A DNA stretch of 64,000 nucleotides, from assembly GCA_024707075.1 (NCBI GenBank), contig JANQAK010000003.1, positions 1,364,001-1,428,000 on the forward strand, given 5' to 3'. The notes under the pieces are model-generated. The model was given only the letters and a program-made list of their open reading frames with translations. It had not been told where the DNA came from and did no database searches. The position numbers and the translations under genes were made by a program. The stretch is from Afipia sp. GTDB taxonomy: Bacteria > Pseudomonadota > Alphaproteobacteria > Rhizobiales > Xanthobacteraceae. Positions 1 through 64,000 of this stretch are shown one piece after another (the first letter of the stretch is position 1; the number at the start of each line of letters is the position of its first letter).

Positions 1-79
1 CATTTGCAAAGAAGCGTTCCGGCGAACTGCATAAGTCGATAGGCAGGTGGTTATGGGTCCCGGCCTGCGCCGGGACGAC
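1..79. repeat. Right half of a paired palindromic intergenic repeat
   Basis: Positions 46-79 hold the palindromic repeat arm common in this window (GGGTCCCGGCC...GGGACGAC). The DNA before it shares the words GCATAAGTCGAT and GGTGGTTATGGG with the interior of the complete unit at 1296-1416. The left arm lies outside the window. Confidence 0.7.
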
Positions 80-281
80 CCGTGGTGAAATCCGTGCAAC
101 CCTGCACCTGTTTATCGCGCATTGATCCCCACACTTCTTTTCGCGCGGCGCGATGATCCATCCACCTCCGATCATGGCCGAAATCCGGCGGCGCCATTCA
201 GTTCCCGTTCAATGCGGATCTGCAACCTTTGCCGCCGCGATCCGTTATCCCGGATCAACGCAACGACGAAAGGTGAAGGCC

Positions 282-575
282 ATGAAGAAAATCATCCTGG
301 CAGTTGCCACTGCCGCCACGCTCGCGGTCACCGCCCTCGCAGCCCCGGCCCCCGCCGAAGCGCGCGGCGGGCGCGTCGCGGCCGGCGTCGGTCTCGGCCT
401 GCTCGGCGGCGCCATCGCCGGTGCCGCGATCGCCAACAGCGGCGGCTATTACGGCCCGGGCTACGGCTATTACGGCGGCCCGGCCTACTACGCAGGCGGT
501 CCCTGCTACTGGCAGCGCGAACGCTTCTGGGACGGTTACGGCTGGCGGGTCCGCCGCGTCCAGGTCTGCAACTAG
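282..575 (+). CDS. Small secreted glycine-rich protein
   Basis: 97-residue protein of unknown function. Residues 1-28 form a Sec signal peptide (MKK, hydrophobic core, APAEA cleavage region). A glycine/alanine hydrophobic segment follows (VGLGLLGGAIAGAAIA, about 37-52), as in glycine-zipper envelope proteins, then a Gly/Tyr-rich stretch and a conserved tail, RERFWDGYGWRVRRVQVC. The start at 282 is chosen because a purine-rich AAGGTGAAGG lies just upstream and the signal peptide begins there; longer upstream readings have no signal. A paralogue lies 313 bp downstream. Likely periplasmic or surface-associated; function not assigned. Confidence 0.8.
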   Translation: MKKIILAVATAATLAVTALAAPAPAEARGGRVAAGVGLGLLGGAIAGAAIANSGGYYGPGYGYYGGPAYYAGGPCYWQRERFWDGYGWRVRRVQVCN

Positions 576-666
576 CGCTGACGACACCTGACGCGGCCCA
601 AGGTCAGATCCAAGATCAAATCCAGGGTCGGCCATTTTTTAGCCGCGGCAGGCTGGAAGAAATCCA

Positions 667-707
667 CGCTCCGGACGGGCAAAAAGCCCCGCCCGGAGCG
701 TTTTTTT
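667..707 (+). terminator. Rho-independent terminator
   Basis: GC-rich stem (CGCTCCGG... / ...CCGGAGCG) followed by seven T residues, 92 bp after the stop of the gene at 282-575. Confidence 0.85.
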
Positions 708-887
708 AAGGTTCAGCCGACAGAATCCCCGATATAATACTGCCGGGACAAACATCGGGCGGCGGTGCGGGATGACGCCGACGCTTGGAGAACGGGGCCA
801 ATCCGGATAAGTGGTGTTCCGTTATTGGACCTTTGCAGACAAATCGCCTTGCGCCGGGCTCTGGCGTGATCTGGAGGAGAGACAAAC

Positions 888-1181
888 ATGAAGAAAGTTC
901 TTTCGGCGGTCCTCGCGGTCGCAACGATCGCCGGTTCGCTTGCAATCGCGGCGCCTTCCGCCAGCGCACGTGATCGTGGCGGCGCAATCGCCGCCGGCGT
1001 GGGCCTCGGCATTCTCGGCGGCGCCATCGCGGGTGCCGCGATCGCCAACAGCGCACCGGCTCCGGCTTACGGCTACGGCCCCGGCCCGGTGTATGTCGAA
1101 GAGCCCGCCTGCCGCCTCGTGCGCGAGCGCTTCTGGGACGGCTACGGCTGGCGCGTCCGCCGCGTTCAGGTTTGCGATTGA
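888..1181 (+). CDS. Small secreted glycine-rich protein (paralogue)
   Basis: 97 residues, the same length and layout as the protein at 282-575. It has a signal peptide (MKKVLSAVLAVATIAG..., cleavage near PSASA), then a glycine/alanine helix (GVGLGILGGAIAGAAIANS) nearly identical to the neighbour, a divergent central region without the Gly-Tyr repeats, and the same tail RERFWDGYGWRVRRVQVC. The ribosome-binding site GGAGGAGAG sits 9 bp upstream of the ATG. This is a tandem duplication in which only the middle has diverged, so the hydrophobic helix and Trp/Arg tail are the constrained parts. Function unknown. Confidence 0.82.
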   Translation: MKKVLSAVLAVATIAGSLAIAAPSASARDRGGAIAAGVGLGILGGAIAGAAIANSAPAPAYGYGPGPVYVEEPACRLVRERFWDGYGWRVRRVQVCD

Positions 1182-1220
1182 TCTGAACTGCACTCGCGGT
1201 TTCTCGCGAGAAACGAATTT

Positions 1221-1249
1221 GAAAACCCGGCCTCGCGGCCGGGTTTTTG
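1221..1249 (+). terminator. Rho-independent terminator
   Basis: Stem AACCCGGCC-TCGC-GGCCGGGTT followed by TTT, 40 bp after the stop of the 888-1181 gene. Confidence 0.85.
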
Positions 1250-1295
1250 GTTTTGCGGTATGCATAAGAAATCTGACGACACACACGGACATATG

Positions 1296-1416
1296 GTCGT
1301 CCCGGCGAAAGCCGGGACCCATCAGCCCTCTCGAAGCGTTTGGCAAAGACGTGTTCAACCCATTTGCATAAGTCGATGAACCGGTGGTTATGGGTCCCGG
1401 CCTTCGCCGGGACGAC
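1296..1416. repeat. Paired palindromic intergenic repeat (121 bp unit)
   Basis: Begins GTCGTCCCGGC and ends with the inverted copy GCCGGGACGAC, each arm itself a hairpin (CCCGGC..GCCGGG). The interior is about 70 bp. Same architecture as the units at 7995, 20504, 22245, 24571, 27525 and 28502. Confidence 0.8.
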
Positions 1417-1438
1417 GCGGAGAAAAGTCCGCAGGCCC

Positions 1439-2687
1439 TCACCGTCCCGCGCTCATCGCACGCAGTACGTCGGCGCTCGGCCAGCAATCCACCTTCAGCC
1501 CGGCCTGCTTCTGATAGGCGCCGAGCGCGGCGCGGGTCTGCATCCCGGCCTTGCCGTCGAGCTTGGATGAATACAGTCCAAGCCGCGTGAGATGTGTCTG
1601 CATCGCCTCGACGTCGGCGCTGCGCAACTGCGTCGAGGCCGACCACGGCGTCGCGAACGGCTGGCCATTCGCCATGCGGTCAGCGAGATGGCCGACGAAC
1701 AGCACATAGAGATCGGAGAAGTTGTATTCCTTGATGACGAAGTAGTTTGTCGTGGTCAGGAACGACGGCCCGTAGATTCCCTCCGGCTGCAACAGCGACG
1801 CGCTCTGCGCCTGCTCGGCGGCGCTAAGCCGCTGCCCGCGCACCGGCACGAATCCCCTCGCGCAGCCATTCCGAAATCGGTTTGGTCACTTCCGGCACGC
1901 CCAACGTGCAATCGGCATTGCGCGGCGCGCGGACTTCGTAGGCCCAGCGCAGGCCCGGTTGCCAGCCCTTGTTCTTCAACTGCTGCGCGGCGGAGGCCAA
2001 CGCATCCGGCACCGAGGTCCAGATGTTGATGTGGCCGTCGCCGTCAAAATCGACGCCGTGCTTGGACAGCTCCGACGGCAGGAATTGCGTCAGTCCCGTC
2101 GCCCCGCCCCACGAGGTGCGCAGGTTCTTGCGCGTGACGTCGCCGTTCTGGATCAGCTTCAGCGCCTCGATGAATTCGCCGCGGTACTGATCCTTGCGCC
2201 GGCCGACATAGGCCTGCGTCGCCAGCACACGCAGGCCATCATATGGCAAGGCGTAGCGGCCGTAATCGGTCTCGCGGCCCCAGATCGCGAGGATAATCGT
2301 GCCGGGCACGCCGAAGCGCTGCTCGATGGCTTTCAGCGTCGCGGCATGCTGCTGCATCAGGGCGCGGCCATGCTCGGCGAGCCGCGCGATGCTGGCTTCC
2401 TTCACATAGTCGGCGGGCACCTGCACGAACTCGGCCTGCGACGGCGCGCCGGTCGATGGACGTCCCGGCAGCAGCAGGTCCGGCAGCTTGTAGTCCGGCT
2501 CCAATCCGCGCGTCTGCGCGTCGAACGTCGCGCGCGTGATGCCGGCTTTCTGCGCCTCGGGCCACAGCGAGGCGATGAACTGCGTGAAGCCCGCATCGGC
2601 GGCGAACGCCGAAGCCTGCAACAGGACCGTCATTGCGAGGAGCATTTGCGACGAAGCAATCCAGCGTTTCATCCGGACGTTCTCCAT
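1439..2687 (-). pseudogene. Lytic murein transglycosylase (MltB-like), frameshifted
   Basis: Soluble or periplasmic lytic transglycosylase that cleaves glycan strands of peptidoglycan. The N-terminal part reads to about position 1855 and has a signal peptide, the slt family 2/MltB fold with the catalytic Glu region (AIWGRETDYGRYA), GATGLTQFLPSE and the FDGDGHINIW segment. The remainder, including a C-terminal peptidoglycan-binding domain (TRLGLYSSKLDGKAGMQTRAALGAYQ), is in another frame ending at 1439. Removing one C from the CCCC run at 1854-1857 restores a continuous frame of 415 residues (from ATG 2687) or 410 (from ATG 2672, where the signal peptide begins). A sequencing indel is as likely as a true mutation. 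The signal-peptide codons lie inside an intergenic repeat. Confidence 0.8.
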
Positions 2688-2719
2688 GACTGGATTGCTT
2701 CGCTTCGCCCGCAATGACG
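2629..2719. repeat. Palindromic repeat of the ATTGCGAGGAGC type
   Basis: Two inverted arms (CATTGCGAGGAGC...GAAGCAATCCAG and TGGATTGCTTCG...CGCAATGACGG) around the start of the transglycosylase gene. The first arm matches 25047-25083, inverted, at 38 of 39 positions. The same family is at 17459-17547. Confidence 0.8.
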
Positions 2720-2736
2720 GCTTTCAGATGACTGCA

Positions 2737-3363
2737 TCAATGCCCGTGGCGCACCTTCGCTCCATGCCCGTTTGGTTTATCGTGGCCCTCCGGCGCGAAC
2801 ACCGGACCATTGGAGATGCGATCCACATAGGCGATGCCGATGGCCGACAGGATGAACATGCCGTGGATGATGGTCTGCCACATCACGCCGCTCTCGGTGT
2901 AGTTGGTGGTGCGGCCCGCGCCGCCGAGATTGCCGGCCTCGATGAAGGTGCGCAGCAGGTGGATCGACGAGATGCCGATGATCGCCATGGCGAGCTTGAT
3001 CTTCAGCACGCTGGCGTTGACATGGCTGAGCCACTCCGGCTCGTCGGGATGGCCCTGCAAATTCAGCCGCGACACGAAGGTCTCGTAGCCGCCGACGATC
3101 ACCATCACCAGAAGATTGGAGATCATCACCACGTCGATCAGGCCGAGGACGGCGAGCATGATCTGCTGCTCGGTGAAATCGAACGAATGCAGGAAGAGAT
3201 GCCAGAGCTCTTTCAGGAACAGCACCACGTAGACGCCCTGGGCGACGATCAGGCCGACATAGAGCGGCAATTGCAGCCAGCGCGACCCGAAGATCAGCAT
3301 CGGGATCGGGCGCAGCGCGATGTCGCCGCGCGGCGGAAGGGGTGTCTCGGGCGTCATGGTCAT
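2737..3363 (-). CDS. UPF0114/YqhA family membrane protein
   Basis: 208-residue integral membrane protein of the YqhA (UPF0114) family, of no established function. Visible are three or four hydrophobic helices ([81 protein letters not shown]), the family word [10 protein letters not shown] and a His-rich C terminus. The start at 3363 (MTMTPETP) is preferred: the frame is open upstream, but those residues are Arg-rich and unlike the family. Single-gene unit, same strand as the transglycosylase. Confidence 0.8.
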
Positions 3364-3519
3364 AGCGGGCTTGGCTCCGGTCGGAATCGGCAAACGGTAC
3401 TCAGTTGGGGAGCATGGCCGATTCTGTCGAGCGGCGCTGTAGCGGCGTTTAACCGCAGCGAAATAGCGGGTTTCGTCACATTTCAGGCGCTCCAGCCATC
3501 CGGTTGCGAGGATCCCCAA

Positions 3520-3540
3520 TGTATATTATCATCATATACA
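3520..3540 (+). promoter_or_regulatory. Palindromic operator of the BrnTA-like module
   Basis: Perfect inverted repeat TGTATAT-N7-ATATACA directly abutting the start codon at 3541. Ribbon-helix-helix antitoxins usually repress their own operon through such palindromes, so autoregulation by the 3827-4087 protein is the likely role. No Shine-Dalgarno sequence fits between the palindrome and the ATG. Confidence 0.6.
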
Positions 3541-3843
3541 ATGATCGATCTGAGCAAAATCACAGGATTCGATTGGGACGAAGGCAACAGCCGCAAGAGC
3601 GCGGACAAGCAAGGCGTCAGCCAGACCGAGGCGGAACAAGTGTTTCTGAACAGACCGCTGCTGCTTTTGCACGACCCTGAACACAGCGCGGCCGAACAGC
3701 GTTTCCATGCTTATGGAAAGACGCATGCGGGCCGCCTTCTTCAAGTCGCCTTCACGTTGAGACAGGACGCAACGCTGTTGCGGATCATTTCAGTACGTCC
3801 GATGAGCGCGAAGGAGCGCACACGCTATGCCGAAGAAACTTAA
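3541..3843 (+). CDS. BrnT family toxin (ribonuclease-type)
   Basis: 100 residues. It resembles BrnT toxins: an N-terminal F-D-W-D-E-G-N start motif (family FEWDxxK), a GVS..EAEQVF segment, a DPEHSAAEQRF strand, then the RIISVRPMSAKERTRY C terminus (family IRIISARxAxxxERxxY). BrnT folds as a RelE-like mRNA interferase. The downstream antitoxin gene overlaps by 17 bp, giving the usual toxin-first order of brnTA. The ATG at 3541 follows the operator with no visible ribosome-binding site, so translation may be leaderless. Confidence 0.75.
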   Translation: MIDLSKITGFDWDEGNSRKSADKQGVSQTEAEQVFLNRPLLLLHDPEHSAAEQRFHAYGKTHAGRLLQVAFTLRQDATLLRIISVRPMSAKERTRYAEET

Positions 3844-4087
3844 GAAGGTTCCGAAGTTCGCCAACGAAGCCGACGAGCGGGCGTTCTGGGAGTCGCACGA
3901 TACCGCCGACTATTTCGATCTGAGCAAAGCCGTGCCGGTTCGTTTTCCCAACCTGAAGCCATCGACCACGGCGATCTCGCTGCGGCTCCCCGTAAGCCTG
4001 CTGGAGCAGATCAAGATCGCCGCCAACAAGCGCGACGTGCCCTATCAGTCGCTCATCAAGATATGGCTGGCGGAGAAGGTGGAATAG
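3827..4087 (+). CDS. BrnA/CopG-like antitoxin
   Basis: 86 residues. The N-terminal half is acidic and aromatic (ADERAFWESHDTADYFDL), matching the toxin-wrapping region of BrnA. The C-terminal half is a ribbon-helix-helix DNA-binding domain (TTAISLRLPVSLLEQIKIAANKRDVPYQSLIKIWLAEKV). It overlaps the toxin gene by 17 bp, so the two are co-transcribed and probably translationally coupled. Expected to neutralise the toxin and bind the 3520-3540 palindrome. Confidence 0.75.
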   Translation: MPKKLKKVPKFANEADERAFWESHDTADYFDLSKAVPVRFPNLKPSTTAISLRLPVSLLEQIKIAANKRDVPYQSLIKIWLAEKVE

Positions 4088-4105
4088 CTATCGCCGGCAG
4101 AGGCC

Positions 4106-4306
4106 TCATACTTCAGTGAGCTCGAGCCGCTGCTCAATGCGCTCGACGCGAGCGTCCAGCCGATCGATACGATTGGACATATGGGCATATTGGCTCTCGA
4201 GGATGCCCAATCGTCCCTTGATCTCACGAATATCCTCGCGCGTGGAATCGACCGCACCGCGAATGTGGCGCAGATGCTCCAGAACGATGCTTTCAACCTC
4301 GGTCAT
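4106..4306 (-). CDS. Small coiled-coil protein, unknown function
   Basis: 66 residues from ATG 4306 (MTEVESIVLEHLRHIRG). Nearly the whole length is a heptad-rich coiled coil (IREIKGRLGILESQYAHMSNRIDRLDARVERIEQRLEL). Convergent with the toxin-antitoxin pair, 18 bp from its stop. Similar short coiled-coil ORFs are common beside toxin-antitoxin genes in this family, but no function can be assigned. Confidence 0.6.
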   Translation of the reverse strand: MTEVESIVLEHLRHIRGAVDSTREDIREIKGRLGILESQYAHMSNRIDRLDARVERIEQRLELTEV

Positions 4307-4376
4307 GGCATGCTCGAAAGTTGCAAATAACATATTTTAGCACGCTTCCACAGCGACGCCAGCCTGCAATGACGCC

Positions 4377-5147
4377 TCACTTCACCGCCACCGCGAACAG
4401 CCTTGGAAACCGCAGCAGCACCTTGCCGTCGGCCTGCGGCAGGTAGCTCGCGGCGATGCGCGCCTTGTAGATGTCGATGAAATCCTTGCGCTCCGGGATC
4501 TCGAGCGGATCGAGGAACGGGCGCAGGCCGGTCCCCTTCACCCATTCGACGATGGCCGGCGCATCCTCAAGCACATGGTTGTAGACCGTGTGCCAGATGT
4601 CGATGCGGCTGCACAGCGGCCGCAGCGCGTCGTAATAGACGCCCGGCTTCGGCAGGTTGTCCCGCGCCTCAAGCGCGTGCGCGAGTTGGGCGTGAAACTG
4701 CGGCAGCCGCGCGACCTCGCGCATCAGCACATGCGACGGCTCGTCCATGTTGTCCGGCATCTGCACCGCCAGCGCGCCGCCGACCGGCAGACCGGAGGCG
4801 AGGCGCTTCATCTGCGCGATATGATCCGGCACCCACTGGAAGATCGCGTTGGCGAACAGCACGTCGGTTCCGGCGGGCGGCGACCAATGCGAGATGTTGG
4901 CCTCGACGAAGGTCGCCTGCGGCAGCCGCTCGCGCGCCTGACGCAGCATGTCGGCGGAGGTGTCGATGCCGGTGATCTTCGCCTGCGGCCAGCGCTGCGC
5001 CAGAAGCGCGGTGGAATTTCCGGGACCGCAACCGATGTCGACCACCTGCCGCGGCTCCGCCACCGGAACCTGCGCCAGGAGATCGCGCGCCGCCCGCGTC
5101 CGCTCGTCCTCGAATTTCAGGTACTGCTGCGCATCCCAGTCGGCCAT
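4377..5147 (-). CDS. tam: Trans-aconitate 2-methyltransferase
   Basis: 256 residues, the usual length of Tam. A class I SAM-dependent methyltransferase that methylates trans-aconitate, a spontaneous by-product that inhibits aconitase. Visible are the N-terminal family word [21 protein letters not shown], the SAM motif [12 protein letters not shown], motif II ([11 protein letters not shown]), [12 protein letters not shown], and a C-terminal region ending in [10 protein letters not shown]. Cytosolic. It starts at MADWD, where all Tam proteins begin. The MarR-type gene at 5227 lies upstream on the same strand with an 80-bp gap. Confidence 0.9.
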
Positions 5148-5226
5148 CGTAACGCTCCACGCTCGCGCGTATTCCGAAGCGCACCTTTTACGTCAGCCGC
5201 CATGCGATGGCCAGACAGCGGGAAGA

Positions 5227-5766
5227 TCAGTCGCTGCAATTGCCCTGCGCGGCGGCCGCCTTCTCGCAGCCGGTTTCCGCGCCGCCGGCCCACGCAAAGC
5301 CATGATCGCGCATGATGCGGATTTTCGTGCGCAGATATTCGTGGCCGATCGCTTCGAGCCGCTTCGTCGGCAGCAGGAATGTGCGGCGGCGGTCGTCCGG
5401 ATCGGTCTGGCGCACGATCATGCCGCCATCTTCCATGTCATCGACATGGCGCGAGACCGTCGCCTCGGTGGCGAAGGTTTCGAAATAGGTGGCGAGTTCC
5501 TTGTGGGTGATGGGGCGGCCTGCCAGCCAGCGGTGCGCGACGATGCTGAAAATCATGTCGGCTTCGAACACGCTGCGCCACGGCCGGTTCAGCACGCCGG
5601 ACGCCACCACCATGCGACGGAAATCCGCGCGCCACTGGACATAGGCGACATCGATCTCCAGCACGGCGCGTTCCTGCGGATCGAGCGTGCTTTCGCCCCG
5701 GTCGAGCGCAACCGGCTCGGCCGCGCTGATGTCTTTCGATGTCAGTGCCTTGTCGTCGCCCGCCAT
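5227..5766 (-). CDS. MarR family transcriptional regulator
   Basis: 179 residues. The winged helix runs from about residue 68 to 130, with recognition region HKELATYFETFATEATVSRHVDDMEDGGMIVRQTDPDDRRRTFLLPT; the DxDRR wing is the MarR hallmark. Dimerisation helices flank it. The last 25 residues hold two cysteines, which could be redox-active, but this is speculation. It lies between ettA (24 bp upstream on the same strand) and tam, so it may be read from the ettA transcript. Ligand and targets unknown. Confidence 0.8.
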   Translation of the reverse strand: MAGDDKALTSKDISAAEPVALDRGESTLDPQERAVLEIDVAYVQWRADFRRMVVASGVLNRPWRSVFEADMIFSIVAHRWLAGRPITHKELATYFETFATEATVSRHVDDMEDGGMIVRQTDPDDRRRTFLLPTKRLEAIGHEYLRTKIRIMRDHGFAWAGGAETGCEKAAAAQGNCSD

Positions 5767-5790
5767 GTCCCCAGCCCCGACCGTGATGCG

Positions 5791-7443
5791 TTACCGCGTC
5801 AGCTTCTTGTATTTCACGCGATGCGGAATGGCCGCATCCTGGCCGAGCCGGCGCATCTTGTCCTTCTCGTAGTCCTGGAAGTTGCCCTCGAACCATTCGA
5901 CATGGCTGTCGCCTTCGAACGCGAGGATGTGGGTCGCGATGCGGTCGAGGAACCAGCGGTCATGGCTGATGATGACGGCGCAGCCGGCGAAATCCTCCAG
6001 CGCCTCTTCCAGCGCACGCAGCGTATCGACGTCGAGGTCGTTGGTCGGTTCGTCGAGCAGCAGCACGTTCGCGCCGGACTTCAGCATCTTGGCCAGATGC
6101 ACGCGGTTGCGTTCGCCGCCGGACAGCGCGCCGACTTTCTTCTGCTGGTCCGCGCCCTTGAAGTTGAACGCCGAGCAGTAGCCGCGCGAGTTCACTTCCT
6201 TCTTGCCGAGCAGGATCAGGTCGTTGCCGCCGGAGATTTCCTCCCACACGGTCTTCTTGCCGTCGAGCGCGTCGCGCGACTGGTCGACGTAGCCGAGATG
6301 CACGGTCTCGCCCACGGTGATGGTGCCGGCGTCGGGCTTCTCCTGTCCGGTAATCATCCGGAACAGCGTGGTCTTGCCCGCGCCGTTCGGTCCGATCACG
6401 CCGACGATGCCGCCGGGCGGCAGCTTGAAGGTCAGGTTGTCGATCAGGAGGCGGTCGTTGAAGCCCTTCGACAGACCCTCGAAGTCCACCACGTTGTTGC
6501 CGAGGCGCTCGGCCACCGGAATGATGATCTGCGCGGTCTGGGTCTGCTTCTCACTGGCCTTCTTGAGCAGGTCCTCGTAGCGCTGGTAACGCGCCTTGGA
6601 CTTGGCCTGACGCGCTTTCGGCGAGGATGCGATCCACTCCTGCTCGCGCTCGAGGGTTTTCTGGTGCGCCGCGTCCTCGCGGCCTTCCTGCTGAAGGCGC
6701 TTCTGCTTCTGGACCAACCACGCCGAATAGTTGCCCTCGTAGGGAATGCCCTTGCCGCGGTCGAGTTCGAGAATCCAGCTCGTCACGTTGTCGAGAAAGT
6801 AGCGGTCGTGGGTCACGATCAGGATCGCGCCGGGATAGTTGCGCAGATGGCCTTCGAGCCACGACACGCTTTCCGCGTCGAGATGGTTGGTCGGTTCGTC
6901 CAGCAACAGCAGGTCCGGCTGGTCGAGCAGCAATTTGCACAGCGCGACGCGGCGCTTTTCACCGCCCGAGAGCTTGCTGACATCGGAATCGTCCGGCGGA
7001 CAGCGCAGCGCGTCCATCGCCTGATCGACCTTGCTGTCGAGATCCCACAGGCCCGCGGCCTCGATCTCGTCCTGCAACTTGGTCATCTCGTCGGCGGTTT
7101 CTTCCGAATAGTTCATCGCCAGTTCGTTGTAGCGGTCGAGGATCGCCTTCTGCTTGGCGACGCCGAGCATCACGTTCTCGCGCACTGTCTTGGTGGCGTC
7201 GAGCTGCGGCTCCTGTTCGAGGTAGCCGACCCGCGCGCCCTCGGCGACCCACGCCTCGCCGGTGTAGTCCTTGTCGAGACCGGCCATGATCCTGAGCAGC
7301 GTCGACTTGCCCGAGCCGTTGACGCCGAGCACACCGATCTTGGCATCCGGATAGAACGACAGATGGACGTTATCGAGCACCTTGCGGTTGGGCGGGTAGG
7401 TCTTGGACAGACCCTGCATGAAGTAGACGAACTGGCGAGCCAT
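5791..7443 (-). CDS. ettA: Energy-dependent translational throttle protein EttA (ABC-F ATPase)
   Basis: 550 residues, the usual EttA length. A soluble ABC-F protein with two nucleotide-binding domains and no membrane segment. It binds the ribosomal E site and gates the first peptide bond according to the ATP/ADP ratio. Domain 1 has Walker [10 protein letters not shown] and signature LSGGEKRR. The toe/arm and interdomain linker follow ([22 protein letters not shown]). Domain 2 has GPNGAGKTT and LSGGERNR. Both Walker B motifs end in LLLDEPTN. The start at 7443 ([18 protein letters not shown]) matches the family; upstream in-frame codons do not. Confidence 0.93.
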
Positions 7444-7689
7444 CGTGATCCTTGAAACCTGCGCTTGTCGGGGGAGTTTTGCTGCCGTTGATGTAACGGC
7501 GGGGACCGCAAAGGGCAATATCGGGTAGCAATTTGGAAAGCCTGTTTGCGGGATTTTCCTGCTCTCCCGGGCCGTTACCGGGACAAAAACCGCTTTTTAA
7601 TCAGTTCTTCCGCAAGCTGGGCTTTCGAACCGCGAACGGACGCCCCGCGACGAAATAGCAGCGTCACAGAATCAAGCGACAAGATCGCC

Positions 7690-7908
7690 ATGAAAATCGC
7701 CATGTCCAAGATCGCCCTGTCTGGTCACACCGCACCGGTCGCAACCGCCACCCCGGCAGGCGCGGGCAAGGGACCGCTGACGCGGATCGCAACCTTCTGG
7801 CGCGAGTTCATTCAGACCGCTTTCACGCCCTATTACCCCGAGCGGCACTACATGCGCGGCCCCGGCCCCGCCTGCGCAGCCAAGCGCAAGGCCGGCGCGA
7901 AGCTATAA
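7690..7908 (+). CDS. Small hypothetical protein
   Basis: 72 residues from ATG 7690, or 68 from ATG 7702. Contains GPLTRIATFWREFIQTAFTPYYPERHYMRGPGPAC and a basic tail. No signal peptide, membrane helix or recognised domain. High-GC third positions over the whole frame and a clean stop suggest a real gene, but homology would have to be shown. It reads away from ettA, with an intergenic gap of 246 bp that shows nothing else recognisable. Confidence 0.5.
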   Translation: MKIAMSKIALSGHTAPVATATPAGAGKGPLTRIATFWREFIQTAFTPYYPERHYMRGPGPACAAKRKAGAKL

Positions 7909-7918
7909 ATCCGATCTC

Positions 7919-8117
7919 CGTCATCCTGAGGTGCGAGCCCTTGCTAGCCTCGAAGGATGACGGCTACGCAAACAAGCCAAAGAACAGAATTTTGGTCGTC
8001 CCGGCGAAGGCCGGGACCCATAACCACCGCCCCATCGATTGATATGACGACCGATCGAACGCGTCCCGGCAAAATAGCCTGACAGGGGTGATGGGTCCCG
8101 GCCTTCGCCGGGACGAC
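7919..8117. repeat. Two adjacent palindromic repeats
   Basis: 7919-7963 is a CGTCATCCTGAG...CGAAGGATGACGG hairpin. 7995-8117 is a 123-bp paired unit (GTCGTCCCGGCGAAGGCC... to ...GGCCTTCGCCGGGACGAC). Its interior shares AACCACC, TTGATA, TCGAACG, GCAAAAT and ACAGGGGTGATGGG with the unit at 22245-22364. Confidence 0.8.
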
Positions 8118-8197
8118 GCAGCATTGTAGTCTCATCGTATGCGGCTGCTATGATTGCGGCTAGCATCCCCGCCGGCCAATCAAAACGGAACAACAAC

Positions 8198-9154
8198 ATG
8201 AAGCTGCGCGTCGCAATTCTCGACGACTACCAGAACGTCGCATTGAAACTGGCCGACTGGCCGGCCCTCGCGCACAAGGTGGACATCACCGTGTTCGACA
8301 CGCCGTTCGTCTCGTCCGACGAGGCCATCTACGCGCTGAAGGAGTTCGAGATCGTCTGCGCCATGCGCGAGCGCACCCATTTCACGCGCGAGGTGCTGAC
8401 CGCGCTGCCGAACCTGAAACTGCTGCTCACGTCGGGCATGAAGAACGCCGCCTTCGACATGGAAGCGGCGAAGGAGCGCGGCATCACGGTGTGCGGCACC
8501 GGCGGCTTCGGCAATGCCACGGCGGGCCTCGCCATCGGGCTGATGCTGGAGCTGACGCGGCACATTGGGTTTGAGAACGCGCGGATGCATGCGGGCCAGC
8601 CATGGCAGGTCACCATGGGCGAGGATGTCGAAGGCAAGACGCTCGGCGTCGTAGGCCTCGGCAAGCTCGGCACCAAGGTCGCGACGATTGCGAAGGCGCT
8701 CGGCATGAACGTGATCGCATGGAGCCAGAACTTGACGCCGGAAGCCTGTGCGGCGGCGGGCGTGAGCTACGCCACCAAGGACGAGTTGTTCGCCACCGCC
8801 GACATCATCACCATTCACCTGATCCTGAGCAAGCGCTCGCGCGGGCTGATCGCGGCAGCCGATCTGGCACGCATGAAGCCGACCGCCTATCTCGTCAACA
8901 CCGCCCGCGGGCCGATCGTGGATGAAGCCGCGCTGCTCCATGCGTTGCAGACGCGCAAGATCGCGGGCGCGGGCCTCGACACGTTCGGACAGGAGCCGCT
9001 GCCGGTGGATCATCCGCTGCGCAAGCTCGACAACGTCGTGCTGACGCCGCATCTCGGCTACGTCACGGAAGAGAACTATCGCCGCTATTACGGCGACATG
9101 GTCGAGGACATCGCCGCCTGGCTCGACGGCAAGCCGGTGCGGGTGATGGGGTAA
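8198..9154 (+). CDS. D-isomer-specific 2-hydroxyacid dehydrogenase family protein
   Basis: 318 residues. NAD(P)-dependent cytosolic oxidoreductase interconverting a 2-hydroxy acid and a 2-oxo acid; substrate unknown. The dinucleotide-binding motif is VVGLGKLGTKVATIAKALGM (about 149-168). The catalytic Arg lies in NTARGPIVDEAAL, the Glu in DTFGQEPLP, and the catalytic His in TPHLGYVT. The C-terminal substrate domain closes at DGKPVRV. The start at 8198 (MKLRVAILDDYQN) is chosen because the upstream ORF extension lies in repeat sequence. A monocistronic unit ended by the 9166-9206 hairpin. Confidence 0.85.
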   Translation: MKLRVAILDDYQNVALKLADWPALAHKVDITVFDTPFVSSDEAIYALKEFEIVCAMRERTHFTREVLTALPNLKLLLTSGMKNAAFDMEAAKERGITVCGTGGFGNATAGLAIGLMLELTRHIGFENARMHAGQPWQVTMGEDVEGKTLGVVGLGKLGTKVATIAKALGMNVIAWSQNLTPEACAAAGVSYATKDELFATADIITIHLILSKRSRGLIAAADLARMKPTAYLVNTARGPIVDEAALLHALQTRKIAGAGLDTFGQEPLPVDHPLRKLDNVVLTPHLGYVTEENYRRYYGDMVEDIAAWLDGKPVRVMG

Positions 9155-9165
9155 ATCGGCGCAAA

Positions 9166-9206
9166 CAAAAAGCCCGGCAAAACCTTCAAGGTCTTGGCCG
9201 GGCTTT
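9166..9206. terminator. Bidirectional terminator between convergent genes
   Basis: Stem AGCCCGGC (9171-9178) / GCCGGGCT (9196-9203), with A residues before and T residues after, between the stops of the 8198 (+) and 9224 (-) genes. Confidence 0.75.
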
Positions 9207-9223
9207 GATTCAATCGACGAAAA

Positions 9224-10063
9224 TCAGAAGCGATAGTTCGCGCCAACGCGAACGACATGGAAATCCAGGTCGCTGAAGTGCGTGTTATAGGTCGAAACGG
9301 CGTTACCGGGAGTCGTGGGCGCTGCTGACGTGATGTCACTACTTCCGAGATTGACGTAGAGATATTCAGCCTTGAACGAAACATTTCGCCACGCTGCGTA
9401 TTCAAAGCCGCCGCCAACCGTGTATCCGGCCAAAATCTTGGTTGTCGGTCCCGTATAGCAAGGCGCTGAGGCAGGAGCACAGACGGCGCTGAAGCCGCCG
9501 GCCGTCGCGGTATAACCTATGGTGTTGCTGAGGGTAGAATTTGCGTGGACCGAACCGTAAGCCAAGCCGCCCGTTCCGTAAACGAGCAGCTTGTCAGTTG
9601 CGAGCAATCCAGCACGAGCGCGAAGCGTTCCGAACCATTCAACGTTCTGTTCGGCGTCAACCTGACCCGGTCGACCAATAAGCGCGTAGGACGTGGACGC
9701 CGATCCCTTGATGTCACTGCCCTGAAAATCCGCTTCAAGACCGATCAGCCAATTCGGCGACAACTGCCAGTTGTAACCAATCTGCGCGCCGCCAAGAACG
9801 CCTTTGACATCGTAGGAAACCGACGATGCAGGGTTTGGGTTCGAAAAACTGAATACGTTGTTCGATACAACGTCATTGGGCGTAAAAGCCGCAGTGGGAT
9901 CGTTGAAGCCATAGCCAATGTTCAGACCCGCATAGAAGCCGGTCCAGCTTGAAACAGCCGCCATCGGAGGCGCTTTTGTATAGGTGCCGGCGGCCAAGTC
10001 GGCAGCGTGTGCGCCAGTCGAGCAAAGTGCGGAAACGGCGGCGGCGATCAAAAACTTTTTCAT
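9224..10063 (-). CDS. Outer-membrane beta-barrel protein (Omp25/Omp31-like)
   Basis: 279 residues. Signal peptide MKKFLIAAAVSALCSTGAHA, then AADLAAGTYTKAPP, typical of rhizobial Omp25-type porin-like proteins, then SSWTGFYAGLNIGYGF and alternating amphipathic strands. The C terminus DFHVVRVGANYRF ends in the obligatory aromatic residue for BAM-dependent insertion. The start at 10063 is set by the signal peptide; the extra upstream in-frame ATG at 10081 adds six non-signal residues. Two cysteines in the extracellular-looking loop (SAVCAPASAPCYTG) may form a disulfide. Confidence 0.85.
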   Translation of the reverse strand: MKKFLIAAAVSALCSTGAHAADLAAGTYTKAPPMAAVSSWTGFYAGLNIGYGFNDPTAAFTPNDVVSNNVFSFSNPNPASSVSYDVKGVLGGAQIGYNWQLSPNWLIGLEADFQGSDIKGSASTSYALIGRPGQVDAEQNVEWFGTLRARAGLLATDKLLVYGTGGLAYGSVHANSTLSNTIGYTATAGGFSAVCAPASAPCYTGPTTKILAGYTVGGGFEYAAWRNVSFKAEYLYVNLGSSDITSAAPTTPGNAVSTYNTHFSDLDFHVVRVGANYRF

Positions 10064-10190
10064 CAAATTCCCTGGAAGCATGCATCAAGTTTAGCGGTAC
10101 TCTAGGGGGAGTCGAAGGACGTTACTGTAGCGCGCAGGCAACAGCGCGGAACTCTATCGGTAAATTCCGCTGATACAGGGGGAGCAAACG

Positions 10191-10216
10191 AAAATGCCCG
10201 CGACAAGCGCGGGCAT
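10191..10216 (-). terminator. Rho-independent terminator
   Basis: Stem ATGCCCGCG/CGCGGGCAT with a loop of five bases. On the minus strand it is followed by TTTT, 28 bp after the stop of the L,D-transpeptidase gene. Confidence 0.75.
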
Positions 10217-10243
10217 GATGCATTCAAGTCTCGATTTCGCCGC

Positions 10244-11452
10244 CTACCTGATCGTCACCGGCGCGGGCAGCGGCGGCACCACCGTCGGACCCTGATTGGG
10301 AACGCCGACCGGCCCGTTCGGACGCGGCGCGCCGTTCGCCATCGGCTGCGACGTGGATTGGCCGGGCATCGGCTGCGCGGCGGCCGTGACGGCCGGCTCC
10401 GGCGGCTTGCCGCCCGGCAGCACCACGACGCGGGTGCCGACCTTGGTGCGCTCGAACAGGTCGGTCACGTCTTCATTGAGCATGCCGATGCAGCCCGACG
10501 ACACGAACTGGCCGATGGTCGAGGGCTGGTTGGTGCCGTGGATGCGGTACACCGTATTGCCGAGATACATGGCGCGCGCGCCGAGCGGATTGCCGTCGCC
10601 GCCCGCCATGAAGCGCGGCAGGTACGGCTGGCGCTCGATCATTTCGGTCGGCGGATGCCAGTCCGGCCACTCCGCCTTGCGGGTGATCTTCTGCACACCG
10701 GTCCAGGTGAAGCCATCGCGTCCGACGCGGACGCCGTAGCGGATCGCGCGGCCGCCGCCGAGAATGTAATAGAGCTGGGTGTTCGGCGTATCGACGATGA
10801 TCGTGCCCGCCGGCTCCTTGGTCGGATAGTTCACTTCCTGACGGCGCAGGTTCGGCGGCAATTCCTTGCGCGGGCCGGTTTCCGGCTGCTCGTCCGGCGG
10901 CAAGGCTGCCATCACCGAACGGCCATTGGCGCCCACCGCCGCTTCCGGTGCCTGCAACGAAAGGGCACCCGTGGCCGGACCATCGACAGCGCCCGGCGGA
11001 CGTGGGCGATCGGTGTAATCGGCGCCCTGCGGCGGACCGCGCTCGGAATAGATCGGCGCCGGGCCACGGTCCGAAGAAGCAGGCTGGGTATACACCGTCG
11101 GACGGCCATAGCGCGGATCGTCCGGCGACATCACCGGGCCGCGCGGGTCCAGTCCCGGCTGCTGATAGGTCTGCTGCGACGGGGCGGATTGCTGGTAATT
11201 CGGCTGCTGCTGATAACCCGGCGGCGGCAGACCCGCGCCACGGTCATCCTCATCGAGCCGGTCGAAATCCGGCACGCTGCGATTGTCCCGATAGCCGGCC
11301 GGCGCGCCATAGGGCGCAGGCTGGAGCGGCTGCGCATAGCCGGGAGGCGGCGGATAGGCCTGCGCCAAGGCCACCGGCGCACCCGCAAGGCAGGCCGCTG
11401 CGGACACGGCGGAAGCCGTCGCAAACATCGTCAAAAAGCGATTGGACATCAT
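10244..11452 (-). CDS. L,D-transpeptidase (YkuD domain)
   Basis: About 402 residues. Exported enzyme forming 3-3 peptidoglycan cross-links or attaching outer-membrane proteins to the wall. The N terminus is a signal peptide (FATASAVSAAACLAGAPVALA). Residues about 30-200 are a Pro/Gln/Tyr-rich disordered region. The YkuD domain starts near IIVDTPNTQLYYILGGGRAIRYGVRVG and contains the catalytic signature HGTNQPSTIGQFVSSGCIGM, with the nucleophilic Cys in SGCI. A Pro-rich tail follows. The start at 11452 (or 11449) is set by the signal peptide. The long Pro/Gln spacer probably lets the enzyme reach into the sacculus. Confidence 0.9.
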   Translation of the reverse strand: MMSNRFLTMFATASAVSAAACLAGAPVALAQAYPPPPGYAQPLQPAPYGAPAGYRDNRSVPDFDRLDEDDRGAGLPPPGYQQQPNYQQSAPSQQTYQQPGLDPRGPVMSPDDPRYGRPTVYTQPASSDRGPAPIYSERGPPQGADYTDRPRPPGAVDGPATGALSLQAPEAAVGANGRSVMAALPPDEQPETGPRKELPPNLRRQEVNYPTKEPAGTIIVDTPNTQLYYILGGGRAIRYGVRVGRDGFTWTGVQKITRKAEWPDWHPPTEMIERQPYLPRFMAGGDGNPLGARAMYLGNTVYRIHGTNQPSTIGQFVSSGCIGMLNEDVTDLFERTKVGTRVVVLPGGKPPEPAVTAAAQPMPGQSTSQPMANGAPRPNGPVGVPNQGPTVVPPLPAPVTIR

Positions 11453-11518
11453 GCCCCTTATATAGTGCGAACCCGCCACCGCATCGTTAATGGCAGATCG
11501 CGCAGGATCGCGGCGCAT

Positions 11519-11823
11519 TCAAGACATTTATGGAAAAAACCGCTTGGAATGGCTGACTTTTTCGCGAGATTGCAACCGGGCAACAGGTTCCGGCGAATGC
11601 ACCGCCGCCCCGGTCCGGTTGAATTTTTCCCTCCGGCGCCCATTGCGCCATGCGGTATCCTTTCATCGGGCCTGATTCGTGGCGTTCTCGCGCCATTTGG
11701 CTCTGTTCCCGCGCATTCCTTGTACCCAGTGCCGTGTTTTCCAGCGTTCGCACGCGTCCCGTTTGGCTCCAGAGCCTTTTAGCTTCATGGCCTTCGCGCC
11801 TCCGAAGGCAGGACTCGCAAGAC
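11519..11823. other. Intergenic region without a supported gene
   Basis: 305 bp between divergent genes. Open frames here are extensions of the neighbours with no ribosome-binding site or domain. No repeat of the families seen elsewhere, and no hairpin of note. Confidence 0.5.
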
Positions 11824-12670
11824 ATGCTTCCCGGTTTCCGGTTCTTGTTCGCAACGGTTGTTCTCTCGGTTTCCGTGCTGGTTTTTGGCCTCGGCGCGGC
11901 TGCATTGCTGCGCGCGGCGCATGAGGAATTCGTCAGCCTGCCGTCGTGGCGGCTCTCCCAGCAGCCGCTGCTCGCGCCGCAGTTCGAGATGAGCGCCCCC
12001 ACGCTGGCGATGCTGCGGATGGACGCGCCCGCGCCGAAGTCGCTGGTGGAATCGACCAGGCCGCAGGCGATCCGGCCGGAGGCGCTGCGCTTCGAAGCGA
12101 TGCGTCCCGAACCCGGAACTCCGCGTCAGGCAACCACGCCCAATGCGCCGCCGGTTGACGTCGCGGCGCGGAACGATGGCGACGCCGCCGGTCAGGCCGA
12201 CCCGTCCCCCGGCGCGCCGGTTGCGGAAAACGTAGCCCGCCTGAATGCTCCGGCCAGCGCCGATGCTCCGGCGGCGGACACTCCCGCCGAGGAAGCCAGA
12301 TCCGAAACCATTGCCGCGGAATCGAATTCGTCCGAAGCGAGCCCCGCCGAGGCGAGCGCTGAAACCAATTCCGCCGCAACGCAACCGGCAGACTTGAGAC
12401 TGCCTGAATTGAAACAGGTTGCGGCAAAACCCTCGGAGACCGAAGCGTCCGAACCGATGTCGCCCGAGGCGATCTCCGTGCTGGTGCGTTCGTCGGAAGC
12501 CACCGCGGCCGATCCGCTGCCGAAATCGAGCGTGAGGAAAGCCACGCGCCCGAGCGCCCGCGCAATCCGCGCGGCGGCGTCTGGCCATCGCGCGCGCCCG
12601 CGCCGAAGCACGCGCCAAGGCCGCCGAGCAATTGCGGCAGCAGAATGCATTTCCACTGTTCGGCGGCTAG
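11824..12670 (+). pseudogene. Ala/Pro/Glu-rich single-pass membrane protein, frameshifted near its C terminus
   Basis: Starts at ATG 11824 with a transmembrane or uncleaved signal segment (FRFLFATVVLSVSVLVFGLGAAALL) and a short HEEFVSLPSWRLSQQPLLAPQFEMSAPTLAMLRMDAPAP region. About 150 residues of low-complexity Ala/Pro/Glu/Ser sequence follow. The reading frame then runs past its expected end. In the next frame a basic amphipathic helix (RLAIARARAEARAKAAEQL) closes with QNAFPLFGG and a stop at 12670. The frame difference corresponds to one extra base between about 12540 and 12580, a GC-repeat stretch. Probably an intact gene of about 281 residues with a sequence indel. Function unknown. Confidence 0.6.
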
Positions 12671-12682
12671 CAGACCATCAGA

Positions 12683-13540
12683 CTACGCCGCGCCGGTCGC
12701 GACCGGCGGGCCGCCCTGCTCGCCCCACTCCGCCCATGAGCCGTCATACAGCGCGGGATTTTCGACGCCCAACCGGTACAGCGCCAGCGTCAGCACGCCC
12801 GCCGACACGCCCGACCCGCAACTGGTGACGATCGGCTTCGCCGTATCGACGCCCGCGCCGGAAAACGCCGCGCGCAACTCGTCGAGCGATTTCATCGCGC
12901 CGGTGCCGGCGTCGAACAGCATGGCGTAAGGCAGGCTGCGGCTGCCGGGAATGTGCCCGGAGCGCAGGCCCGCGCGCGGTTCGGGCACGCTGCCCTCGAA
13001 CCGTTCGCGCTGCCGCGCGTCGATCACCTGCTCGGCCCTGCTCGCGATGTTGGCGATCATCTGGTCCATGCTGCGCGTGCGCTTCGGATCGAACGTCGCC
13101 TTGAAGGTCGCGGGCTTTGGCGATGCTTCGCCGCTCGCGACCGGACGCCCCTCGGCCAGCCACTTCTTCAGGCCGCCGTCGAGCACGCGCACATTGGCGT
13201 GCCCGAACGACAGGAACATCCACCATGTGCGCGGACCCGCGACCCAGCCGCCGGCGTCGTAGACAACAACCGTGTCGTCGTTGGAAATACCGAGCGCGCC
13301 GATGTCGCGGCCGAACTGCTCGGCGCTCGGAAACATATGCGGCAATGAGGTCGAGTGATCCGACACCGCGTCGACATCGAAGAACGCCGCGCCGGGAATA
13401 TGCCGCTCAAGAAAATCATCCTTCGGCAGCGGCAGCACGCCGGGCATCTTGAACGTCGCGTCGAGAATTCTCACGCGCGGATCGTTCAGGTGCGCGGCGA
13501 GCCATTCGGTGGAAACGAGAGGGTCGGTGGTCATAGTCAT
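12683..13540 (-). CDS. sseA: 3-mercaptopyruvate/thiosulfate sulfurtransferase
   Basis: 285 residues, two rhodanese domains. Transfers sulfane sulfur from 3-mercaptopyruvate (or thiosulfate) to thiol acceptors or cyanide. The first, inactive domain contains DATFKMP and HIPGAAFFDVDAVSD. The second has HIPGSRSLPY and the active loop CGSGVSAG, whose Cys is the sulfur acceptor; the CG[ST]GV form favours mercaptopyruvate. ATG 13540 and ATG 13534 are both possible. Convergent with the 11824 gene, 12 bp between stops. Confidence 0.9.
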   Translation of the reverse strand: MTMTTDPLVSTEWLAAHLNDPRVRILDATFKMPGVLPLPKDDFLERHIPGAAFFDVDAVSDHSTSLPHMFPSAEQFGRDIGALGISNDDTVVVYDAGGWVAGPRTWWMFLSFGHANVRVLDGGLKKWLAEGRPVASGEASPKPATFKATFDPKRTRSMDQMIANIASRAEQVIDARQRERFEGSVPEPRAGLRSGHIPGSRSLPYAMLFDAGTGAMKSLDELRAAFSGAGVDTAKPIVTSCGSGVSAGVLTLALYRLGVENPALYDGSWAEWGEQGGPPVATGAA

Positions 13541-13580
13541 TGCTTTCGTGTGAACTCTTCAGAACGCTCGGCAAAAAGAA

Positions 13581-13686
13581 CCTCATCCTGAGGAGCGGCC
13601 TCTTGGCCGCGTCTCGAAGGATGAGGCGACACTAACTCCTCATGGTTCGAGACGCGAGGCTATCGCCTCGCTCCTCACCATGAGGG
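13581..13686. repeat. Palindromic repeats of the CTCATCCTGAGGAGC type
   Basis: Two hairpins: CCTCATCCTGAGGAGCGGCC...GCGTCTCGAAGGATGAGG, then CATGGTTCGAGACGCGAGGC...GCTCCTCACCATGAGGG. The same family is at 25461-25588 and 7919-7963. Confidence 0.8.
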
Positions 13687-13732
13687 ACGGAGATCGCAGC
13701 GAACAAAACGAGCGAAAGTGGCATCGAGAAAA

Positions 13733-14164
13733 TCAACTCTTCGGAGTCTTCGGCTCGACCTTCTCCACCGGGCCGCCGGCCTCGCGCCAGGCGGTGAAGC
13801 CGCCGCCGAGATGCGCGACGGGGGAAAGCCCCATATCCTGCGCGGTCTTGGCGGCGAGCGCCGAGCGCCAGCCCGAGGCGCACTGGAAAATGAACTTCCT
13901 GTCCTGCTGGAAAATCGGCTTGGCGTAGGGGCTTTCCGGATCGATCCAGAATTCCAGCATGCCGCGCGGACAGTGAAACGATCCGGGAATCCGGCCCTCG
14001 CGCTCGATCTCGCGCGGATCGCGCAAATCGACGATCACCGCATCGGTGAGACCCACGCCGCCGTCGGGAAACCGCTCGACGGCCTCGGCGGCGTTGATGG
14101 TCTCGATCTGCGCATTGGCCTCATCGAGAAGTTTCTTGTAACCGCGGGTAATGGTGGAGGGCAT
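13733..14164 (-). CDS. Single-domain rhodanese-like protein
   Basis: 143 residues. One rhodanese domain: AVIVDLRDPREIEREGRIPGSFHCPRGMLEFW, then the active loop CASGWRSA with a catalytic Cys, then GLSPVAHLGGGFTAWREAGGPVE. A predicted cytosolic sulfurtransferase whose loop length is that of sulfur-handling rather than phosphatase-type rhodaneses. Same strand as sseA, but about 190 bp of repeats separate them, so they are probably transcribed separately. Confidence 0.85.
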   Translation of the reverse strand: MPSTITRGYKKLLDEANAQIETINAAEAVERFPDGGVGLTDAVIVDLRDPREIEREGRIPGSFHCPRGMLEFWIDPESPYAKPIFQQDRKFIFQCASGWRSALAAKTAQDMGLSPVAHLGGGFTAWREAGGPVEKVEPKTPKS

Positions 14165-14219
14165 GATGAACTCTGTCGCTAGTAACGGGAGGCGAGGTCT
14201 ATCACATCTCTCTCAACGA

Positions 14220-14347
14220 GTCGTCCCCGCGCAGGCGGGGACCCATACTCCCTATCGCCGCTTCGGAAGATCAATTGCACGACAGGGATAGAGAAGTCAC
14301 ACAACGATAGTTCAGGGGTTATGGATCCCGGCCTTCGCCGGGACGAC
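14220..14347. repeat. Paired palindromic intergenic repeat (128 bp unit)
   Basis: GTCGTCCCCGCGCAGGCGGGG... to ...CCGGCCTTCGCCGGGACGAC, with ACCCATACTCCCTATCG and AGGGGTTATGG words in the interior. Confidence 0.8.
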
Positions 14348-14370
14348 ATGGAGAAAGATCGCGTAAGACT

Positions 14371-15545
14371 TCAGCGCGTCAATTCCCGCATCGCGCCTTC
14401 CAGCCCCTCCAGCGTGAGCGGGAACATGCGCTCCGACATCAGCCGGCGCATGATGGTGGTGGACTCGAATAGTCCCAGTGCTTGCGCGCGACGGGATTGA
14501 GCCAGACCGCGTGCGGATAGGTCTGCGTCACACGCTCCATCCACACCGAGCCGGGCTCCTCGTTGACGTGCTCGACCGAGCCGCCCGGCACCACGATCTC
14601 ATAGGGCGACATCGACGCGTCGCCGACGAACACGACCTTATAGTCGTGCGGATACTTGTGCAGAATGTCCCAGGTCGGCGTGCGATCCGAGAAGCGCCGC
14701 TTGTTCTGCTTCCACACGCCCTCGTAGAGGCAGTTGTGGAAGTAGAAATACTCCATGTGCTTGAACTCGGTCTTCGCCGCCGAGAACAGCTCCTCGACCT
14801 GCTTGATGTGGCCGTCCATCGAGCCGCCGATGTCGAAGAAGATCAGCACCTTCACCGCGTTGCGCCGCTCCGGGCGCATGTGCACGTCGAGATAGCCGTG
14901 GTTGGCGGTTTCCTTGATGGTGGTGTCGAGATCGAGTTCGTCCGGCGCGCCGGTGCGCGCGAACTTGCGCAGCCGGCGCAGCGCCACCTTGATGTTGCGG
15001 ATGCCGAGTTCGACGTTGCCGTCGAGATCCTTGAACTCGCGCTTGTCCCAGACCTTCACCGCCGAGAAATTGCGGTTCTTCTCCTGTCCGATGCGCACGC
15101 CTTCGGGATTGTAGCCGTTGGCACCAAAGGGAGATGTGCCGCCGGTGCCGATCCACTTGCTGCCGCCCTCGTGGCGCTTCTTCTGTTCTTCCAGACGCTT
15201 CTTCAAGGTCTCCATGAGCTTGTCCCAGCCCATCGCCTCGATCTGCTTCTTCTCTTCCTCGGTGAGATATTTCTCCGCCGCCTTGCGCAGCCACTCGGCG
15301 GGAATCTCCGCCTTCTCCATGGCGTCGAGCAGGCTTTCGAGGCCCTTGAACACCGTGCCGAACACGCGGTCGAACTTGTCGAGGTTGCGCTCGTCCTTCA
15401 CCAGCGCGGCGCGCGACAGGTAATAGAAATGCTCCACGCTCTGGTCCGCGAGGTTGGCGTCGAGCGCCTCCATCAGCGTGAGGTACTCGCGCAGCGTGAC
15501 CGGAACCTGCGCGTCGCGCAGCGATGTGAAGAATTGCAGGAACAT
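14371..15545 (-). pseudogene. VWA-domain protein (CoxE-like), frameshifted at the 3' end
   Basis: A cytosolic von Willebrand factor A protein that usually works with a MoxR AAA ATPase as a metal-dependent chaperone pair. It begins MFLQFFTSLRDAQVPVTLREYL and has an EEEKKQIEAMGWDKLMETLKK charged segment. The VWA domain carries the MIDAS-type motif FFDIGGSM (about residue 225), later FVGDASMSPYEI, and HWDY. The frame hits a stop after HWDYSSPPPSCAG. Adding one base next to 14466 restores HWDYSESTTIMRRLMSERM and a stop at 14371, giving 391 residues. The MoxR-type gene at 16384 is divergent. Most likely functional with a base missing in the sequence. Confidence 0.75.
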
Positions 15546-16027
15546 CTATCTTAAATCGCCCGCGCCTGCCGATACGTCAAGGGTTCCGGGCCATACCACC
15601 AGGCGAAAGCCCGGGGTGCATTGCAGGCCTGCACCGGTTCAGCCGCAAGAACTCACCAGCGGCCAGGCGCAATCCATCACCCGGTCATCCCCGCGAAAGC
15701 GGGGATCCAGTCTTGCCTTCAACGACACAATCAGAATTTGAAAAAGTCTGGGTCCCCGCTTTCGCGGGGACGACCGGTTGAAATATTCGTCTCCAAAATC
15801 GCCACGCCGCGACCGCTGCACATTTCCTCCGCCCGGAAAACCGCCCCGCAACGCAGGATTGCGTTCAAAAACAGCACTGGCGCACCCTAGATTGCCATGC
15901 CATTTCATTTAAACTGTTGTTTGACGCCATCCGGACCGGCCCAGCCGGGAGGGTCCGCGGCGTTGACCGGGGACGCCGACACTCAGACCGCGAGAGTCGT
16001 TGCGTTTGAAACAAGGGGTTTTCATCC
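15546..16027. repeat. Intergenic region with paired palindromic repeat (15684-15778)
   Basis: The unit runs GGTCATCCCCGCGAAAGCGGGGATCC... to ...GGTCCCCGCTTTCGCGGGGACGACCGG with a 40-bp interior. The rest of this 480-bp gap, including 15780-16027 upstream of the glsB-like gene, shows no gene. Confidence 0.7.
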
Positions 16028-16282
16028 ATGGGCATTGATTCCGTTATCGTCTGGCTGATCGTGGGCGCGATCGCAGGCTGGCTGGCCGGCCTCGTGGTCA
16101 AGGGTGCAGGCTTCGGCCTGCTCGGCAACATCGTGATCGGCATCATCGGCGCGGTGGTCGCCGGCTGGCTGCTGCCGCAACTCGGCGTCCGGCTCGGCAC
16201 CGGCATCGTCAGCGCCATCATCAACTCCGCCATCGGCGGCGTCATCGTGCTGGTGGTCCTCTCGTTGATCCGGCGGGCATGA
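16028..16282 (+). CDS. GlsB/YeaQ/YmgE family small membrane protein
   Basis: 84 residues. Three hydrophobic, glycine-rich helices (VIVWLIVGAIAGWLAGLVV; LLGNIVIGIIGAVVAGWLLPQLG; GIVSAIINSAIGGVIVLVVLSLI), the layout of the transglycosylase-associated (YeaQ/YmgE) family. Usually stress-induced inner-membrane proteins of unknown biochemical role. It stands alone and has its own terminator. Confidence 0.88.
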   Translation: MGIDSVIVWLIVGAIAGWLAGLVVKGAGFGLLGNIVIGIIGAVVAGWLLPQLGVRLGTGIVSAIINSAIGGVIVLVVLSLIRRA

Positions 16283-16297
16283 CGAATTAAGCAGTTT

Positions 16298-16329
16298 AAG
16301 AAGCGGCCGCCTCACGGCGGTCGCTTCTT
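16298..16329 (+). terminator. Hairpin terminator
   Basis: AAGAAGCG.CCGCC / GGCGG.CGCTTCTT stem-loop 15 bp after the stop at 16282, followed by TGTTTG. The T-run is weak. Confidence 0.65.
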
Positions 16330-16383
16330 GTTTGAACCCTTCGCGTTCCGCGTGGCGAACAAGACATCACAAGGCAAACTTCG

Positions 16384-17226
16384 ATGAAATTTACCGGCAC
16401 CAAAAACTACGTCGCCACCGATGACCTGAAAGTGGCGGTCAACGCCGCGATCGTGCTCGAACGCCCTCTGCTGGTGAAGGGCGAACCCGGCACCGGCAAG
16501 ACCGTGCTGGCCGAGGAAGTCGCGCGCGCGCTCGATGCGCCGCTGTTGACCTGGCACATCAAGTCCACCACCAAGGCGCAGCAGGGCCTCTACGAATACG
16601 ACGCGGTGTCGCGCCTGCGCGACAGCCAGCTCGGCGATCCGCGCGTCTCCGACATTTCCAACTACATCAGGCGCGGCAAATTGTGGGACGCCTTCACCAG
16701 CGAGAAGCGCCCGGTGCTGCTGATCGACGAAATCGACAAGGCCGACATCGAATTCCCCAACGACCTGCTGCTCGAACTCGACCGCATGGAATTCCATGTC
16801 TACGAGACCGGCGAGACCATCCGGGCGAAGCAGCGCCCGATCATCATGATTACCTCGAACAACGAGAAGGAACTGCCGGACGCGTTCCTGCGCCGCTGCT
16901 TCTTCCACTACATCAAGTTCCCCGATATCGAGACCATGCAGCAGATCGTCGAGGTGCACTTCCCTGACATCAAGAAGCGCCTGGTCGGCGAGGCCATGAA
17001 GATCTTCTTCGAGGTGCGCGACGTGCCGGGCCTCAAGAAGAAGCCGTCGACCTCGGAACTGCTCGACTGGCTTAAACTCCTGTTGAACGAGGAGATGACG
17101 GTGGAGCAGTTGCGCGAGCGCGATCCGCGCAAGCTGATCCCGCCGCTGCACGGCGCGCTGCTCAAGAACGAGCAGGACGTGCACCTGTTCGAGCGGCTGG
17201 CGTTCCTGAGCCGCCGGGAAGTGTGA
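16384..17226 (+). CDS. MoxR-type AAA+ ATPase
   Basis: 280 residues. AAA+ ATPase with Walker A GEPGTGKT (about 37-44), Walker B LLIDEIDKAD, sensor 1 MITSNN and the arginine-containing FLRRCFFHYIKFP. It begins MKFTGTKNYVATDDL, as in the MoxR/CoxD group. It is divergent from the VWA gene at 14371-15545, its expected partner. This pair resembles coxD-coxE at 52400-54494 but is not linked to a molybdoenzyme here, so its client is unknown. Cytosolic. Confidence 0.88.
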   Translation: MKFTGTKNYVATDDLKVAVNAAIVLERPLLVKGEPGTGKTVLAEEVARALDAPLLTWHIKSTTKAQQGLYEYDAVSRLRDSQLGDPRVSDISNYIRRGKLWDAFTSEKRPVLLIDEIDKADIEFPNDLLLELDRMEFHVYETGETIRAKQRPIIMITSNNEKELPDAFLRRCFFHYIKFPDIETMQQIVEVHFPDIKKRLVGEAMKIFFEVRDVPGLKKKPSTSELLDWLKLLLNEEMTVEQLRERDPRKLIPPLHGALLKNEQDVHLFERLAFLSRREV

Positions 17227-17241
17227 TCGACAGCCTTTTTA

Positions 17242-17547
17242 CCTCTCCCCGTTTACGGGGAGAGGTCGGAGGCTAAGCGCAGCGAAGCCTCCGGGTGAGG
17301 GGCAGAGCCATCTCACTCCCGACGTGCCGCTTCTTGAAACAACCCCTCACCCCAACCCTCTCCCCGCAAGAACGGGGCGAGGGAGAAGACAGCGACACGC
17401 GATCGCTCAACAACACGTCGTCCCCGCTTTCGCCGGGACGACGTATTGAATTTTTCTCCGTCATTGCGAGCGTAGCGAAGCAATCCAGAGGATCGCTCAG
17501 CGAAGCAAGAACTGGATTGCTTCGTCGCAAGTGCTCCTCGCAATGAC
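17242..17547. repeat. Cluster of three palindromic repeat types
   Basis: 17242-17383 is CCTCTCCCCGTTTACGGGGAGAGG...CCCTCTCCCCGC. 17417-17443 is a single GTCGTCCCCGCTTTCGCCGGGACGAC arm. 17459-17547 is CGTCATTGCGAGCG...GCTCCTCGCAATGACAG. No gene lies in this 328-bp gap. Confidence 0.8.
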
Positions 17548-17554
17548 AGCTAAT

Positions 17555-18487
17555 CTACTTATTCAAAAAATTCAGCGGCAGGCCGCCGCGCGGCCAGTCC
17601 ATCGCCACCAGCTCGCCCTTGCCCGACAGCGTGACATAGGCGGTCCTCAACTCCGGCCCACCGAACGCGATGTTGGTGGTGACGTTGTCGCCGGTCGGCA
17701 CCTGCTCGACCAGCGTGCCGTCCGGCGCGATCACCGAGATGCAGCCGGTAATGAGCGTGGCGACGCAGATGTTGCCGGAGGCTTCCACGCCCAGCGAATC
17801 GAACATCTGGTAGCCGCCGAGGCCCGCAATTGGTCTTCCCATCTCGCCGCGATAGATCACGGGTGCCGCTTTCACCTCGCCGGAATTGCCGATGTCGAAC
17901 GCCCACAGCCGCGCGGTCGGCGTCTCGGCGACATAGACGGTCTTCTCGTCCGGTGATAGGCCGACGCCGTTGGCGGGCAGCAGCGGATGCACCGCCTCGA
18001 TCAGCTCCGTCGCGCCGGGCTTCATGTAGTAAAGCGCGCCGACATCCATGTCGCGCGGGCGGCGCTTGCCAAGATCGGTGAACCACAGCCCGCCATGTTT
18101 ATCGAACACCAGATCGTTCGGCCCCTTCAGCGGATGCTCACCGCAATGGGTGAACAGTGTTTCGATCTTGCCGCTCTGCAAGTCCACGCGCTGCAACGAA
18201 CCGCCGATATATTCCGACGGCCGCGGCCCGCCGGGCATGATGTTGCCGCGCGGCCCCGGCGCCCACGAGAAGCCGCCGTTGTTGCAGATGTACATCTTGC
18301 CGCCGGGGCCGAGCGCAGCACCATTCGGGCCGCCGGGAATCTTCGCGACGATCTCCTTGCGCCCGTCGGGATACACCCGCGTCAGCGTCTGGCGGCGGAT
18401 TTCAACCAGCACCACCGAGCCGTCGGGCATCACCACCGGCCCCTCGGGAAATTCAAGACCGGTTGCGAGGACGCGGATGTTCGACAT
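17555..18487 (-). CDS. SMP-30/gluconolactonase-like beta-propeller hydrolase
   Basis: 310 residues. Six-bladed propeller lactonase family. Visible words are GLEFPEGPVVMPDGSVVLVE, PGGPNGAALGPGGKMYICNNGG, GPNDLVFDKHGGLWFTDLG and LPANGVGLSPDEKTVYVAETPTARLW; the Glu of FPEGP, the Asn of PND and the Asp of SPDE are the family's metal ligands. No signal peptide, so cytosolic. It likely hydrolyses a sugar or aldonate lactone; the substrate cannot be read from context. Confidence 0.82.
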   Translation of the reverse strand: MSNIRVLATGLEFPEGPVVMPDGSVVLVEIRRQTLTRVYPDGRKEIVAKIPGGPNGAALGPGGKMYICNNGGFSWAPGPRGNIMPGGPRPSEYIGGSLQRVDLQSGKIETLFTHCGEHPLKGPNDLVFDKHGGLWFTDLGKRRPRDMDVGALYYMKPGATELIEAVHPLLPANGVGLSPDEKTVYVAETPTARLWAFDIGNSGEVKAAPVIYRGEMGRPIAGLGGYQMFDSLGVEASGNICVATLITGCISVIAPDGTLVEQVPTGDNVTTNIAFGGPELRTAYVTLSGKGELVAMDWPRGGLPLNFLNK

Positions 18488-18572
18488 GAAGACCTCCCGG
18501 TGCGTGTTTTTGTTTTTGGCGGGCGAAACCTAACGCGCGAATTTGGCAAAGGCCAGCGCGGGGACGGCAGAT

Positions 18573-18755
18573 CTATCCTGTGAAAAGCCACCACAGCGGC
18601 GCGATCACGGCAATCAGCGCGAGGGCTATCAGTGCAAGACGCCCGAGCTTGTGCAACGGCGGCGAACTCGCGAAGTCCCGATCCGGCTTGCTATCGAGCC
18701 ATCGCCTGAACCGCGCGAGAAGCGGGCCGTAATCGCCCCCCAGCCAATCGAGCAT
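18573..18755 (-). CDS. Small membrane protein, unknown function
   Basis: 60 residues: an N-terminal soluble part (MLDWLGGDYGPLLARFRRWLDSKPDRDF) and one C-terminal transmembrane helix (LALIALALIAVIAPLWWLF). Coding bias and a plausible topology support it. Unrecognised. Confidence 0.5.
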   Translation of the reverse strand: MLDWLGGDYGPLLARFRRWLDSKPDRDFASSPPLHKLGRLALIALALIAVIAPLWWLFTG

Positions 18756-18840
18756 AAAGACCTCGTTGTTCGATACGGGGAATCTTATCGTGTCGTATTC
18801 TGCATGGCCAGCAGCGGATGCAGGGCTGACTTACCTTACA

Positions 18841-18950
18841 CCGTCATTCCGGGGCGCGAGCACTTGCGAGCGAACCCGGAATCCAGAAATTTCTTCCAAT
18901 GACTCTTCTGGATTCCGGGTCCGCGCGAAGAGCGCGTCCCGGAATGACAA
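18841..18950. repeat. Palindromic repeat of the GTCATTCCGGGGCGCGAG type
   Basis: Inverted arms CCGTCATTCCGGGGCGCGAGCAC...AACCCGGAATCCAG and CTGGATTCCGGGTCCGCGCG...CGCGTCCCGGAATGAC. Another copy is at 30754-30893. Confidence 0.8.
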
Positions 18951-18956
18951 TCGTGG

Positions 18957-19919
18957 TTAGCCTTTCCCGCCCAAATCCCGATACACCAGTCCCGCCGCGG
19001 CGATGTCGGACAGCGCGGTGCCGACCGCCTTGAACACGGTGATCTCGCCGGCGTCCGCCCGGCCCTTGCGTTCACCCTTGCACAACTCCGCGAGCGAGCC
19101 GCGAATGTCATCCGGCCTGATGATGCCGTCGCGGATCGGATCGAGCAGTTCGCCGCTTTCCTTCAGCGCATCGTAGGTGTCGAGCCAGACATCCGCGCGC
19201 CGGAATGCCTCGTCGTCGGCCTCGCGCATGAAGGGCGTGAAGCTGCCGATCAGATCGAGATGAGTCCCCGGCTTCAGCCACGCGCCCCTGATGATCGGCG
19301 TTGTCGCCAGCGTCGCGCAGCTCACGATGTCCGCGTCGCCCACCGCGCGTTCCAGATCGTGCGCGACCTCCGCGTCGATGCCCTTCTCGCGCAGTTCGAA
19401 CACCAGCCGCGCCGCGCCCGCCTCGTTGATGTTCCACACCGCGACTTTCTCGATCGGCCGCACCACGCGGAACGCATCCGCAAGCAGGCTCGCGATCCGG
19501 CCCGAACCGCAGACCAGCAGCTTCCGCGCCTCCTTGCGCGCCAGAAAGTCCGCGCCGAGCGCGGCAATGCCTGCGGTGCGCCGCGAGGTGATCTCGTTGC
19601 CATCGATCAGCGCGATGTGCCGGCCGGTCTCGCCGTCGCACAGGAGATAGCTGGAGAACAGCCCCGGCAACGCGCGCTTGCCGTTCTCCGGAAAGATCGT
19701 GACGATCTTGATCCCGACAAACGCGCGCTGCCATGCAGGCATGATGAGAATGGTCGCGGTCGAACCGTCCGGCTGCGGCATGAAGTGATGATGCCGCAGC
19801 GGCACATGGGCGCCGGCGGTGAACGCCTCGCGCAGCGCCGGGATCAGCCGGTCGAACGGCAGGCTGGCGCGGGTCCGCGCGGCGTCGATGATGACGGGGG
19901 ATGCGGTGGCGCGGTTCAT
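18957..19919 (-). CDS. Ornithine cyclodeaminase/mu-crystallin family protein
   Basis: 320 residues from ATG 19919. NAD(P)-binding imine/ketimine reductase or cyclodeaminase family. The Rossmann region is KLLVCGSGRIASLLADAFRVVRPIEKVAVWN. Substrate-side words are VGIKIVTIFPENG, SCATLATTPIIRGAWLKPGTHLDLIGSFTPFMREAD, DIRGSLAELCKG and ITVFKAVGTALSDIAAAGLVY. The GxGRIA in place of GxGxQA is usual for non-ornithine members, so the substrate is uncertain. The upstream frame extension (MRHCRHESDPIA) lies next to a repeat and is not used. Confidence 0.83.
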   Translation of the reverse strand: MNRATASPVIIDAARTRASLPFDRLIPALREAFTAGAHVPLRHHHFMPQPDGSTATILIMPAWQRAFVGIKIVTIFPENGKRALPGLFSSYLLCDGETGRHIALIDGNEITSRRTAGIAALGADFLARKEARKLLVCGSGRIASLLADAFRVVRPIEKVAVWNINEAGAARLVFELREKGIDAEVAHDLERAVGDADIVSCATLATTPIIRGAWLKPGTHLDLIGSFTPFMREADDEAFRRADVWLDTYDALKESGELLDPIRDGIIRPDDIRGSLAELCKGERKGRADAGEITVFKAVGTALSDIAAAGLVYRDLGGKG

Positions 19920-19959
19920 AGCGATGGGATCGGATTCATGGCGACAATGTCTCAACCGG

Positions 19960-20093
19960 TCGTCCCCGCGAAGGCGGGGACCCAGACTCCCTATACTATC
20001 GTTGAAAACCGGCAGAGAGGCACTGACTGATCTGGCAGCGTAGACGAATATCGCATTGGTGGCTCTGGATCCCCGCTTTCGCGGGGATGACCG
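19960..20093. repeat. Paired palindromic intergenic repeat (134 bp unit)
   Basis: GTCGTCCCCGCGAAGGCGGGGACCCAG... to ...CTGGATCCCCGCTTTCGCGGGGATGAC. It abuts the GIY-YIG gene, which has another unit on its other side. Confidence 0.8.
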
Positions 20094-20111
20094 GTTAGAG
20101 GACTGTGCGTG

Positions 20112-20465
20112 TCACCGCCCCGCCCTCAACCCGTCCATTAGTTTCTTGCGGAAGGCGCGGTCGCGCTTGAGATGCCATTCCCGGCTCATCGCCTCGACGC
20201 GCGTCCTGAAAGCCTCGGTGTGCAGCAGCGTCCACGCCCGCCCGCGCGTGGTGCGCGCGCCGGTGCCGTTGTTGTGCTTCGCAAGACGCCGCGCCACGTC
20301 ATTGGTCCAGCCGACATAGGACAGCCAGCGGCCCTTGTGACAGCAGCCGAGCACGTAGACGAAGGCTGTGGGTTTGGCTTTTGTCGTGCGGGGCTTGGAC
20401 TTCGCTGCACGGAGTTTTGATTTTGTTGCGTGAGGCTTCGATAGCAATGCGGATGCAGAGGTCAT
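20112..20465 (-). CDS. GIY-YIG nuclease superfamily protein (YhbQ/UPF0213-like)
   Basis: 117 residues. The N-terminal 30 residues are a Lys/Ala/Thr-rich basic tail. The GIY-YIG domain follows: FVYVLGCCHKGRWLSYVGWTNDVARRLAKHNNGTGARTTRGRAW. The first strand reads VYVL and the second YVGWTND, as in UPF0213 proteins, and the catalytic Arg is in ARRLAKHN. ALMSREWHLKR corresponds to the distal helix. Predicted DNA-nicking or repair nuclease of unknown target. Flanked on both sides by palindromic repeat units. Confidence 0.85.
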   Translation of the reverse strand: MTSASALLSKPHATKSKLRAAKSKPRTTKAKPTAFVYVLGCCHKGRWLSYVGWTNDVARRLAKHNNGTGARTTRGRAWTLLHTEAFRTRVEAMSREWHLKRDRAFRKKLMDGLRAGR

Positions 20466-20503
20466 GACATCATCTCACCGCATCGTCCGCGATCCCACCA
20501 CAC

Positions 20504-20623
20504 GTCGTCCCGGCGCAGGCCGGGACCCATACTCCCTGTCGCTGAGTTTGCATGAGGTCGTTGAAAAATCTTTTCTGAATACATCTGTCAGGGGTTATGG
20601 GTCCCGGCCTGCGCCGGGACGAC
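20504..20623. repeat. Paired palindromic intergenic repeat (120 bp unit)
   Basis: GTCGTCCCGGCGCAGGCCGGGACCC... to ...GTCCCGGCCTGCGCCGGGACGAC, the two arms being exact inverses of each other. Confidence 0.85.
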
Positions 20624-20684
20624 ATCGAATGTTTGGAAGCCGCTCCATTCATCGCCACATCCATGACCTGCCCGCAAACCCGCG

Positions 20685-21036
20685 TCACTTCGCTGCCGGG
20701 TCCTTCGCAGGCGCTTTCGGCGCATCCTTCGCCGCATCCGGCTTCCTGCTGAGCGCTTGAACCTGCCCCTGCAAGTCCGCCACCGTCTTCTGCAAACCGA
20801 TCACCGTGGCCTTCAGCGCGTCGATCTGCCGGTTGGCGGCATCGATCTTCTGCTGGCTGTCCAGCGAGGCCTTGGTCAGCGAGGCTTTGAGGAAATTGAC
20901 ATTGCTTTGCAGGCAGCCGGTACGCCGCTCCATGGTCTTTTTCGGCGGTACAGATCTCGATGCCCGGCACGTCCTGCGCGAGCGCGCCGCCCGCGGACAG
21001 CGACAGCAATCCCGCAATCATCATTCGCTTCATCAT
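20685..21036 (-). pseudogene. Periplasmic coiled-coil protein, frameshifted
   Basis: Starts near ATG 21036 with a signal peptide (MKRMMIAGLLSLSAGGALA) and QDVPGIEICTAEK. The frame then breaks. Removing one T from the five-T run at 20938-20942 joins it to KTMERRTGCLQSNVNFLKASLTKAS and a long heptad coiled coil (QQKIDAANRQIDALKATVIGLQKTVADLQGQVQAL) with an Ala/Lys/Pro tail. The joined product is about 116 residues. Function unknown. The homopolymer location suggests a sequence error. Confidence 0.65.
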
Positions 21037-21327
21037 GCCCGGCCTCATGCGTTTCCCGCCCTCATCCTGCATGTTTCGCGCGGCTTTCTGCAAACTGTCT
21101 CATAACGTGACGGTCATGAGGTCCGCAGGCCGCGTTCTCTTAAAGATTGGAACGCGAGTGGAACAGAACGCGCCCGAATCAGCGATTCATAACATGGGGT
21201 GGATGTTCTCATCGACATCTTGTGCCTTATCGGCGAAGCATGTCCAGATGAAGCGAGATGAATCTGCGAACATCCGCGAGATGTGCTTCAATCGTTAACG
21301 AAAGCAAGACCGAGAGTGACCTGAACG
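21037..21327. other. Intergenic region without a supported gene
   Basis: 290 bp with no convincing ORF and no repeat of the main families. It probably holds the promoter of the 21328 gene. Confidence 0.4.
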
Positions 21328-22203
21328 ATGACGGACTTCCACGGCGTATTTCCCTACCTCGCCTCCCCCATCACGCCCGACGGCGCCATCAAGACTGATG
21401 TTCTGGCGACACTCTGCGACGATCTCATCAAGGCCGGCGTGCACGGGCTGACGCCGCTCGGCTCCACCGGCGAGTTCGCCTATCTCGGCGGCGAGCAGCG
21501 CACCGCCGTGGTGAAAGCAACGGTGGAAGCCGCAGCGAAGCGCGTGCCGGTGCTCGCGGGTGTCGCCTCGACCTCGACCGCCGATGCGGTGGCGCAGGCA
21601 AAGTCGTATCAGGCGCTCGGCGCCGACGGCATTCTCGCCATTCTCGAAGCGTATTTTCCGGTGAAGGATGCGCAGGTCGAGGCCTATTTCCGCGCCATCG
21701 CCGACGCCGTGGATATTCCGGTGGTGATCTACACCAATCCGAATTTCCAGCGCTCGGACCTGACCCTCGACGTCATCGCGCGGCTGGCGTCGCATCCGCG
21801 CATCGTCGGCATCAAGGATGCGTCGAACAACACCGGCCGCCTGTTGTCGATCATCAACCGCTGCGGCGACGACATGCAGGTGTTCGCGGCCTCGGCGCAT
21901 ATTCCGGCGGCGGTGATGCTGATCGGCGGCAAGGGCTGGATGGCCGGTCCGGCCTGCATCGTGCCGCGCCAGAGCGTGCAGCTTTATGAGTTGTGCAAGG
22001 CGGCGCGCTGGGACGAGGCCATTGTGCTTCAGAAGAAGCTGTGGCGCGTCAACGAGGTGTTCGCGCGGTTCAATCTCGCCGCCTGCATCAAGGCGGGCCT
22101 GCAAATTCAGGGCTATGATGTCGGCGATCCGGTCCCGCCGCAGACGCCTTTGACCGCCGACGAACGCAAGGTTGTCGAGGCTGTGTTGCGCGAGGTGGGG
22201 TAA
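21328..22203 (+). CDS. Dihydrodipicolinate synthase/N-acetylneuraminate lyase family aldolase
   Basis: 291 residues, class I aldolase TIM barrel of the DapA family. Visible are [14 protein letters not shown] (substrate carboxylate-binding GSTGE), VIYTNPNF with the active-site Tyr, and the Schiff-base Lys in [11 protein letters not shown]. The specific aldol reaction is not evident. A housekeeping DapA would normally carry a different C-terminal sequence, so this is probably a paralogue acting on a 2-oxo acid. Monocistronic, flanked by repeats downstream. Confidence 0.82.
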
Positions 22204-22244
22204 GCCTACTGCGGTTCGCGTCTGACAGCACGATCCCTCACCAC

Positions 22245-22500
22245 GTCGTCCCGGCGCAGGCCGGGACCCATAACCACCAGCCCGTCAGTTGATACGATAT
22301 GTCGAACGAGTCTTTGCAAAATGCCACGACAGGGGTGATGGGTCCCGGCGTTCGCCGGGACGACACGACTAAACCTCCCTCGCCCCGCTCTTGCGGGGAG
22401 AGGGTTGGGTGGAGGGGTGAACGTTCAATAGATTGCACGGCCTATGCCCCTCACCCGAATTGCTTCGCAATCCGACCTCTCCCCGTAAACGGGAGAGGTA
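22245..22500. repeat. Paired palindromic unit plus CTCTCCCC-type repeat
   Basis: 22245-22364 is a 120-bp unit of the GTCGTCCCGGC family. 22374-22500 is CCTCGCCCCGCTCTTGCGGGG... to ...ACCTCTCCCCGTAAACGGGAGAGG, related to 17242-17383. No gene in this gap. Confidence 0.85.
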
Positions 22501-22507
22501 AAAAACG

Positions 22508-24082
22508 CTACGCCCCCGCAGGCTTGCGCCGGTCCAGCGCGGCCATCGCATCCGCCAATATCCCGCGAATCCGCGCCGCTTCCTTCGCGTCGATCAGCGA
22601 CGGATCGAGATAGAAATCCAGTCCCGCGGCGCGTTCGATCACCACGTCGCCCTTTTCCGCCGCCACATCGACCAGGCTGTCCACCGCATACGGAATCACC
22701 TCGCGGCTGATGCCCTTCATGGTGATCGGCGGCAGCGGATGGGCCGCGACCACGTCGCTGACCAGCGCGTAGGTTTCGTAGCTGATGACGATGCGTCCCG
22801 GCTCCGCGATCGATTGCAGCCGCGCCGCGAGGTTCGCCTCCGCGCCGATGATGGTGTAGTCCATGCGGTCGGCGCTGCCGAAATTGCCGACGTTGCAATA
22901 GCCGGAGTTGATGCCGATGCGCGTCCTGAACGGCTGCTCGATGCCTTCCGAGCGCCACTTCGCGTTCAGCTCGACAAGACGGCGCTGCATTTCCCACGCC
23001 ATCTTGAGACACGCCTGCGCGTCGAGCCGCTCGCCCTTCGTCTCCGGATCGCCGAAGAAAATCAGCATCGCATCGCCGATGAACTTGTCGATGGTGCCGC
23101 CGTGGGCCAGCGCGATCGCGGACATTTCGGTGAAGTATTCGTTCAGCAGCTGCGTGATGAGTTCAGGCTGAAGCCGCTCGGTGGTGGCGGTGAAGTTCTG
23201 GATGTCGGAGAAGAAGATCGTCAGCTTCTTGCGCTCGGTGTGGATGGTGACGTCCTTCTGGCCGCTGAAGATGCTCTTGTAGATCTGCGGCGAGATGTAG
23301 CGCGAGATCTTCATCGACAGCGTGGCGAGGAAATCGTTGTTGGCTTCCAGCTCCCGGTTCATGCCCATGATCTGCAACGACTGGCGGCGCTGCATGGCCA
23401 GGAACGACACGCCGCAGATCGCCGTCAGCGCGAAATAGGCCAAGAGATACTTGAACGAGAAGATGTTGGCCGCGATCGGCTGGGTGATGATCACCTCCTG
23501 AATGCCGCGCACGTCGCCGACCTTCCAGTCCTTCTTCGGGCTTTCGGGATGGGTGTTGTGGCAACTGACGCAGGCGGCCCCCAGCGTGATCGGCGCGATC
23601 AGGCGGACGCGGTCGCTGAACAGCGAGTGCGAGGCGTCCTCGATCTTCTGGTTCGGATTTTCGCGCAAGGCCGCCAGCGCGCCGGTCTCGAACGAATCGA
23701 GCTGGTGCGGCGCGCGATTCCTGAACGGATAATCCGAGACGAAGCGATAGACGATGTTCTGCTGCTGCTCGCTGATGACCTTGCCGAGTTCGAGCGACAG
23801 CGTCGCCGGGATCGGCACCGCCCCCGGCACGGTCTCGTAGTTGTGGATCACCTGGGTCTGCCCGGAATGCGACAGGATGCGGCCGACGACATTGCTGGCG
23901 TAATAGCTGCGCACGCTGGTGAGCAGCGAATTCATGTCCGTGGCCTGCCGCCGCAGCGCGGCCTCGCCGAGATTGGTCAGGTCGAGCCACACCGCCACCG
24001 GCAGCAAGGCCAGCAACAGCGCGATCAGGAAGCCCGTCAGGATGCCGCGCGAGCGGAGATTTCCGGGATTTGCCGCATTCAT
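22508..24082 (-). CDS. Class III adenylate/guanylate cyclase with periplasmic haem-c (DUF3365/Tll0287-like) sensor
   Basis: 524 residues. An N-terminal transmembrane helix (about 14-34) is followed by a periplasmic DUF3365 domain carrying a single c-type haem site CVSCH (in GAACVSCHNTHPES). A second transmembrane helix (YLLAYFALTAICGVSFLAM) leads to a short coiled coil and the cyclase catalytic domain: KLTIFFSDIQNFT (metal Asp), GGTIDKFIGDAMLIFFGDPE (second Asp), RIGINSGYCNVGNFGSADRMDYTIIGAEANLAARLQ. The architecture predicts periplasmic redox, NO or CO sensing through haem c coupled to cyclic-nucleotide synthesis. No operon partners. Confidence 0.85.
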   Translation of the reverse strand: MNAANPGNLRSRGILTGFLIALLLALLPVAVWLDLTNLGEAALRRQATDMNSLLTSVRSYYASNVVGRILSHSGQTQVIHNYETVPGAVPIPATLSLELGKVISEQQQNIVYRFVSDYPFRNRAPHQLDSFETGALAALRENPNQKIEDASHSLFSDRVRLIAPITLGAACVSCHNTHPESPKKDWKVGDVRGIQEVIITQPIAANIFSFKYLLAYFALTAICGVSFLAMQRRQSLQIMGMNRELEANNDFLATLSMKISRYISPQIYKSIFSGQKDVTIHTERKKLTIFFSDIQNFTATTERLQPELITQLLNEYFTEMSAIALAHGGTIDKFIGDAMLIFFGDPETKGERLDAQACLKMAWEMQRRLVELNAKWRSEGIEQPFRTRIGINSGYCNVGNFGSADRMDYTIIGAEANLAARLQSIAEPGRIVISYETYALVSDVVAAHPLPPITMKGISREVIPYAVDSLVDVAAEKGDVVIERAAGLDFYLDPSLIDAKEAARIRGILADAMAALDRRKPAGA

Positions 24083-24250
24083 CGGGATTTTCCGTTGTTG
24101 GGTTTTCCGCGCGCCATCCTAATATAATGGTTGATATGAACCAATGACGGCGATGGCCGGCAGGGTTACCATTATCCTTCGGCGGAACGTCACATGCCAC
24201 TGAAGCGTTGAAACCGGCAGCAATCAGGCTGAAAATCCAGGGGTGTCCGC

Positions 24251-24502
24251 ATGGTGAAGGTCGTTTACGAGGTGGTCGAGCACGATGGCGGCTGGGCCTA
24301 CAAGTTCAACAACGTGTTTTCGGAGACCTTCCCGAGTCACGAGGCCGCCCGTGCCGCAGCCGAGCGCGCCGCCGCCGAGCAGCGCGTGCCGGGCCGCACC
24401 GAGGCGATCCAGTTCGAGGACGGCCAGGGCAACTGGCGCGAGGAAACGGCGTCGGGCAGCGACCGGCCTGCCACCGAGGTGGTGGATAAAAAGACGCCGT
24501 GA
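24251..24502 (+). CDS. DUF2188-like small protein
   Basis: 83 residues. The N-terminal VVYEVVEHDGGWAYKFNNVFSETFPSHEAARAAAERAAAEQ matches the short beta-beta-helix pattern of DUF2188 proteins, with an acidic tail. Cytosolic, function unknown. The ATG has a weak ribosome-binding site (CAGGGGTGTCCGC). Confidence 0.65.
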   Translation: MVKVVYEVVEHDGGWAYKFNNVFSETFPSHEAARAAAERAAAEQRVPGRTEAIQFEDGQGNWREETASGSDRPATEVVDKKTP

Positions 24503-24570
24503 CCGGTCGGCATTCGCTGCGCGCAAGCCGAAAATGACGAAGGGATGAGAATACAGCCAATTCTCTCCGC

Positions 24571-24685
24571 GTCGTCCCGGCGAAGGCCGGGACCCACTTA
24601 TCGCTCAGCATCGACAGCCGGACCGCGAGCATTCCGAACCAAACCGGGTTTAGGGGTTATGGGTCCCGGCCTTCGCCGGGACGAC
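24571..24685. repeat. Paired palindromic intergenic repeat (115 bp unit)
   Basis: GTCGTCCCGGCGAAGGCCGGGACCC... to ...GGTCCCGGCCTTCGCCGGGACGAC. Confidence 0.85.
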
Positions 24686-24755
24686 ATCTACAATGTTGCC
24701 GTTAGCCCATCGCAGACCGATTGCAACGCGCCGCCGGTCCGTCTAGAAAGCCGCC

Positions 24756-24890
24756 ATGGGCGTCGCAAGATCATTGCAGAACTGGCTGGATTCGCACGGA
24801 CTGGGCGCGATCATCGCCGCCGTGCTCGGCATCATCATCACGCTCTCGGTCATTCTCGTGGTCGGCGGCTACTGGTTCGTGACGCGGTAG
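24756..24890 (+). CDS. Small single-pass membrane protein (44 residues)
   Basis: ATG 24756 to TAG 24890. A short amphipathic N terminus (MGVARSLQNWLDSHGLG) leads into one long transmembrane helix (AIIAAVLGIIITLSVILVVGGYWF) and VTR. Upstream is CTAGAAAG as a weak ribosome-binding site. The composition is clearly that of a membrane protein on this strand only. No function can be given. Confidence 0.5.
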   Translation: MGVARSLQNWLDSHGLGAIIAAVLGIIITLSVILVVGGYWFVTR

Positions 24891-24944
24891 GCGCGCAGAC
24901 TCAAGCATCCGTCCGTTCAGCGGAGTTTCATCCACATCCGCAAT

Positions 24945-25150
24945 TGTCATCACCGGGCTTGACCCGGTGATCCATCACTTGAGAAAGCATCTCCGGAAAA
25001 GATGGATGGCCGGGTCAAGCCCGGCCATGACAGCATCGACAAGATGCTGGATTGCTTCGTCGCAAGTGCTCCTCGCAATGACGACACCATAGCAGATGTC
25101 GTCCCCTGTCATCGGGGCCGGCGAAGCCGGATCCGTTGGCGGGGACGACA
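24945..25150. repeat. Cluster of palindromic repeats
   Basis: CATCACCGGGCTTGACCCGG... and ...GGCCGGGTCAAGCCCGGCCATGA (24945-25034). CTGGATTGCTTCGTCGCAAG...CGCAATGACG (25047-25083). GTCATCGGGGCCGGCGAAGCCGGATCCGTTGGCGGGGACGAC (25110-25150). No gene here. Confidence 0.8.
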
Positions 25151-25157
25151 CTGAATA

Positions 25158-25400
25158 TTACTTCCCGTCCCGGAAATACGGCTCGACCGCGCCGGTCAGC
25201 TTGATGGTCAGCGGATTGCCGAAACGATCCTTCGACGAGCCGGCGGTGACGCGCACCCAGCCCTCGCTGACGCAGTATTCCTCGACATTGTTTTTCTCGA
25301 CGCCCTTGAAGCGGATGCCGACGTCACGCGAGAGCACCTCGGCGTTATAGAACGGGCTGCGGGGATCGGTGGAAAGGCGGTCGGGAAGCTGGTCGCTCAT
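25158..25400 (-). CDS. DUF3297 family protein
   Basis: 80 residues: DRLSTDPRSPFYNAEVLSRDVGIRFKGVEKNNVEEYCVSEGWVRVTAG, ending in LTGAVEPYFRD, the full-length pattern of the DUF3297 (glutathione peroxidase-linked) family. In many proteobacteria it lies next to a glutathione peroxidase gene, and here one follows upstream on the same strand at 25593-26072. No catalytic residues are apparent; function unknown. Confidence 0.8.
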   Translation of the reverse strand: MSDQLPDRLSTDPRSPFYNAEVLSRDVGIRFKGVEKNNVEEYCVSEGWVRVTAGSSKDRFGNPLTIKLTGAVEPYFRDGK

Positions 25401-25460
25401 GAGTCTTGATCCTGATTGATCGTGTCATCTTGCATTTTGAATTTGGCCGGAATGCAGGGC

Positions 25461-25588
25461 CTCATGGTTCGAGACGCGAGGCTTCAGCCTCGCGTCTCGA
25501 ACCATGAGTTGTTTTACAAAAACTCTTCACTCCGCCCCTCATCCTTCGAGACGCGCACAAGATGTGCGCTCCTCAGGATGAGGGATCA
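25461..25588. repeat. Palindromic repeats between DUF3297 gene and gpx
   Basis: 25461-25509 is a near-perfect hairpin, CATGGTTCGAGACGCGAGGC...GCCTCGCGTCTCGAACCATG. 25541-25588 is CCTCATCCTTCGAGACGCGC...GCGCTCCTCAGGATGAGGG. Confidence 0.85.
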
Positions 25589-25592
25589 TGTT

Positions 25593-26072
25593 CTACAATA
25601 GCCCCTCAATCTCCTTCGTCAGCGCCTGCGGCGTCGTGGCCGAGCCGTGCCGCGCCACCACCTTGCCGCTGCGATCGACGAGGAACTTGGTGAAATTCCA
25701 CTTGATCGCTTTGGAGCCGAGAATACCCGGCTGCTCGCTTTTCAGATAGGCGAACAGCGGCAGCGCATTGTCGCCGTTGACGTCGACCTTGCCGAACATC
25801 GGGAACGTCACGTCGTACTTCGTCGCGCAGAATTCCGCGATCTCCTGCGCGCTGCCCGGCTCCTGTCCACCGAACTGGTTGCACGGAAAGCCGAGCACCG
25901 CGAATCCGCGCGGCGCGAATGTCCTGTAAAGCGCTTCAAGCTGTTCGTACTGGGGCGTGAAGCCGCAGGCGCTCGCGGTGTTGACGATCAGCAGCACCTT
26001 GCCCTCGAAGGCCTTGAGCGAAAGCTCCTTGCCGTCGAGCGTCACCGCCGAAAAATCATAGACCGTGGTCAA
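25593..26072 (-). CDS. Glutathione peroxidase (Cys type)
   Basis: 159 residues from TTG 26072, which has a good ribosome-binding site (GAAGAGAAC). An alternative GTG at 26141 would add 23 residues unlike the family and touches a repeat. Thiol peroxidase reducing H2O2 and lipid hydroperoxides, with thioredoxin or glutathione as donor. Active-site motif NTASACGFTPQYEQL has Cys in place of selenocysteine. FPCNQFGGQEPG supplies the resolving Cys and catalytic Gln, and KWNFTKFLVD the Trp and Asn. Cytosolic, probably linked in function to the DUF3297 gene. Confidence 0.88.
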   Translation of the reverse strand: MTTVYDFSAVTLDGKELSLKAFEGKVLLIVNTASACGFTPQYEQLEALYRTFAPRGFAVLGFPCNQFGGQEPGSAQEIAEFCATKYDVTFPMFGKVDVNGDNALPLFAYLKSEQPGILGSKAIKWNFTKFLVDRSGKVVARHGSATTPQALTKEIEGLL

Positions 26073-26143
26073 ATGCGTGTTCTCTTCGAGAGCTTGTGAT
26101 CGATACGTGGTCGCTATCACATGCGTGTTTATTCGTTGCACAC

Positions 26144-26297
26144 GTCGTCCCGGCGCAGGCCGGGACCCATCATCCCTGTCAGGGTCTTTTGGAACGAGAC
26201 GTTGAACAATTGTGTTTCATATAGAATCCAGTGGTTATGGGTCCCGGCCGGAGCCTGTCATCGGGCCGGCGAAGCCGGACCCGTTGGCCGGGACGAC
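26144..26297. repeat. Paired palindromic unit with a nested second repeat (154 bp)
   Basis: Starts GTCGTCCCGGCGCAGGCCGGGACCC and ends GGCCGGGACGAC. The right arm is interrupted after GGTCCCGGCC by GAGCCTGTCATCGGGCCGGC...CCGGACCCGTTGG, which resembles 25110-25145. Confidence 0.75.
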
Positions 26298-26331
26298 GTC
26301 GGATATAGAGCTTGGACGTCGGACATAGAGC

Positions 26332-26622
26332 CTACGTCCGAAACCCGCCCTTTTGCTGCTCGGCCAGCCAGTCGGAGAGCTTCGCCGGCGCCTCCGCTTT
26401 CTTCTTTTTCGGAGCCGCGGCTTTCTTCACCGCCTTGACCGGAGCCGACGCCGCCTCGGCGGCTTCCCGCGCGAGGCGCAGCGCGCGCAGCTTCTCCATG
26501 TTGGCGCGCACCGCGCGGCCCTCGGCGTCGTACTGCGCCATCGCCTTTTCGCCTTCGCGGGCGTTGATCTGCTTCTTCTCGAACTGCGCCTGACCGGTCG
26601 GTGTTCGTGTTTTTTCACTCAT
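26332..26622 (-). CDS. Lys/Ala-rich basic protein, unknown
   Basis: 96 residues. The N terminus is QAQFEKKQINAREGEKAMAQYDAEGRAVRANMEKLRALRLAREAAEAA, mostly helical. A histone-like Lys/Ala/Pro linker follows (AVKKAAAPKKKKAEAPAK), then LSDWLAEQQKGGFRT. The ribosome-binding site is AGAGCAATC or a weaker GGAG upstream. A small nucleic-acid-binding protein is possible from composition only. Confidence 0.6.
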   Translation of the reverse strand: MSEKTRTPTGQAQFEKKQINAREGEKAMAQYDAEGRAVRANMEKLRALRLAREAAEAASAPVKAVKKAAAPKKKKAEAPAKLSDWLAEQQKGGFRT

Positions 26623-26849
26623 GATTGCTCTCCGGGGGGCATGATTCCTGACCCTGCGGGCCGTGTTAGCGGTTCCTTTAAACGATCCGCAGTGCTCTGT
26701 CTCGCATCGCGAGAGCCGCCGCGCCGGTCCAATTTACTCAATATTGGCAGACTCCGCGCTAAGCCCGGCCAGATTTGGTAGCTTTGGAAAGCCATAATTA
26801 TTCGGCATTTTAGGCTCACTTCAGCGGTTTTCCGCGACAGAGACAGCTC

Positions 26850-27503
26850 TTGGCAATCAGGCCGACATATCTTGTGCTGATCTGCGCCGCCGGCATCGCG
26901 GCCGGCGTGGGCGGCTGGCTGCTCGGCGAGCAGTTGTTCTTCCAGAGCGCATCGGCCTCGCTGACGCCGGACGATCCGACGTTCGACGCGCGCTATCCGG
27001 TCTCCAACACCATGACGAAGCAGGACCGCGTGGTCGCCTCCCCGCGCCCGGCCGAGACGCCCGACGCGCCGCCGAATGACATGTACGAGACGGCGCGCGC
27101 ATGGATGGCCGCGCCGGTCACGCTGCCGCGTTCGGTGACCGCGCGATCCGAGAAACCGTCGCGGCTGTTCCTCAACGACACCCAGATCGCCGGCATCAGG
27201 AAGCGATTGAACCTCACGCCCGCGCAGCAGAAATACTGGCCGCCGGTGGAATCGGCGATGCGCGAGGTGACGTTGCAGATCGAGGACTACCAGAAGCGGC
27301 TGAAACGGCGCGACGATACGTTCGACACCGAGAGCGCGGCGATCACGCGGCTGAAGACGGCGACAAGGGCGCTCTACGCGCAGCTCAACGGTACGCAGAA
27401 GAACGACATCGCGCTGCTGGTGCGCATGGCGGGCCTCGGCCCGGCCTTCTCCGAACTGACCGGCACCAAGGCCGCGAAGAACGAGAGCGAGGATTCGCGC
27501 TAG
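26850..27503 (+). CDS. Membrane-anchored periplasmic protein, unknown
   Basis: 217 residues from TTG 26850. One N-terminal hydrophobic anchor (PTYLVLICAAGIAAGVGGWLLGEQ) leads to a periplasmic domain. The C-terminal half contains RLFLNDTQIAGIRKRLNLTPAQQKYWPPVESAMREVTLQIEDYQKRL, like the LTxxQ helical hairpins of Spy/CpxP-type periplasmic proteins. No catalytic motif. Start chosen by position of the anchor; no ATG lies upstream in frame. Confidence 0.65.
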   Translation: MAIRPTYLVLICAAGIAAGVGGWLLGEQLFFQSASASLTPDDPTFDARYPVSNTMTKQDRVVASPRPAETPDAPPNDMYETARAWMAAPVTLPRSVTARSEKPSRLFLNDTQIAGIRKRLNLTPAQQKYWPPVESAMREVTLQIEDYQKRLKRRDDTFDTESAAITRLKTATRALYAQLNGTQKNDIALLVRMAGLGPAFSELTGTKAAKNESEDSR

Positions 27504-27524
27504 GTGGCGTTGATCTCTCAACAC

Positions 27525-27658
27525 GTCGTCCCGGCGAACGCCGGGACCCATAACCACCGAATTCAAGTTTTCTCGCGATGCTTGCCTCAGCAAGTCGTTT
27601 GTCATCAAGGCTGAACGATAGCCCAGGGAGTATGGGTCCCGGCCTGCGCCGGGACGAC
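27525..27658. repeat. Paired palindromic intergenic repeat (134 bp unit)
   Basis: GTCGTCCCGGCGAACGCCGGGACCCATAACCACCG... to ...GTCCCGGCCTGCGCCGGGACGAC. Confidence 0.85.
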
Positions 27659-27677
27659 CACAAATTTTATACTGCGC

Positions 27678-28451
27678 CTAATTCCTGAATTCATTCGTCA
27701 GTTCGCCGATGCCGTCGATGGCGATGGTGACGGTGTTGACCGGCTCCTTCATCACGCCGACGCCGAGCGACGTGCCGCAGGCGATGATGTCGCCCGGCAG
27801 CAGCGTCATCTCCTGCGAGATCCTGCTGACCAGCTCCTGCGCCGAGAAGATCATGTCCGAGATGTTGTAGTGCTGCCGCTCCGCGCCGTTGAGAATGGTG
27901 CGCACCGTGAGCTTCGCCGGATCGATGTCCGTGACGATGGCGGGGCCGAACGGACAGAAATCGTCGAACCCCTTTGCGCGCGCCCACTGCGGGAACGTCG
28001 GGTCCCTGTTGAGAACGTCCGAAGCCGTGATGTCGTTGACGCAGGTATAGCCGTGAATGAAGCCGTCAGCCTGTTCAACGGAGACGCGGCTGCACCGCTT
28101 GCCGATCACGATGGCCAGTTCGCCCTCGTAAACCACCTTGCCGTCATAGCACGGCGGCTTCCGCACCACCGCGTTCGGCGCGGTCACGGTGGTCGGCGCT
28201 TTCAGCAGATACAGCGGCTCGGCGGGCTCGGCGACATTCAGCTTCGCCGCCAGCGCATGAAAGTTGTTCCACAGCGCGATGATCTTCGACGGCACGCAGG
28301 GCGCGAGCAGTTCGACATCCTTGAGCGCCAGACGCTGGCCGCTCGCGTTGGATACACCGAACATCTCGCCGGCGCGAACGTCGATGTCGCTGCCCGACAG
28401 CGTGCCGAAACCGGTCTGATCCTGATGGCGAAAACGAACCCAATGCGTCAC
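27678..28451 (-). CDS. Fumarylacetoacetate hydrolase (FAH) family protein
   Basis: 257 residues. Metal-dependent C-C hydrolase, decarboxylase or tautomerase family. Visible are LLAPCVPSKIIALWNNFHALA, KPPCYDGKVVYEGELAIVIGKRC with the metal-binding Glu residues, GYTCVNDITASDVL with the metal Asp, DDFCPFGPAIV, and the closing PGDIIACGTSLGVGVM. Likely cleaves or tautomerises a 2,4-dioxo acid such as fumarylpyruvate; the actual substrate is not shown by context. Followed on the same strand by a ketopantoate-reductase-like gene beyond a repeat. Confidence 0.85.
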   Translation of the reverse strand: MTHWVRFRHQDQTGFGTLSGSDIDVRAGEMFGVSNASGQRLALKDVELLAPCVPSKIIALWNNFHALAAKLNVAEPAEPLYLLKAPTTVTAPNAVVRKPPCYDGKVVYEGELAIVIGKRCSRVSVEQADGFIHGYTCVNDITASDVLNRDPTFPQWARAKGFDDFCPFGPAIVTDIDPAKLTVRTILNGAERQHYNISDMIFSAQELVSRISQEMTLLPGDIIACGTSLGVGVMKEPVNTVTIAIDGIGELTNEFRN

Positions 28452-28501
28452 GATTGAAAACTCCAGATCAGTTTGCCGTTCCGGCGGGATTGAGATTTCT
28501 C

Positions 28502-28611
28502 GTCGTCCCGGCGCAGGCCGGGACCCATAACCACTGCCCTATCGGTGAAGAACGTATTGCGCAAAATCTCTGAACTCAGGGAGTATGGGTCCCGGCCTGC
28601 GCCGGGACGAC
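28502..28611. repeat. Paired palindromic intergenic repeat (110 bp unit)
   Basis: GTCGTCCCGGCGCAGGCCGGGACCC... to ...GTCCCGGCCTGCGCCGGGACGAC with a 60-bp interior. Confidence 0.85.
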
Positions 28612-28722
28612 GTGGAGAAGCATCCGACCCGTCACACATATGGTCCGCAACGGCCCCGGCTCTGCGGCGCGGCATTTCATGCCGCACCGCGTCCGGGGCA
28701 CCGAAATGCGATCGTCGCACCC

Positions 28723-29697
28723 TCAATACAGCCCCGCCATCTTCGCGCGCTGGATCACCAGCGCCAGCACGATGTCGATGGTCGGGGTCGGGATGTTGGT
28801 CAGCCTGCCCATCTCTTGCACCACCGTCACCAGCGGATCGATTTCCATCGGCCGCCCGCGTTCGAGATCCTGCAACATCGAGGTCTTGTGCGCGCCGACC
28901 TTGCGGCCACCCTCGATGCGCCGGTCGACATCGACGCGAAATTTGACGCCGAAGGTCTCGGCGATCTGCTGCGCCTCCACCATCATCGCCCGCGTCACGG
29001 CGCGCGTGCCGGGGTCGCTGCACAGGATATCGAGCGTCGCGTGCGTCAGCGCGCTGATCGGATTGAACGAGACGTTGCCCCACAGCTTGAGCCAGATCTC
29101 GTCGCGGATGTTGTCCAGCACCGGCGCCTGCAATCCGGCCTTGACGAACAGCGCCGACAGCGCCGCGACGTCGGCGCTCTTCTCGCCGGACGGCTCGCCG
29201 AGCGGAAAGCGGTCGCCGTAGACATGGCGGATCACGCCGGGCGCTTCGATCTCGGTGGCGGGATAGACCACGCAGCCGATGGCGCGCTCCGGCCCCAGCT
29301 CCTTCCACTGCCGTCCGCCCGGATCGATGCTCTCCAGCGTCGAATTCTCGCAGGCGTAGCCGTGCTTGTAGAAGTACCAGTAGGGAATGCCGTTCACCGC
29401 GGTGACGATGCGGGTCTTCGGCCCGAGCAGTGGCTTCATGGCGTCCAGCACGCCGGTGATCGAATGCGCCTTCAGGCAGATGATAACGACGTCCTGCACG
29501 CCAAGCTCGGCGGGAGTGTCGGTGCAGCGCGGATGCACCACGCGCGCCTCGTCGCCGATCAGCAGCCTCAACCCGTTGGCCTTCATCGCGGCCAGATGCG
29601 CGCCGCGCGCCACGAGACTCACATCGGCCCCTGCCTGCGCGAGTTGCACGCCGAGATAGCCGCCGATTGCACCCGCGCCGTAAATACAAATCTTCAT
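28723..29697 (-). CDS. 2-dehydropantoate 2-reductase family protein
   Basis: 324 residues. NADPH-binding KICIYGAGAIGGYLGVQLAQAGADVSLVARG at the N terminus. The catalytic Lys region is WLKLWGNVSFNPISALTHATLDILCSD, then VDVDRRIEGGRKVGAHKTSMLQDLERGRPMEIDPLV with the S/T-ML-D-E/G-R-E-D signature. Housekeeping PanE makes pantoate, but many such genes are paralogues acting on other 2-oxo acids. The start at 29697 is set by the Rossmann motif. Confidence 0.83.
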   Translation of the reverse strand: MKICIYGAGAIGGYLGVQLAQAGADVSLVARGAHLAAMKANGLRLLIGDEARVVHPRCTDTPAELGVQDVVIICLKAHSITGVLDAMKPLLGPKTRIVTAVNGIPYWYFYKHGYACENSTLESIDPGGRQWKELGPERAIGCVVYPATEIEAPGVIRHVYGDRFPLGEPSGEKSADVAALSALFVKAGLQAPVLDNIRDEIWLKLWGNVSFNPISALTHATLDILCSDPGTRAVTRAMMVEAQQIAETFGVKFRVDVDRRIEGGRKVGAHKTSMLQDLERGRPMEIDPLVTVVQEMGRLTNIPTPTIDIVLALVIQRAKMAGLY

Positions 29698-29828
29698 CGT
29701 GTGTCCCGAAATTGAGTCAGACAATAACCGCACGCCCGCGTGTCAGGCGCGTTCAGAGGGGTCGCGTTCCAGAGCATGAACTGCCGGAATGAGGGCGATC
29801 TTTCCTGGACGAGATAAAAAAGAGCGGA

Positions 29829-29866
29829 GCGCAATCACCGAACCGGGGAGAGTCGGGTGATTGCGC
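29829..29866 (-). terminator. Inverted repeat downstream of the CBS gene
   Basis: GCGCAATCACC (29829-29839) / GGTGATTGCGC (29856-29866), immediately after the stop of the CBS-domain gene. Minus-strand reading gives TCCGCTCTTTTTT after the stem, fitting termination. Confidence 0.7.
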
Positions 29867-29883
29867 CCCGCAGGGAGAACCCG

Positions 29884-30330
29884 TCAGGCAAACGCAGGGA
29901 CCGCTGTTCCCCGCTCCGAAAAAGCCGCCGCGCCGAGATCGGCAACGGCGCTGATGTCGCGCATGCTGATCACGCCGACCAGCGTGTGATCGTCGATCAC
30001 CGGCAGATGCCGGATGTGATGGGCGGCCATCAGGTCGCGCACATGCGCAAGACTGTCGGTGGACCGGCACGACACCAGTTGCTGCACCGAGATCAGCGCG
30101 GAAACTTTCATGTTCAGCGCGGCGGGACCATGCTCGGCGACGGCGCGCACCACATCGCGTTCCGAAAACATGCCGACCGCGACATTGCCTTCGGTGCGGC
30201 ACACATCCTTCACGACCAGCGCGCTGATGTTCTCGTTGCGCAGCAGCCGCGCGGCGGTGCCGACCGTCTCGTTCATGCGGACGGTGGCGATCCGGGTGGT
30301 CCTCCTGTTCAGGATGTCTCCGACTCTCAT
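29884..30330 (-). CDS. CBS-domain-pair protein
   Basis: 148 residues from ATG 30330 with a strong ribosome-binding site (GGAGGTTGTG). Two CBS domains: MRVGDILNRRTTRIATVRMNETVGTAARLLRNENISALVV...FSERDVVRAVAE, and KVSALISVQQLVSC...VRDLMAAHHIRHLPVIDDHTLVGVISMRDI. CBS pairs bind adenosyl nucleotides and act as energy sensors, alone or on partner proteins. A 17-bp operator matching the oxalate GntR sites lies 88 bp upstream, so it may belong to that regulon even though repeats separate it from the block. Confidence 0.85.
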   Translation of the reverse strand: MRVGDILNRRTTRIATVRMNETVGTAARLLRNENISALVVKDVCRTEGNVAVGMFSERDVVRAVAEHGPAALNMKVSALISVQQLVSCRSTDSLAHVRDLMAAHHIRHLPVIDDHTLVGVISMRDISAVADLGAAAFSERGTAVPAFA

Positions 30331-30417
30331 CACAACCTCCGTGGTCCGTGGGCGGGGATGTCTTTCCCCGGGGCGACTGATGTCCGAGGATGATTGTCCC
30401 CGTCGATGGCGTGATAT

Positions 30418-30434
30418 TGGTATACATAATGCCA
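30418..30434 (-). promoter_or_regulatory. GntR-type operator upstream of the CBS gene
   Basis: TGGTATACATAATGCCA, matching the sites at 34477, 38209, 38583, 42740 and 42819. Confidence 0.6.
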
Positions 30435-30649
30435 CAAGTCAATCGGAACGAATTCCTAATTTGATCGTGGCATGCCACTGCGGATTTTGACCGGCATCCC
30501 GGCTGGGGTGGCGGCCACCATGCCGTCACCATGTCGCCTTTTGCAGCGAAGTCCGCCGCCATTTGGCCTTATGCAGCGGCGGAGACTGCAAATCGCCTGC
30601 AACGTCTTGAAAGCGTGCGGGATTATCTCATTTGACGTCCGGGCACTCG

Positions 30650-30893
30650 CCCACCGTCATGGCCGGGCTCGTCCCGACCATCCACGTCTTTCATATCCCG
30701 CCTCAAGACGTGGATGCCCGGCACAAGGCCGGGCATGACGATGCAACACGCTCGTCATTCCGGGGCGCGAGCACTTGCGAGCGAACCCGGAATCCCGAAG
30801 TTGCTTTCGATGAACTCGTCGAGATTCCGGATCAGTCCGCCAACGGGGCCGCGCTTGCGCGGACCCGTTGGCGGCCCGTCCGGAATGACGTGC
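30650..30893. repeat. Last palindromic repeats of the window
   Basis: 30657-30740 contains CATGGCCGGGCTCGTCCCGACCATCCACG...CGTGGATGCCCGGCACAAGGCCGGGCATGAC. 30754-30893 contains GTCATTCCGGGGCGCGAGCAC...CGTCCGGAATGAC. No copy of any family was seen to the right of here. Between 30435 and 30650 no gene is supported. Confidence 0.75.
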
Positions 30894-30902
30894 CTGCGCA
30901 AC

Positions 30903-31787
30903 CTATCCCCGCAACACATCCACCAGCGTCTTGCCGAGGCGCGCAGGCGACGGCGAGACGCGGATGCCGGCGGATTCCATCGCCGCGATCTTCGACTCCG
31001 CGTCGCCCTTGCCGCCGGAGATGATCGCGCCGGCATGACCCATACGCCGGCCCGGAGGCGCGGTGCGTCCGGCGATGAAGCCGACCATCGGCTTCCTGCG
31101 CCCGCGCTTCGCTTCGTCCTTGATGAACTGCGCCGCGTCTTCTTCCGACGAGCCGCCGATCTCGCCGATCATCACGATGGACTTCGTTTCCGGATCGGCG
31201 AGAAACAATTCCAGCATCGCGATGAAGTCGGTGCCTTTCACCGGGTCGCCGCCGATGCCGACCGCCGTGGTCTGGCCGAGACCTTCGGCGGAGGTCTGAT
31301 ACACCGCCTCGTAAGTCAGCGTGCCGGAGCGCGACACGATTCCGACATTGCCCTTCTTGAAAATGTTGCCGGGCATGATTCCGATCTTGCATGCGCCCGC
31401 CGTCATCACGCCGGGACAGTTCGGACCGATCAAGCGCGACTTCGAGCCTTCCAGCGCGCGCTTGACCCGCACCATGTCGGTGACCGGAATGCCTTCGGTG
31501 ATGCAGACGATCAGCGGCACTTCCGCGTCGACCGCTTCGCAGATCGCATCCGCCGCGCCCGGCGGCGGAACATAGATCACGCTGGCATCCGCGCCGGTTT
31601 TCGCGCGCGCTTCCGCCACCGTATCGAACACCGGCAACCCGAGATGCTCGGTGCTGCCCTTGCCCGGCGACGTGCCGCCGACCATGCGCGTGCCGTAGAG
31701 TGCCGCCTGCTCGGAATGAAAGGTGCCGTTTTTCCCGGTAAAACCCTGGCAAATCACTTTTGTACTGCCGTCGATGAGAATGGCCAT
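30903..31787 (-). CDS. sucD: Succinate-CoA ligase (ADP-forming) alpha subunit
   Basis: 294 residues. CoA-binding and phosphohistidine subunit of the ADP/GDP-forming ligase. N-terminal [23 protein letters not shown], CoA site [38 protein letters not shown], and the catalytic His loop [16 protein letters not shown]. It overlaps sucC by one base (TGATG), so coupled translation. Because it lies beside an oxalate-uptake gene rather than in the usual mdh-sucCD-sucA run, the pair may be a second copy, possibly for another dicarboxylate; the sequence is that of SucCD rather than malate thiokinase. Confidence 0.88.
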
Positions 31788-32989
31788 CACGCGGCCTCCT
31801 TCCGTGTGGCGCGAACGATCTTCTGCGCGGCATCGTCGAGGTCGTCGGCGGCGACGACATTCAGGCCGGACTCCGCGATGATCGTCTTGCCGCGTTCGAC
31901 ATTGGTGCCTTCGAGACGGACCACTAGCGGCACGCTCAGGCCCACCTCGCGCACGGCGGCGACCACGCCTTCGGCTACGACATCGCAGCGCATGATGCCG
32001 CCGAAGATGTTGACCAGGATGCCGCGGACATTCGGATCGGAGGTGATGATCTTGAATGCCGCCGCGACCTTCTCCTTGGTGGCGCCGCCGCCGACATCGA
32101 GAAAATTCGCCGGCGTCGCGCCATAGAGCTTGATGATGTCCATGGTCGCCATCGCAAGCCCTGCGCCGTTGACCATGCAGCCGATGGTGCCTTCGAGCGC
32201 GATATAGTTGAGGTCGTATTTCGACGCCTCGATTTCCTTCTCGTCCTCTTCGGTGAGGTCGCGCAGTTTCACCAGGTCTGGATGGCGATAGAGCGCGTTG
32301 GAATCGAAATTGATCTTGGCATCGAGGCAACGCAACTCACCCTGCTTCGTCAGCACCAGCGGATTGATTTCGAGCATCGCCATGTCGGTGGCGACGAACG
32401 CGTTATAAAGCTGCACGGTCAGCTTCTCGGCCTGCCTGACGAGATCGCCGGTCAACCCGAGCACCTGTGCGACGCGCCGTCCGTGATGCGGCATCACGCC
32501 CGTCGCAGGATCGACGGAGAAGGTGACGATTTTTTCCGGCGTATCGTGCGCCACTGTCTCGATGTCCATGCCGCCTTCGGTCGAGATGACATAGGCAATG
32601 CGCGAGGTCTCGCGATCGACCAGCATCGAGAGATAGAATTCTTTTGAAATGTCGGAGCAGTCCTCAATGTAGAGGCGGTTGACCTGCTTGCCCGCAGGGC
32701 CGGTCTGCACGGTGACGAGAGTCCGGCCCAGCATCTCTTTCGCAAAGGCCGCGACTTCATCGACCGATGTCGCCAGCCGCACGCCGCCCTTCGCGTCCGC
32801 CGGCAATCCAACGAACTTGCCCTTGCCGCGGCCGCCGGCATGAATCTGCGATTTCACCACATAGACCGGACCCGGCAGCAACTTCGCCGCAGCGATGGCT
32901 TCTTCGACCGTGAAGGCCGGCGCACCCGCCGACACCGTCACGCCGAAATTTTTCAGGACCGCCTTGCCCTGATACTCGTGGATATTCAT
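31787..32989 (-). CDS. sucC: Succinate-CoA ligase (ADP-forming) beta subunit
   Basis: 400 residues. ATP-grasp subunit: [20 protein letters not shown]-binding [42 protein letters not shown] with metal ligands, [35 protein letters not shown] and [17 protein letters not shown] at the subunit interface. First gene of sucCD. No GntR-type operator is visible in its short upstream region (32990-33058), which also holds the terminator of the antiporter gene. Confidence 0.9.
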
Positions 32990-33058
32990 CGAATTCTCCC
33001 GATGCTAACGGACGTGCGGAAACACCCTGTTGTCAGGCTCTCTTGAACAAATCTCTGC

Positions 33059-33094
33059 AAAAAGGCGCGCCTATCCGCGAATGACGCGCCTTTT
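33059..33094 (-). terminator. Terminator of the antiporter gene
   Basis: AAAAGGCGCG (33061-33069) / CGCGCCTTTT (33085-33094), 28 bp after the minus-strand stop at 33122, followed on that strand by TTTTT. Confidence 0.8.
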
Positions 33095-33121
33095 GGTTTT
33101 CAGAAGGTCTGCCTCGGCCGA

Positions 33122-34414
33122 TCAGGCGGCCTGCTGCGACCTGGCCACCACGAGCTTGCGCCACGGTTTCAGCACCACGATGGCGAGCAGCGATGCGAGA
33201 ATATTCGCACCTGCCGCCACAAGAAACACCGTGTCCCAATTGCCGTGCGACTGTTGCAGGTAGTTCGCCGCCGGCACCAGCAACGCAGCGGTGCCCTTCG
33301 CCGTATAGAGCAGACCGGCGTTCGTCGTCGCGAACTTCGACCCGAACGTATCGGTGCAGGTCGATGGGAAGAGAGAGTAGATCTCGCCCCATGCGAAGAA
33401 CACCGCGCCGGACAGGATCACGAACCAGATCGGGTCCTGGCCCCACAGATACAGCAGATAGATGCCGACACCCTCGAGGCCGAACGCGATGAACATCGTG
33501 TTCTCGCGGCCGATCTTGTCGGACACCCAGCCGAAGAACGGCCGCGTCAGGCCGTTGAGGATGCGATCGAAGGTCGCGGCGAAAGTCACCGCGGTCATCG
33601 TCATCGCCATCAGCGTTACTGGCGTGTTGTCGATCTTCCAGTCTGCCGCGATCGGCTTCAGATTGGCGGTGATCATCAATCCGCCCGCGCCGACGATGAC
33701 GAACATGAAGTACATCAGCCAGAAAATCGGATGGCGGATGACTTCGGTCGGCAGATAGTTGCGGCGGGTCTGCTGAAGGTTCGCGTTCACCACCGGCGGC
33801 GGCACCTGCCCGGTCTTCGGCGCGAACAGCAGGAACGACAGAATGACAATGATGATGCCCTGCCCCAGACCGAAATAGAGGAAGGTGTTCTGGAAGCCGT
33901 CGTTCTTGATCATCGCCTGGATCGGCGCGACCGTCAGCGCGGAGCCTGCACCGAAACCCGCGGCGGTGATGCCCGCCGCGAGACCGCGCTTGTCGGGAAA
34001 CCACTTCAGCGCGTTGCCGACGCAGGTGCCGTAAACACCGCCGGCACCGATGCCCGCGATGATCATGCCGAGATAGTAGCCGTTGAGTGTCGTCGCCTGC
34101 GCGTTGATGGCCCAGCCGATGGCGCAAAGAATGCCGCCGACAAGGACGACGATGCGTGGACCGTACTTGTCGACGAACCAGCCTTCGATCGGGACCAGCC
34201 ACGTTTCGAACAGCACGAACAGCGTGAAGGCCCACTGGATCGACGCGCGATCCCATCCGAATTTTTTCTGAATGTCGGGGACGAAGAACGTCCAGCCGTA
34301 TTGATAGTTGGCGATCATGACCATGGCGCCCACGCCGATGGCCAACTGAACCCAGCGATAGGTATCGCTAACGCGCGCGGCCGCAGGGGCCGCCGTATGA
34401 ACTGCATCAGTCAT
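33122..34414 (-). CDS. oxlT: MFS antiporter of the oxalate/formate (OFA) family
   Basis: 430 residues, 12 predicted transmembrane helices. N terminus YRWVQLAIGVGAMVMIANYQYGWTFFVPDIQKKFGWDRASIQWAFTLFVLFETW is characteristic of the OFA group. GWFVDKYGPRIVVLVGG is the MFS loop 2-3 motif, and a central loop separates the halves. Exchanges oxalate for formate, or takes up a related monoacid, across the inner membrane. The GntR-type operator lies 62 bp upstream and a terminator downstream, so it is a single-gene unit of the oxalate regulon. The symbol is by family; transport specificity is inferred from oxc and frc nearby. Confidence 0.85.
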   Translation of the reverse strand: MTDAVHTAAPAAARVSDTYRWVQLAIGVGAMVMIANYQYGWTFFVPDIQKKFGWDRASIQWAFTLFVLFETWLVPIEGWFVDKYGPRIVVLVGGILCAIGWAINAQATTLNGYYLGMIIAGIGAGGVYGTCVGNALKWFPDKRGLAAGITAAGFGAGSALTVAPIQAMIKNDGFQNTFLYFGLGQGIIIVILSFLLFAPKTGQVPPPVVNANLQQTRRNYLPTEVIRHPIFWLMYFMFVIVGAGGLMITANLKPIAADWKIDNTPVTLMAMTMTAVTFAATFDRILNGLTRPFFGWVSDKIGRENTMFIAFGLEGVGIYLLYLWGQDPIWFVILSGAVFFAWGEIYSLFPSTCTDTFGSKFATTNAGLLYTAKGTAALLVPAANYLQQSHGNWDTVFLVAAGANILASLLAIVVLKPWRKLVVARSQQAA

Positions 34415-34476
34415 CGTTCCTCCCGAGGCGCCCTGTTCTGTTGAGTTTGGCGACAGGCGCTACCAGAACGACAGTC

Positions 34477-34493
34477 TGGTATACGATATGCCA
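34477..34493 (-). promoter_or_regulatory. GntR-type operator of the antiporter gene
   Basis: TGGTATACGATATGCCA, 62 bp before the ATG at 34414. The surrounding 100 bp closely resembles 38146-38250. Confidence 0.65.
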
Positions 34494-34568
34494 TCCTGCA
34501 AGAGGTATTGCGGGATGGCGTCCGGTTTTTTCACGATGCGGAAAACGGGCTGCCGCCAAGCGGGCGAC

Positions 34569-34597
34569 AAAAAAAGCTCCGGCTGTAAGCCGGAGCC
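34569..34597 (-). terminator. Terminator of tctCBA
   Basis: GCTCCGGCT-GTAA-GCCGGAGC with seven T residues after the stem on the minus strand, 128 bp beyond the tctA stop. Confidence 0.8.
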
Positions 34598-34724
34598 AAT
34601 CCTATGTTAATGCTCGACAAAAGCGAGAGCAGCCGACGCCAGGCTCCAATGCTTTGAACACGCGACTTGAGCGAATGGGCTTAACGCGAGTCCGGCAAGT
34701 GGATTCAGGCTTGCGTCTCCGCCC

Positions 34725-36236
34725 CTACAGCGCCGTCTTCGGTGTGCGCGAGAACAGCCACGTCCATCCGTTCGAGATCACCGGCCAGAACAGCGCGACC
34801 AGGCCGAGTGTCATGATCGATCCCACCAGACCGTTGGAGAAGAACACGCCGAGGCTGCCTTGCGATCCGAGCAGCGATTGCCGGAATGCTTCCTCCGCCT
34901 TGTCGCCAAGCACGATAGCAAGCACCAGCGGCGCCATGGGATAGTTGCACTTCTTCATGACGTAGCCGACCACACCGAACACCATCATCATCACCACGTC
35001 GAAGGTGTTGTTGTGCACGGTGTAGGCGCCGATCGCGCATAGCACGAGGATGACGGGCGCGATGATGCTGAACGGAATCCGCAGGATGGCCGCGAACAGC
35101 GGCACGCAGGTCAGCACCACGATTAATCCAACAAGGTTGCCGAGATACATGCTGGCGATCAGGCCCCACACGAACTCCTTCTGCTCGACGAACAGCAGCG
35201 GCCCGGGCTGCAATCCCCAGATCAGCAAGCCGCCGAGCAGCACCGCAGCCGTCGGAGACCCCGGAACGCCGAGCGACAGCATCGGCAGCAATGCGGCGGT
35301 GCCGGCCGCATGAGCCGCGGTCTCCGGCGCGACCACGCCCTCGATCTCGCCCTTGCCGAAGTTCTTGCCGTGCTTCGACATGCGCTTGGCGATCCCGTAG
35401 CTCATGAACGACGCAGGCGTCGCGCCAGCCGGGGAAACGCCCATCCAGACGCCGATCAGGCACGACCGCAACGATGTCGCCCAGTAGCGCGGGAGTTCCT
35501 TCCACGTCTCCAATACAACCCTCGCATTGATCTTGGCAGGCTTGCCCCTGAAATTCAGCCCCTCCTCCATGGTGAGAAGGATCTCGCCGATTCCGAACAG
35601 CCCGATGACAGCAATCAGGAAGTCGAAACCGTTGAGCATTTCGGTGAATCCGAATGTCAGGCGAAGCTGTCCCGTGATGCTGTCGAGGCCGACCGACGCC
35701 AGCGCGAAGCCGATCATCATCGCGACGATGGTCTTGAACGGCGGCTCCTTGCCCATGCCGATGAAACTGCAAAACGCGATGAAGAACACCGCGAATTTTT
35801 CCGCCGGACCGAACTGAAGCGCAAACCTCGCGACCAATGGCGCCACCAGCGTGATCATGATCACGGCGAACAATGCGCCCACAAACGACGACGTGAACGC
35901 GGCGGTCAGCGCCTCGCCGGCCTTGCCCTTCTGCGCCATCGGGTGACCGTCGAATGTCGTGGCGACGGACCAAGGTTCGCCGGGAATATTGAACAGGACC
36001 GACGTGATCGCGCCGCCGAACAGCGCGCCCCAGTAGATGCACGACAGCATGATGATGGCTGAGGTCGGCGGCATGCTGAAGGTCAGCGGCAGCAGGATCG
36101 CCACGCCGTTGGCACCGCCAAGACCGGGAAGCACCCCGATGATGACGCCGAGAACGATGCCGACAATCATCACCAGGATATTGAACGGCTGCAACACCGT
36201 GGCGAAGCCGTGAAACAGATTTGCAATTTCTTCCAT
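34725..36236 (-). CDS. tctA: Tripartite tricarboxylate transporter, large membrane subunit TctA
   Basis: 503 residues from ATG 36236 (MEEIANLFHGF). About 12 transmembrane segments. Family words: IVGIVLGVIIGVLPGLGGANGVAILLPLTF, CIYWGALFGGAITSVLFNIPGEPWSVATTFDGHPMAQKGKAGEAL and GVSPAGATPASFMSYGIAKRMSK. The large subunit of the TTT system, forming the translocation path with TctB. The frame is open for 94 codons upstream, but that part overlaps tctB and is not TctA-like. Last gene of tctC-tctB-tctA. Confidence 0.9.
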   Translation of the reverse strand: MEEIANLFHGFATVLQPFNILVMIVGIVLGVIIGVLPGLGGANGVAILLPLTFSMPPTSAIIMLSCIYWGALFGGAITSVLFNIPGEPWSVATTFDGHPMAQKGKAGEALTAAFTSSFVGALFAVIMITLVAPLVARFALQFGPAEKFAVFFIAFCSFIGMGKEPPFKTIVAMMIGFALASVGLDSITGQLRLTFGFTEMLNGFDFLIAVIGLFGIGEILLTMEEGLNFRGKPAKINARVVLETWKELPRYWATSLRSCLIGVWMGVSPAGATPASFMSYGIAKRMSKHGKNFGKGEIEGVVAPETAAHAAGTAALLPMLSLGVPGSPTAAVLLGGLLIWGLQPGPLLFVEQKEFVWGLIASMYLGNLVGLIVVLTCVPLFAAILRIPFSIIAPVILVLCAIGAYTVHNNTFDVVMMMVFGVVGYVMKKCNYPMAPLVLAIVLGDKAEEAFRQSLLGSQGSLGVFFSNGLVGSIMTLGLVALFWPVISNGWTWLFSRTPKTAL

Positions 36237-36265
36237 ATCGATGTTCCCAACCGCGGCTTGAAATT

Positions 36266-36769
36266 CTAAAGACCGAGCAGGTCTTCCAATGGTCCTTCTG
36301 GCAGCGGAATGAGGAACCATTTCTCGAAGAACAGGTAGATCGCAACGGGTGTCCCGAGAGCGACCGCGGCCGTGGTGCTCCACGGATATTTGCCGAGCCA
36401 TCTCATGAAGAGAGCGATGAGGATGGTCGATGCGACGTAGATGCCAAGATACGGAATGATCAAGGCATAGATCGTGGTCGGGATGAGAACGCAGAGAACC
36501 TGGCGAAGTTGTCCCCACTCCGAGAACAGCCGGCCGTCATCGGGCTCCATCAAAAGCTGAGTGCAATTCACGGCGCTCGCGAGAACGATGATGACGCCGA
36601 TATAAAACGGAAAGAATCCGGATTTCGGACCTTCTGGTCCCCAGCCGATTCCGACCTTGAGACTGCCGACAATCGTGATCACGCCCAGCAGAATGCAGAA
36701 TATGCCGACGCCCAGCTCCGTCCATCGATGCGAGGGACCGCGTTCGTCAATTCCAGAATGCCCGCTCAT
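36266..36769 (-). CDS. tctB: Tripartite tricarboxylate transporter, small membrane subunit TctB
   Basis: 167 residues. Four hydrophobic helices: WTELGVGIFCILLGVITIVGSL, GFFPFYIGVIIVLASAVNC, VLCVLIPTTIYALIIPYLGIYVASTILIALFM and TTAAVALGTPVAIYLFFEKWFLIPLP. The P-G-P/K-SGFFPFYIG segment and FLIPLP ending are TctB hallmarks. Lies between the binding-protein gene (62-bp gap) and tctA (29-bp gap). Confidence 0.88.
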   Translation of the reverse strand: MSGHSGIDERGPSHRWTELGVGIFCILLGVITIVGSLKVGIGWGPEGPKSGFFPFYIGVIIVLASAVNCTQLLMEPDDGRLFSEWGQLRQVLCVLIPTTIYALIIPYLGIYVASTILIALFMRWLGKYPWSTTAAVALGTPVAIYLFFEKWFLIPLPEGPLEDLLGL

Positions 36770-36831
36770 GTTTTTTCCCGTGCTGAAGTCCTGCCGGCGG
36801 AAAAATCCGCCGGCAGTGTTTGTCGTTGAAA

Positions 36832-37851
36832 CTATTGTGTTGCAGCGAGGAAGCCGGCGTCCTTCATCAGCGCCTGATGGCGCTTTTCTTCATTCTCGAC
36901 CCACGCCGAATATTCGGAACCGACCATCAGGGTCTGATTGAAGGCGCCGTCCTTCATCAGCGTCTGCCATTCCGGCGTTTCACGTACTTTCTTGAGCACG
37001 TTGACGTAGTAATCGACCTGATCCTTGGTCGCTTTTGGCGACGTGAAGAATCCGCGCAGCATCACATATTCGACGTCGAGTCCCTGCGACTTGCAGGTCG
37101 GAATGTCGCCCCAGGCTTTTCCATCGGCCATCGCGTCCTTGTAGGGCAGCGGCTTGGCGTCGAATACGCAGAGCGGGCGAACGGCTCCGCCGCGCCACTG
37201 CGCGACAGCTTCGATCGGATTGTTGACGGTGGAATCGATGTGCTTGCCCACAAGCTGGACCGCCACTTCACCGCCGCCGCGGTATGGAATGTAGGTGAAC
37301 TTGGTGCCGGAGGCTTTCTCGATCGCGACCGTGATGATCTGGTCTTCCTGCTTCGAGCCGGTGCCGCCCATCTTGAATTCACCGGGCTTTGCTTTCACGG
37401 CGTCGATATAATCCTTCACGGACTTGTAGGGGCTGTCCGCGTTCACCCACAGGACGAATTCGTCGAGCGCCATCATCGCGACCGGCGTCAGATCCCTGTG
37501 GCTGAAAGGAATGCCGGTTCCGAGCGGGGTTGTGAAAAGATTCGAGAGAGTGATGACCAGCTTGTGCGGGTTTCCCGCCGAACTCTTGACGTCGAGGAAA
37601 CCTTCACCGCCCGCGCCGCCGGCCTTGTTCACCACCACCAGCGGCTGCTTCATCAGATTATGCTTGGTGACGATGCCCTGAATCGTGCGCGCCATCTGGT
37701 CCGCGCCGCCGCCGGTGCCCGCAGGCACGACGATCTCCACCGGCCGGGTTGGCTCCCACGCCGCCAAAGCGGGAACGGAAGCGAAAGCTGCCCCCAGCGA
37801 AACGCCAAAACCCAGTGCAAGACCTAATGTTCGATTAGACGATAACATCAT
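36832..37851 (-). CDS. tctC: Tripartite tricarboxylate transporter, periplasmic receptor (Bug family)
   Basis: 339 residues from ATG 37851, preceded by GGGAGAAAA; a further ATG at 37887 is possible. The signal peptide ends near VPALA. Bug-family signatures: WEPTRPVEIVVPAGTGGGADQMARTI, VVNKAGGAGGEGFLDV, KMGGTGSKQEDQI, YIPYRGGGEVAVQLVGKHIDSTVNNPIEA. Captures a carboxylate ligand (two water-mediated carboxylate contacts are typical) for TctAB. Its leader region lies behind an antiporter-like promoter with a GntR operator (38209-38225), suggesting oxalate-linked control. Confidence 0.88.
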   Translation of the reverse strand: MMLSSNRTLGLALGFGVSLGAAFASVPALAAWEPTRPVEIVVPAGTGGGADQMARTIQGIVTKHNLMKQPLVVVNKAGGAGGEGFLDVKSSAGNPHKLVITLSNLFTTPLGTGIPFSHRDLTPVAMMALDEFVLWVNADSPYKSVKDYIDAVKAKPGEFKMGGTGSKQEDQIITVAIEKASGTKFTYIPYRGGGEVAVQLVGKHIDSTVNNPIEAVAQWRGGAVRPLCVFDAKPLPYKDAMADGKAWGDIPTCKSQGLDVEYVMLRGFFTSPKATKDQVDYYVNVLKKVRETPEWQTLMKDGAFNQTLMVGSEYSAWVENEEKRHQALMKDAGFLAATQ

Positions 37852-38030
37852 CGCGTTTTCTCCCACCCGTTGTTTCATGCCGCTCATTGGCGGCTTAACT
37901 CCGAAGTCTGCCTTGCGGGCAGTTTATGGATTTCGGTCTCTCGTGACGCCGGCTCGCCTGCCTCCAGGAATGTTCAAGACAAAGATTCAAACGTGCTTCA
38001 GATGTGCACGACTGACCGCAACGGATTCTG

Positions 38031-38146
38031 AATCCGCGCAGACGATCAGCCGCAATCATTTTCGGGAAGTTTGCGCCAACAGCGATCGCGCCGTCCGTCA
38101 ATCCACGGTGCGGCCGCCTCGACACCGCAAGAACGGTATCAGCCAT
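38031..38146 (-). pseudogene. Remnant of a second OFA antiporter gene start
   Basis: The sequence upstream of and across the ATG at 38146 mirrors that of the antiporter at 34414: shared words include ATCAG-C-CAT, CTCCC-AGGCGC-CTGTTCT-TT and ATATGCCA. The reading frame begins MADTV and contains AIAVGA...MIAAD, which resembles AIGVGA..MIANY of the intact antiporter. Similarity then fades and the frame ends at 37895. Probably the 5' fragment of a decayed duplicate. Confidence 0.5.
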
Positions 38147-38208
38147 AGTCCCCTCCCAAGGCGCGCTGTTCTATTAAGAGATCGACAGTCGCTACCTGAT
38201 GCGCATCG

Positions 38209-38225
38209 TTGTATGCGATATGCCA
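38209..38225 (-). promoter_or_regulatory. GntR-type operator (duplicate antiporter promoter)
   Basis: TTGTATGCGATATGCCA, two differences from the 34477 site, 63 bp before the remnant ATG at 38146 and about 360 bp before tctC. Confidence 0.55.
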
Positions 38226-38289
38226 GGACACAAGAGTTATTCTGGATGTCGCTCTCTGGCACTGCGGCATCGAATTGCAACGACGCAAC

Positions 38290-38314
38290 AAAAAAGCCCC
38301 GGAAAACCGGGGCC
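38290..38314 (-). terminator. Terminator of the 45-residue ORF
   Basis: GCCCCGG-AAAA-CCGGGGC with six T residues following on the minus strand, 63 bp after the stop at 38377. Confidence 0.8.
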
Positions 38315-38376
38315 TTTCACGACATTTTAAAAGGATGGCAGCCGCGGTTATTCGCTAACTGCCAGTTGCTTCATCC

Positions 38377-38514
38377 TCAGAGCCCGAAACGCGGCAAATC
38401 GCCGTTCTGCACGGAGATCCGCGCGCTCTTCATCAAAATAATATCAATGAAAGCAACGATTTGGCGAAACAGTCCATTGGAAGAAGCAAAACCTACGGAA
38501 GCAGTCTTGGACAT
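38377..38514 (-). CDS. Small ORF (45 residues) in the oxalate regulon
   Basis: ATG 38514 to TGA 38377. The product begins MSKTASVGFASSNGLFRQ, has a hydrophobic IVAFIDIILM centre and ends DLPRFGL. Upstream are AAAGGCCCTCC (a modest ribosome-binding region), and a GntR-type operator 69 bp from the ATG. A strong terminator follows. This complete regulatory frame, and its place beside frc, argue for a real gene. I do not recognise the family; a membrane-associated or regulatory peptide is possible. Confidence 0.55.
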   Translation of the reverse strand: MSKTASVGFASSNGLFRQIVAFIDIILMKSARISVQNGDLPRFGL

Positions 38515-38582
38515 TGGAGGGCCTTTCGAAACCGAGAATTCAGCGATGACATAGCATGATAGCGCTCTGATGCTCGCAACCT

Positions 38583-38599
38583 ATGTATACCAGATGCCA
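38583..38599 (-). promoter_or_regulatory. GntR-type operator of the 45-residue ORF
   Basis: ATGTATACCAGATGCCA. The right 13 bases match 42740-42756 except one. Confidence 0.55.
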
Positions 38600-38717
38600 A
38601 CATCAACACATTATTTCGCATGGCAGCAACTGCCCTATTGCATCGCAATATACTGACAGCAGCGCGGCAAAATGCCCCAGCCTCAAAAGAACAGCCGGAA
38701 GGTTGCGATCTCAACGG

Positions 38718-38743
38718 AAAAGGCCGGCGAGTGCGCCGGCCTT
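38718..38743 (-). terminator. Terminator of the gntR-oxc-frc unit
   Basis: AAGGCCGGCG-AGT-GCGCCGGCCTT, 25 bp after the frc stop, with TTTT following on the minus strand. Confidence 0.8.
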
Positions 38744-38767
38744 CGTAGTCTCATCGGCCCGGAGGGG

Positions 38768-40048
38768 TTATTCCGCTGCTTCGACTTTTCGCGGCGGCGA
38801 CACAGCGCCCGAATGATGAACCTCGGCGATCTGGTTGTCGTTGAAGCCGAGAACGTCTTTCAGAATCTCATCGGTGTGTTCGCCGAGCAACGGCGAGCGT
38901 GTCACCACTGTAGGGCTGTCCGACAGCTTGATCGGATTGCCGACCGACAGATACTTGCCGCGCGCGGGGTGATCGACTTCGACGATGGTGCCAGTGGCGC
39001 GCAGTGACTGATCTTCCGCCAGTTCCTTCATCGACAGGATCGGTCCGCACGGAATGTCATCCTTGTTGAGGATGTCCATCGCTTCGAACTTGGTCTTGGT
39101 CATCGTCCACTGTTCGATGCGGGCGAAGATCTCGTTGAGACGCGCCAGACGTGCTGGCGGCTTGGCGTAGTCCGGATGTGTCTTCCAGCCGGGCTCGCCG
39201 ATCACATCGCAAATCTTCTCCCAGACCGGAGCCTGTGTGATGAAATAGATGTAGGCATTGGGGTCGGTCTCCCAACCCTTGCACTTGAGGATGCGGCCCG
39301 GCTGGCCGCCGCCGGAATCGTTGCCGGCGCGCGGCACGGCATCGCCAAACGGAATGCCTTCACCGAACTGGCTGTATTCCTTGAGCGGACCGTGGGCGAG
39401 GCGCTGCTGATCGCGCAGCTTGACGCGTGCGAGATTGAGCACGCCGTCCTGCATCGCCGCCGTGACCTTCTGGCCCTTTCCGGTGACGGTGCGCTGATAG
39501 AGCGCGGTGACGATGCCAAGCGCGAGATGCAACCCGGTGCCGCTGTCGCCGATCTGTGCGCCCGTCACCAGCGGAAGGCCGTCGCGGAAACCTGTCGTCG
39601 AAGCCGCACCGCCGGTGCATTGCGCGACGTTCTCGTAGACCTTGCAGTCCTCATAAGGACCGGGGCCGAAGCCCTTGATGGACGCCACGATCAGCTTCGG
39701 ATTGATCTTCTGGATGGTCTCCCAGGGAAAGCCCATGCGATCCAGTACGCCGGGGCCGAAATTCTCCACCAGCACGTCGCACGTCTTCATCAGGGCGGTC
39801 AGAACTTCCTTGCCCTTCGGGTTCTTGGTGTCGAGCGTGATCGATCGCTTGTTGTGATTCAGCATCGTGAAATAGAGGCTGTCCGCATTCGGGACATCCA
39901 TGAGCTGGCCGCGGGTGATGTCACCGACGCCGGGACGCTCCACCTTGATCACATCCGCACCGAACCATGCCAGCAACTGCGTGCAAGTCGGCCCCGACTG
40001 AACATGGGTGAAATCAAGAATGCGAACGCCCTTCAGCGCCTGTGTCAT
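38768..40048 (-). CDS. frc: Formyl-CoA:oxalate CoA-transferase
   Basis: 426 residues, close to the 416-428 of known FRC enzymes. A class III CoA-transferase that moves CoA from formyl-CoA to oxalate, giving oxalyl-CoA for Oxc. N-terminal [68 protein letters not shown], and [16 protein letters not shown], whose Asp corresponds to the catalytic aspartate. The ribosome-binding site GGAGTATGATAAG fits ATG 40048. Downstream of oxc by 130 bp, so probably co-transcribed with gntR and oxc. Confidence 0.93.
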
Positions 40049-40178
40049 CTTATCATACTCCGTATCGGTCGACGCCTTCTGACGCCGAGTGCGAGGACTA
40101 AAATCGGTTGGGACCGAACTGTCCCGACCGCGTCATTGTTTGAGTTTGTTTCCGTCATCCGGTTCTGGTGCCGGACGC

Positions 40179-41921
40179 TTATTTCTTCTTCAAAGCGCTT
40201 TGTGGATTGAGATTTCCGATGCGGCCGCTTTCGCTGCCCGCAGCCGGATCGATCACCGCATTGATAAGCGTCGGCTTGCCGGAATCCATAGCCGCGTTGA
40301 CTGCGCGTTTCAGCTCATCGGGGGTCGTTGCATTGACGCCAACACCGCCAAAAGCCTCCATCATCTTGTCGTAACGCGCGCCCTTGACGAAAACAGTCGG
40401 CGCAACGTCGGGGCCGCCTGTGGGATTGACGTCGGTGCCGCGATAAATGCCGTCATTGTTGAAGATCACAACGCAGACCGGCAGCTTGTAGCGACAGATC
40501 GTTTCCACTTCCATGCCGGAAAAACCGAATGCGCTGTCGCCTTCAATTGCAAGCACCGGCTTGCCGGTCTCAATCGCCGCAGCAATGGAATAGCCCATGC
40601 CGATGCCCATGATACCCCAGGTGCCGACGTCGATACGCTTGCGCGGCTGATACATGTCGATGATGCCGCGCGCGAGGTCGAGGGTGTTGGCGCCTTCATT
40701 GACAAGGATCGCGTCTGGACGTTCCTTGATGATGGTGCGCAGAACGCCGAGCGCGCCGTGATAGTCCATCGGCGAATTGTTGTTCATCAGGCGCGGCGCC
40801 ATCTTGGCGACGTTGTCGTCGCGCTTGGCTTGAACGGATTTGGTCCAGTCCACCGGCGGGGCCGGCCAGTTGGCCCCCATGCCTTGCAGAAGCGCCGAAA
40901 CGGAAGATCCGATGTCGCCGACCACGGGCGCCATGATCTCGACGTTCGAATCCATTTCCTTCGGCTCGATGTCGAGCTGAATGAACTTCTTCGGCGCTTC
41001 GCCCCAGGTCTTGCCCTTGCCATGCGACAGCAGCCAGTTCAGCCGCGCCCCGATCAGCATGACGACGTCGGAATCCTTCAGCACGGTTGAGCGTGCCGCG
41101 CCGGCGCACTGCGGATGCGTGTCCGGCAGCAGGCCCTTGCCCATACTCATCGGCAGGAATGGAACGCCGCTCTTTTCAACCAGCGCGCGGATCGCGTCGT
41201 CGGCCTGTGCGTAGGCAGCGCCCTTGCCGAGGATGATCAGCGGCTTCTTCGCCCCTTTGAGTACGTCGAGCGCCCGCTTCACCGATTCCGGAGCCGGGAT
41301 TTGCGCAGGCGCCGCGTCAATCACCTTCACCAGCGATTTTTGACCCGCATCAGCATTCATCACCTGTCCGAACAGCTTGGCCGGAAGATCGAGATAGACA
41401 CCGCCCGGACGGCCCGAAACGGCGGCGCGGATCGCACGCGCAACGCCGATACCGATGTCCTGCGCATGCAGCACGCGGAATGCGGCCTTGCAGAGCGGTT
41501 TGGCGATGGCGAGTTGGTCCATTTCCTCGTAGTCGCCCTGCTGCAAGTCGACGATCTCGCGCTCCGACGAGCCGGAGATCAGGATCATCGGAAAGCAATT
41601 GGTGGTGGCATGAGCGAGCGCGGTCAGGCCGTTGAGAAAGCCCGGCGCAGAGACCGTGAGACAGACACCCGGCTTCTTGGTCAGGAAGCCCGCGATCGAC
41701 GCGGCATAGCCGGCATTTTGTTCATGACGAAACGAAAGAACGCGGATGCCCTCGGCTTGTGCCATGCGGCCGAAGTCCGTGATCGGAATACCCGGCACGC
41801 CATAGATGGTATTGAGACCATTGAGCTTGAGCGCATCGATAATCAGATGAAAGCCGTCCGTCAGCTCCTGCTCTGCTTCATTTGCAGCCGTCGTCTCTGG
41901 CTTGTTCGCTGTCGTCAGCAT
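40179..41921 (-). CDS. oxc: Oxalyl-CoA decarboxylase
   Basis: 580 residues. ThDP-dependent tetramer converting oxalyl-CoA to formyl-CoA and CO2. ThDP-activating Glu67 in [13 protein letters not shown], central FAD-fold domain with an ADP-binding role, and the C-terminal ThDP/Mg motif [37 protein letters not shown] (GDS...NN). A C-terminal Lys-rich tail ends the chain, like the mobile lid of characterised OXC. It starts 36 bp after gntR and is followed by frc, forming the core oxalate-degradation operon. Confidence 0.95.
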
Positions 41922-41956
41922 CGGTGGCTCCCTAGTGTCTTTTTTTGATCATTCGT

Positions 41957-42682
41957 CTACGTGAAAATTTCCTGGCCGTGGGTTTCGACGTAGGTCGCAA
42001 GTCCCAGCGTATGATCGCGCGCACGCTTCTCGGCAAGTTCGGTATCGCGTTCTTCGAGCGCCTCGATGATCGCGAGATGTTCGGGCAACGACACAGCGGT
42101 GCGGTCGGTCCGGCCGATCGTCAGTTGCCGGTAGCCACGCACATGCAGCAGGATGTCGTTGGTCATGTCGACCAGAACCGGGGATCTGCTCAGCGAGATC
42201 AGCGCCTGATGGAAGGCGATGTTCGCTTTCGAATACTCTTCAATATGATCCTGCGGCAGCCGATCTTTATTGAAGTCCTTGAAGAAGTTGCGCAGCGCTG
42301 AAATGTCTTTCTTGCGCGCTGTCGTGGTGATGAGGCGCGCGGCCATGCTTTCGAGCGCGGCCCAGGCGCGGATCATGTCGACGATCTCGGTCTTGGTCTT
42401 GCGCACCACGACGATGCCGCGGCGTGGCACCGTTTTGACGAAACCGTCCTGCTCCAGCATCGCGATCGCTTCACGGATCGGCGTGCGACTGACTCCCAGA
42501 TGCTCGGACAGCGCGCGCTCGTCGAGCATGACCGGCTCCGGCGACGTGTAAATATCCATTTTCAGGATCGCTTCTTTCAGAGCGTCATACGCCTTGTTCT
42601 TGAAGCTCGCCTCCGGCGCGATGCGCACGATGGCAATGTCCTGATCGGTTAATGGTGCCTTCGAAATTTTCTGGGTCGCCAT
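41957..42682 (-). CDS. GntR family (FCD-type) regulator of oxalate genes
   Basis: 241 residues. The winged helix-turn-helix (about 47-110) reads DERALSEHLGVSRTPIREAIAMLEQDGFVKTVPRRGIVVV, and the FCD ligand domain follows (RAWAALESMAARLIT..., HQALISLSRSPVLVDMTNDIL, EHLAIIEALEERDTELAEKRARDH). First gene of the oxc-frc unit. Two copies of the 17-bp operator lie in the 358-bp gap to the divergent ligase gene, the nearer 58 bp from its ATG, so autoregulation is likely. The effector is probably oxalate, oxalyl-CoA or formate (inference). Confidence 0.88.
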   Translation of the reverse strand: MATQKISKAPLTDQDIAIVRIAPEASFKNKAYDALKEAILKMDIYTSPEPVMLDERALSEHLGVSRTPIREAIAMLEQDGFVKTVPRRGIVVVRKTKTEIVDMIRAWAALESMAARLITTTARKKDISALRNFFKDFNKDRLPQDHIEEYSKANIAFHQALISLSRSPVLVDMTNDILLHVRGYRQLTIGRTDRTAVSLPEHLAIIEALEERDTELAEKRARDHTLGLATYVETHGQEIFT

Positions 42683-42739
42683 GAATCATCTCCCCTCTCT
42701 GCTGAGGGCTGTATACCACGGGGTTGCTATCAATGTTCT

Positions 42740-42756
42740 TGGCATACCAGATGCCA
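42740..42756. promoter_or_regulatory. GntR-type operator, gntR side
   Basis: TGGCATACCAGATGCCA, the most symmetric copy (TGGCAT...ATGCCA). Confidence 0.7.
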
Positions 42757-42818
42757 ATATGTCAAGCTGACCGCCTATCAGGTGCGAGCCCAATGAACAT
42801 ACTTGACAAGTTTGTTCT

Positions 42819-42835
42819 TGGCATACCAAATACCA
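42819..42835. promoter_or_regulatory. GntR-type operator, ligase side
   Basis: TGGCATACCAAATACCA, preceded by GTTCT as is the 42740 site. A partial half-site, TGTATACCA, occurs near 42711. The remainder of the 42836-43040 leader has no gene. Confidence 0.65.
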
Positions 42836-43040
42836 AAATAGGTCGTCGAGATCATATTGTCTTCGCCAGCATCATTCGAAGGCGGTCGATGACGTTGGTC
42901 CGGCGCTCGCCCGAGCGGAATCCCCTCAGCGGTTTCGTGTTGGAGACACCAGGACGTGGAATTAAAGCGCTCGGGAACGACCGTCCCACGACCCGTGCGC
43001 TATCCAGGTTTTCAAAAAATGGACGCGACAGGAGGAAGCA

Positions 43041-45209
43041 ATGGCTCATTCACAGGACGCAGCCCGCAAGGTTGATTTCGGACAGCAGGCGAAGGCCGAA
43101 GTCCGGAAAATTCTGGATGCGGTGAAAGCGGACAAGCGCAACAGCCTCACAGCGCCGGAAGGCAAGCTGGTCTGCGATGCCTACGGAATTCCGGTTCCGA
43201 AGGAAGGCGTGGCCAAGTCTGCGGCCGATGCAGCGAAACTCGCGACCGGCATGGGATTCCCTGTCGTGATGAAGATCGTCTCCCCCGACATTCTCCACAA
43301 GACCGAAGCCGGCGGCGTAATTGTCGGCGTCAAAACCGCGGCCGAAGCGGAGAAGGCTTACGACACCATTCTGGCGAACGCGAAGAAATACAAAGCCGAT
43401 GCCAAGATCGAGGGCATCCAGGTGCAGCAGATGCTGCTGGGCGGCACGGAAGTCATCGTCGGCTCGATTACCGACGGCTCGTTTGGAAAGCTCGTGGCGT
43501 TCGGTCTCGGCGGCGTTCTCGTCGAAGTGCTGAAGGATGTCACATTCCGCCTTGCACCTGCGACCAATGCCGATGCGCTGTCGATGCTCGACGGCATCCA
43601 GGCTCACGAAATGCTCAATGGCGTTCGCGGGGGCGATCCTGTCAACCGCGAAGCCCTTGCGGAGATCATCGTCAACGTCTCGCAGCTTGTCAGCGACTTC
43701 CCGGAAATCGTCGAACTCGATCTCAATCCGGTGTTCGCGACCAAGAAAGATGCGATTGCCGCCGACGTGCGGATCGTCGTCGACTTCGACTACAAGCCGC
43801 GCCCCGCGCCGCGCTCGAACGAAGAAATCGTCACCGCGATGAACCGCATCATGATGCCGAAGGCCGTCGCCGTGATCGGCGCCTCGGCTGAAGCCGGCAA
43901 GATCGGCAACTCGGTGATGAAGAACCTCATCAACGGCGGTTACAAGGGCCAGATCTACCCGATCCATCCCAAGGCGGATGAGATCATGGGCATCAAGGCC
44001 TACAAGAGCGTCAAGGATGTGCCGGGCGTTATCGACACCGCCGTATTCGCAATCCCTGCGAAGCTCGTCGCCGCCGCGCTCATCGAATGCGGCGAGAAGA
44101 AAATTCCCGGCGCCGTTCTGATCCCGTCGGGCTTCGCCGAAGCCAACGAGCCTGCGTTGCAGGAAGAAATCGTCGAGATCGGCAAGAAGTACAATGTGCG
44201 TCTGATGGGCCCGAACATCTACGGCTTCTATTATACGCCAGCCAATCTCTGCGCGACCTTCTGCACGGCCTATGACGTCAAGGGGTCGGCGGCGCTGTCG
44301 TCACAATCCGGCGGCATCGGCATGGCGATCATCGGTTTCTCGCGCTCCGCCAAGATGGGTGTGTCGGCGATTGTCGGTCTCGGCAACAAGTCAGACATCG
44401 ATGAGGACGATCTGCTCGCTTTCTTCGAGCAGGACCCAAACACCACGATCATCGCGCAGCATTGCGAAGATCTGAAGGACGGCCGTGCCTTCGCGGAAGC
44501 CGCCAAGCGCGTCTCCAAGAAGAAGCCGGTGGTTGTTCTGAAGGCGGGCCGGACGTCGGCAGGCGCCAAGGCGGCCTCGTCGCACACCGGCGCGCTCGCT
44601 GGCAACGACAAGATCTATGAGGACGTGCTCAAGCAGTCCGGCGTGATCCGCGCCCGCTCACTGCGACAGCTTCTCGAGTTCGCGCGCGGCATTCCCGTGC
44701 TGCCAACGCCGAAGGGCGAGAACGTGCTCATCATCACCGGCGCAGGCGGATCGGGCGTGCTTCTGTCGGACGCCGTTGTCGATAACGGGCTGTCGCTGAT
44801 GGCGATGCCGCCGGACCTCGATGCAGCGTTCCGCAAATTCATTCCGCCGTTTGGCGCGGCCGGAAATCCGGTGGACATCACTGGCGGCGAACCACCGATC
44901 ACCTACGTCAACACGGTGAAGCTCGGCCTCACCGACGATCGGATTCATTCGCTGATCCTCGGCTACTGGCACACCATCGTCACGCCGCCGATGGTGTTCG
45001 CCAAAAACATGGTCGAAGTGAAGAACGAGATGAAGGCCAAGGGCATAGACAAGCCGATGGTCGCCTCACTGGCCGGCGACGTCGAAGTCGAGGAAGCCGC
45101 CGAATATCTCTACCAGAACGGCATCCCGGCCTACGCCTACTCCACCGAGCTTCCAGTCGAAGTGCTCGGTGCAAAATACAAGTGGGCGCGCGGCGCAGGC
45201 CTTCTGTAA
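43041..45209 (+). CDS. ADP-forming acyl-CoA ligase (acetate-CoA ligase family), ATP-grasp first
   Basis: 722 residues. A fused NDP-forming acyl-CoA synthetase. The ATP-grasp (beta) domain is N-terminal (about 30-245: APEGKLVCDAYGIPVPKEG, VVMKIVSPDILHKTEAGGVIVGV, VELDLNPVFATKKD). The CoA-binding and ligase (alpha) domains follow (MPKAVAVIGASAEAGKIGNSVMKNLINGGYKGQIYPIHPKADEI; SSQSGGIGMAI; phospho-His in ASSHTGALAGND; GAGGSGVLLSDA). The ribosome-binding site AGGAGGAAG precedes ATG 43041. Divergent from gntR-oxc-frc with shared operators, so a CoA-thioester role for oxalate, formate or a related acid is likely; substrate unproven. Confidence 0.88.
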   Translation: MAHSQDAARKVDFGQQAKAEVRKILDAVKADKRNSLTAPEGKLVCDAYGIPVPKEGVAKSAADAAKLATGMGFPVVMKIVSPDILHKTEAGGVIVGVKTAAEAEKAYDTILANAKKYKADAKIEGIQVQQMLLGGTEVIVGSITDGSFGKLVAFGLGGVLVEVLKDVTFRLAPATNADALSMLDGIQAHEMLNGVRGGDPVNREALAEIIVNVSQLVSDFPEIVELDLNPVFATKKDAIAADVRIVVDFDYKPRPAPRSNEEIVTAMNRIMMPKAVAVIGASAEAGKIGNSVMKNLINGGYKGQIYPIHPKADEIMGIKAYKSVKDVPGVIDTAVFAIPAKLVAAALIECGEKKIPGAVLIPSGFAEANEPALQEEIVEIGKKYNVRLMGPNIYGFYYTPANLCATFCTAYDVKGSAALSSQSGGIGMAIIGFSRSAKMGVSAIVGLGNKSDIDEDDLLAFFEQDPNTTIIAQHCEDLKDGRAFAEAAKRVSKKKPVVVLKAGRTSAGAKAASSHTGALAGNDKIYEDVLKQSGVIRARSLRQLLEFARGIPVLPTPKGENVLIITGAGGSGVLLSDAVVDNGLSLMAMPPDLDAAFRKFIPPFGAAGNPVDITGGEPPITYVNTVKLGLTDDRIHSLILGYWHTIVTPPMVFAKNMVEVKNEMKAKGIDKPMVASLAGDVEVEEAAEYLYQNGIPAYAYSTELPVEVLGAKYKWARGAGLL

Positions 45210-45219
45210 GTCCAATAAC

Positions 45220-45247
45220 GGGTGCCGCCCTCATAGGCGGCACCCGC
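45220..45247 (+). terminator. Terminator of the ligase gene
   Basis: CGGGTGCCGCC-CTCATA-GGCGGCACCCG, 10 bp after the stop at 45209, followed by CCCTCTTTG. Confidence 0.75.
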
Positions 45248-45325
45248 CCTCTTTGTAAGCAAGCAAGCAAGAAACCAAGCCGGCGCAAAGCAACCTTCAC
45301 ACCACGTCTGCGGGAGTGGGTAGCG

Positions 45326-46177
45326 ATGACAAAAGATCCCATTCGCCGAAGGCACGTCGAGCCCCGCTCCGCGCCTCAACATGACACAGACATCAAGGAC
45401 GGCGGCGTGCAGTCGGTGGACCGCGCGATGCTGCTGATCGAGACGCTGGCGGAGGACGACGAAGGCTATCGCCTGACGGATCTGGCGATTCGTACGGGTC
45501 TTTCGCCTTCGACCATCCATCGCCTGCTGACGACGCTGGAAAAGCGGCGCTTCGTGCAGTTCGACCGTGAGCAATCCATATGGCACATCGGCGCGCAGAG
45601 CTTCGCGGTCGGCGCGACATTCGCCCGCCGCCGCAACTTCGTGACCCAGGCCATGCCGTTTCTGCGCAAGCTCCGCGACCAGACACGCGAAACCGCAAAT
45701 CTCGCCGTGGTCGACGACGGCGCAATGGTGATCCTGACCCGTGTCGAAAGCCGCGAAATCATGCGGTCCGTGACAAAAGTCGGCGGTCGCGCGCCGATGG
45801 TGGCGTCGGGCCTCGGCAAGGCACTGCTGTCAACGTATCCCGAAGAGGATGTATTCGCGGTCATCCGCCGCGAAGGCATGCCGCGGCTGACCTCGAAATC
45901 CATCGTCCGGGCCGGCGACTTGTGCAAGTCGCTCCATGATATTCGCAAGCGCGGCTATTCGGTTGACGATGAGGAAGCTCAGGTCGGCCTGCGCTGCGTG
46001 TCGGCGGTGGTGTATGACGATCGCAGCGAGCCGCTCGCGGCGATTTCGGTGTCGGGCAAGGCGTCCCGCGTTCCCGACGATCGTCTGCCGGTGCTTGGCA
46101 AGTTCGTGCAGGAGGTCGCCGTCGAGATGACACATGCTCTTGGCGGCACGATGCCGGAGACCGCAAAAACATCTTGA
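45326..46177 (+). CDS. IclR family transcriptional regulator
   Basis: 283 residues from ATG 45326 (ribosome-binding region GGGAGTGGG). N-terminal winged helix: VQSVDRAMLLIETLAEDDEGYRLTDLAIRTGLSPSTIHRLLTTLEKRRFVQFD. C-terminal IclR effector domain: RRNFVTQAMPFLRKLRDQTRETANLAVVDDGAMVILTRVES...GRAPMVASGLGKALLSTYPEE...GLRCVSAVVYDD. It sits directly upstream of gcl-hyi-glxR and is the probable glyoxylate-responsive regulator of that operon, in the manner of AllR; the palindrome at 46235 is its likely site. Confidence 0.87.
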   Translation: MTKDPIRRRHVEPRSAPQHDTDIKDGGVQSVDRAMLLIETLAEDDEGYRLTDLAIRTGLSPSTIHRLLTTLEKRRFVQFDREQSIWHIGAQSFAVGATFARRRNFVTQAMPFLRKLRDQTRETANLAVVDDGAMVILTRVESREIMRSVTKVGGRAPMVASGLGKALLSTYPEEDVFAVIRREGMPRLTSKSIVRAGDLCKSLHDIRKRGYSVDDEEAQVGLRCVSAVVYDDRSEPLAAISVSGKASRVPDDRLPVLGKFVQEVAVEMTHALGGTMPETAKTS

Positions 46178-46234
46178 CACCTTTCATCCCGGCATTGGCC
46201 TAATCACCTGTTTTTGCGCAACTTTCATTATCAC

Positions 46235-46249
46235 TTCCGCCTAGCGGAA
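46235..46249 (+). promoter_or_regulatory. Putative IclR operator upstream of gcl
   Basis: Perfect palindrome TTCCGC-CTA-GCGGAA, 76 bp before the gcl start codon. The TTCCG/CGGAA arms resemble operators of IclR-type regulators of allantoin and glyoxylate genes. No other copy was noticed in this window. Confidence 0.6.
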
Positions 46250-46324
46250 AACAAATTCAGTCGCATTGAGAACGCCCACCCTCGCCCTGATGATCGCTCC
46301 GAACCCATATGATCGGAGGCTGAC

Positions 46325-48124
46325 ATGGCGAAGATGCGGGCAATCGATGCAGCAGTGCGCATTCTGGAAAAGGAAGGCGTCGTCTGCGCGTTCGGCGTGC
46401 CGGGCGCTGCGATCAATCCGCTGTATTCGGCGCTGAAGAAGCGCGGATCGATCAATCATATTCTGGCGCGCCACGTCGAAGGCGCATCGCACATGGCCGA
46501 GGGCTATACGCGTGCCAAGGCCGGCAATATCGGCGTCTGCATCGGCACCTCCGGTCCGGCCGGCACCGATATGATCACCGGTCTCTACTCCGCCATTGCG
46601 GATTCGATCCCAATCCTGTGCATCACTGGACAAGCCCCCCGCGCGCGCCTGTATAAAGAAGACTTTCAGGCCATCGATATCGAGTCAATCGCCAAGCCCG
46701 TGACGAAATGGGCGGTCACCGTGCGCGAGCCCGCGCTGGTTCCGCGCGTTTTCAGCCAGGCCTTCCACATCATGCGCTCCGGCCGTCCCGGCCCGGTGCT
46801 GATCGATCTGCCGCTGGACGTGCAACTCGCCGAGATCGAATTCGACGACGAGACCTACGAGCCGCTGCCGGTCTACAAGCCCGCCGCCACGCGCAAGCAG
46901 ATCGAGAAAGCGCTGGAGATACTCAACACCGCCGAGCGGCCGCTGATTGTCGCAGGTGGTGGCGTCATCAACGCCGATGCGTCCGACCTTCTCGTGGCGT
47001 TTGCCGAGATCGTCAACGTTCCCGTGGTGCCGACGCTGATGGGCTGGGGCGCGATCCCGGACGATCATGTCCTGATGGCCGGAATGGTCGGCCTTCAGAC
47101 CAGCCATCGCTATGGCAACGCCACCATGCTGGAGTCCGATTTCGTGCTCGGCATCGGCAACCGCTGGGCCAATCGCCACACCGGATCGATCGAGACCTAT
47201 ACCAAGGGGCGCACCTTCGTGCATATCGATATCGAGCCGACACAGATCGGCCGCGTGTTCAATCCGGACTTCGGCATCGTCTCCGACGCCAAAGCTGCGC
47301 TGGAATTGTTCGTCGCGGTAGCAAAAGAATGGCGCAAGGCCGGCAAGTTGAAAGAGCGGCAAGCGTGGCCCTCCGCGTGCCAGGATCGCAAGCGCACGAT
47401 GCTGCGCAAGAGTCATTTCGATAATATCCCGATCAAGCCGCAGCGCGTCTATGAGGAGATGAGCAAGGCGTTTGGGCGCGACACCTGCTATGTCAGTGTG
47501 ATCGGATTGTCGCAGATTGCCGGCGCGCAGTTCCTCGGCGTCTACAAGCCACGCAACTGGATCAATGCCGGTCAGGCCGGGCCGCTGGGCTGGACCCTCC
47601 CCGCCGCGCTTGGCGTTCGCGCTGCCGATCCCGGTCGTGAGATCGTCGCGCTTTCAGGCGACTACGATTTCCAGTTCCTGATCGAGGAACTGGCCGTCGG
47701 CGCACAGTTCAAGCTGCCCTACATCCATGTCGTCGTGAACAACTCATATCTGGGCCTGATCCGTCAGGCGCAGCGCGGCTTCGACATGGATTACCACGTG
47801 CAACTGTCATTCGAGAACATCAACGCGCCGGAGCTTGGCGTGTACGGCGTTGATCACGTTGCTGTCGCCGAAGGCCCCGGCTGCAAGGCGATCCGGGTGA
47901 CTCACCCTGACGATGCCCAAGCCGCGTTCGCGACAGCGCGCGAGATGATGGCGGAATATCGCGTTCCCGTCGTCGTCGAGTTCATTCTCGAACGCGTCAC
48001 CAACATCGCGATGGGCACCGAGATCGATAACATCGTCGAATTCGAGGAGATGCTGGACCTTCCGCTCGACGACACACCGGCCAGTCCGGAAAAGATGCCT
48101 CGCGGCAAGCTGCTGCCGGTTTGA
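46325..48124 (+). CDS. gcl: Glyoxylate carboligase (tartronate-semialdehyde synthase)
   Basis: 599 residues. ThDP- and FAD-dependent enzyme joining two glyoxylates into tartronate semialdehyde and CO2. The usual ThDP-activating Glu is replaced by Val51 ([18 protein letters not shown]), the hallmark of Gcl. ThDP/Mg motif [31 protein letters not shown]-terminal words [20 protein letters not shown] match the family. First gene of gcl-hyi-glxR; hyi follows after 39 bp. Cytosolic. Confidence 0.96.
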
Positions 48125-48163
48125 ATCCCGCATCGCAGAACAACAAGACAAGGACATTTCGCC

Positions 48164-48949
48164 GTGCCGAAATTCGCAGCCAACCTGACGATGCTGTTCA
48201 ACGAATTGCCGTTCCTCGATCGCTTCGCCGCGGCCAGGGCCGCAGGATTCAGTGGGGTCGAGTATCTGTTCCCCTACGACTTTGAGAAAAGCGTGCTGGG
48301 CGAGCAGTTGCAGCGGCACGGGCTGACCCAGGTGCTGCACAATCTGCCCGCAGGCAACTGGAGCGCAGGCGAGCGAGGCATCACGATCTTTTCAGATCGC
48401 ATCGATGAATTCCGGGATGGCGTACACCGCGCCATTGACTATGCGAAGGCGCTGGACTGCCGCCAGGTCAATTGCCTCGCCGGGATTGCGCCGGCAGGCG
48501 CCGATCCCTCGGAGCTTCGCAATGTTCTGGTCGAAAATCTCCGCTACGCTGCGGATGCCCTTGCAAAGCAGCACATCAAGCTGCTGATCGAGCCGATCAA
48601 CACCCGCGATATTCCCGGCTTCTTCCTCACAGGGACGGAACAGGCAGTCCAGATTATTTCCGAAGTCGGGTCCAAAAACCTCTTCATCCAGTATGACATC
48701 TATCACATGCAGATCATGGAGAGCGATCTCGCCCTTACCATGAAAAAGCATCTCGATCGCATTGCACACATCCAGGTGGCCGATAATCCCGGCCGCAATG
48801 AACCCGGTACCGGCGAAATCAACTACCCCTTTCTCTTTCGCACCCTCGACGAGATCGGCTATCGTGGCTGGATCGGCTGCGAATACAAGCCGAAGACCAC
48901 CACCGTCGAAGGTCTCGGTTGGTACGCGCCGCATACGGTCGACGCGTAA
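48164..48949 (+). CDS. hyi: Hydroxypyruvate isomerase
   Basis: 261 residues, GTG start at 48164. Interconverts hydroxypyruvate and tartronate semialdehyde. TIM-barrel AP-endonuclease family 2 fold: PKFAANLTMLFNELPFLDRFAAARAAGFSGVEYLFPYDF, metal ligands in LLIEPINTRDIPGFFL, QYDIYHMQIMESDL, HIQVADNPGRNEPGTGEINY and GCEYKPK. Between gcl and glxR, so the operon can handle both glyoxylate and hydroxypyruvate. Confidence 0.94.
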   Translation: MPKFAANLTMLFNELPFLDRFAAARAAGFSGVEYLFPYDFEKSVLGEQLQRHGLTQVLHNLPAGNWSAGERGITIFSDRIDEFRDGVHRAIDYAKALDCRQVNCLAGIAPAGADPSELRNVLVENLRYAADALAKQHIKLLIEPINTRDIPGFFLTGTEQAVQIISEVGSKNLFIQYDIYHMQIMESDLALTMKKHLDRIAHIQVADNPGRNEPGTGEINYPFLFRTLDEIGYRGWIGCEYKPKTTTVEGLGWYAPHTVDA

Positions 48950-48971
48950 TCAAAAAAGAAGGGAAGGAAGA

Positions 48972-49859
48972 ATGACCGATATCGGTTTCATCGGGCTTGG
49001 AATCATGGGACGTCCCATGGCAGGCCACCTGCAAGCCGCAGGGCATCGTCTGCATGTGCTGGAGACGTCTGCCGCGGCGAAGGATCTGGTTGCCGCCGGC
49101 GCAATCGCCTGCAAGTCCGGCAAGGAGATCGCGGAAAAATCCAGCATCGTGATCACCATGGTGCCGGATACTCCGGACGTAGAGGCCGTGCTCTTCAAAT
49201 CCGGCGGCGTCGCGGAAGGGCTGTCAAAAGGCAAGACCGTTGTCGACATGAGTTCGATCTCGCCGATTGCCACCAAGGAGTTTGCAAAGAAGGTCAACGC
49301 GCTCGGTTCCGATTATCTCGACGCGCCGGTTTCCGGGGGCGAAGTCGGCGCCAAGGCGGCCTCACTGACCATCATGGTGGGCGGACCGCAGAAAGCGTTC
49401 GAAGCAGTCAAGCCGCTGTTCGAGAAGATGGGAAAGAACATCACACTCATCGGCGGCAACGGCGATGGCCGGACGACAAAGGTCGCCAATCAGATTATTG
49501 TCGCGCTGACCATCGAAGCTGTTGCCGAAGGCCTGCTGTTCGCCTCGAAGGCGGGAGCCGATCCGGCGCTGGTGCGGCAGGCGTTGATGGGCGGGCTTGC
49601 CACCTCGCGCATTCTTGAGTTGCACGGCGAGCGCATGATCAAACGAACATTCAATCCGGGCTTCCGGATTGAATTGCATCAGAAGGATTTGAACCTCGCA
49701 TTGGAAGGCGCGCGGGCGCTCGGATGGTCGCTGCCGAACACGTCGATGGCCCAGCAGCTCTTCAATTCCTGCACGGCGCAAGGCGGCAAGGCGTGGGATC
49801 ACTCCGCCATGGTGAAAGCACTGGAAACTATGGCCAACCACGAAGTCGCGAAAGCATGA
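48972..49859 (+). CDS. glxR: 2-hydroxy-3-oxopropionate (tartronate semialdehyde) reductase
   Basis: 295 residues, 22 bp after hyi, ribosome-binding site GGGAAGGAAG. Reduces tartronate semialdehyde to D-glycerate with NAD(P)H. Rossmann motif IGFIGLGIMGRPMAGHLQAAGH, substrate motif DAPVSGGEVGAK, catalytic Lys in GDGRTTKVANQIIVA, and KDLNLALEGARALG near the C terminus. Last gene of the operon; a glycerate kinase is not in the window. Confidence 0.94.
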   Translation: MTDIGFIGLGIMGRPMAGHLQAAGHRLHVLETSAAAKDLVAAGAIACKSGKEIAEKSSIVITMVPDTPDVEAVLFKSGGVAEGLSKGKTVVDMSSISPIATKEFAKKVNALGSDYLDAPVSGGEVGAKAASLTIMVGGPQKAFEAVKPLFEKMGKNITLIGGNGDGRTTKVANQIIVALTIEAVAEGLLFASKAGADPALVRQALMGGLATSRILELHGERMIKRTFNPGFRIELHQKDLNLALEGARALGWSLPNTSMAQQLFNSCTAQGGKAWDHSAMVKALETMANHEVAKA

Positions 49860-49935
49860 TGTTAACGCAAGCTACAGCCTTCGATAAGCCAAAAGCGAGG
49901 CAACGGGGCTGATGCAGTTTATTTTGTCGGATTCT

Positions 49936-49972
49936 ACCACGGCGGGCCTCAGCGGTCCGCCGTGGTTCTTTT
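49936..49972 (+). terminator. Terminator of gcl-hyi-glxR
   Basis: ACCACGGCGG (49936-49945) / CCGCCGTGGT (49957-49966) followed by TCTTTT. Confidence 0.85.
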
Positions 49973-50106
49973 GTTCCGCATCCGCCGCTTACTGCGGCGA
50001 CCAATAACGCTTCGATCGTTCGATTCACTATTCGACGAATTGCCCCTTGGCTGCCCCCCAATTTCCGGCTTGAATTGGTTGGCTAGCAGTCCATCGGGGA
50101 GAGAAC

Positions 50107-50547
50107 ATGGCCGGAACCACACCGTCATTTATAGACATGCTTCGGAAGTTCGGCTCCGACCTCAACCTGCCGAGACTCCAGATCGACAAGGTTATCGAGA
50201 GCCACCGCAGGAATATCGAAGCAATCGGAAGTTCGGCGGGAGCCTTGTCCGACGGCGCGAAGTCGATCGCGGAAAAGCAACGGGAAGTCATCGAGAGCAT
50301 GCTCCGCGAAGCCTCGACGATGGTCCGGGACTTCAAGCCAGATGGCGGCGTGGCGACGATCATTCCGCGACAGGTTGAATTTGCCAGAAAGGCCTTCGAT
50401 TTCACCGTCCAGAACACGCGCGAAATTGCCGAGCTCGCCAATAAATCGACGGCTGAAGCACTGAAGATTCTTCAGGACCGCATGCAAACCGGTTTGACGG
50501 AAATCCGCGAGAGCGTCGCCAAGGGATCGTCGGAAGACCGATCCTGA
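50107..50547 (+). CDS. Phasin family protein
   Basis: 146 residues, nearly all amphipathic helix (KVIESHRRNIEAIGSSAGALSDGAKSIAEKQREVIESMLREASTMVRDF; FARKAFDFTVQNTREIAELANKSTAEALKILQDRM), the phasin 2 pattern. Coats polyhydroxyalkanoate granules or acts as a granule-associated chaperone. It has GGGGAGAGAAC before ATG 50107. It lies between the glyoxylate operon terminator and the cox cluster, with no polymer-synthesis genes nearby. Confidence 0.8.
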   Translation: MAGTTPSFIDMLRKFGSDLNLPRLQIDKVIESHRRNIEAIGSSAGALSDGAKSIAEKQREVIESMLREASTMVRDFKPDGGVATIIPRQVEFARKAFDFTVQNTREIAELANKSTAEALKILQDRMQTGLTEIRESVAKGSSEDRS

Positions 50548-50606
50548 TCTGAACGCACAACCGCGATTGGCTGCCACAGCAAGTTGAACGCTCTCTGGAG
50601 AAATCC

Positions 50607-50906
50607 ATGATTGTTGTGACAGGCGATGCGCCCGCCAAATCCGATACGTTCGACGAGGTTCGCAGGTTAAGCCTGGAGCACGTTCATCGTTCTCGCACTG
50701 AGCCTGGCTGCATTTCACACGCGGTGCATATCAACTGCGAAAATCCGCTTCGCCTCGTCTTCCTTGAGCAATGGGCAGACAAGCAGGCTCTGATGACTCA
50801 TTTCCAAGTCCCCGCGTCCAGAACATTCGTAAAGGCACTGCGCAGCCTGCTGGCTGAACCGGCGACAATCCATATCTACGACACGACGCTGCTGAAAATA
50901 CCGTAG
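50607..50906 (+). CDS. Antibiotic biosynthesis monooxygenase (ABM) domain protein
   Basis: 99 residues. Ferredoxin-like ABM fold: MIVVTGDAPAKSDTFDEVRRLSLEHVHRSRTEPGCISHAVHINCENPLRLVFLEQWADKQALMTHFQVPASRTF. The EPGC..H, FLEQWADKQAL and HFQ elements are the family core. Small cofactor-less monooxygenase or quinone/haem-degrading type; substrate unknown. 59 bp after the phasin gene, possibly co-transcribed, and convergent with coxG. Confidence 0.8.
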   Translation: MIVVTGDAPAKSDTFDEVRRLSLEHVHRSRTEPGCISHAVHINCENPLRLVFLEQWADKQALMTHFQVPASRTFVKALRSLLAEPATIHIYDTTLLKIP

Positions 50907-50939
50907 CGCATCTTCAACGACGACCCCGCTGAAGCCATC

Positions 50940-51554
50940 TCAGATTCGCGAGGAGCAGATCGACATCATCAGCGGGTCGTTTTTCGCGTGGACATGGCCA
51001 TTGATGCAGCACCAATGATTGCTAATCACAAGACCAACGGCGACGACGCCGAGTGCACCGGTAATCTTGCCGAGCCAGCCCTTCTTTTCTACAGGTCCTG
51101 TTTCTGGAACAGCCACCGGGCCGACGATGCTGCTGAACTTCTCGAAGAATTCACCCGCAAGTTTTGTGGCGGTCGCGTCGATCAGCCTGCCACCAAGCTG
51201 CGCCAGCTTGCCGCCGACATCCGCCTTCACAGTGTAATGAAGGATGGTCGCTTCACCGTCCGCTTCCAGCTTGACCGCCGCACTGCCTTTCGCAAAGCCG
51301 GCCATGCCTCCGGCGCCCTCGCCCGTAATGGTGTAGCCGTTCGGCGGGTCGAAGTCGGACAGGATCACTTTGCCCGTGAACGAGGCCTTCACGGGACCGA
51401 CCCGCAGCGTGACCCTGGCGGTCATTTCGCTGTCCGAGATTTTATCGATGGATTCGCATCCCGGAATACACTGCTTGAGTACATCGACATCGTTAAGCGC
51501 GGCATAGACCTTCTCGCGCGAGGCTTCGATGCGCTGCGAACCGTTCATGTCCAT
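50940..51554 (-). CDS. coxG: CoxG-like SRPBCC protein
   Basis: 204 residues. START/SRPBCC fold of the CO dehydrogenase subunit G family: MDMNGSQRIEASREKVYAALNDVDVLKQCIPGCESIDKIS, ITGEGAGGMAGFAKGSAAVKLEADGEATILHYTVKADVGGKLAQLGGRLID. The Trp-Lys linker KKGWLGKITGALGVVAVGLVIS suggests a C-terminal membrane tail. CoxG proteins help anchor or supply the enzyme and quinone at the membrane. It overlaps coxF by one base (TGATG). Last gene of this cluster: coxH, coxI and coxK are not found downstream. Confidence 0.88.
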   Translation of the reverse strand: MDMNGSQRIEASREKVYAALNDVDVLKQCIPGCESIDKISDSEMTARVTLRVGPVKASFTGKVILSDFDPPNGYTITGEGAGGMAGFAKGSAAVKLEADGEATILHYTVKADVGGKLAQLGGRLIDATATKLAGEFFEKFSSIVGPVAVPETGPVEKKGWLGKITGALGVVAVGLVISNHWCCINGHVHAKNDPLMMSICSSRI

Positions 51555-52395
51555 CAGAGTTTTCCTTCTTGTTGTTGTTCGGGATGCCGCTGGCCACGCC
51601 GTCGGACCTCGACCATTTCGGCGACGACTGACAGGGCGATTTCATCCGGCGTGATGGCGCCAAGATCGAGGCCGGCCGGGGCGCGGAGGTTTTCCAGTTG
51701 CGCGGGCAGCACGCCCGCGGCCGCAAGCTCGTCCTTCAGCACGGCCGCCTTCTTGCGCGAACCGACGAACGCGACATAGGCCGACGGCGTCGCCAGCGCG
51801 GATTTCAGCGCCGCAGTGTCGCCACGTCCCTGCGTGGAGACGATAACATAGCGGCCATTGCCGCTCTCGGCGGGAATCTCGTAACCATCCACCAGCCTGT
51901 CGGCTTCGCCGAACAGCGCATGATCCGTCACCGGCGCACAGACCGATACGAAGAATCCCATTCGTGGCGCAATAGCCGCGATCGCCACCGCCACCGGCGA
52001 TGCGCCGCAGACATAGAGCTGCGGCCGAGGCAGGATCGGCTCGACGAAAATGTCCATGGTGCCGTGACTCGGGCACATGTTGTTGGCGTAGAGCACACCC
52101 TCATGCGCGTCCCCTGCCTTGAGGCCGTGTTCTTCCAGCACATCCTTCGGCTGCACGCTGATGAGACGCGGCTGGCCGTCCGACAGCGATTGCCGCGCCG
52201 CCTTCAGCACGTTGGGCGCGCGCAGCCGCCGCCGATCCAGCCCGCGGTCATGGTGCCGTCGCCAAGAATGACGGCTTTCGCGCCGGCCTTCGCTGCAGTC
52301 AGGGAAACCGTGCGCACCACGGTCGCCAGGGCGAATGGCTCACCACGCGCCTTCATGTCGTTGACGAGATCGAGCACATCGGGAGCGAGTGTCAT
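51554..52395 (-). pseudogene. coxF: CoxF (XdhC/CoxI family), frameshifted
   Basis: XdhC-type factor thought to help sulfurylate or insert the molybdenum cofactor. ATG 52395 begins MTLAPDVLDLVNDMKARGEP and reads to GWIGGGCAR, where it shifts to a stop. The rest continues in the next frame from NVLKAARQSLSDG, with NNMCPSHGTMDIFVEPI, the Rossmann segment QLYVCGASPVAVAIAAIAPRMGF and a C-terminal CoxI/XdhC domain. Adding one base in the GCGCGC repeat at about 52213-52222 gives 280 residues, which I recall as the CoxF length in A. carboxidovorans. A sequence error is likely. Confidence 0.82.
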
Positions 52396-52399
52396 GGTC

Positions 52400-53605
52400 T
52401 CAGATCCTTGCCAGATAGGGTTCGAGAGCCTGCAAACTTTCAAGATTGTGCGCTGGCGCAAACAGATCGACATACGGCAGCGCGGCCTTCATCCCCGCTG
52501 CTTCCGGCGCGTAGTCGCGCCAGCCGATCATCGGATTGAGCCAGGCGATCCGGCGGCAGCGGCGGCGCAGCGCCGCCATCTCCATTCCGAGTTGCTCGGC
52601 AGGCCCCGTGTCGTAGCCGTCGGAGACGATCATCACGCAGGTGCGCGAATGAATCGCTCGCCGCGCGTGCCACCGGTTGAAGGTGCCGAGCGACTCGCCG
52701 ATCCGCGTGCCGCCGCCAATGCCCTGCGCCAGCAGCGACATACGCTCCACCGCGCGCACCGCATCGCGCTCGCGTAAAGCAGGCGAGATATGAATCAGCC
52801 GCGTGTGAAACACGAACGCTTCCGCCTCGCGGAAGTTGTCGAGAATGCCGTGCATGAAGCGCAGGAACACGGCGGAATACATGCTCATCGAACCGGATGC
52901 GTCGAGCAGGATCACCAGCCGCAGCGGCTTGTGCTTGCGCTGCCGCCACACCAGTTCCATCGGCGTGCCGCCGTGAGCGATGCTCCTGTGAATCGTGCGG
53001 CGCAGATCGATACGCCGGCCCTCGCGGCGAGCCTGCTCGCGGCGAGTCAGACGCATCCGCATCGCTTTCGCCAGCCTTGCTGCGACCGCATGAGCCTCGG
53101 CCAGATCGGACGGATTGGCGAGATGGCGGAAATCGGTCTTGGCGAGCGAGTCCGCGCGTGATGCTCCTTCGCGCAGACCGGGGCTGTTCTCGTCGGTCTC
53201 GTTATCGGGACCGGGGCGGCGCTGCACGCTGTCCGGCGCGCCGTCCGGATTGCCGGGGCGATCGCCGCTCTTCGTACTATCCATGCCCGGCGGATTCTTT
53301 TGCAGCACCCCGGAAATGCGGGTCGCGGACCTCATGCCGCGCCCCAGCCAGAAAGCATCGAAGATCTCGTCGAACTTTTCCCAGTCGGCCTTGTTGCTGC
53401 ACAACAGCGCCCGCAAGGCCGGTCTCAGCCGTGATGGCGACGATGAATCCGGACCGCTCAGCACCGTGAGCGCATCGGTGATTTCGGCCAGACCGATGAC
53501 AAAGCCGTTGTCGCGCAGCACGCGGACGAAATCGCCCAGCTTGCGGCGCGCGCCCTCACCCGCCGGAGCGGCAACGATCTGGCGAATGGCGGTACTGCCG
53601 GTCAT
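52400..53605 (-). CDS. coxE: CoxE, VWA-domain CO dehydrogenase maturation protein
   Basis: 401 residues. An N-terminal helical region (KLGDFVRVLRDNGFVIGLAEITDALTVL), then a Ser/Pro/Gly-rich linker, then the VWA domain with MIDAS DASGSMS (about 230-236) and SDGYDTGP. Acts with CoxD (AAA ATPase) to build the [CuSMoO2] site. The CoxD stop and CoxE start are one base apart, and coxF follows by 4 bp. The Arg-rich region before the VWA (RLTRREQARREGRR) matches CoxE. Confidence 0.9.
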   Translation of the reverse strand: MTGSTAIRQIVAAPAGEGARRKLGDFVRVLRDNGFVIGLAEITDALTVLSGPDSSSPSRLRPALRALLCSNKADWEKFDEIFDAFWLGRGMRSATRISGVLQKNPPGMDSTKSGDRPGNPDGAPDSVQRRPGPDNETDENSPGLREGASRADSLAKTDFRHLANPSDLAEAHAVAARLAKAMRMRLTRREQARREGRRIDLRRTIHRSIAHGGTPMELVWRQRKHKPLRLVILLDASGSMSMYSAVFLRFMHGILDNFREAEAFVFHTRLIHISPALRERDAVRAVERMSLLAQGIGGGTRIGESLGTFNRWHARRAIHSRTCVMIVSDGYDTGPAEQLGMEMAALRRRCRRIAWLNPMIGWRDYAPEAAGMKAALPYVDLFAPAHNLESLQALEPYLARI

Positions 53606-53606
53606 A

Positions 53607-54494
53607 TCACGCCACCCTGCCCAGCAGCCGGTCCGACACCTCGCGCGTCACGCGCGACTTGTCCTCTGCGGTCTTGATCAGGCACATCATGGTTTCGAAA
53701 ACAACTTCGGGGTCGGCGCGCAGATCGTCGACACCGAGACCGGCCAGCGCCGCTGCCCAGTCGAGGGTTTCGGCGACGCCGGGACTCTTGCGCAAATCTT
53801 CCTTGCGGATCGCCTCGACCATGCGGGCGATCTGCAACGCCAGTGCCACGTCGATCTCCGGCATACGCGCCGTAATGATGCGCGCCTCGCGCTCGACGTC
53901 GGGAAAATCGACGTAGTGATAGAGACAGCGGCGGCGCAATGCGTCGGAGAGTTCACGCGTGCCGTTGGAGGTCAGCACGACATGCGGGATCGTGACGGCG
54001 CGAATGGTGCCAAGTTCGGGAATCGAGACCTGATAATCCGACAGCAATTCCAGCAGGAACGCCTCGAACTCCTCGTCGGCGCGGTCGATCTCGTCGATCA
54101 ACAACACCGGCGATTTCTGCTGGCGGATCGAGGCCAGCAGCGGGCGCTCCAGCAGAAATTTTTCAGAGAAAATATGGTCTTCGATGACGTCGGCGGTGTC
54201 GGTCTGTGTTTCCCGCGCCTTGATCGCCAGCAACTGGCGCTGGTAGTTCCACTCGTACAGCGCCGCGTTCTGATCGAGACCCTCGTAGCATTGCAGGCGA
54301 ATGAGTTTCGTCTCGTTCGCCCGCGCCAGCGCCAGCGCAACCTCGGTCTTGCCGACGCCCGCCTCGCCTTCCAGCAGCAGAGGACGCGACAGGCTTTCCA
54401 TCAGCCAGACTGCGGTCGCAAGGTCACGATCGGGGATGTAACCCGCAGTTGTCAGCCGGTCCGCGATCCTGTCGCGTGGAATATGATGACGCAT
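53607..54494 (-). CDS. coxD: CoxD, MoxR-type AAA+ ATPase for CO dehydrogenase maturation
   Basis: 295 residues. Walker A LLEGEAGVGKTEVALALA, Walker B VLLIDEIDRADEEFEAFLLELLSD, sensor 1 VLTSNGTRELSDALRRRCLYHYVDFP. CoxD with CoxE is required to introduce sulfur and copper into the apo-CO dehydrogenase Mo site in the well-studied Afipia system. The start at 54494 follows the coxL stop by 52 bp. The sequence is clearly distinct from the second MoxR at 16384. Confidence 0.9.
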   Translation of the reverse strand: MRHHIPRDRIADRLTTAGYIPDRDLATAVWLMESLSRPLLLEGEAGVGKTEVALALARANETKLIRLQCYEGLDQNAALYEWNYQRQLLAIKARETQTDTADVIEDHIFSEKFLLERPLLASIRQQKSPVLLIDEIDRADEEFEAFLLELLSDYQVSIPELGTIRAVTIPHVVLTSNGTRELSDALRRRCLYHYVDFPDVEREARIITARMPEIDVALALQIARMVEAIRKEDLRKSPGVAETLDWAAALAGLGVDDLRADPEVVFETMMCLIKTAEDKSRVTREVSDRLLGRVA

Positions 54495-54546
54495 GTGCTA
54501 TTTCCATGCCGCCCGCCATTCGCGGACGGCAATATCTTGTCCGCGC

Positions 54547-56972
54547 CTAACCCTGCAGGCCCAGCCGTTCACCGACCTTCCACAGCCGCCACGCATCATG
54601 CGGCATCTGGATGTGGCCCGCATTCAGGAATGCATAGGCATCGTTCACCGCATTCGAGAAACACGGCACGCCACCGACATGCGGGCTTTCGCCCACGCCC
54701 TTGGCGCCGATCGGATGATGCGGCGACGGGGTGACGGTGTAATCGGTTTCCCATTTCGGCGTTTCCACCGCGGTCGGCAGGAAGAAGTCCATGAACGACG
54801 CGCCCATCACGTTACCCTGCTCGTCGTAACGGATCTCCTGACCCATTGCGACGGCGAAGGCTTCGGTGAGACCGCCATGGACCTGTCCCTCGATAATCAT
54901 CGGATTGATGCGGGTGCCGCAATCGTCCAGCGCATAGAATCGCCGGGTCTTGGCGACACCGGTATCGACGTCGATGTCCATGACGCAGAAATACGCGCCG
55001 AAAGGATAGGTCATGTTCGGTGGATCGTAATAGTTCACCGCCTCAAGGCCCGGCTCCAGATTCGGCGGCGGGCTGTTGTACGATGCCCAGGCGATCTCCT
55101 TCATGGTCTTGAACTTCTCCGGAAGACCCTTCACCCGGAAACGATCCACATCCCATTCAAGGTCGCCTTCATGCACTTCAAGCATGTGGGCCGCGATCAT
55201 CTGCGCCTTGGCTTTGATCTTGCGGGCCGCGACCGCCGTCGCCGCACCAGCGGTCGGTGTCGAGCGCGAACCGTAGGTGCCGAGACCGTAAGGTGCGGTA
55301 TCGGTGTTGCCTTCCTCGATCATGATGTCATCGGCGGGAATGCCGAGTTCGGTGGCGATGATCTGGGCATAGGTCGTCTCGTGGCCCTGCCCCTGACTCT
55401 TGGTGCCCATGCGCGCGATGATCGAACCGGTCGGATGAATGCGGATTTCGGCGGAGTCGAACATGGCGACGCCGAGAATGTCGCAATTCTTCGACGGGCC
55501 TGCGCCGACGATCTCGGTGAAGAACGAGATGCCGATCCCCATCAACTCGCGTGTCTCCCCGCGCTTGAAGGCTTCCTGCTTCTGCTTTTGCTCGGCGCGC
55601 AGCGCGCGGTAGCCGACCGTGTCCATCGCCTTCTTCATGGCGAGCGGATAGTTGCCGCTGTCGTACTCCCATCCGAGCGGGGCGTGATACGGGAATTGCT
55701 CCGGCTGGATGAAGTTCTTGATGCGCAGGTCCGCCGAGTCCATTCCGAGTCGTTGCGCGAGTGTCTCAATGGCGCGCTCGATGGCATAGACCGCTTCCGT
55801 CACCCGGAACGAGCAGCGATAAGCCACGCCGCCGGATGCCTTGTTGGTGTAGACGCCGTCCACTGACAGATATGCCACTGGCATATCGTAGGAGCCGGTG
55901 CAGATATTCATGAAGCCTGCTGGCCACTTCGATGGATCGGCGCAGGCGTCGAATGCGCCGTGATCGGCCAGCACATGGCAGCGCATGGCGAGAATCTTGC
56001 CGTCCTTGGTCGCCGCAAGTTCCGTGGTCATGTGGTAGTCGCGGGCGAAAGAGGTGGTGGAAAGATTTTCCATCCGGTCCTCGACCCACTTCACCGGCAC
56101 GCCGAGCACGATGGAGGCGACCACCGAGCAGACATAACCGGCATAGGCGCCGACCTTGTTGCCGAATCCGCCGCCGATATCCGGCGCGATGACGTGGATC
56201 TTGTGCTCCGGCAAGCCGGAGATCAGCGACACCACGGTGCGAATGACGTGCGGCGCCTGGAAGGTGCCCCACAGCGTCAGTTCGCCCTTGATCTTGTCCA
56301 TCGAGGCGACACACTGGCAGGTCTCGAGCGGCGATGGATGCACGCGCTGATAGGTGAACAGGTCCTTGGACACGACGTCGGCCTTGGCGAAAGCGTCGTC
56401 GGTGCCGTCCTTGTTGCCGATGTCCCAGAAGAAGATGTGATTGGGATGTTTGCGCGGCCCATGGGCGCCGGTCATCTTGTCCTTGATGTCCTCGCGCAGC
56501 ACCGGCGCATCAGCCTCCATCGCCTTGAACGGATCGACCAGCACCGGCAGCGGCTCGTATTCGACCTCGACGAGTTCGATGGCATCCGCCGCGATATAAC
56601 GGTCTCTTGCCACCACGAAGGCGATTTCCTGATTCTGGAACAGCACCTTCTCGTCGGCCAGCACCGCCTGCACATCGCCCGCCAGCGTCGGCATGTAATG
56701 CAGATTGAGCGGCTTGAGGTCGGCGGCGGTCAATACCGCGAGTACGCCGGGAAGGGCCTTGGCCTTCGAGGCGTCGATGCTCTTGATGCGCGCGTGCGCG
56801 TGCGAGGAGCGCACGAAGTCACCGAACAGCATGCCCGGCAGCTTCAGGTCATCGACATAGTTGCCCTTGCCTTGCGTGAAGCGGATGTCCTCCACGCGCT
56901 TGCGCTTGCACCCCATGCCCTGGAGCTTTTCGGCGCGCTCTGAACTGGTGAGTTCGATCGGGGTCTGGACGT

Positions 56973-56976
<4 letters not shown>
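54547..56976 (-). CDS. coxL: Carbon monoxide dehydrogenase large subunit, form I
   Basis: 809 residues from ATG 56976 (the frame stays open upstream into coxS, but that is not CoxL). Aerobic CO dehydrogenase molybdoprotein oxidising CO to CO2 at a [CuSMoO2] centre with MCD cofactor. The active loop AYRCSFR spans residues 385-391, with Cys388 the copper ligand, and GAKGVGESP holds the catalytic Glu763. AYxCSFR marks form I (true CO dehydrogenase), against AYRGAGR in form [17 protein letters not shown] is a cofactor-binding region. It overlaps coxS by 4 bp (ATGA). Intact, no missing key residue seen. Confidence 0.96.
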
Positions 56977-57473
<497 letters not shown>

Positions 57474-57495
57474 GTTCGCGTTCTCCCGGTTCTTT

Positions 57496-58362
57496 TTAGT
57501 TTTTGGCGCGGGCCTTCGCCCGCTCGACAGCACGGCGCAGCATCACGCCCGCCATCTTGGTGCGATAGTCCGCCGGACCACGGCCGTCCGACGCCGGACT
57601 CGTGATCGCCTCGGCCGCAGCGACAGCCTTGTCGAGAGCAACCTTGTCGAGCGTGGTGCCGACCAGCGCCTTGGCCGCCTCGGCTGCCCACAGCGGCGTA
57701 TCCGCCACGTTGGTGAGACCGATCGATGCCGACGTACATTTGCCGCCGCTCATGGTCAGAACAACCGCAGCAGCAGCCGTGGCGTAATCGCCGATTTTCC
57801 GCTTCAGTTTCTCATAGGCATAGCCGTGTCCGGCCTGCGGCGCCGGAATGCGAATGGCGGTCAGGATTTCGCCCGTTTCGAGTGCGGTGAAGTAGGCGCC
57901 CTGGTAATAATCCCGCGCCGCGACCTTACGCGTACCCTTTGGGCCGGTGAGTTCGTAAGTCGCGCCGAGGCACTGCATCAGCGCCGGCATATCGTTGCCG
58001 GGATCGCCGTTGGCGGCGTTACCGCCGATGGTGCCCATGTAGCGGATTTGCGGATCGGCTATCAGCAGCGAGGTCTCGCGGATGATCGGCAGTTTGGCGG
58101 CCAGCAGATCGGAGCCGATCAGCGTGTGCTGGGTCGTCATTGCGCCGATAACGATGTCTGCGCCGTCCTGCCGGATGCCCTTGAGGTCTCCGATGTCCCG
58201 CAGGTCCACAAGGTGCTCCGGCGTCGCCAGCCGGGTTTTCATCATCGGGATCAGACTGTGGCCGCCGGCCAGCGGCCGGGCATCCTCGCCGAGCTTCACC
58301 AGAAGCGCGACAGCGTCCGCGACGGATTTCGGACGATGGTAGTCAAATGAACCAGGAATCAC
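57496..58362 (-). CDS. coxM: Carbon monoxide dehydrogenase medium (FAD) subunit
   Basis: 288 residues. Flavoprotein that passes electrons to the quinone pool. FAD motifs AGGHS (residues 32-36) and TIGGN (about 111-115). The first 60 residues ([21 protein letters not shown]) appear nearly identical to what I recall of the Afipia carboxidovorans protein. First gene of the coxMSLDEFG run; its normal neighbour coxC is cut off by an IS630 element about 170 bp upstream. The upstream 58363-58533 region would have to hold the promoter. Confidence 0.95.
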
Positions 58363-58532
58363 GGTTACCTCCCCAGGTTACCCGCGCCCCGAACCTCTGT
58401 TGGATTCAGTTTACATCAGCGCACCGTCTAGGAAGCCAAGCCCTTTAGAAACATTCAAGAACGTGCGCACCAGACAGCCTTTTTCAGCACCAAACGCGGT
58501 GCCGCGCACGAACTGCGTCAGTAAAACTGTCT

Positions 58533-59702
58533 TATACCAAGTCTCGCTGATCAGAACCCGTGCGCCCATTGGCGCAGTCCGATGGACATGATCTTCCAGG
58601 GGCGGTCGACAAGGGTATTCCAAGCGTAGCAGCAGTGATCGACGATATCGTCGTAGGATTTGAAGACGCGGTTCGAGAGCCAGTTGTCACGCATATACTG
58701 CCAGATGTTTTCAACGGGATTAAGTTCAGGGCATTTCGGCGGCAGGGCGAGGATGGTGATGTTGGCGGGAATGAGCAATCTTGCTGACAGATGCCATCCG
58801 GCCTGATCGACGAGGAGGACGGCATGGGCTCCTGGTGCGACCGCTTTGGCGATTTCCGCGAGGTGCAGGTTCATCGCTTCGATATTGCAGGAGGGCAGGA
58901 TCAGAGCCGCGCCCTTGCCCTGTTTCGGGCAGATGGCACCAAAGATATAGGTCGATGCGGTTCGCTGATCTTGCGGAGCGCTCGGGCGAGTCCCGCGTTT
59001 GGCCCACCTGCGGGTGATCTTGTTCTTCTGGCCGATACGAGCCTCGTCCTGGAACCAAATTTCTATCTTGCCGACATCGATTGCGTTTTCGCGCGCGACT
59101 TCATCCAGGCGCGCTGGGAACTTTTTTAAAATCCTCGATGGCTCCCTCGGCCTGCGCATGATGGCGCGGTCGGGCTGAGAGCTTTCGGTAACCCATCGCG
59201 CGAAGCTCCCGGCTCAGCGTCTGCTTGGCGACCGTGATGCGGAACTCCTCGTATATCCATTGCGAAAGATCAATCAGCCGCCAGCGCACGACACCGTGGA
59301 TCGCCGGGATCGGGCCGCTCTCGATCATCCGCACAATCGCCTGGCGTTGCACATCATTGAGCCTCGAGGGTTGACCGGGCGATTTGCCGTCAAGCAGGCC
59401 GGCAGCACCCCGCGCATTGAACCGCATCACCCAGTCCCGGATGATCTGTAGCGTCACGCCGCCAATCCTCGCCGCCTCGGTGCGGGTCGCCCCATCGTAA
59501 ATCGCCGCCAGCGCCAAAAGCCGCCGAGCCTGCGGGCCATCCTTCGTCTTCCTCGCAAGTGCGCGCAGTTGAGATGCCGTGAAATCCCCGCGCAACGATA
59601 CTGGAATGGACATGACGAACCTCCATCGTTCGCCACCAATGAATCAGAGCGAAACTGATTTGGGAATCGTCAACGAGTCACAATTTCTGAGATTTGGTAT
59701 TA
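58533..59702. mobile_element. IS630-family insertion sequence
   Basis: About 1.17 kb. Imperfect terminal repeats TACCAAGTCTC (58535-58545) and, inverted at the right end, TACCAAATCTC (59699-59689), 10 of 11 matching. The left flank is TA (58533-58534) and the right flank reads TTA, close to the TA duplication of IS630 elements. It lies between coxC and coxM; its right end coincides with the coxC stop codon. Confidence 0.75.
58551..59613 (-). pseudogene. IS630 transposase, two overlapping frames
   Basis: ORF A (59101-59613) holds the N-terminal helix-turn-helix of IS630 (RLLALAAIYDGATRTEAARIGGVTLQIIRDWVMRFNARGAAGLLDGKSPG...). ORF B (58551-59159) has the catalytic DDE domain: IWFQDEARIGQ (Asp), VLLVDQAGWH (Asp), NPVENIWQYMRDNW (Glu). 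The frames switch at a run of six A (EDFKK); dropping one A joins DFKK to FPARLDEVARE. This is either programmed or transcriptional frameshifting, which some IS630 members use, or an indel. Catalytic residues are all present. Confidence 0.8.
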
Positions 59703-60909
59703 ATTGTCCCGCGTCTGTAGATATTCGGTGAGTTGCTCTCGCAGTTGCGGCAGACGACTTCGGCTCACCGGCACTGAACGGCGGACGGGCGAATCGAGAT
59801 CGGCGACGCCGTTGTCCCCCGCACGCTTCAGGCGTGCCACGCGCTGGATATTGATGATGTAGCTGCGGTGCACACGAAAGAAAATGTCGGGCGGCAGCCG
59901 TACGATGATCTCGCTGATCGAGAGCGGACAGAAGATGTCCTCCCGGCCATTGAACACATAAGTATAATGTGCGTTGGCGTGGACCGAAAAAATGTCAGCG
60001 GTATCGATCGTCTTGCTGCCGCGATACTTTTCGACCGGAAGGGTCGTCTCGTAGACCACAGCGTCAGGTTTGATCTGCTCGATCGCACTCGCTACGGCAA
60101 ACTCCGTGGCAGGAGCCGCAGCAGGCGTCACCATATCCAGCGTAATCGGAGCCGGTACGGGATCTGGATCGCCGGACTCGGAGACGATCACCGGCTCCGT
60201 AACGGATTCATGCTGATCCGGAACCAGCGCCAGCATGAAAACGCCGGACACCAAAAAGGCGACGATGCTGACGATCACCGCCAGCAGGTCTCCCGAGATG
60301 GCAGGCGTGCCCGGCGGCAATGCGCCGACAATGGGATGCAGCGTCAGCCCCGCCATGGCCGTGTAGTGCATTCCGGAAATCGCGCAGCCGAGAACCGCAG
60401 CGCAAACAATCAGCGGTGGCCGCGTCTCGGACGCAAACGCCTGCCAAAGCGCCAAACCGGAGGCAAGAATGGCGATCAGCACGCTCGCCAGCACATAGAC
60501 AGGATTGTGCACCATGTGCGCGCTGGCATGGAGCGCCATCATCCCGATGTAATGCATCGAGGCGATGCCGACGCCCATCACGGTGGCGGCGATGAACAGC
60601 AGGCGCTGCGAGCGCAACGTGGCCAGATACACCGCGATTCCTGACCACCAGCACGCAGACGAGAAACGACAGCAGCGTCGGCAACACCACATAATCGACA
60701 GTGACAGGCAATTTTGCCGCCAGCATGCCGACGAAATGCATGGCCCAAATGCCGACCGCGAACGACAGCGAAGCGCCAGCAATCAACAAGCGCCGATTCA
60801 ATGCGAACGCCTGCGACACGCGAAGCGACAGGCTTAAACCGACGAAACTTGCCTGTATCGCCACGAGCAGTGACAGGGCAACCAGCGTCGGATCATGTGC
60901 GATGGGCAT
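59700..60909 (-). pseudogene. coxC: CoxC-like MHYT-LytTR membrane regulator, frameshifted
   Basis: The N-terminal part (from ATG 60909, MPIAHDPTLVALSLLVA) and the remainder are in two frames. Removing one base near 60643-60650 gives about 402 residues. It has an MHYT domain with motifs AMHFVGM, SMHYIGM and GMHYTAM in seven hydrophobic helices. A cytosolic LytTR DNA-binding domain follows (IFSVHANAHYTYVFNGREDIFCPLSISEIIVRLPPDIFFRVHRSYIINIQRV). This is the CoxC/CoxH architecture, a putative CO, O2 or NO sensor acting through bound copper. Its stop codon (59700-59702) lies on the IS630 boundary. Confidence 0.78.
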
Positions 60910-61448
60910 ATCCCAGCGTCCTTATCCGAACTGCGGCGACCCTAGATCGAAGGGTTAATCGAAATCAACTACCCAACATCGATCGCAGTTTGCGTGCGGT
61001 GCGGCATCGATCGCTTATGCAGCGGCGAATGTCTTTCGGAATGGGTGGTCAGCCGGATTCAAAAAAATGGCGATCCGCGCTGCATCGAGGCAAACAACCG
61101 TTCAGATCGACCCTCGCAACATCAGATCAGGTGAATGGAAAGACAGTTCACCGATGCGCCATTGGTGCCGAATTACGGGAAGACTTATTCGGGCAGCGCA
61201 ACGTCCGTCTCCGGCCCCGTAACTTTTGCGATCCGGCCAACGCAGCTTGAGTCGTGCTCTCATATGCAACCGACGCAACCTGATTCGCCGCGGCCTCCGG
61301 CATGTCCTCACCGGCACCGATTATAATGAAAGACTATGCCGCGTCCGGCTCGGCGGAAAACTTTGCCGATGACGTGCTGGGCGCCAACCAGACTTCACAG
61401 TTCCAGTATCAACCATAGTCAAACTGAACTCGTAGCCAGAACGCAAAA
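60910..61448. other. Intergenic region without a supported gene
   Basis: About 540 bp upstream of coxC. Short open frames exist on both strands, but none has a ribosome-binding site with a recognisable product. It must hold the coxC promoter. No coxB-like gene was seen. Confidence 0.5.
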
Positions 61449-61473
61449 CCGGGGCTATCGAAATAGCCCCGGC
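61449..61473 (-). terminator. Terminator of the 33-residue peptide gene
   Basis: Perfect stem CCGGGGCTAT-CGAAA-ATAGCCCCGG; the minus-strand 3' side reads TTTTGCG. It lies 34 bp after the peptide stop. Confidence 0.75.
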
Positions 61474-61506
61474 CAATCGCCTAGTCGCACTCTCGTCTGC
61501 CGCTCG

Positions 61507-61609
61507 TTATTTTTTGTTGGAATAAAGATCAGCCCAGATCATGGTGACGGCGAAAAAAAGCGAACAAAAGGACAACGGGAATCAGGGCGAGGATGGTGTC
61601 TGTCGGCAT
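61507..61609 (-). pseudogene. 33-residue single-pass membrane peptide under FNR/FixK control (frame interrupted)
   Basis: ATG 61609 with ribosome-binding site GGAGAAGA. As given, it reads MPTDTILALIPVVLLFAFF and then shifts to a stop after 21 residues. Removing one A from the seven-A run at 61553-61559 continues as AVTMIWADLYSNKK and stops at 61507, a clean 33-residue single-helix protein with a charged tail. A TTGACCCTGGTCAA box lies 54 bp upstream and a terminator downstream. Possibly a small subunit or stabiliser of a terminal oxidase (inference from context), but the family is not recognised. Confidence 0.55.
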
Positions 61610-61662
61610 TGTCTTCTCCAATACGATGGAGAGACCTCTAGCGCCCCGCGCCGATCGAAGAT

Positions 61663-61676
61663 TTGACCCTGGTCAA
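61663..61676 (-). promoter_or_regulatory. FNR/FixK box
   Basis: TTGACCCTGGTCAA, perfect TTGA-N6-TCAA palindrome between fnrN and the 33-residue peptide gene. Confidence 0.7.
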
Positions 61677-61698
61677 TGCAAATCGGCCGGAGGGGAAC

Positions 61699-62439
61699 TC
61701 AGGCCGCAGTGAGCTGGTCGAGTCGCTCGCTGCTGAGCAATCGAACGCCATCGGGGACCAGAAGGATGATCTTCTCGCGCGCCAGCTTGGTCAGAGTCCG
61801 GCTCACCGTCTCGATGGTCAGTCCGAGATAGTCCGCAATGTCCTGCCGGCCCATCGGCAAAGGAACCGTAACGGACATCGGACCTATCCTGGCATAGCGC
61901 ACCTGAAGACCGACAAGGAATGCAGCAACCTTCTCTTCCGCGGTCTTGCGTCCGAGCAGCAGCATCTGATCCTGTGCAAGGCTGAGTTCGTGCCCGGCGA
62001 ACTCATGCAACCGGCGCAGCAAATGCGGTTTACCGTCGATATAGGACAGAAAGGACGAACGCTGGAAACGGCATACTTTGACCTGCGTAATCGCTTCAGC
62101 CGTCACACCATAACGATCCATCAGGGCAAGCCCGAGAAAATCGCCGGGCAACGCGAAACCCATGATCTGACGCCGTCCGTCGGGCAGCGACTTGTAAAGA
62201 CGCACAATACCTTCGGTAACGTTGAACACGCTACTCGCAAGAGCACCCTGATCGAACAGCATGGATTTCGGGGCGAAGACCGTGACCTGACTGATCCGCT
62301 CCAGCGCCTCAAGTTCTGACGGTTCGAGAACGTTACAGACGCTGACCACACGAACAGTGCAGTCGGCGCACACAGTAGTGCCGCTATGGTTACATTGGCG
62401 GCTTCCCGGTGCCGCGCACTGCTCAGACATGTCCATCAT
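61699..62439 (-). CDS. fnrN: FNR/FnrN-type Crp family oxygen-sensing regulator
   Basis: 246 residues from ATG 62439; ATG 62436 and 62430 are close alternatives. A Cys-rich N terminus (C8, C16, then CADCTVRVVSVC: C24-X2-C27-X7-C35) and a central Cys (TQVKVCRF) could ligate an oxygen-labile [4Fe-4S] cluster, as in FnrN rather than FixK. cNMP-like beta roll (FDQGALASSVFNVTEGIVRLYKSLPDGRRQIMGFALPGDFLGL). HTH MGRQDIADYLGLTIETVSRTLTKL has the E-x-x-S-R recognition element of FNR. Two anaeroboxes upstream indicate autoregulation. Confidence 0.9.
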   Translation of the reverse strand: MMDMSEQCAAPGSRQCNHSGTTVCADCTVRVVSVCNVLEPSELEALERISQVTVFAPKSMLFDQGALASSVFNVTEGIVRLYKSLPDGRRQIMGFALPGDFLGLALMDRYGVTAEAITQVKVCRFQRSSFLSYIDGKPHLLRRLHEFAGHELSLAQDQMLLLGRKTAEEKVAAFLVGLQVRYARIGPMSVTVPLPMGRQDIADYLGLTIETVSRTLTKLAREKIILLVPDGVRLLSSERLDQLTAA

Positions 62440-62488
62440 GCCGCCTGTCGTGATCAAACCCTTTATATATACGCGATCAAGTGAGATT

Positions 62489-62502
62489 TTGATCCAGATC
62501 AA
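62489..62502 (-). promoter_or_regulatory. FNR box 1 (anaerobox)
   Basis: TTGATCCAGATCAA, perfect consensus, 50 bp upstream of the fnrN ATG. Confidence 0.85.
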
Positions 62503-62514
62503 GGCCTTGGATTG

Positions 62515-62528
62515 TTGACCCAAATCAA
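62515..62528 (-). promoter_or_regulatory. FNR box 2 (anaerobox)
   Basis: TTGACCCAAATCAA, one position less symmetric; centre 26 bp from box 1. Two tandem boxes typically give positive and negative autoregulation of fnrN. Between here and 62878, 350 bp hold no supported gene (a 98-codon frame at 62586-62882 has no ribosome-binding site). Confidence 0.75.
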
Positions 62529-62878
62529 TGCCGGAGCCATCGGACGGCAGGTGCGAATGCCGCAACGCTTCGCTGGCACAGTCGGATGTCTTTGTCCGGC
62601 TGGCAGGCGGCTGCGCGGCCTGACCATGCAACCCCGTGCCGGGATCGTCATCGTTTTCGGTTTGTTCCGACGCAGATGAGACTACTATTTCCCGCCTTTG
62701 CCGGGTTTATGGTGGTTCGCCCGATCCTCGCGATCGGGCAGCCTTTCAGTCTCGCGGCCATGATCTTCGTCAAACCGAAATCCGGCGGGCAGACTATGTT
62801 TGCAGGCATTTTGTTATACTTGCCAGAGACAGCGCCCGTGTCTAGGCCACGCCAAACAGCGCGGAAATGGAGTGCCCG

Positions 62879-64000
62879 ATGAGTTGCTGCGCACCCAGCG
62901 CCGAACTGGCTCTCGCGATGACCGATCCGCATATCGCGGATGAAGAAATGTTGCTTGCGAGCCGTATCGTCGATAACGGCGTACGCCAGACCGATCTTTC
63001 CGTGCCATCGATCCACTGCGGCGGCTGCATTCAGGCCATCGAAGCGGCACTCGGCGCGCTTCCCGGCGTTGAACAGGCCCGAGTCAACCTGTCGACCAAA
63101 CGGGTCGCGATCCGCTGGCAAGCCGACAAGCCGCCACCGCCCTTCGTCGCGACGCTCGACAGGATTGGCTATCATGCCCACCTCAGTGACCTCGGCTCGG
63201 ACGCCAAAGACGAAACACTGACGGAATTGATACGCGCGCTCGCGGTTGCCGGGTTCGCCGCCAGCAATATCATGATGTTGTCGGTGTCGGTCTGGGCTGG
63301 TGCCGAGCCAGCTACACGCGATTTGTTTCATTGGCTTTCGGCGCTGATTGCCTGCCCCGCGTTGATCTATTCAGGAAATGTCTTTTTTCAGTCGGCATGG
63401 CGCAGTCTGCGTCGCGGCCAGACCAACATGGACGTTCCAATCTCGATCGGCGTTCTACTCGCATTCGGGATGAGCCTTTATGAGACGATGCATCAGGGCG
63501 TGCATGCCTATTTCGATGCGTCTATCACGCTACTGTTTTTCCTGCTGATCGGCCGGACGCTCGATTACATGATGCGGGAACGCGCACGGACCGCGGTGAA
63601 GGGACTTGCGCGTCTCGCTGCGCGCGGCGCGCTTGTCGTGCATGACGACGGCACTCACACCTATCTGCCGGTCGGCGAGATCCAGCCCGGCATGACCATT
63701 CTGTTGCCGGCCGGCGAGCGCGTACCGATCGATGCCAGAGTGACGCAGGGACAATCCGAAATCGACTGCGCGCTCGTGACCGGCGAGAGCCTGCCCCGAC
63801 CGGCCATGACAGGTTCGGCGCTCTCCGCGGGCACGCTGAATTTGACCGGCCCGCTGACCATCGTCGCGACTGCGGCGGCAAAGGATTCGTTTCTCGCTGA
63901 AATGGTGCGGATGATGGAAGCGGCCGAAGCCGGCCGCTCGATCTATCGCCGCATCGCCGACCGTGCCGCGCGCCTTTATGCACCCGTGGTGCATCTCACC
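62879..64000 (+). CDS. fixI: FixI/CcoI copper-transporting P-type ATPase, 5' part
   Basis: Open to the window end (374 codons visible). Exports copper for assembly of cbb3 cytochrome oxidase. N terminus MSCCAPSAE with a Cys pair, then a heavy-metal-associated domain with SIHCGGCIQAIEAALGALPGVEQARVNLSTKRVAI. Transmembrane helices start near ALAVAGFAASNIMMLSVSVWAGAEPATRDLFHW. NMDVPISIGVLLAFGMSLYETMHQGVHAYFDA and ITLLFFLLIGRTLDYMMRERARTAVKGLARL match FixI. The actuator-domain TGES is present. The phosphorylation Asp lies beyond the window. fixG and fixH are not upstream, so this may be the first gene of its unit. Confidence 0.9.
   Translation, partial: MSCCAPSAELALAMTDPHIADEEMLLASRIVDNGVRQTDLSVPSIHCGGCIQAIEAALGALPGVEQARVNLSTKRVAIRWQADKPPPPFVATLDRIGYHAHLSDLGSDAKDETLTELIRALAVAGFAASNIMMLSVSVWAGAEPATRDLFHWLSALIACPALIYSGNVFFQSAWRSLRRGQTNMDVPISIGVLLAFGMSLYETMHQGVHAYFDASITLLFFLLIGRTLDYMMRERARTAVKGLARLAARGALVVHDDGTHTYLPVGEIQPGMTILLPAGERVPIDARVTQGQSEIDCALVTGESLPRPAMTGSALSAGTLNLTGPLTIVATAAAKDSFLAEMVRMMEAAEAGRSIYRRIADRAARLYAPVVHLT

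What the first reader, a model, noticed from the sequence alone, without database searches (positions are those of the whole stretch)
30418..42835. A six-site 17-bp GntR-type operator links the oxalate genes, a transporter, a 45-residue ORF and a CBS protein
Near-identical 17-mers occur at 30418, 34477, 38209, 38583, 42740 and 42819 (consensus about TGGNATACNNNATNCCA). Five lie 58-88 bp upstream of a start codon: the CBS gene, the antiporter, its decayed duplicate, the 45-residue ORF and gntR. The sixth faces the ligase gene. The imperfect palindrome suits a dimeric FCD-type GntR, and the only such regulator here is encoded next to two copies. This outlines a compact oxalate regulon with unexpected members.
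Basis: partly seen in the sequence, partly recalled or inferred. Interest (0 to 1): 0.7.

Follow-up and report, generated by a model that had tools for sequence, protein, structure and literature searches.

The report
Oxalate regulon with new 45-residue protein

Summary
The six 17-mers are real, and all 4 exact matches to the printed consensus in this 5.3-Mb Afipia-like genome lie here. In 80 named relatives, operators precede gntR (80 of 80), the acdA side (80 of 80), the 45-residue ORF (40 of 40), tctC (38 of 40), ofa (34 of 37), a second ofa-like gene (15 of 15), cbs (28 of 28) and sucC (10 of 10); other genes have none: frc 0 of 78, tctA 0 of 39, tctB 0 of 32. At ofa, cbs, tctC and the small ORF the operator usually fills the spacer between -35 and -10 boxes, which predicts a repressor; gntR and acdA do not show that full pattern.

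The "decayed duplicate" site is better read as the tctCBA operator. The 45-residue ORF is a real gene: purifying selection, no Pfam or NCBIfam match, single copy in 141 of 391 family genomes. An OFA or Tct gene follows it in 96 of 96 loci; it is present in 38 of 39 clusters with an OFA gene and 0 of 10 without. I propose a small partner of the oxalate transporter. Binding, ligand and function are untested.

The parts
42740..42756 (.). operator before gntR (proximal)
   Evidence: exact match to pattern; 80 of 80 relatives; exact TTGACA 3 bp upstream in 76 of 76 distinct sequences
42819..42835 (.). operator on the acdA side of the divergent gntR-acdA region (distal site)
   Evidence: exact match; 80 of 80 relatives; spacing to the proximal site 81 bp in 61 of 80, range 71-82; 79 bp in the window
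38583..38599 (.). operator before the 45-residue gene
   Evidence: 2 mismatches; 40 of 40 named relatives that have the gene; kept where the gene lies far from gntR
   Evidence: 2 mismatches; 38 of 40 relatives with tctC have a site 223-345 bp before it
34477..34493 (.). operator before the oxalate/formate antiporter gene ofa
   Evidence: exact match; 34 of 37 relatives
30418..30434 (.). operator before the CBS-domain gene
   Evidence: exact match; 28 of 28 relatives
41957..42682 (-). gntR, FCD-type GntR regulator, 241 aa
   Evidence: Pfam GntR 2.3e-12 and FCD 8.2e-23
40179..41921 (-). oxc, oxalyl-CoA decarboxylase
   Evidence: TIGR03254 1028.8 bits, cut-off 739.4
38768..40048 (-). frc, formyl-CoA transferase
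   Evidence: TIGR03253 733.4 bits, cut-off 504.2
38377..38514 (-). 45-residue protein gene, no known family
   Evidence: 97 loci (window included) with a 45-codon copy, mean pN/pS 0.46 in frame against 0.94 and 1.76 in the other frames
38290..38318 (-). terminator-like palindrome with T run after the 45-residue gene
   Evidence: read by eye from the sequence, also in L030 and L034; the scan tool did not flag it
36832..37887 (-). tctC, tripartite transporter receptor (longest ORF; the start may be internal)
   Evidence: Pfam TctC 1.6e-32
36266..36769 (-). tctB
   Evidence: Pfam TctB 1e-20
34725..36518 (-). tctA (longest ORF; the true start is probably internal)
   Evidence: Pfam TctA 1.4e-151 over residues 114-533
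33122..34414 (-). ofa, oxalate/formate MFS antiporter
   Evidence: TIGR04259 657.6 bits, cut-off 335
29884..30330 (-). CBS-domain protein, 148 aa
   Evidence: Pfam CBS 2.5e-21, two stretches
43041..45209 (+). acdA, ADP-forming acyl-CoA ligase family, substrate unassigned
   Evidence: Pfam Ligase_CoA_2, ATP-grasp_5 and others; no NCBIfam cut-off reached

Best explanation
The six 17-mers are operators of the FCD-type GntR protein encoded at 41957-42682, which represses a local oxalate regulon: gntR-oxc-frc, acdA, the 45-residue gene, tctCBA, ofa and cbs. Shown by sequence: the sites, their conservation, and at five promoter classes their overlap with -35/-10 boxes. Inferred: that this GntR binds them, that it represses by blocking RNA polymerase, and that oxalate or a CoA-linked product releases it, so the regulator's own operon rises with its targets. 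The 45-residue product is a real protein, predicted to be one helix with a conserved tail (NGDLPxFGL type), whose presence follows the OFA antiporter. I infer that it is a small partner or modulator of oxalate uptake. The confidence below is for the regulon, the repressor reading and the coding nature of the small gene; its role at the transporter is rated apart, in the section on the most novel reading.
For: Sites. Conservation against other cluster genes: (gntR 80 of 80; distal 80 of 80; 45-residue gene 40 of 40; tctC 38 of 40; ofa 34 of 37; second ofa-like 15 of 15; cbs 28 of 28; sucC 10 of 10; frc 0 of 78, tctA 0 of 39, tctB 0 of 32, panE 0 of 8, fah 0 of 2); the matrix was made from these relatives, but the window-only matrix gave the same classes. 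Repressor geometry: TTGnnn-N17-nAnnnT with the operator in the spacer at one register in ofa 35 of 36, second ofa 13 of 13, cbs 24 of 28, tctC 26 of 38, and one base shifted at the small-gene position 31 of 48. Small gene. Next tested gene downstream ofa or tctC in 96 of 96. Co-occurrence with ofa: (38 of 39 against 0 of 10). Operator kept where the small gene is about 864 kb from gntR (L142). One helix, residues 6-36.
Against: No binding, expression or ligand data. 12 FCD regulators exist in the genome, so assignment to this one rests on position and conservation. The combined promoter pattern is not found at the gntR proximal site (20 of 76 forward, none at a leading register, against 58 of 76 on the reverse strand) nor toward acdA (16 of 77 against 35); the reverse-strand control is also sizeable, though at other registers, for tctC (24 of 38) and cbs (18 of 28). 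In 8 loci the distal site lies at or beyond the extrapolated acdA start, so that start or its role there is uncertain. Three ofa genes (L056, L057, L087) and two tctC genes (L062, L074) lack a site. L057 has ofa without the small gene; 7 of 141 genomes have the small gene without a close ofa, and 7 of 35 gntR-ortholog genomes without it have ofa. Only 4 well-supported independent pairs bear on the ofa link (sign test p 0.125). The window has no site before sucC. The helix model is moderate (mean pLDDT 71.4, pTM 0.38).
Confidence: 0.8

Rival explanations
1. The sites belong to the oxalate genes but the GntR acts as an activator that needs oxalate or a CoA ester.
For: Autoregulation and induction would look similar. 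Some FadR-subfamily proteins activate (recalled). The -10 boxes are weak matches (CAnnnT), as at activated promoters.
Against: At ofa, second ofa, cbs, tctC and the small gene the operator mostly occupies the -35/-10 spacer at a fixed register, and at acdA and sucC it overlaps the -10 or start region if the boxes I read there are right.
Confidence: 0.13
2. The 45-residue ORF is a small regulatory RNA or leader, and its translation is incidental.
For: It is a short unit with its own operator and a terminator-like palindrome.
Against: Frame-specific purifying selection (pN/pS 0.46 against 0.94 and 1.76), a 45-codon length in nearly all copies, and invariant M1, D24, L27, N37 and P41 in 38 aligned members. 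No Rfam match.
Confidence: 0.06
3. The 45-residue protein serves the whole oxalate pathway, or CBS or Tct, and its link with ofa is shared ancestry.
For: It is under the same operator as all of them; the ofa association rests on about 4-5 independent changes; in G043 and G095 the best close ofa is not next to it.
Against: It stays beside an ofa-type gene or tctC in 96 of 96 loci but beside frc in only 60; it is absent in 10 of 10 clusters that keep tctCBA but lack ofa; tct presence does not predict it.
Confidence: 0.35
4. The site at 38209 is a dead relic of a duplicated ofa promoter with no present role.
For: In the window the sequence after it resembles the ofa leader and first codons and then diverges.
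Against: A site is kept before tctC in 38 of 40 relatives, with -35 and -10 boxes in the usual register in 26 of 38.
Confidence: 0.15

Closest known systems
FadR subfamily (FCD) of GntR regulators, e.g. NanR, PhnR, GlcC, LldR
   Same: GntR winged helix plus FCD domain; operator before its own gene
   Different: Below the NCBIfam cut-offs of the named members matched (best PhnR 94.3 of 271.5 bits). Operator is inverted TGG(C/T)AT with a 5-bp centre rather than TKGT-N3-ACMA; NanR is reported to use direct repeats TGGTATAW (PMC4494728, passages).
Oxalate degradation by Frc-Oxc in Bradyrhizobium (Bll3156, Bll3157)
   Same: The same enzymes; B. diazoefficiens is said to metabolize oxalate, and Frc and Oxc are reported in nodules and as more abundant on arabinose (PMC4926349 and PMC5996035, passages)
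   Different: The passages I saw name no regulator, operator or small protein. The main paper (Koch et al. 2014, AEM) is not held and was not read.
Oxalate/formate antiporter family (TIGR04259)
   Same: The window's ofa is well above the equivalog cut-off
   Different: Here it travels with a 45-residue gene under the same operator
Small bacterial proteins that modulate transporters (e.g. AcrZ, SgrT, KdpF; recalled)
   Same: Short, single predicted helix, co-regulated with a transporter
   Different: No sequence relation tested; this one looks amphipathic rather than clearly transmembrane (window maximum 19-residue hydropathy 1.31; 38 members 0.63-1.72)

Membership tests
FadR subfamily of GntR regulators | GntR-type winged helix at the N terminus | tested here: met
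   PF00392 46.8 bits, cut-off 27
FadR subfamily of GntR regulators | FCD effector domain at the C terminus | tested here: met
   PF07729 81.6 bits, cut-off 24.3, residues 102-224
FadR subfamily of GntR regulators | common operator TKGT-N3-ACMA (PMC4494728, passages, which name exceptions) | tested here: not met
   64 distinct relatives' sites give TGG(C/T)AT-N5-AT(A/G)CCA; not a required feature, since exceptions are known
FadR subfamily of GntR regulators | binding of the operator by the purified protein, released by an acid ligand | not testable with these tools
   bench test needed
Named NCBIfam GntR equivalogs (PhnR, NanR, CsiR, LldR, GlcC and others) | score above the curated cut-off | tested here: not met
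   18 families matched, none over its cut-off
Frc-Oxc oxalate pathway | both enzymes over equivalog cut-offs | tested here: met
   TIGR03253 and TIGR03254
Oxalate/formate antiporter (OFA) | score over the TIGR04259 cut-off | tested here: met
   657.6 against 335 bits; transport not testable here
Any Pfam or NCBIfam family (45-residue protein) | a match at E up to 1 | tested here: not met
   0 families for 3 members in both libraries
Known RNA family (region of the 45-residue gene) | match at the gathering score | tested here: not met
   0 matches in 37800-38900

The most novel reading that the evidence does not exclude
The 45-residue protein is a dedicated small partner of the OFA oxalate/formate antiporter, made only when the GntR repressor is released, which docks by its amphipathic helix to tune or stabilise the carrier. 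OFA antiporters would then have an accessory microprotein that I found described nowhere in the libraries and papers searched.
Probability: 0.4. Interest if true: 0.75.

Novelty: new variant of a known kind. Interest (0 to 1): 0.58.

Why it matters
The gntR-oxc-frc cluster is widespread in Bradyrhizobium and its relatives, which include nodule symbionts, and among the papers that my nine searches listed I saw no account of its regulator. This gives a concrete regulator, operator and gene list that one EMSA and one deletion can test. It also adds a single-copy 45-residue protein family, without a match in Pfam or NCBIfam, whose gain and loss follow the oxalate transporter: a directly testable lead to an accessory factor for a carrier family that matters for oxalate handling.

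Tried and rejected
Rejected or set aside. (1) Chance: searches exclude it for the four exact sites, and conservation covers the other two. The list was cut, so most of its one-mismatch places were not scored. (3) A known RNA at the small gene: none. (4) Plasmid copies of the small gene: no match. (5) Small-gene homologues elsewhere in the order: 19 of 397 genomes matched, 17 of the family and 2 outside it, weakly and inside long frames, taken as chance; G256 likewise (partial, E 0.0047), so I count 141, not 142. (6) Solved structures of the small protein: none at E up to 5. (7) The sigma-70 and terminator scan did not flag the operator-linked promoter or the palindrome by the small gene; both are my own readings. 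(8) A test of Tct as the partner of the small gene: no association. (9) In one search the sucD query was cut out of frame; its rows, including the sucD control (0 of 4), are not used.

Limits of counts. Searches used the 80 best of 179 matching loci, all close to the window's GntR; they are kin, not independent. The matrix was built from sites of the same loci; the window-only matrix gave the same classes. The printout was cut in the middle. In one search, 79 loci had a measurable acdA-gntR gap: 50 showed two pattern matches, 21 three (overlapping ones) and 8 one. In one search, 78 loci had frc: 49 could be judged for ofa, and 29 could not (27 without and 2 with the small gene). The 'small-gene position' class (48 sites) includes loci that have lost the gene. 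Searches found copies by a pattern in the conserved tail, so divergent copies may be missed. One search found no such frame in L146, L151 and L166, although one search had scored the first two and the third; L150 has 46 codons. In one search a few matches covered only residues 3-45, 1-44 or 1-42. Genomes are the same drawn 391.

Literature. Nine paper searches; several lists were cut (15 of 153, 15 of 225, 12 of 62). Among the papers listed I saw none on the GntR regulator of oxc-frc or on this small protein; the one paper (PMC7176365) was seen as a listing only. I searched for terms and saw passages of PMC4494728, PMC4926349, PMC8305402 and PMC5996035; in PMC5082802 and PMC5343134 the terms did not occur, and in PMC4842269 only in the reference list. 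Koch et al. 2014 was not held, so a description of the regulator there cannot be excluded.
Full report
Check of the observation. Four fit the printed consensus exactly and two have 2 mismatches. None of 100 shuffles of the window gave as many matches. In the whole 5.3-Mb genome the printed pattern occurs exactly only at these four places. The palindromic version TGGNATNNNNNATNCCA has 7 exact places, 4 of them here; with up to one mismatch it has 92 places against 11 for the reversed-pattern control. I did not follow that excess. The gaps to start codons are 57-87 bp.

Genes. gntR encodes a GntR-FCD protein. oxc, frc and ofa pass equivalog cut-offs. tctCBA, a CBS-domain protein and an ADP-forming acyl-CoA ligase (acdA, substrate unassigned) complete the set. 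It is the only FCD regulator in the window, and one of 12 in the genome.

Relatives. A search of genome contigs with GntR returned 80 named loci, the best of 179, from Afipia, Tardiphaga, Bradyrhizobium, a Rhodopseudomonas and related MAGs. Their gene order is acdA back to back with gntR-oxc-frc, then tctCBA and/or ofa, a second ofa-like gene, sucCD, cbs, panE and fah in various subsets. With a matrix rebuilt from 64 distinct relatives' sites, a site scoring at least 15 stands before gntR in 80 of 80 loci, at the distal position in 80 of 80, before the 45-residue gene in 40 of 40, tctC in 38 of 40, ofa in 34 of 37, the second ofa-like gene in 15 of 15, cbs in 28 of 28 and sucC in 10 of 10. Other genes of the cluster have none: frc 0 of 78, tctB 0 of 32, tctA 0 of 39, panE 0 of 8, fah 0 of 2. 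That matrix comes from the same loci; the matrix made from the window's six sites alone had already found the same classes. The loci are close kin, so these are not independent counts, but conservation of a 17-bp element in otherwise variable spacers, next to controls, is strong evidence for function.

Two sites between gntR and acdA. Their spacing is 81 bp in 61 of 80 loci and 79-82 in all but one, where it is 71, one helical turn shorter. The proximal site has an exact TTGACA 3 bp upstream toward gntR in 76 of 76 distinct sequences. The distal site has a TTGACA-like box 10 or 11 bp upstream toward acdA in 77 of 77, 56 of the 62 at 10 bp being exact. Its distance from acdA varies widely, and in 8 of 79 loci it lies at or beyond the extrapolated acdA start, so that start is uncertain.

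Promoter geometry. At ofa, the second ofa, cbs and tctC a TTGnnn box begins 8 bp before the operator and an nAnnnT box follows a 17-bp spacer, in 35 of 36, 13 of 13, 24 of 28 and 26 of 38 distinct sequences. At the small-gene position the frame is shifted by one (31 of 48, some from loci that have lost the gene). On the reverse strand the same search finds some such pair in 6 of 36, 5 of 13, 18 of 28, 24 of 38 and 8 of 48, at other registers. At the gntR proximal site the pair pattern fails (20 of 76 forward, scattered; 58 of 76 reverse), as it does toward acdA (16 of 77 against 35 of 77); there only the -35 box is clear. In the window cbs, ofa, tctC and the small gene follow the common registers. 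At sucC in relatives the operator starts just after a -10-like CAATCT (my reading). An operator that fills the spacer or covers the start site predicts a repressor. This is inference from position; no binding was measured.

Operator type. The half-site is TGG(C/T)AT, inverted, with 5 bp between. A survey of the family gives TKGT/ACMA boxes with GT and AC 3 nt apart for most FadR-subfamily members, and direct repeats TGGTATAW for NanR (PMC4494728, passages). The present arrangement shares the NanR half-site but not its direction.

The site at 38209. In the window it is followed by a leader and first codons that resemble those of ofa and then diverge. In relatives with tctCBA a site lies 223-345 bp before tctC in 38 of 40; in relatives without tctCBA, such as L042, the site after the small gene lies about 50 bp before ofa. 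The simplest history is that tctCBA came to lie behind an ofa-type promoter. I read 38209 as the tctCBA operator.

The window has no site before sucC: the best score between 32901 and 33256 is 4.2. Its ofa-sucC spacer is shorter than in the six relatives printed there.

The 45-residue gene. The ORF at 38377-38514 recurs in 40 of the 80 named loci. With the unnamed loci and the window, 97 carry a 45-codon copy (89 distinct DNA sequences); mean pN/pS is 0.46 in its frame against 0.94 and 1.76 in the others, and median dN/dS is 0.335. M1, D24, L27, N37 and P41 are invariant in 38 aligned members. No Pfam or NCBIfam family matches 3 members at E up to 1, and no solved structure matches the profile at E up to 5. 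AlphaFold gives one helix, residues 6-36, with pLDDT about 90 in residues 21-30 and 71.4 overall. The window's genome has one good copy (a second match, E 0.34, covers half the profile). 141 of 391 family genomes have it, one match each (142 listed, one dropped as chance), in 7 of 47 genera after that drop (8 listed). In 397 genomes of the order, 17 family genomes matched and 2 outside gave weak partial matches that I take as chance.

It is a regulon member even when moved. In the 30 best loci, an operator scoring 15.6 or more starts 70-76 bp before the start codon in 29; L138 has a weaker one, 12.7. Of the further loci L142-L170, 26 of 29 were readable and all 26 have one, starting 69-102 bp before the start codon. 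In G273 (L142) the gene lies about 864 kb from gntR and keeps the operator TGGCATCTGGTATACAT.

It follows the transporter. Downstream, the next of the 14 tested genes, on the same strand and within 1.5 kb, is ofa or ofa-like in 43 and tctC in 53 of 96 loci; frc is upstream in only 60. Among 49 named clusters that could be judged, 38 of 39 with an ofa gene have it and 0 of 10 without. In those 10, tctCBA, which in other tct loci lies between the two, is kept, so one deletion would not explain the joint absence. In L031 and L032 a decayed remnant is seen in alignment. In the 391 genomes, 134 of 141 with the gene have a close ofa; of 35 with a gntR ortholog but no such gene, 7 have it (not corrected for kinship). 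On an oxc tree of 50 rows, ofa changes at least 5 times and the small gene 6; the four well-supported independent pairs go the same way in 3.8 on average and never the other way, p 0.125, the least that four pairs can give. tct shows no such link.

Mechanism. Most likely GntR sits in the promoters when oxalate is absent; oxalate or a derivative enters the FCD pocket, the protein leaves, and uptake (ofa, tctCBA, the small protein), activation and breakdown (frc, oxc), the ligase and the CBS protein are made together with more repressor. The small protein's helix suggests a surface or membrane partner, and the antiporter is the best candidate. Shown: sites, conservation, coding nature, co-occurrence. 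Not shown: binding, ligand, direction of control, protein function.

Known work. B. diazoefficiens is said to metabolize oxalate, and its Frc (Bll3156) and Oxc (Bll3157) are reported in nodules and as more abundant on arabinose (PMC4926349, PMC5996035, passages). Among the papers listed by nine searches of the held library, some lists cut, I saw none on the regulator of these genes or on such a small protein. Koch et al. 2014 was not held.

Noticed in passing
window 32990-33121: The ofa-sucC spacer lacks the operator that all 10 relatives with a sucC match carry; sucCD here may have left the regulon or be read from upstream.
   Followed up: partly
window 26143-26263, 27524-27658, 28501-28612, 30652-30743: Paired, inverted GC-rich repeats of about 36 nt (CGTCGTCCCGGCGCAGGCCGGGACCCAT type at the first three; a related-looking pair at the last), like REP or BIME elements.
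   Followed up: no
whole genome, pattern TGGNATNNNNNATNCCA: 92 places with up to one mismatch against 11 for the reversed-pattern control; the excess may come from codon and dinucleotide make-up or other regulators' sites.
   Followed up: no
L008, 1501 (G000:C5:194763): TGGAATACGATATAACA scores 18.1, near the weakest operator in the window, 18.4; a possible distant target.
   Followed up: no
L031 and L032, about 14120-14290: Afipia loci without ofa in the cluster keep the operator but show only a decayed remnant of the 45-residue gene.
   Followed up: partly
L045 13913, L048 13903, and L123 and L125 upstream of the small gene: A second, weaker operator-like site 79-81 bp before the small gene's operator, about the same spacing as at gntR.
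   Followed up: no
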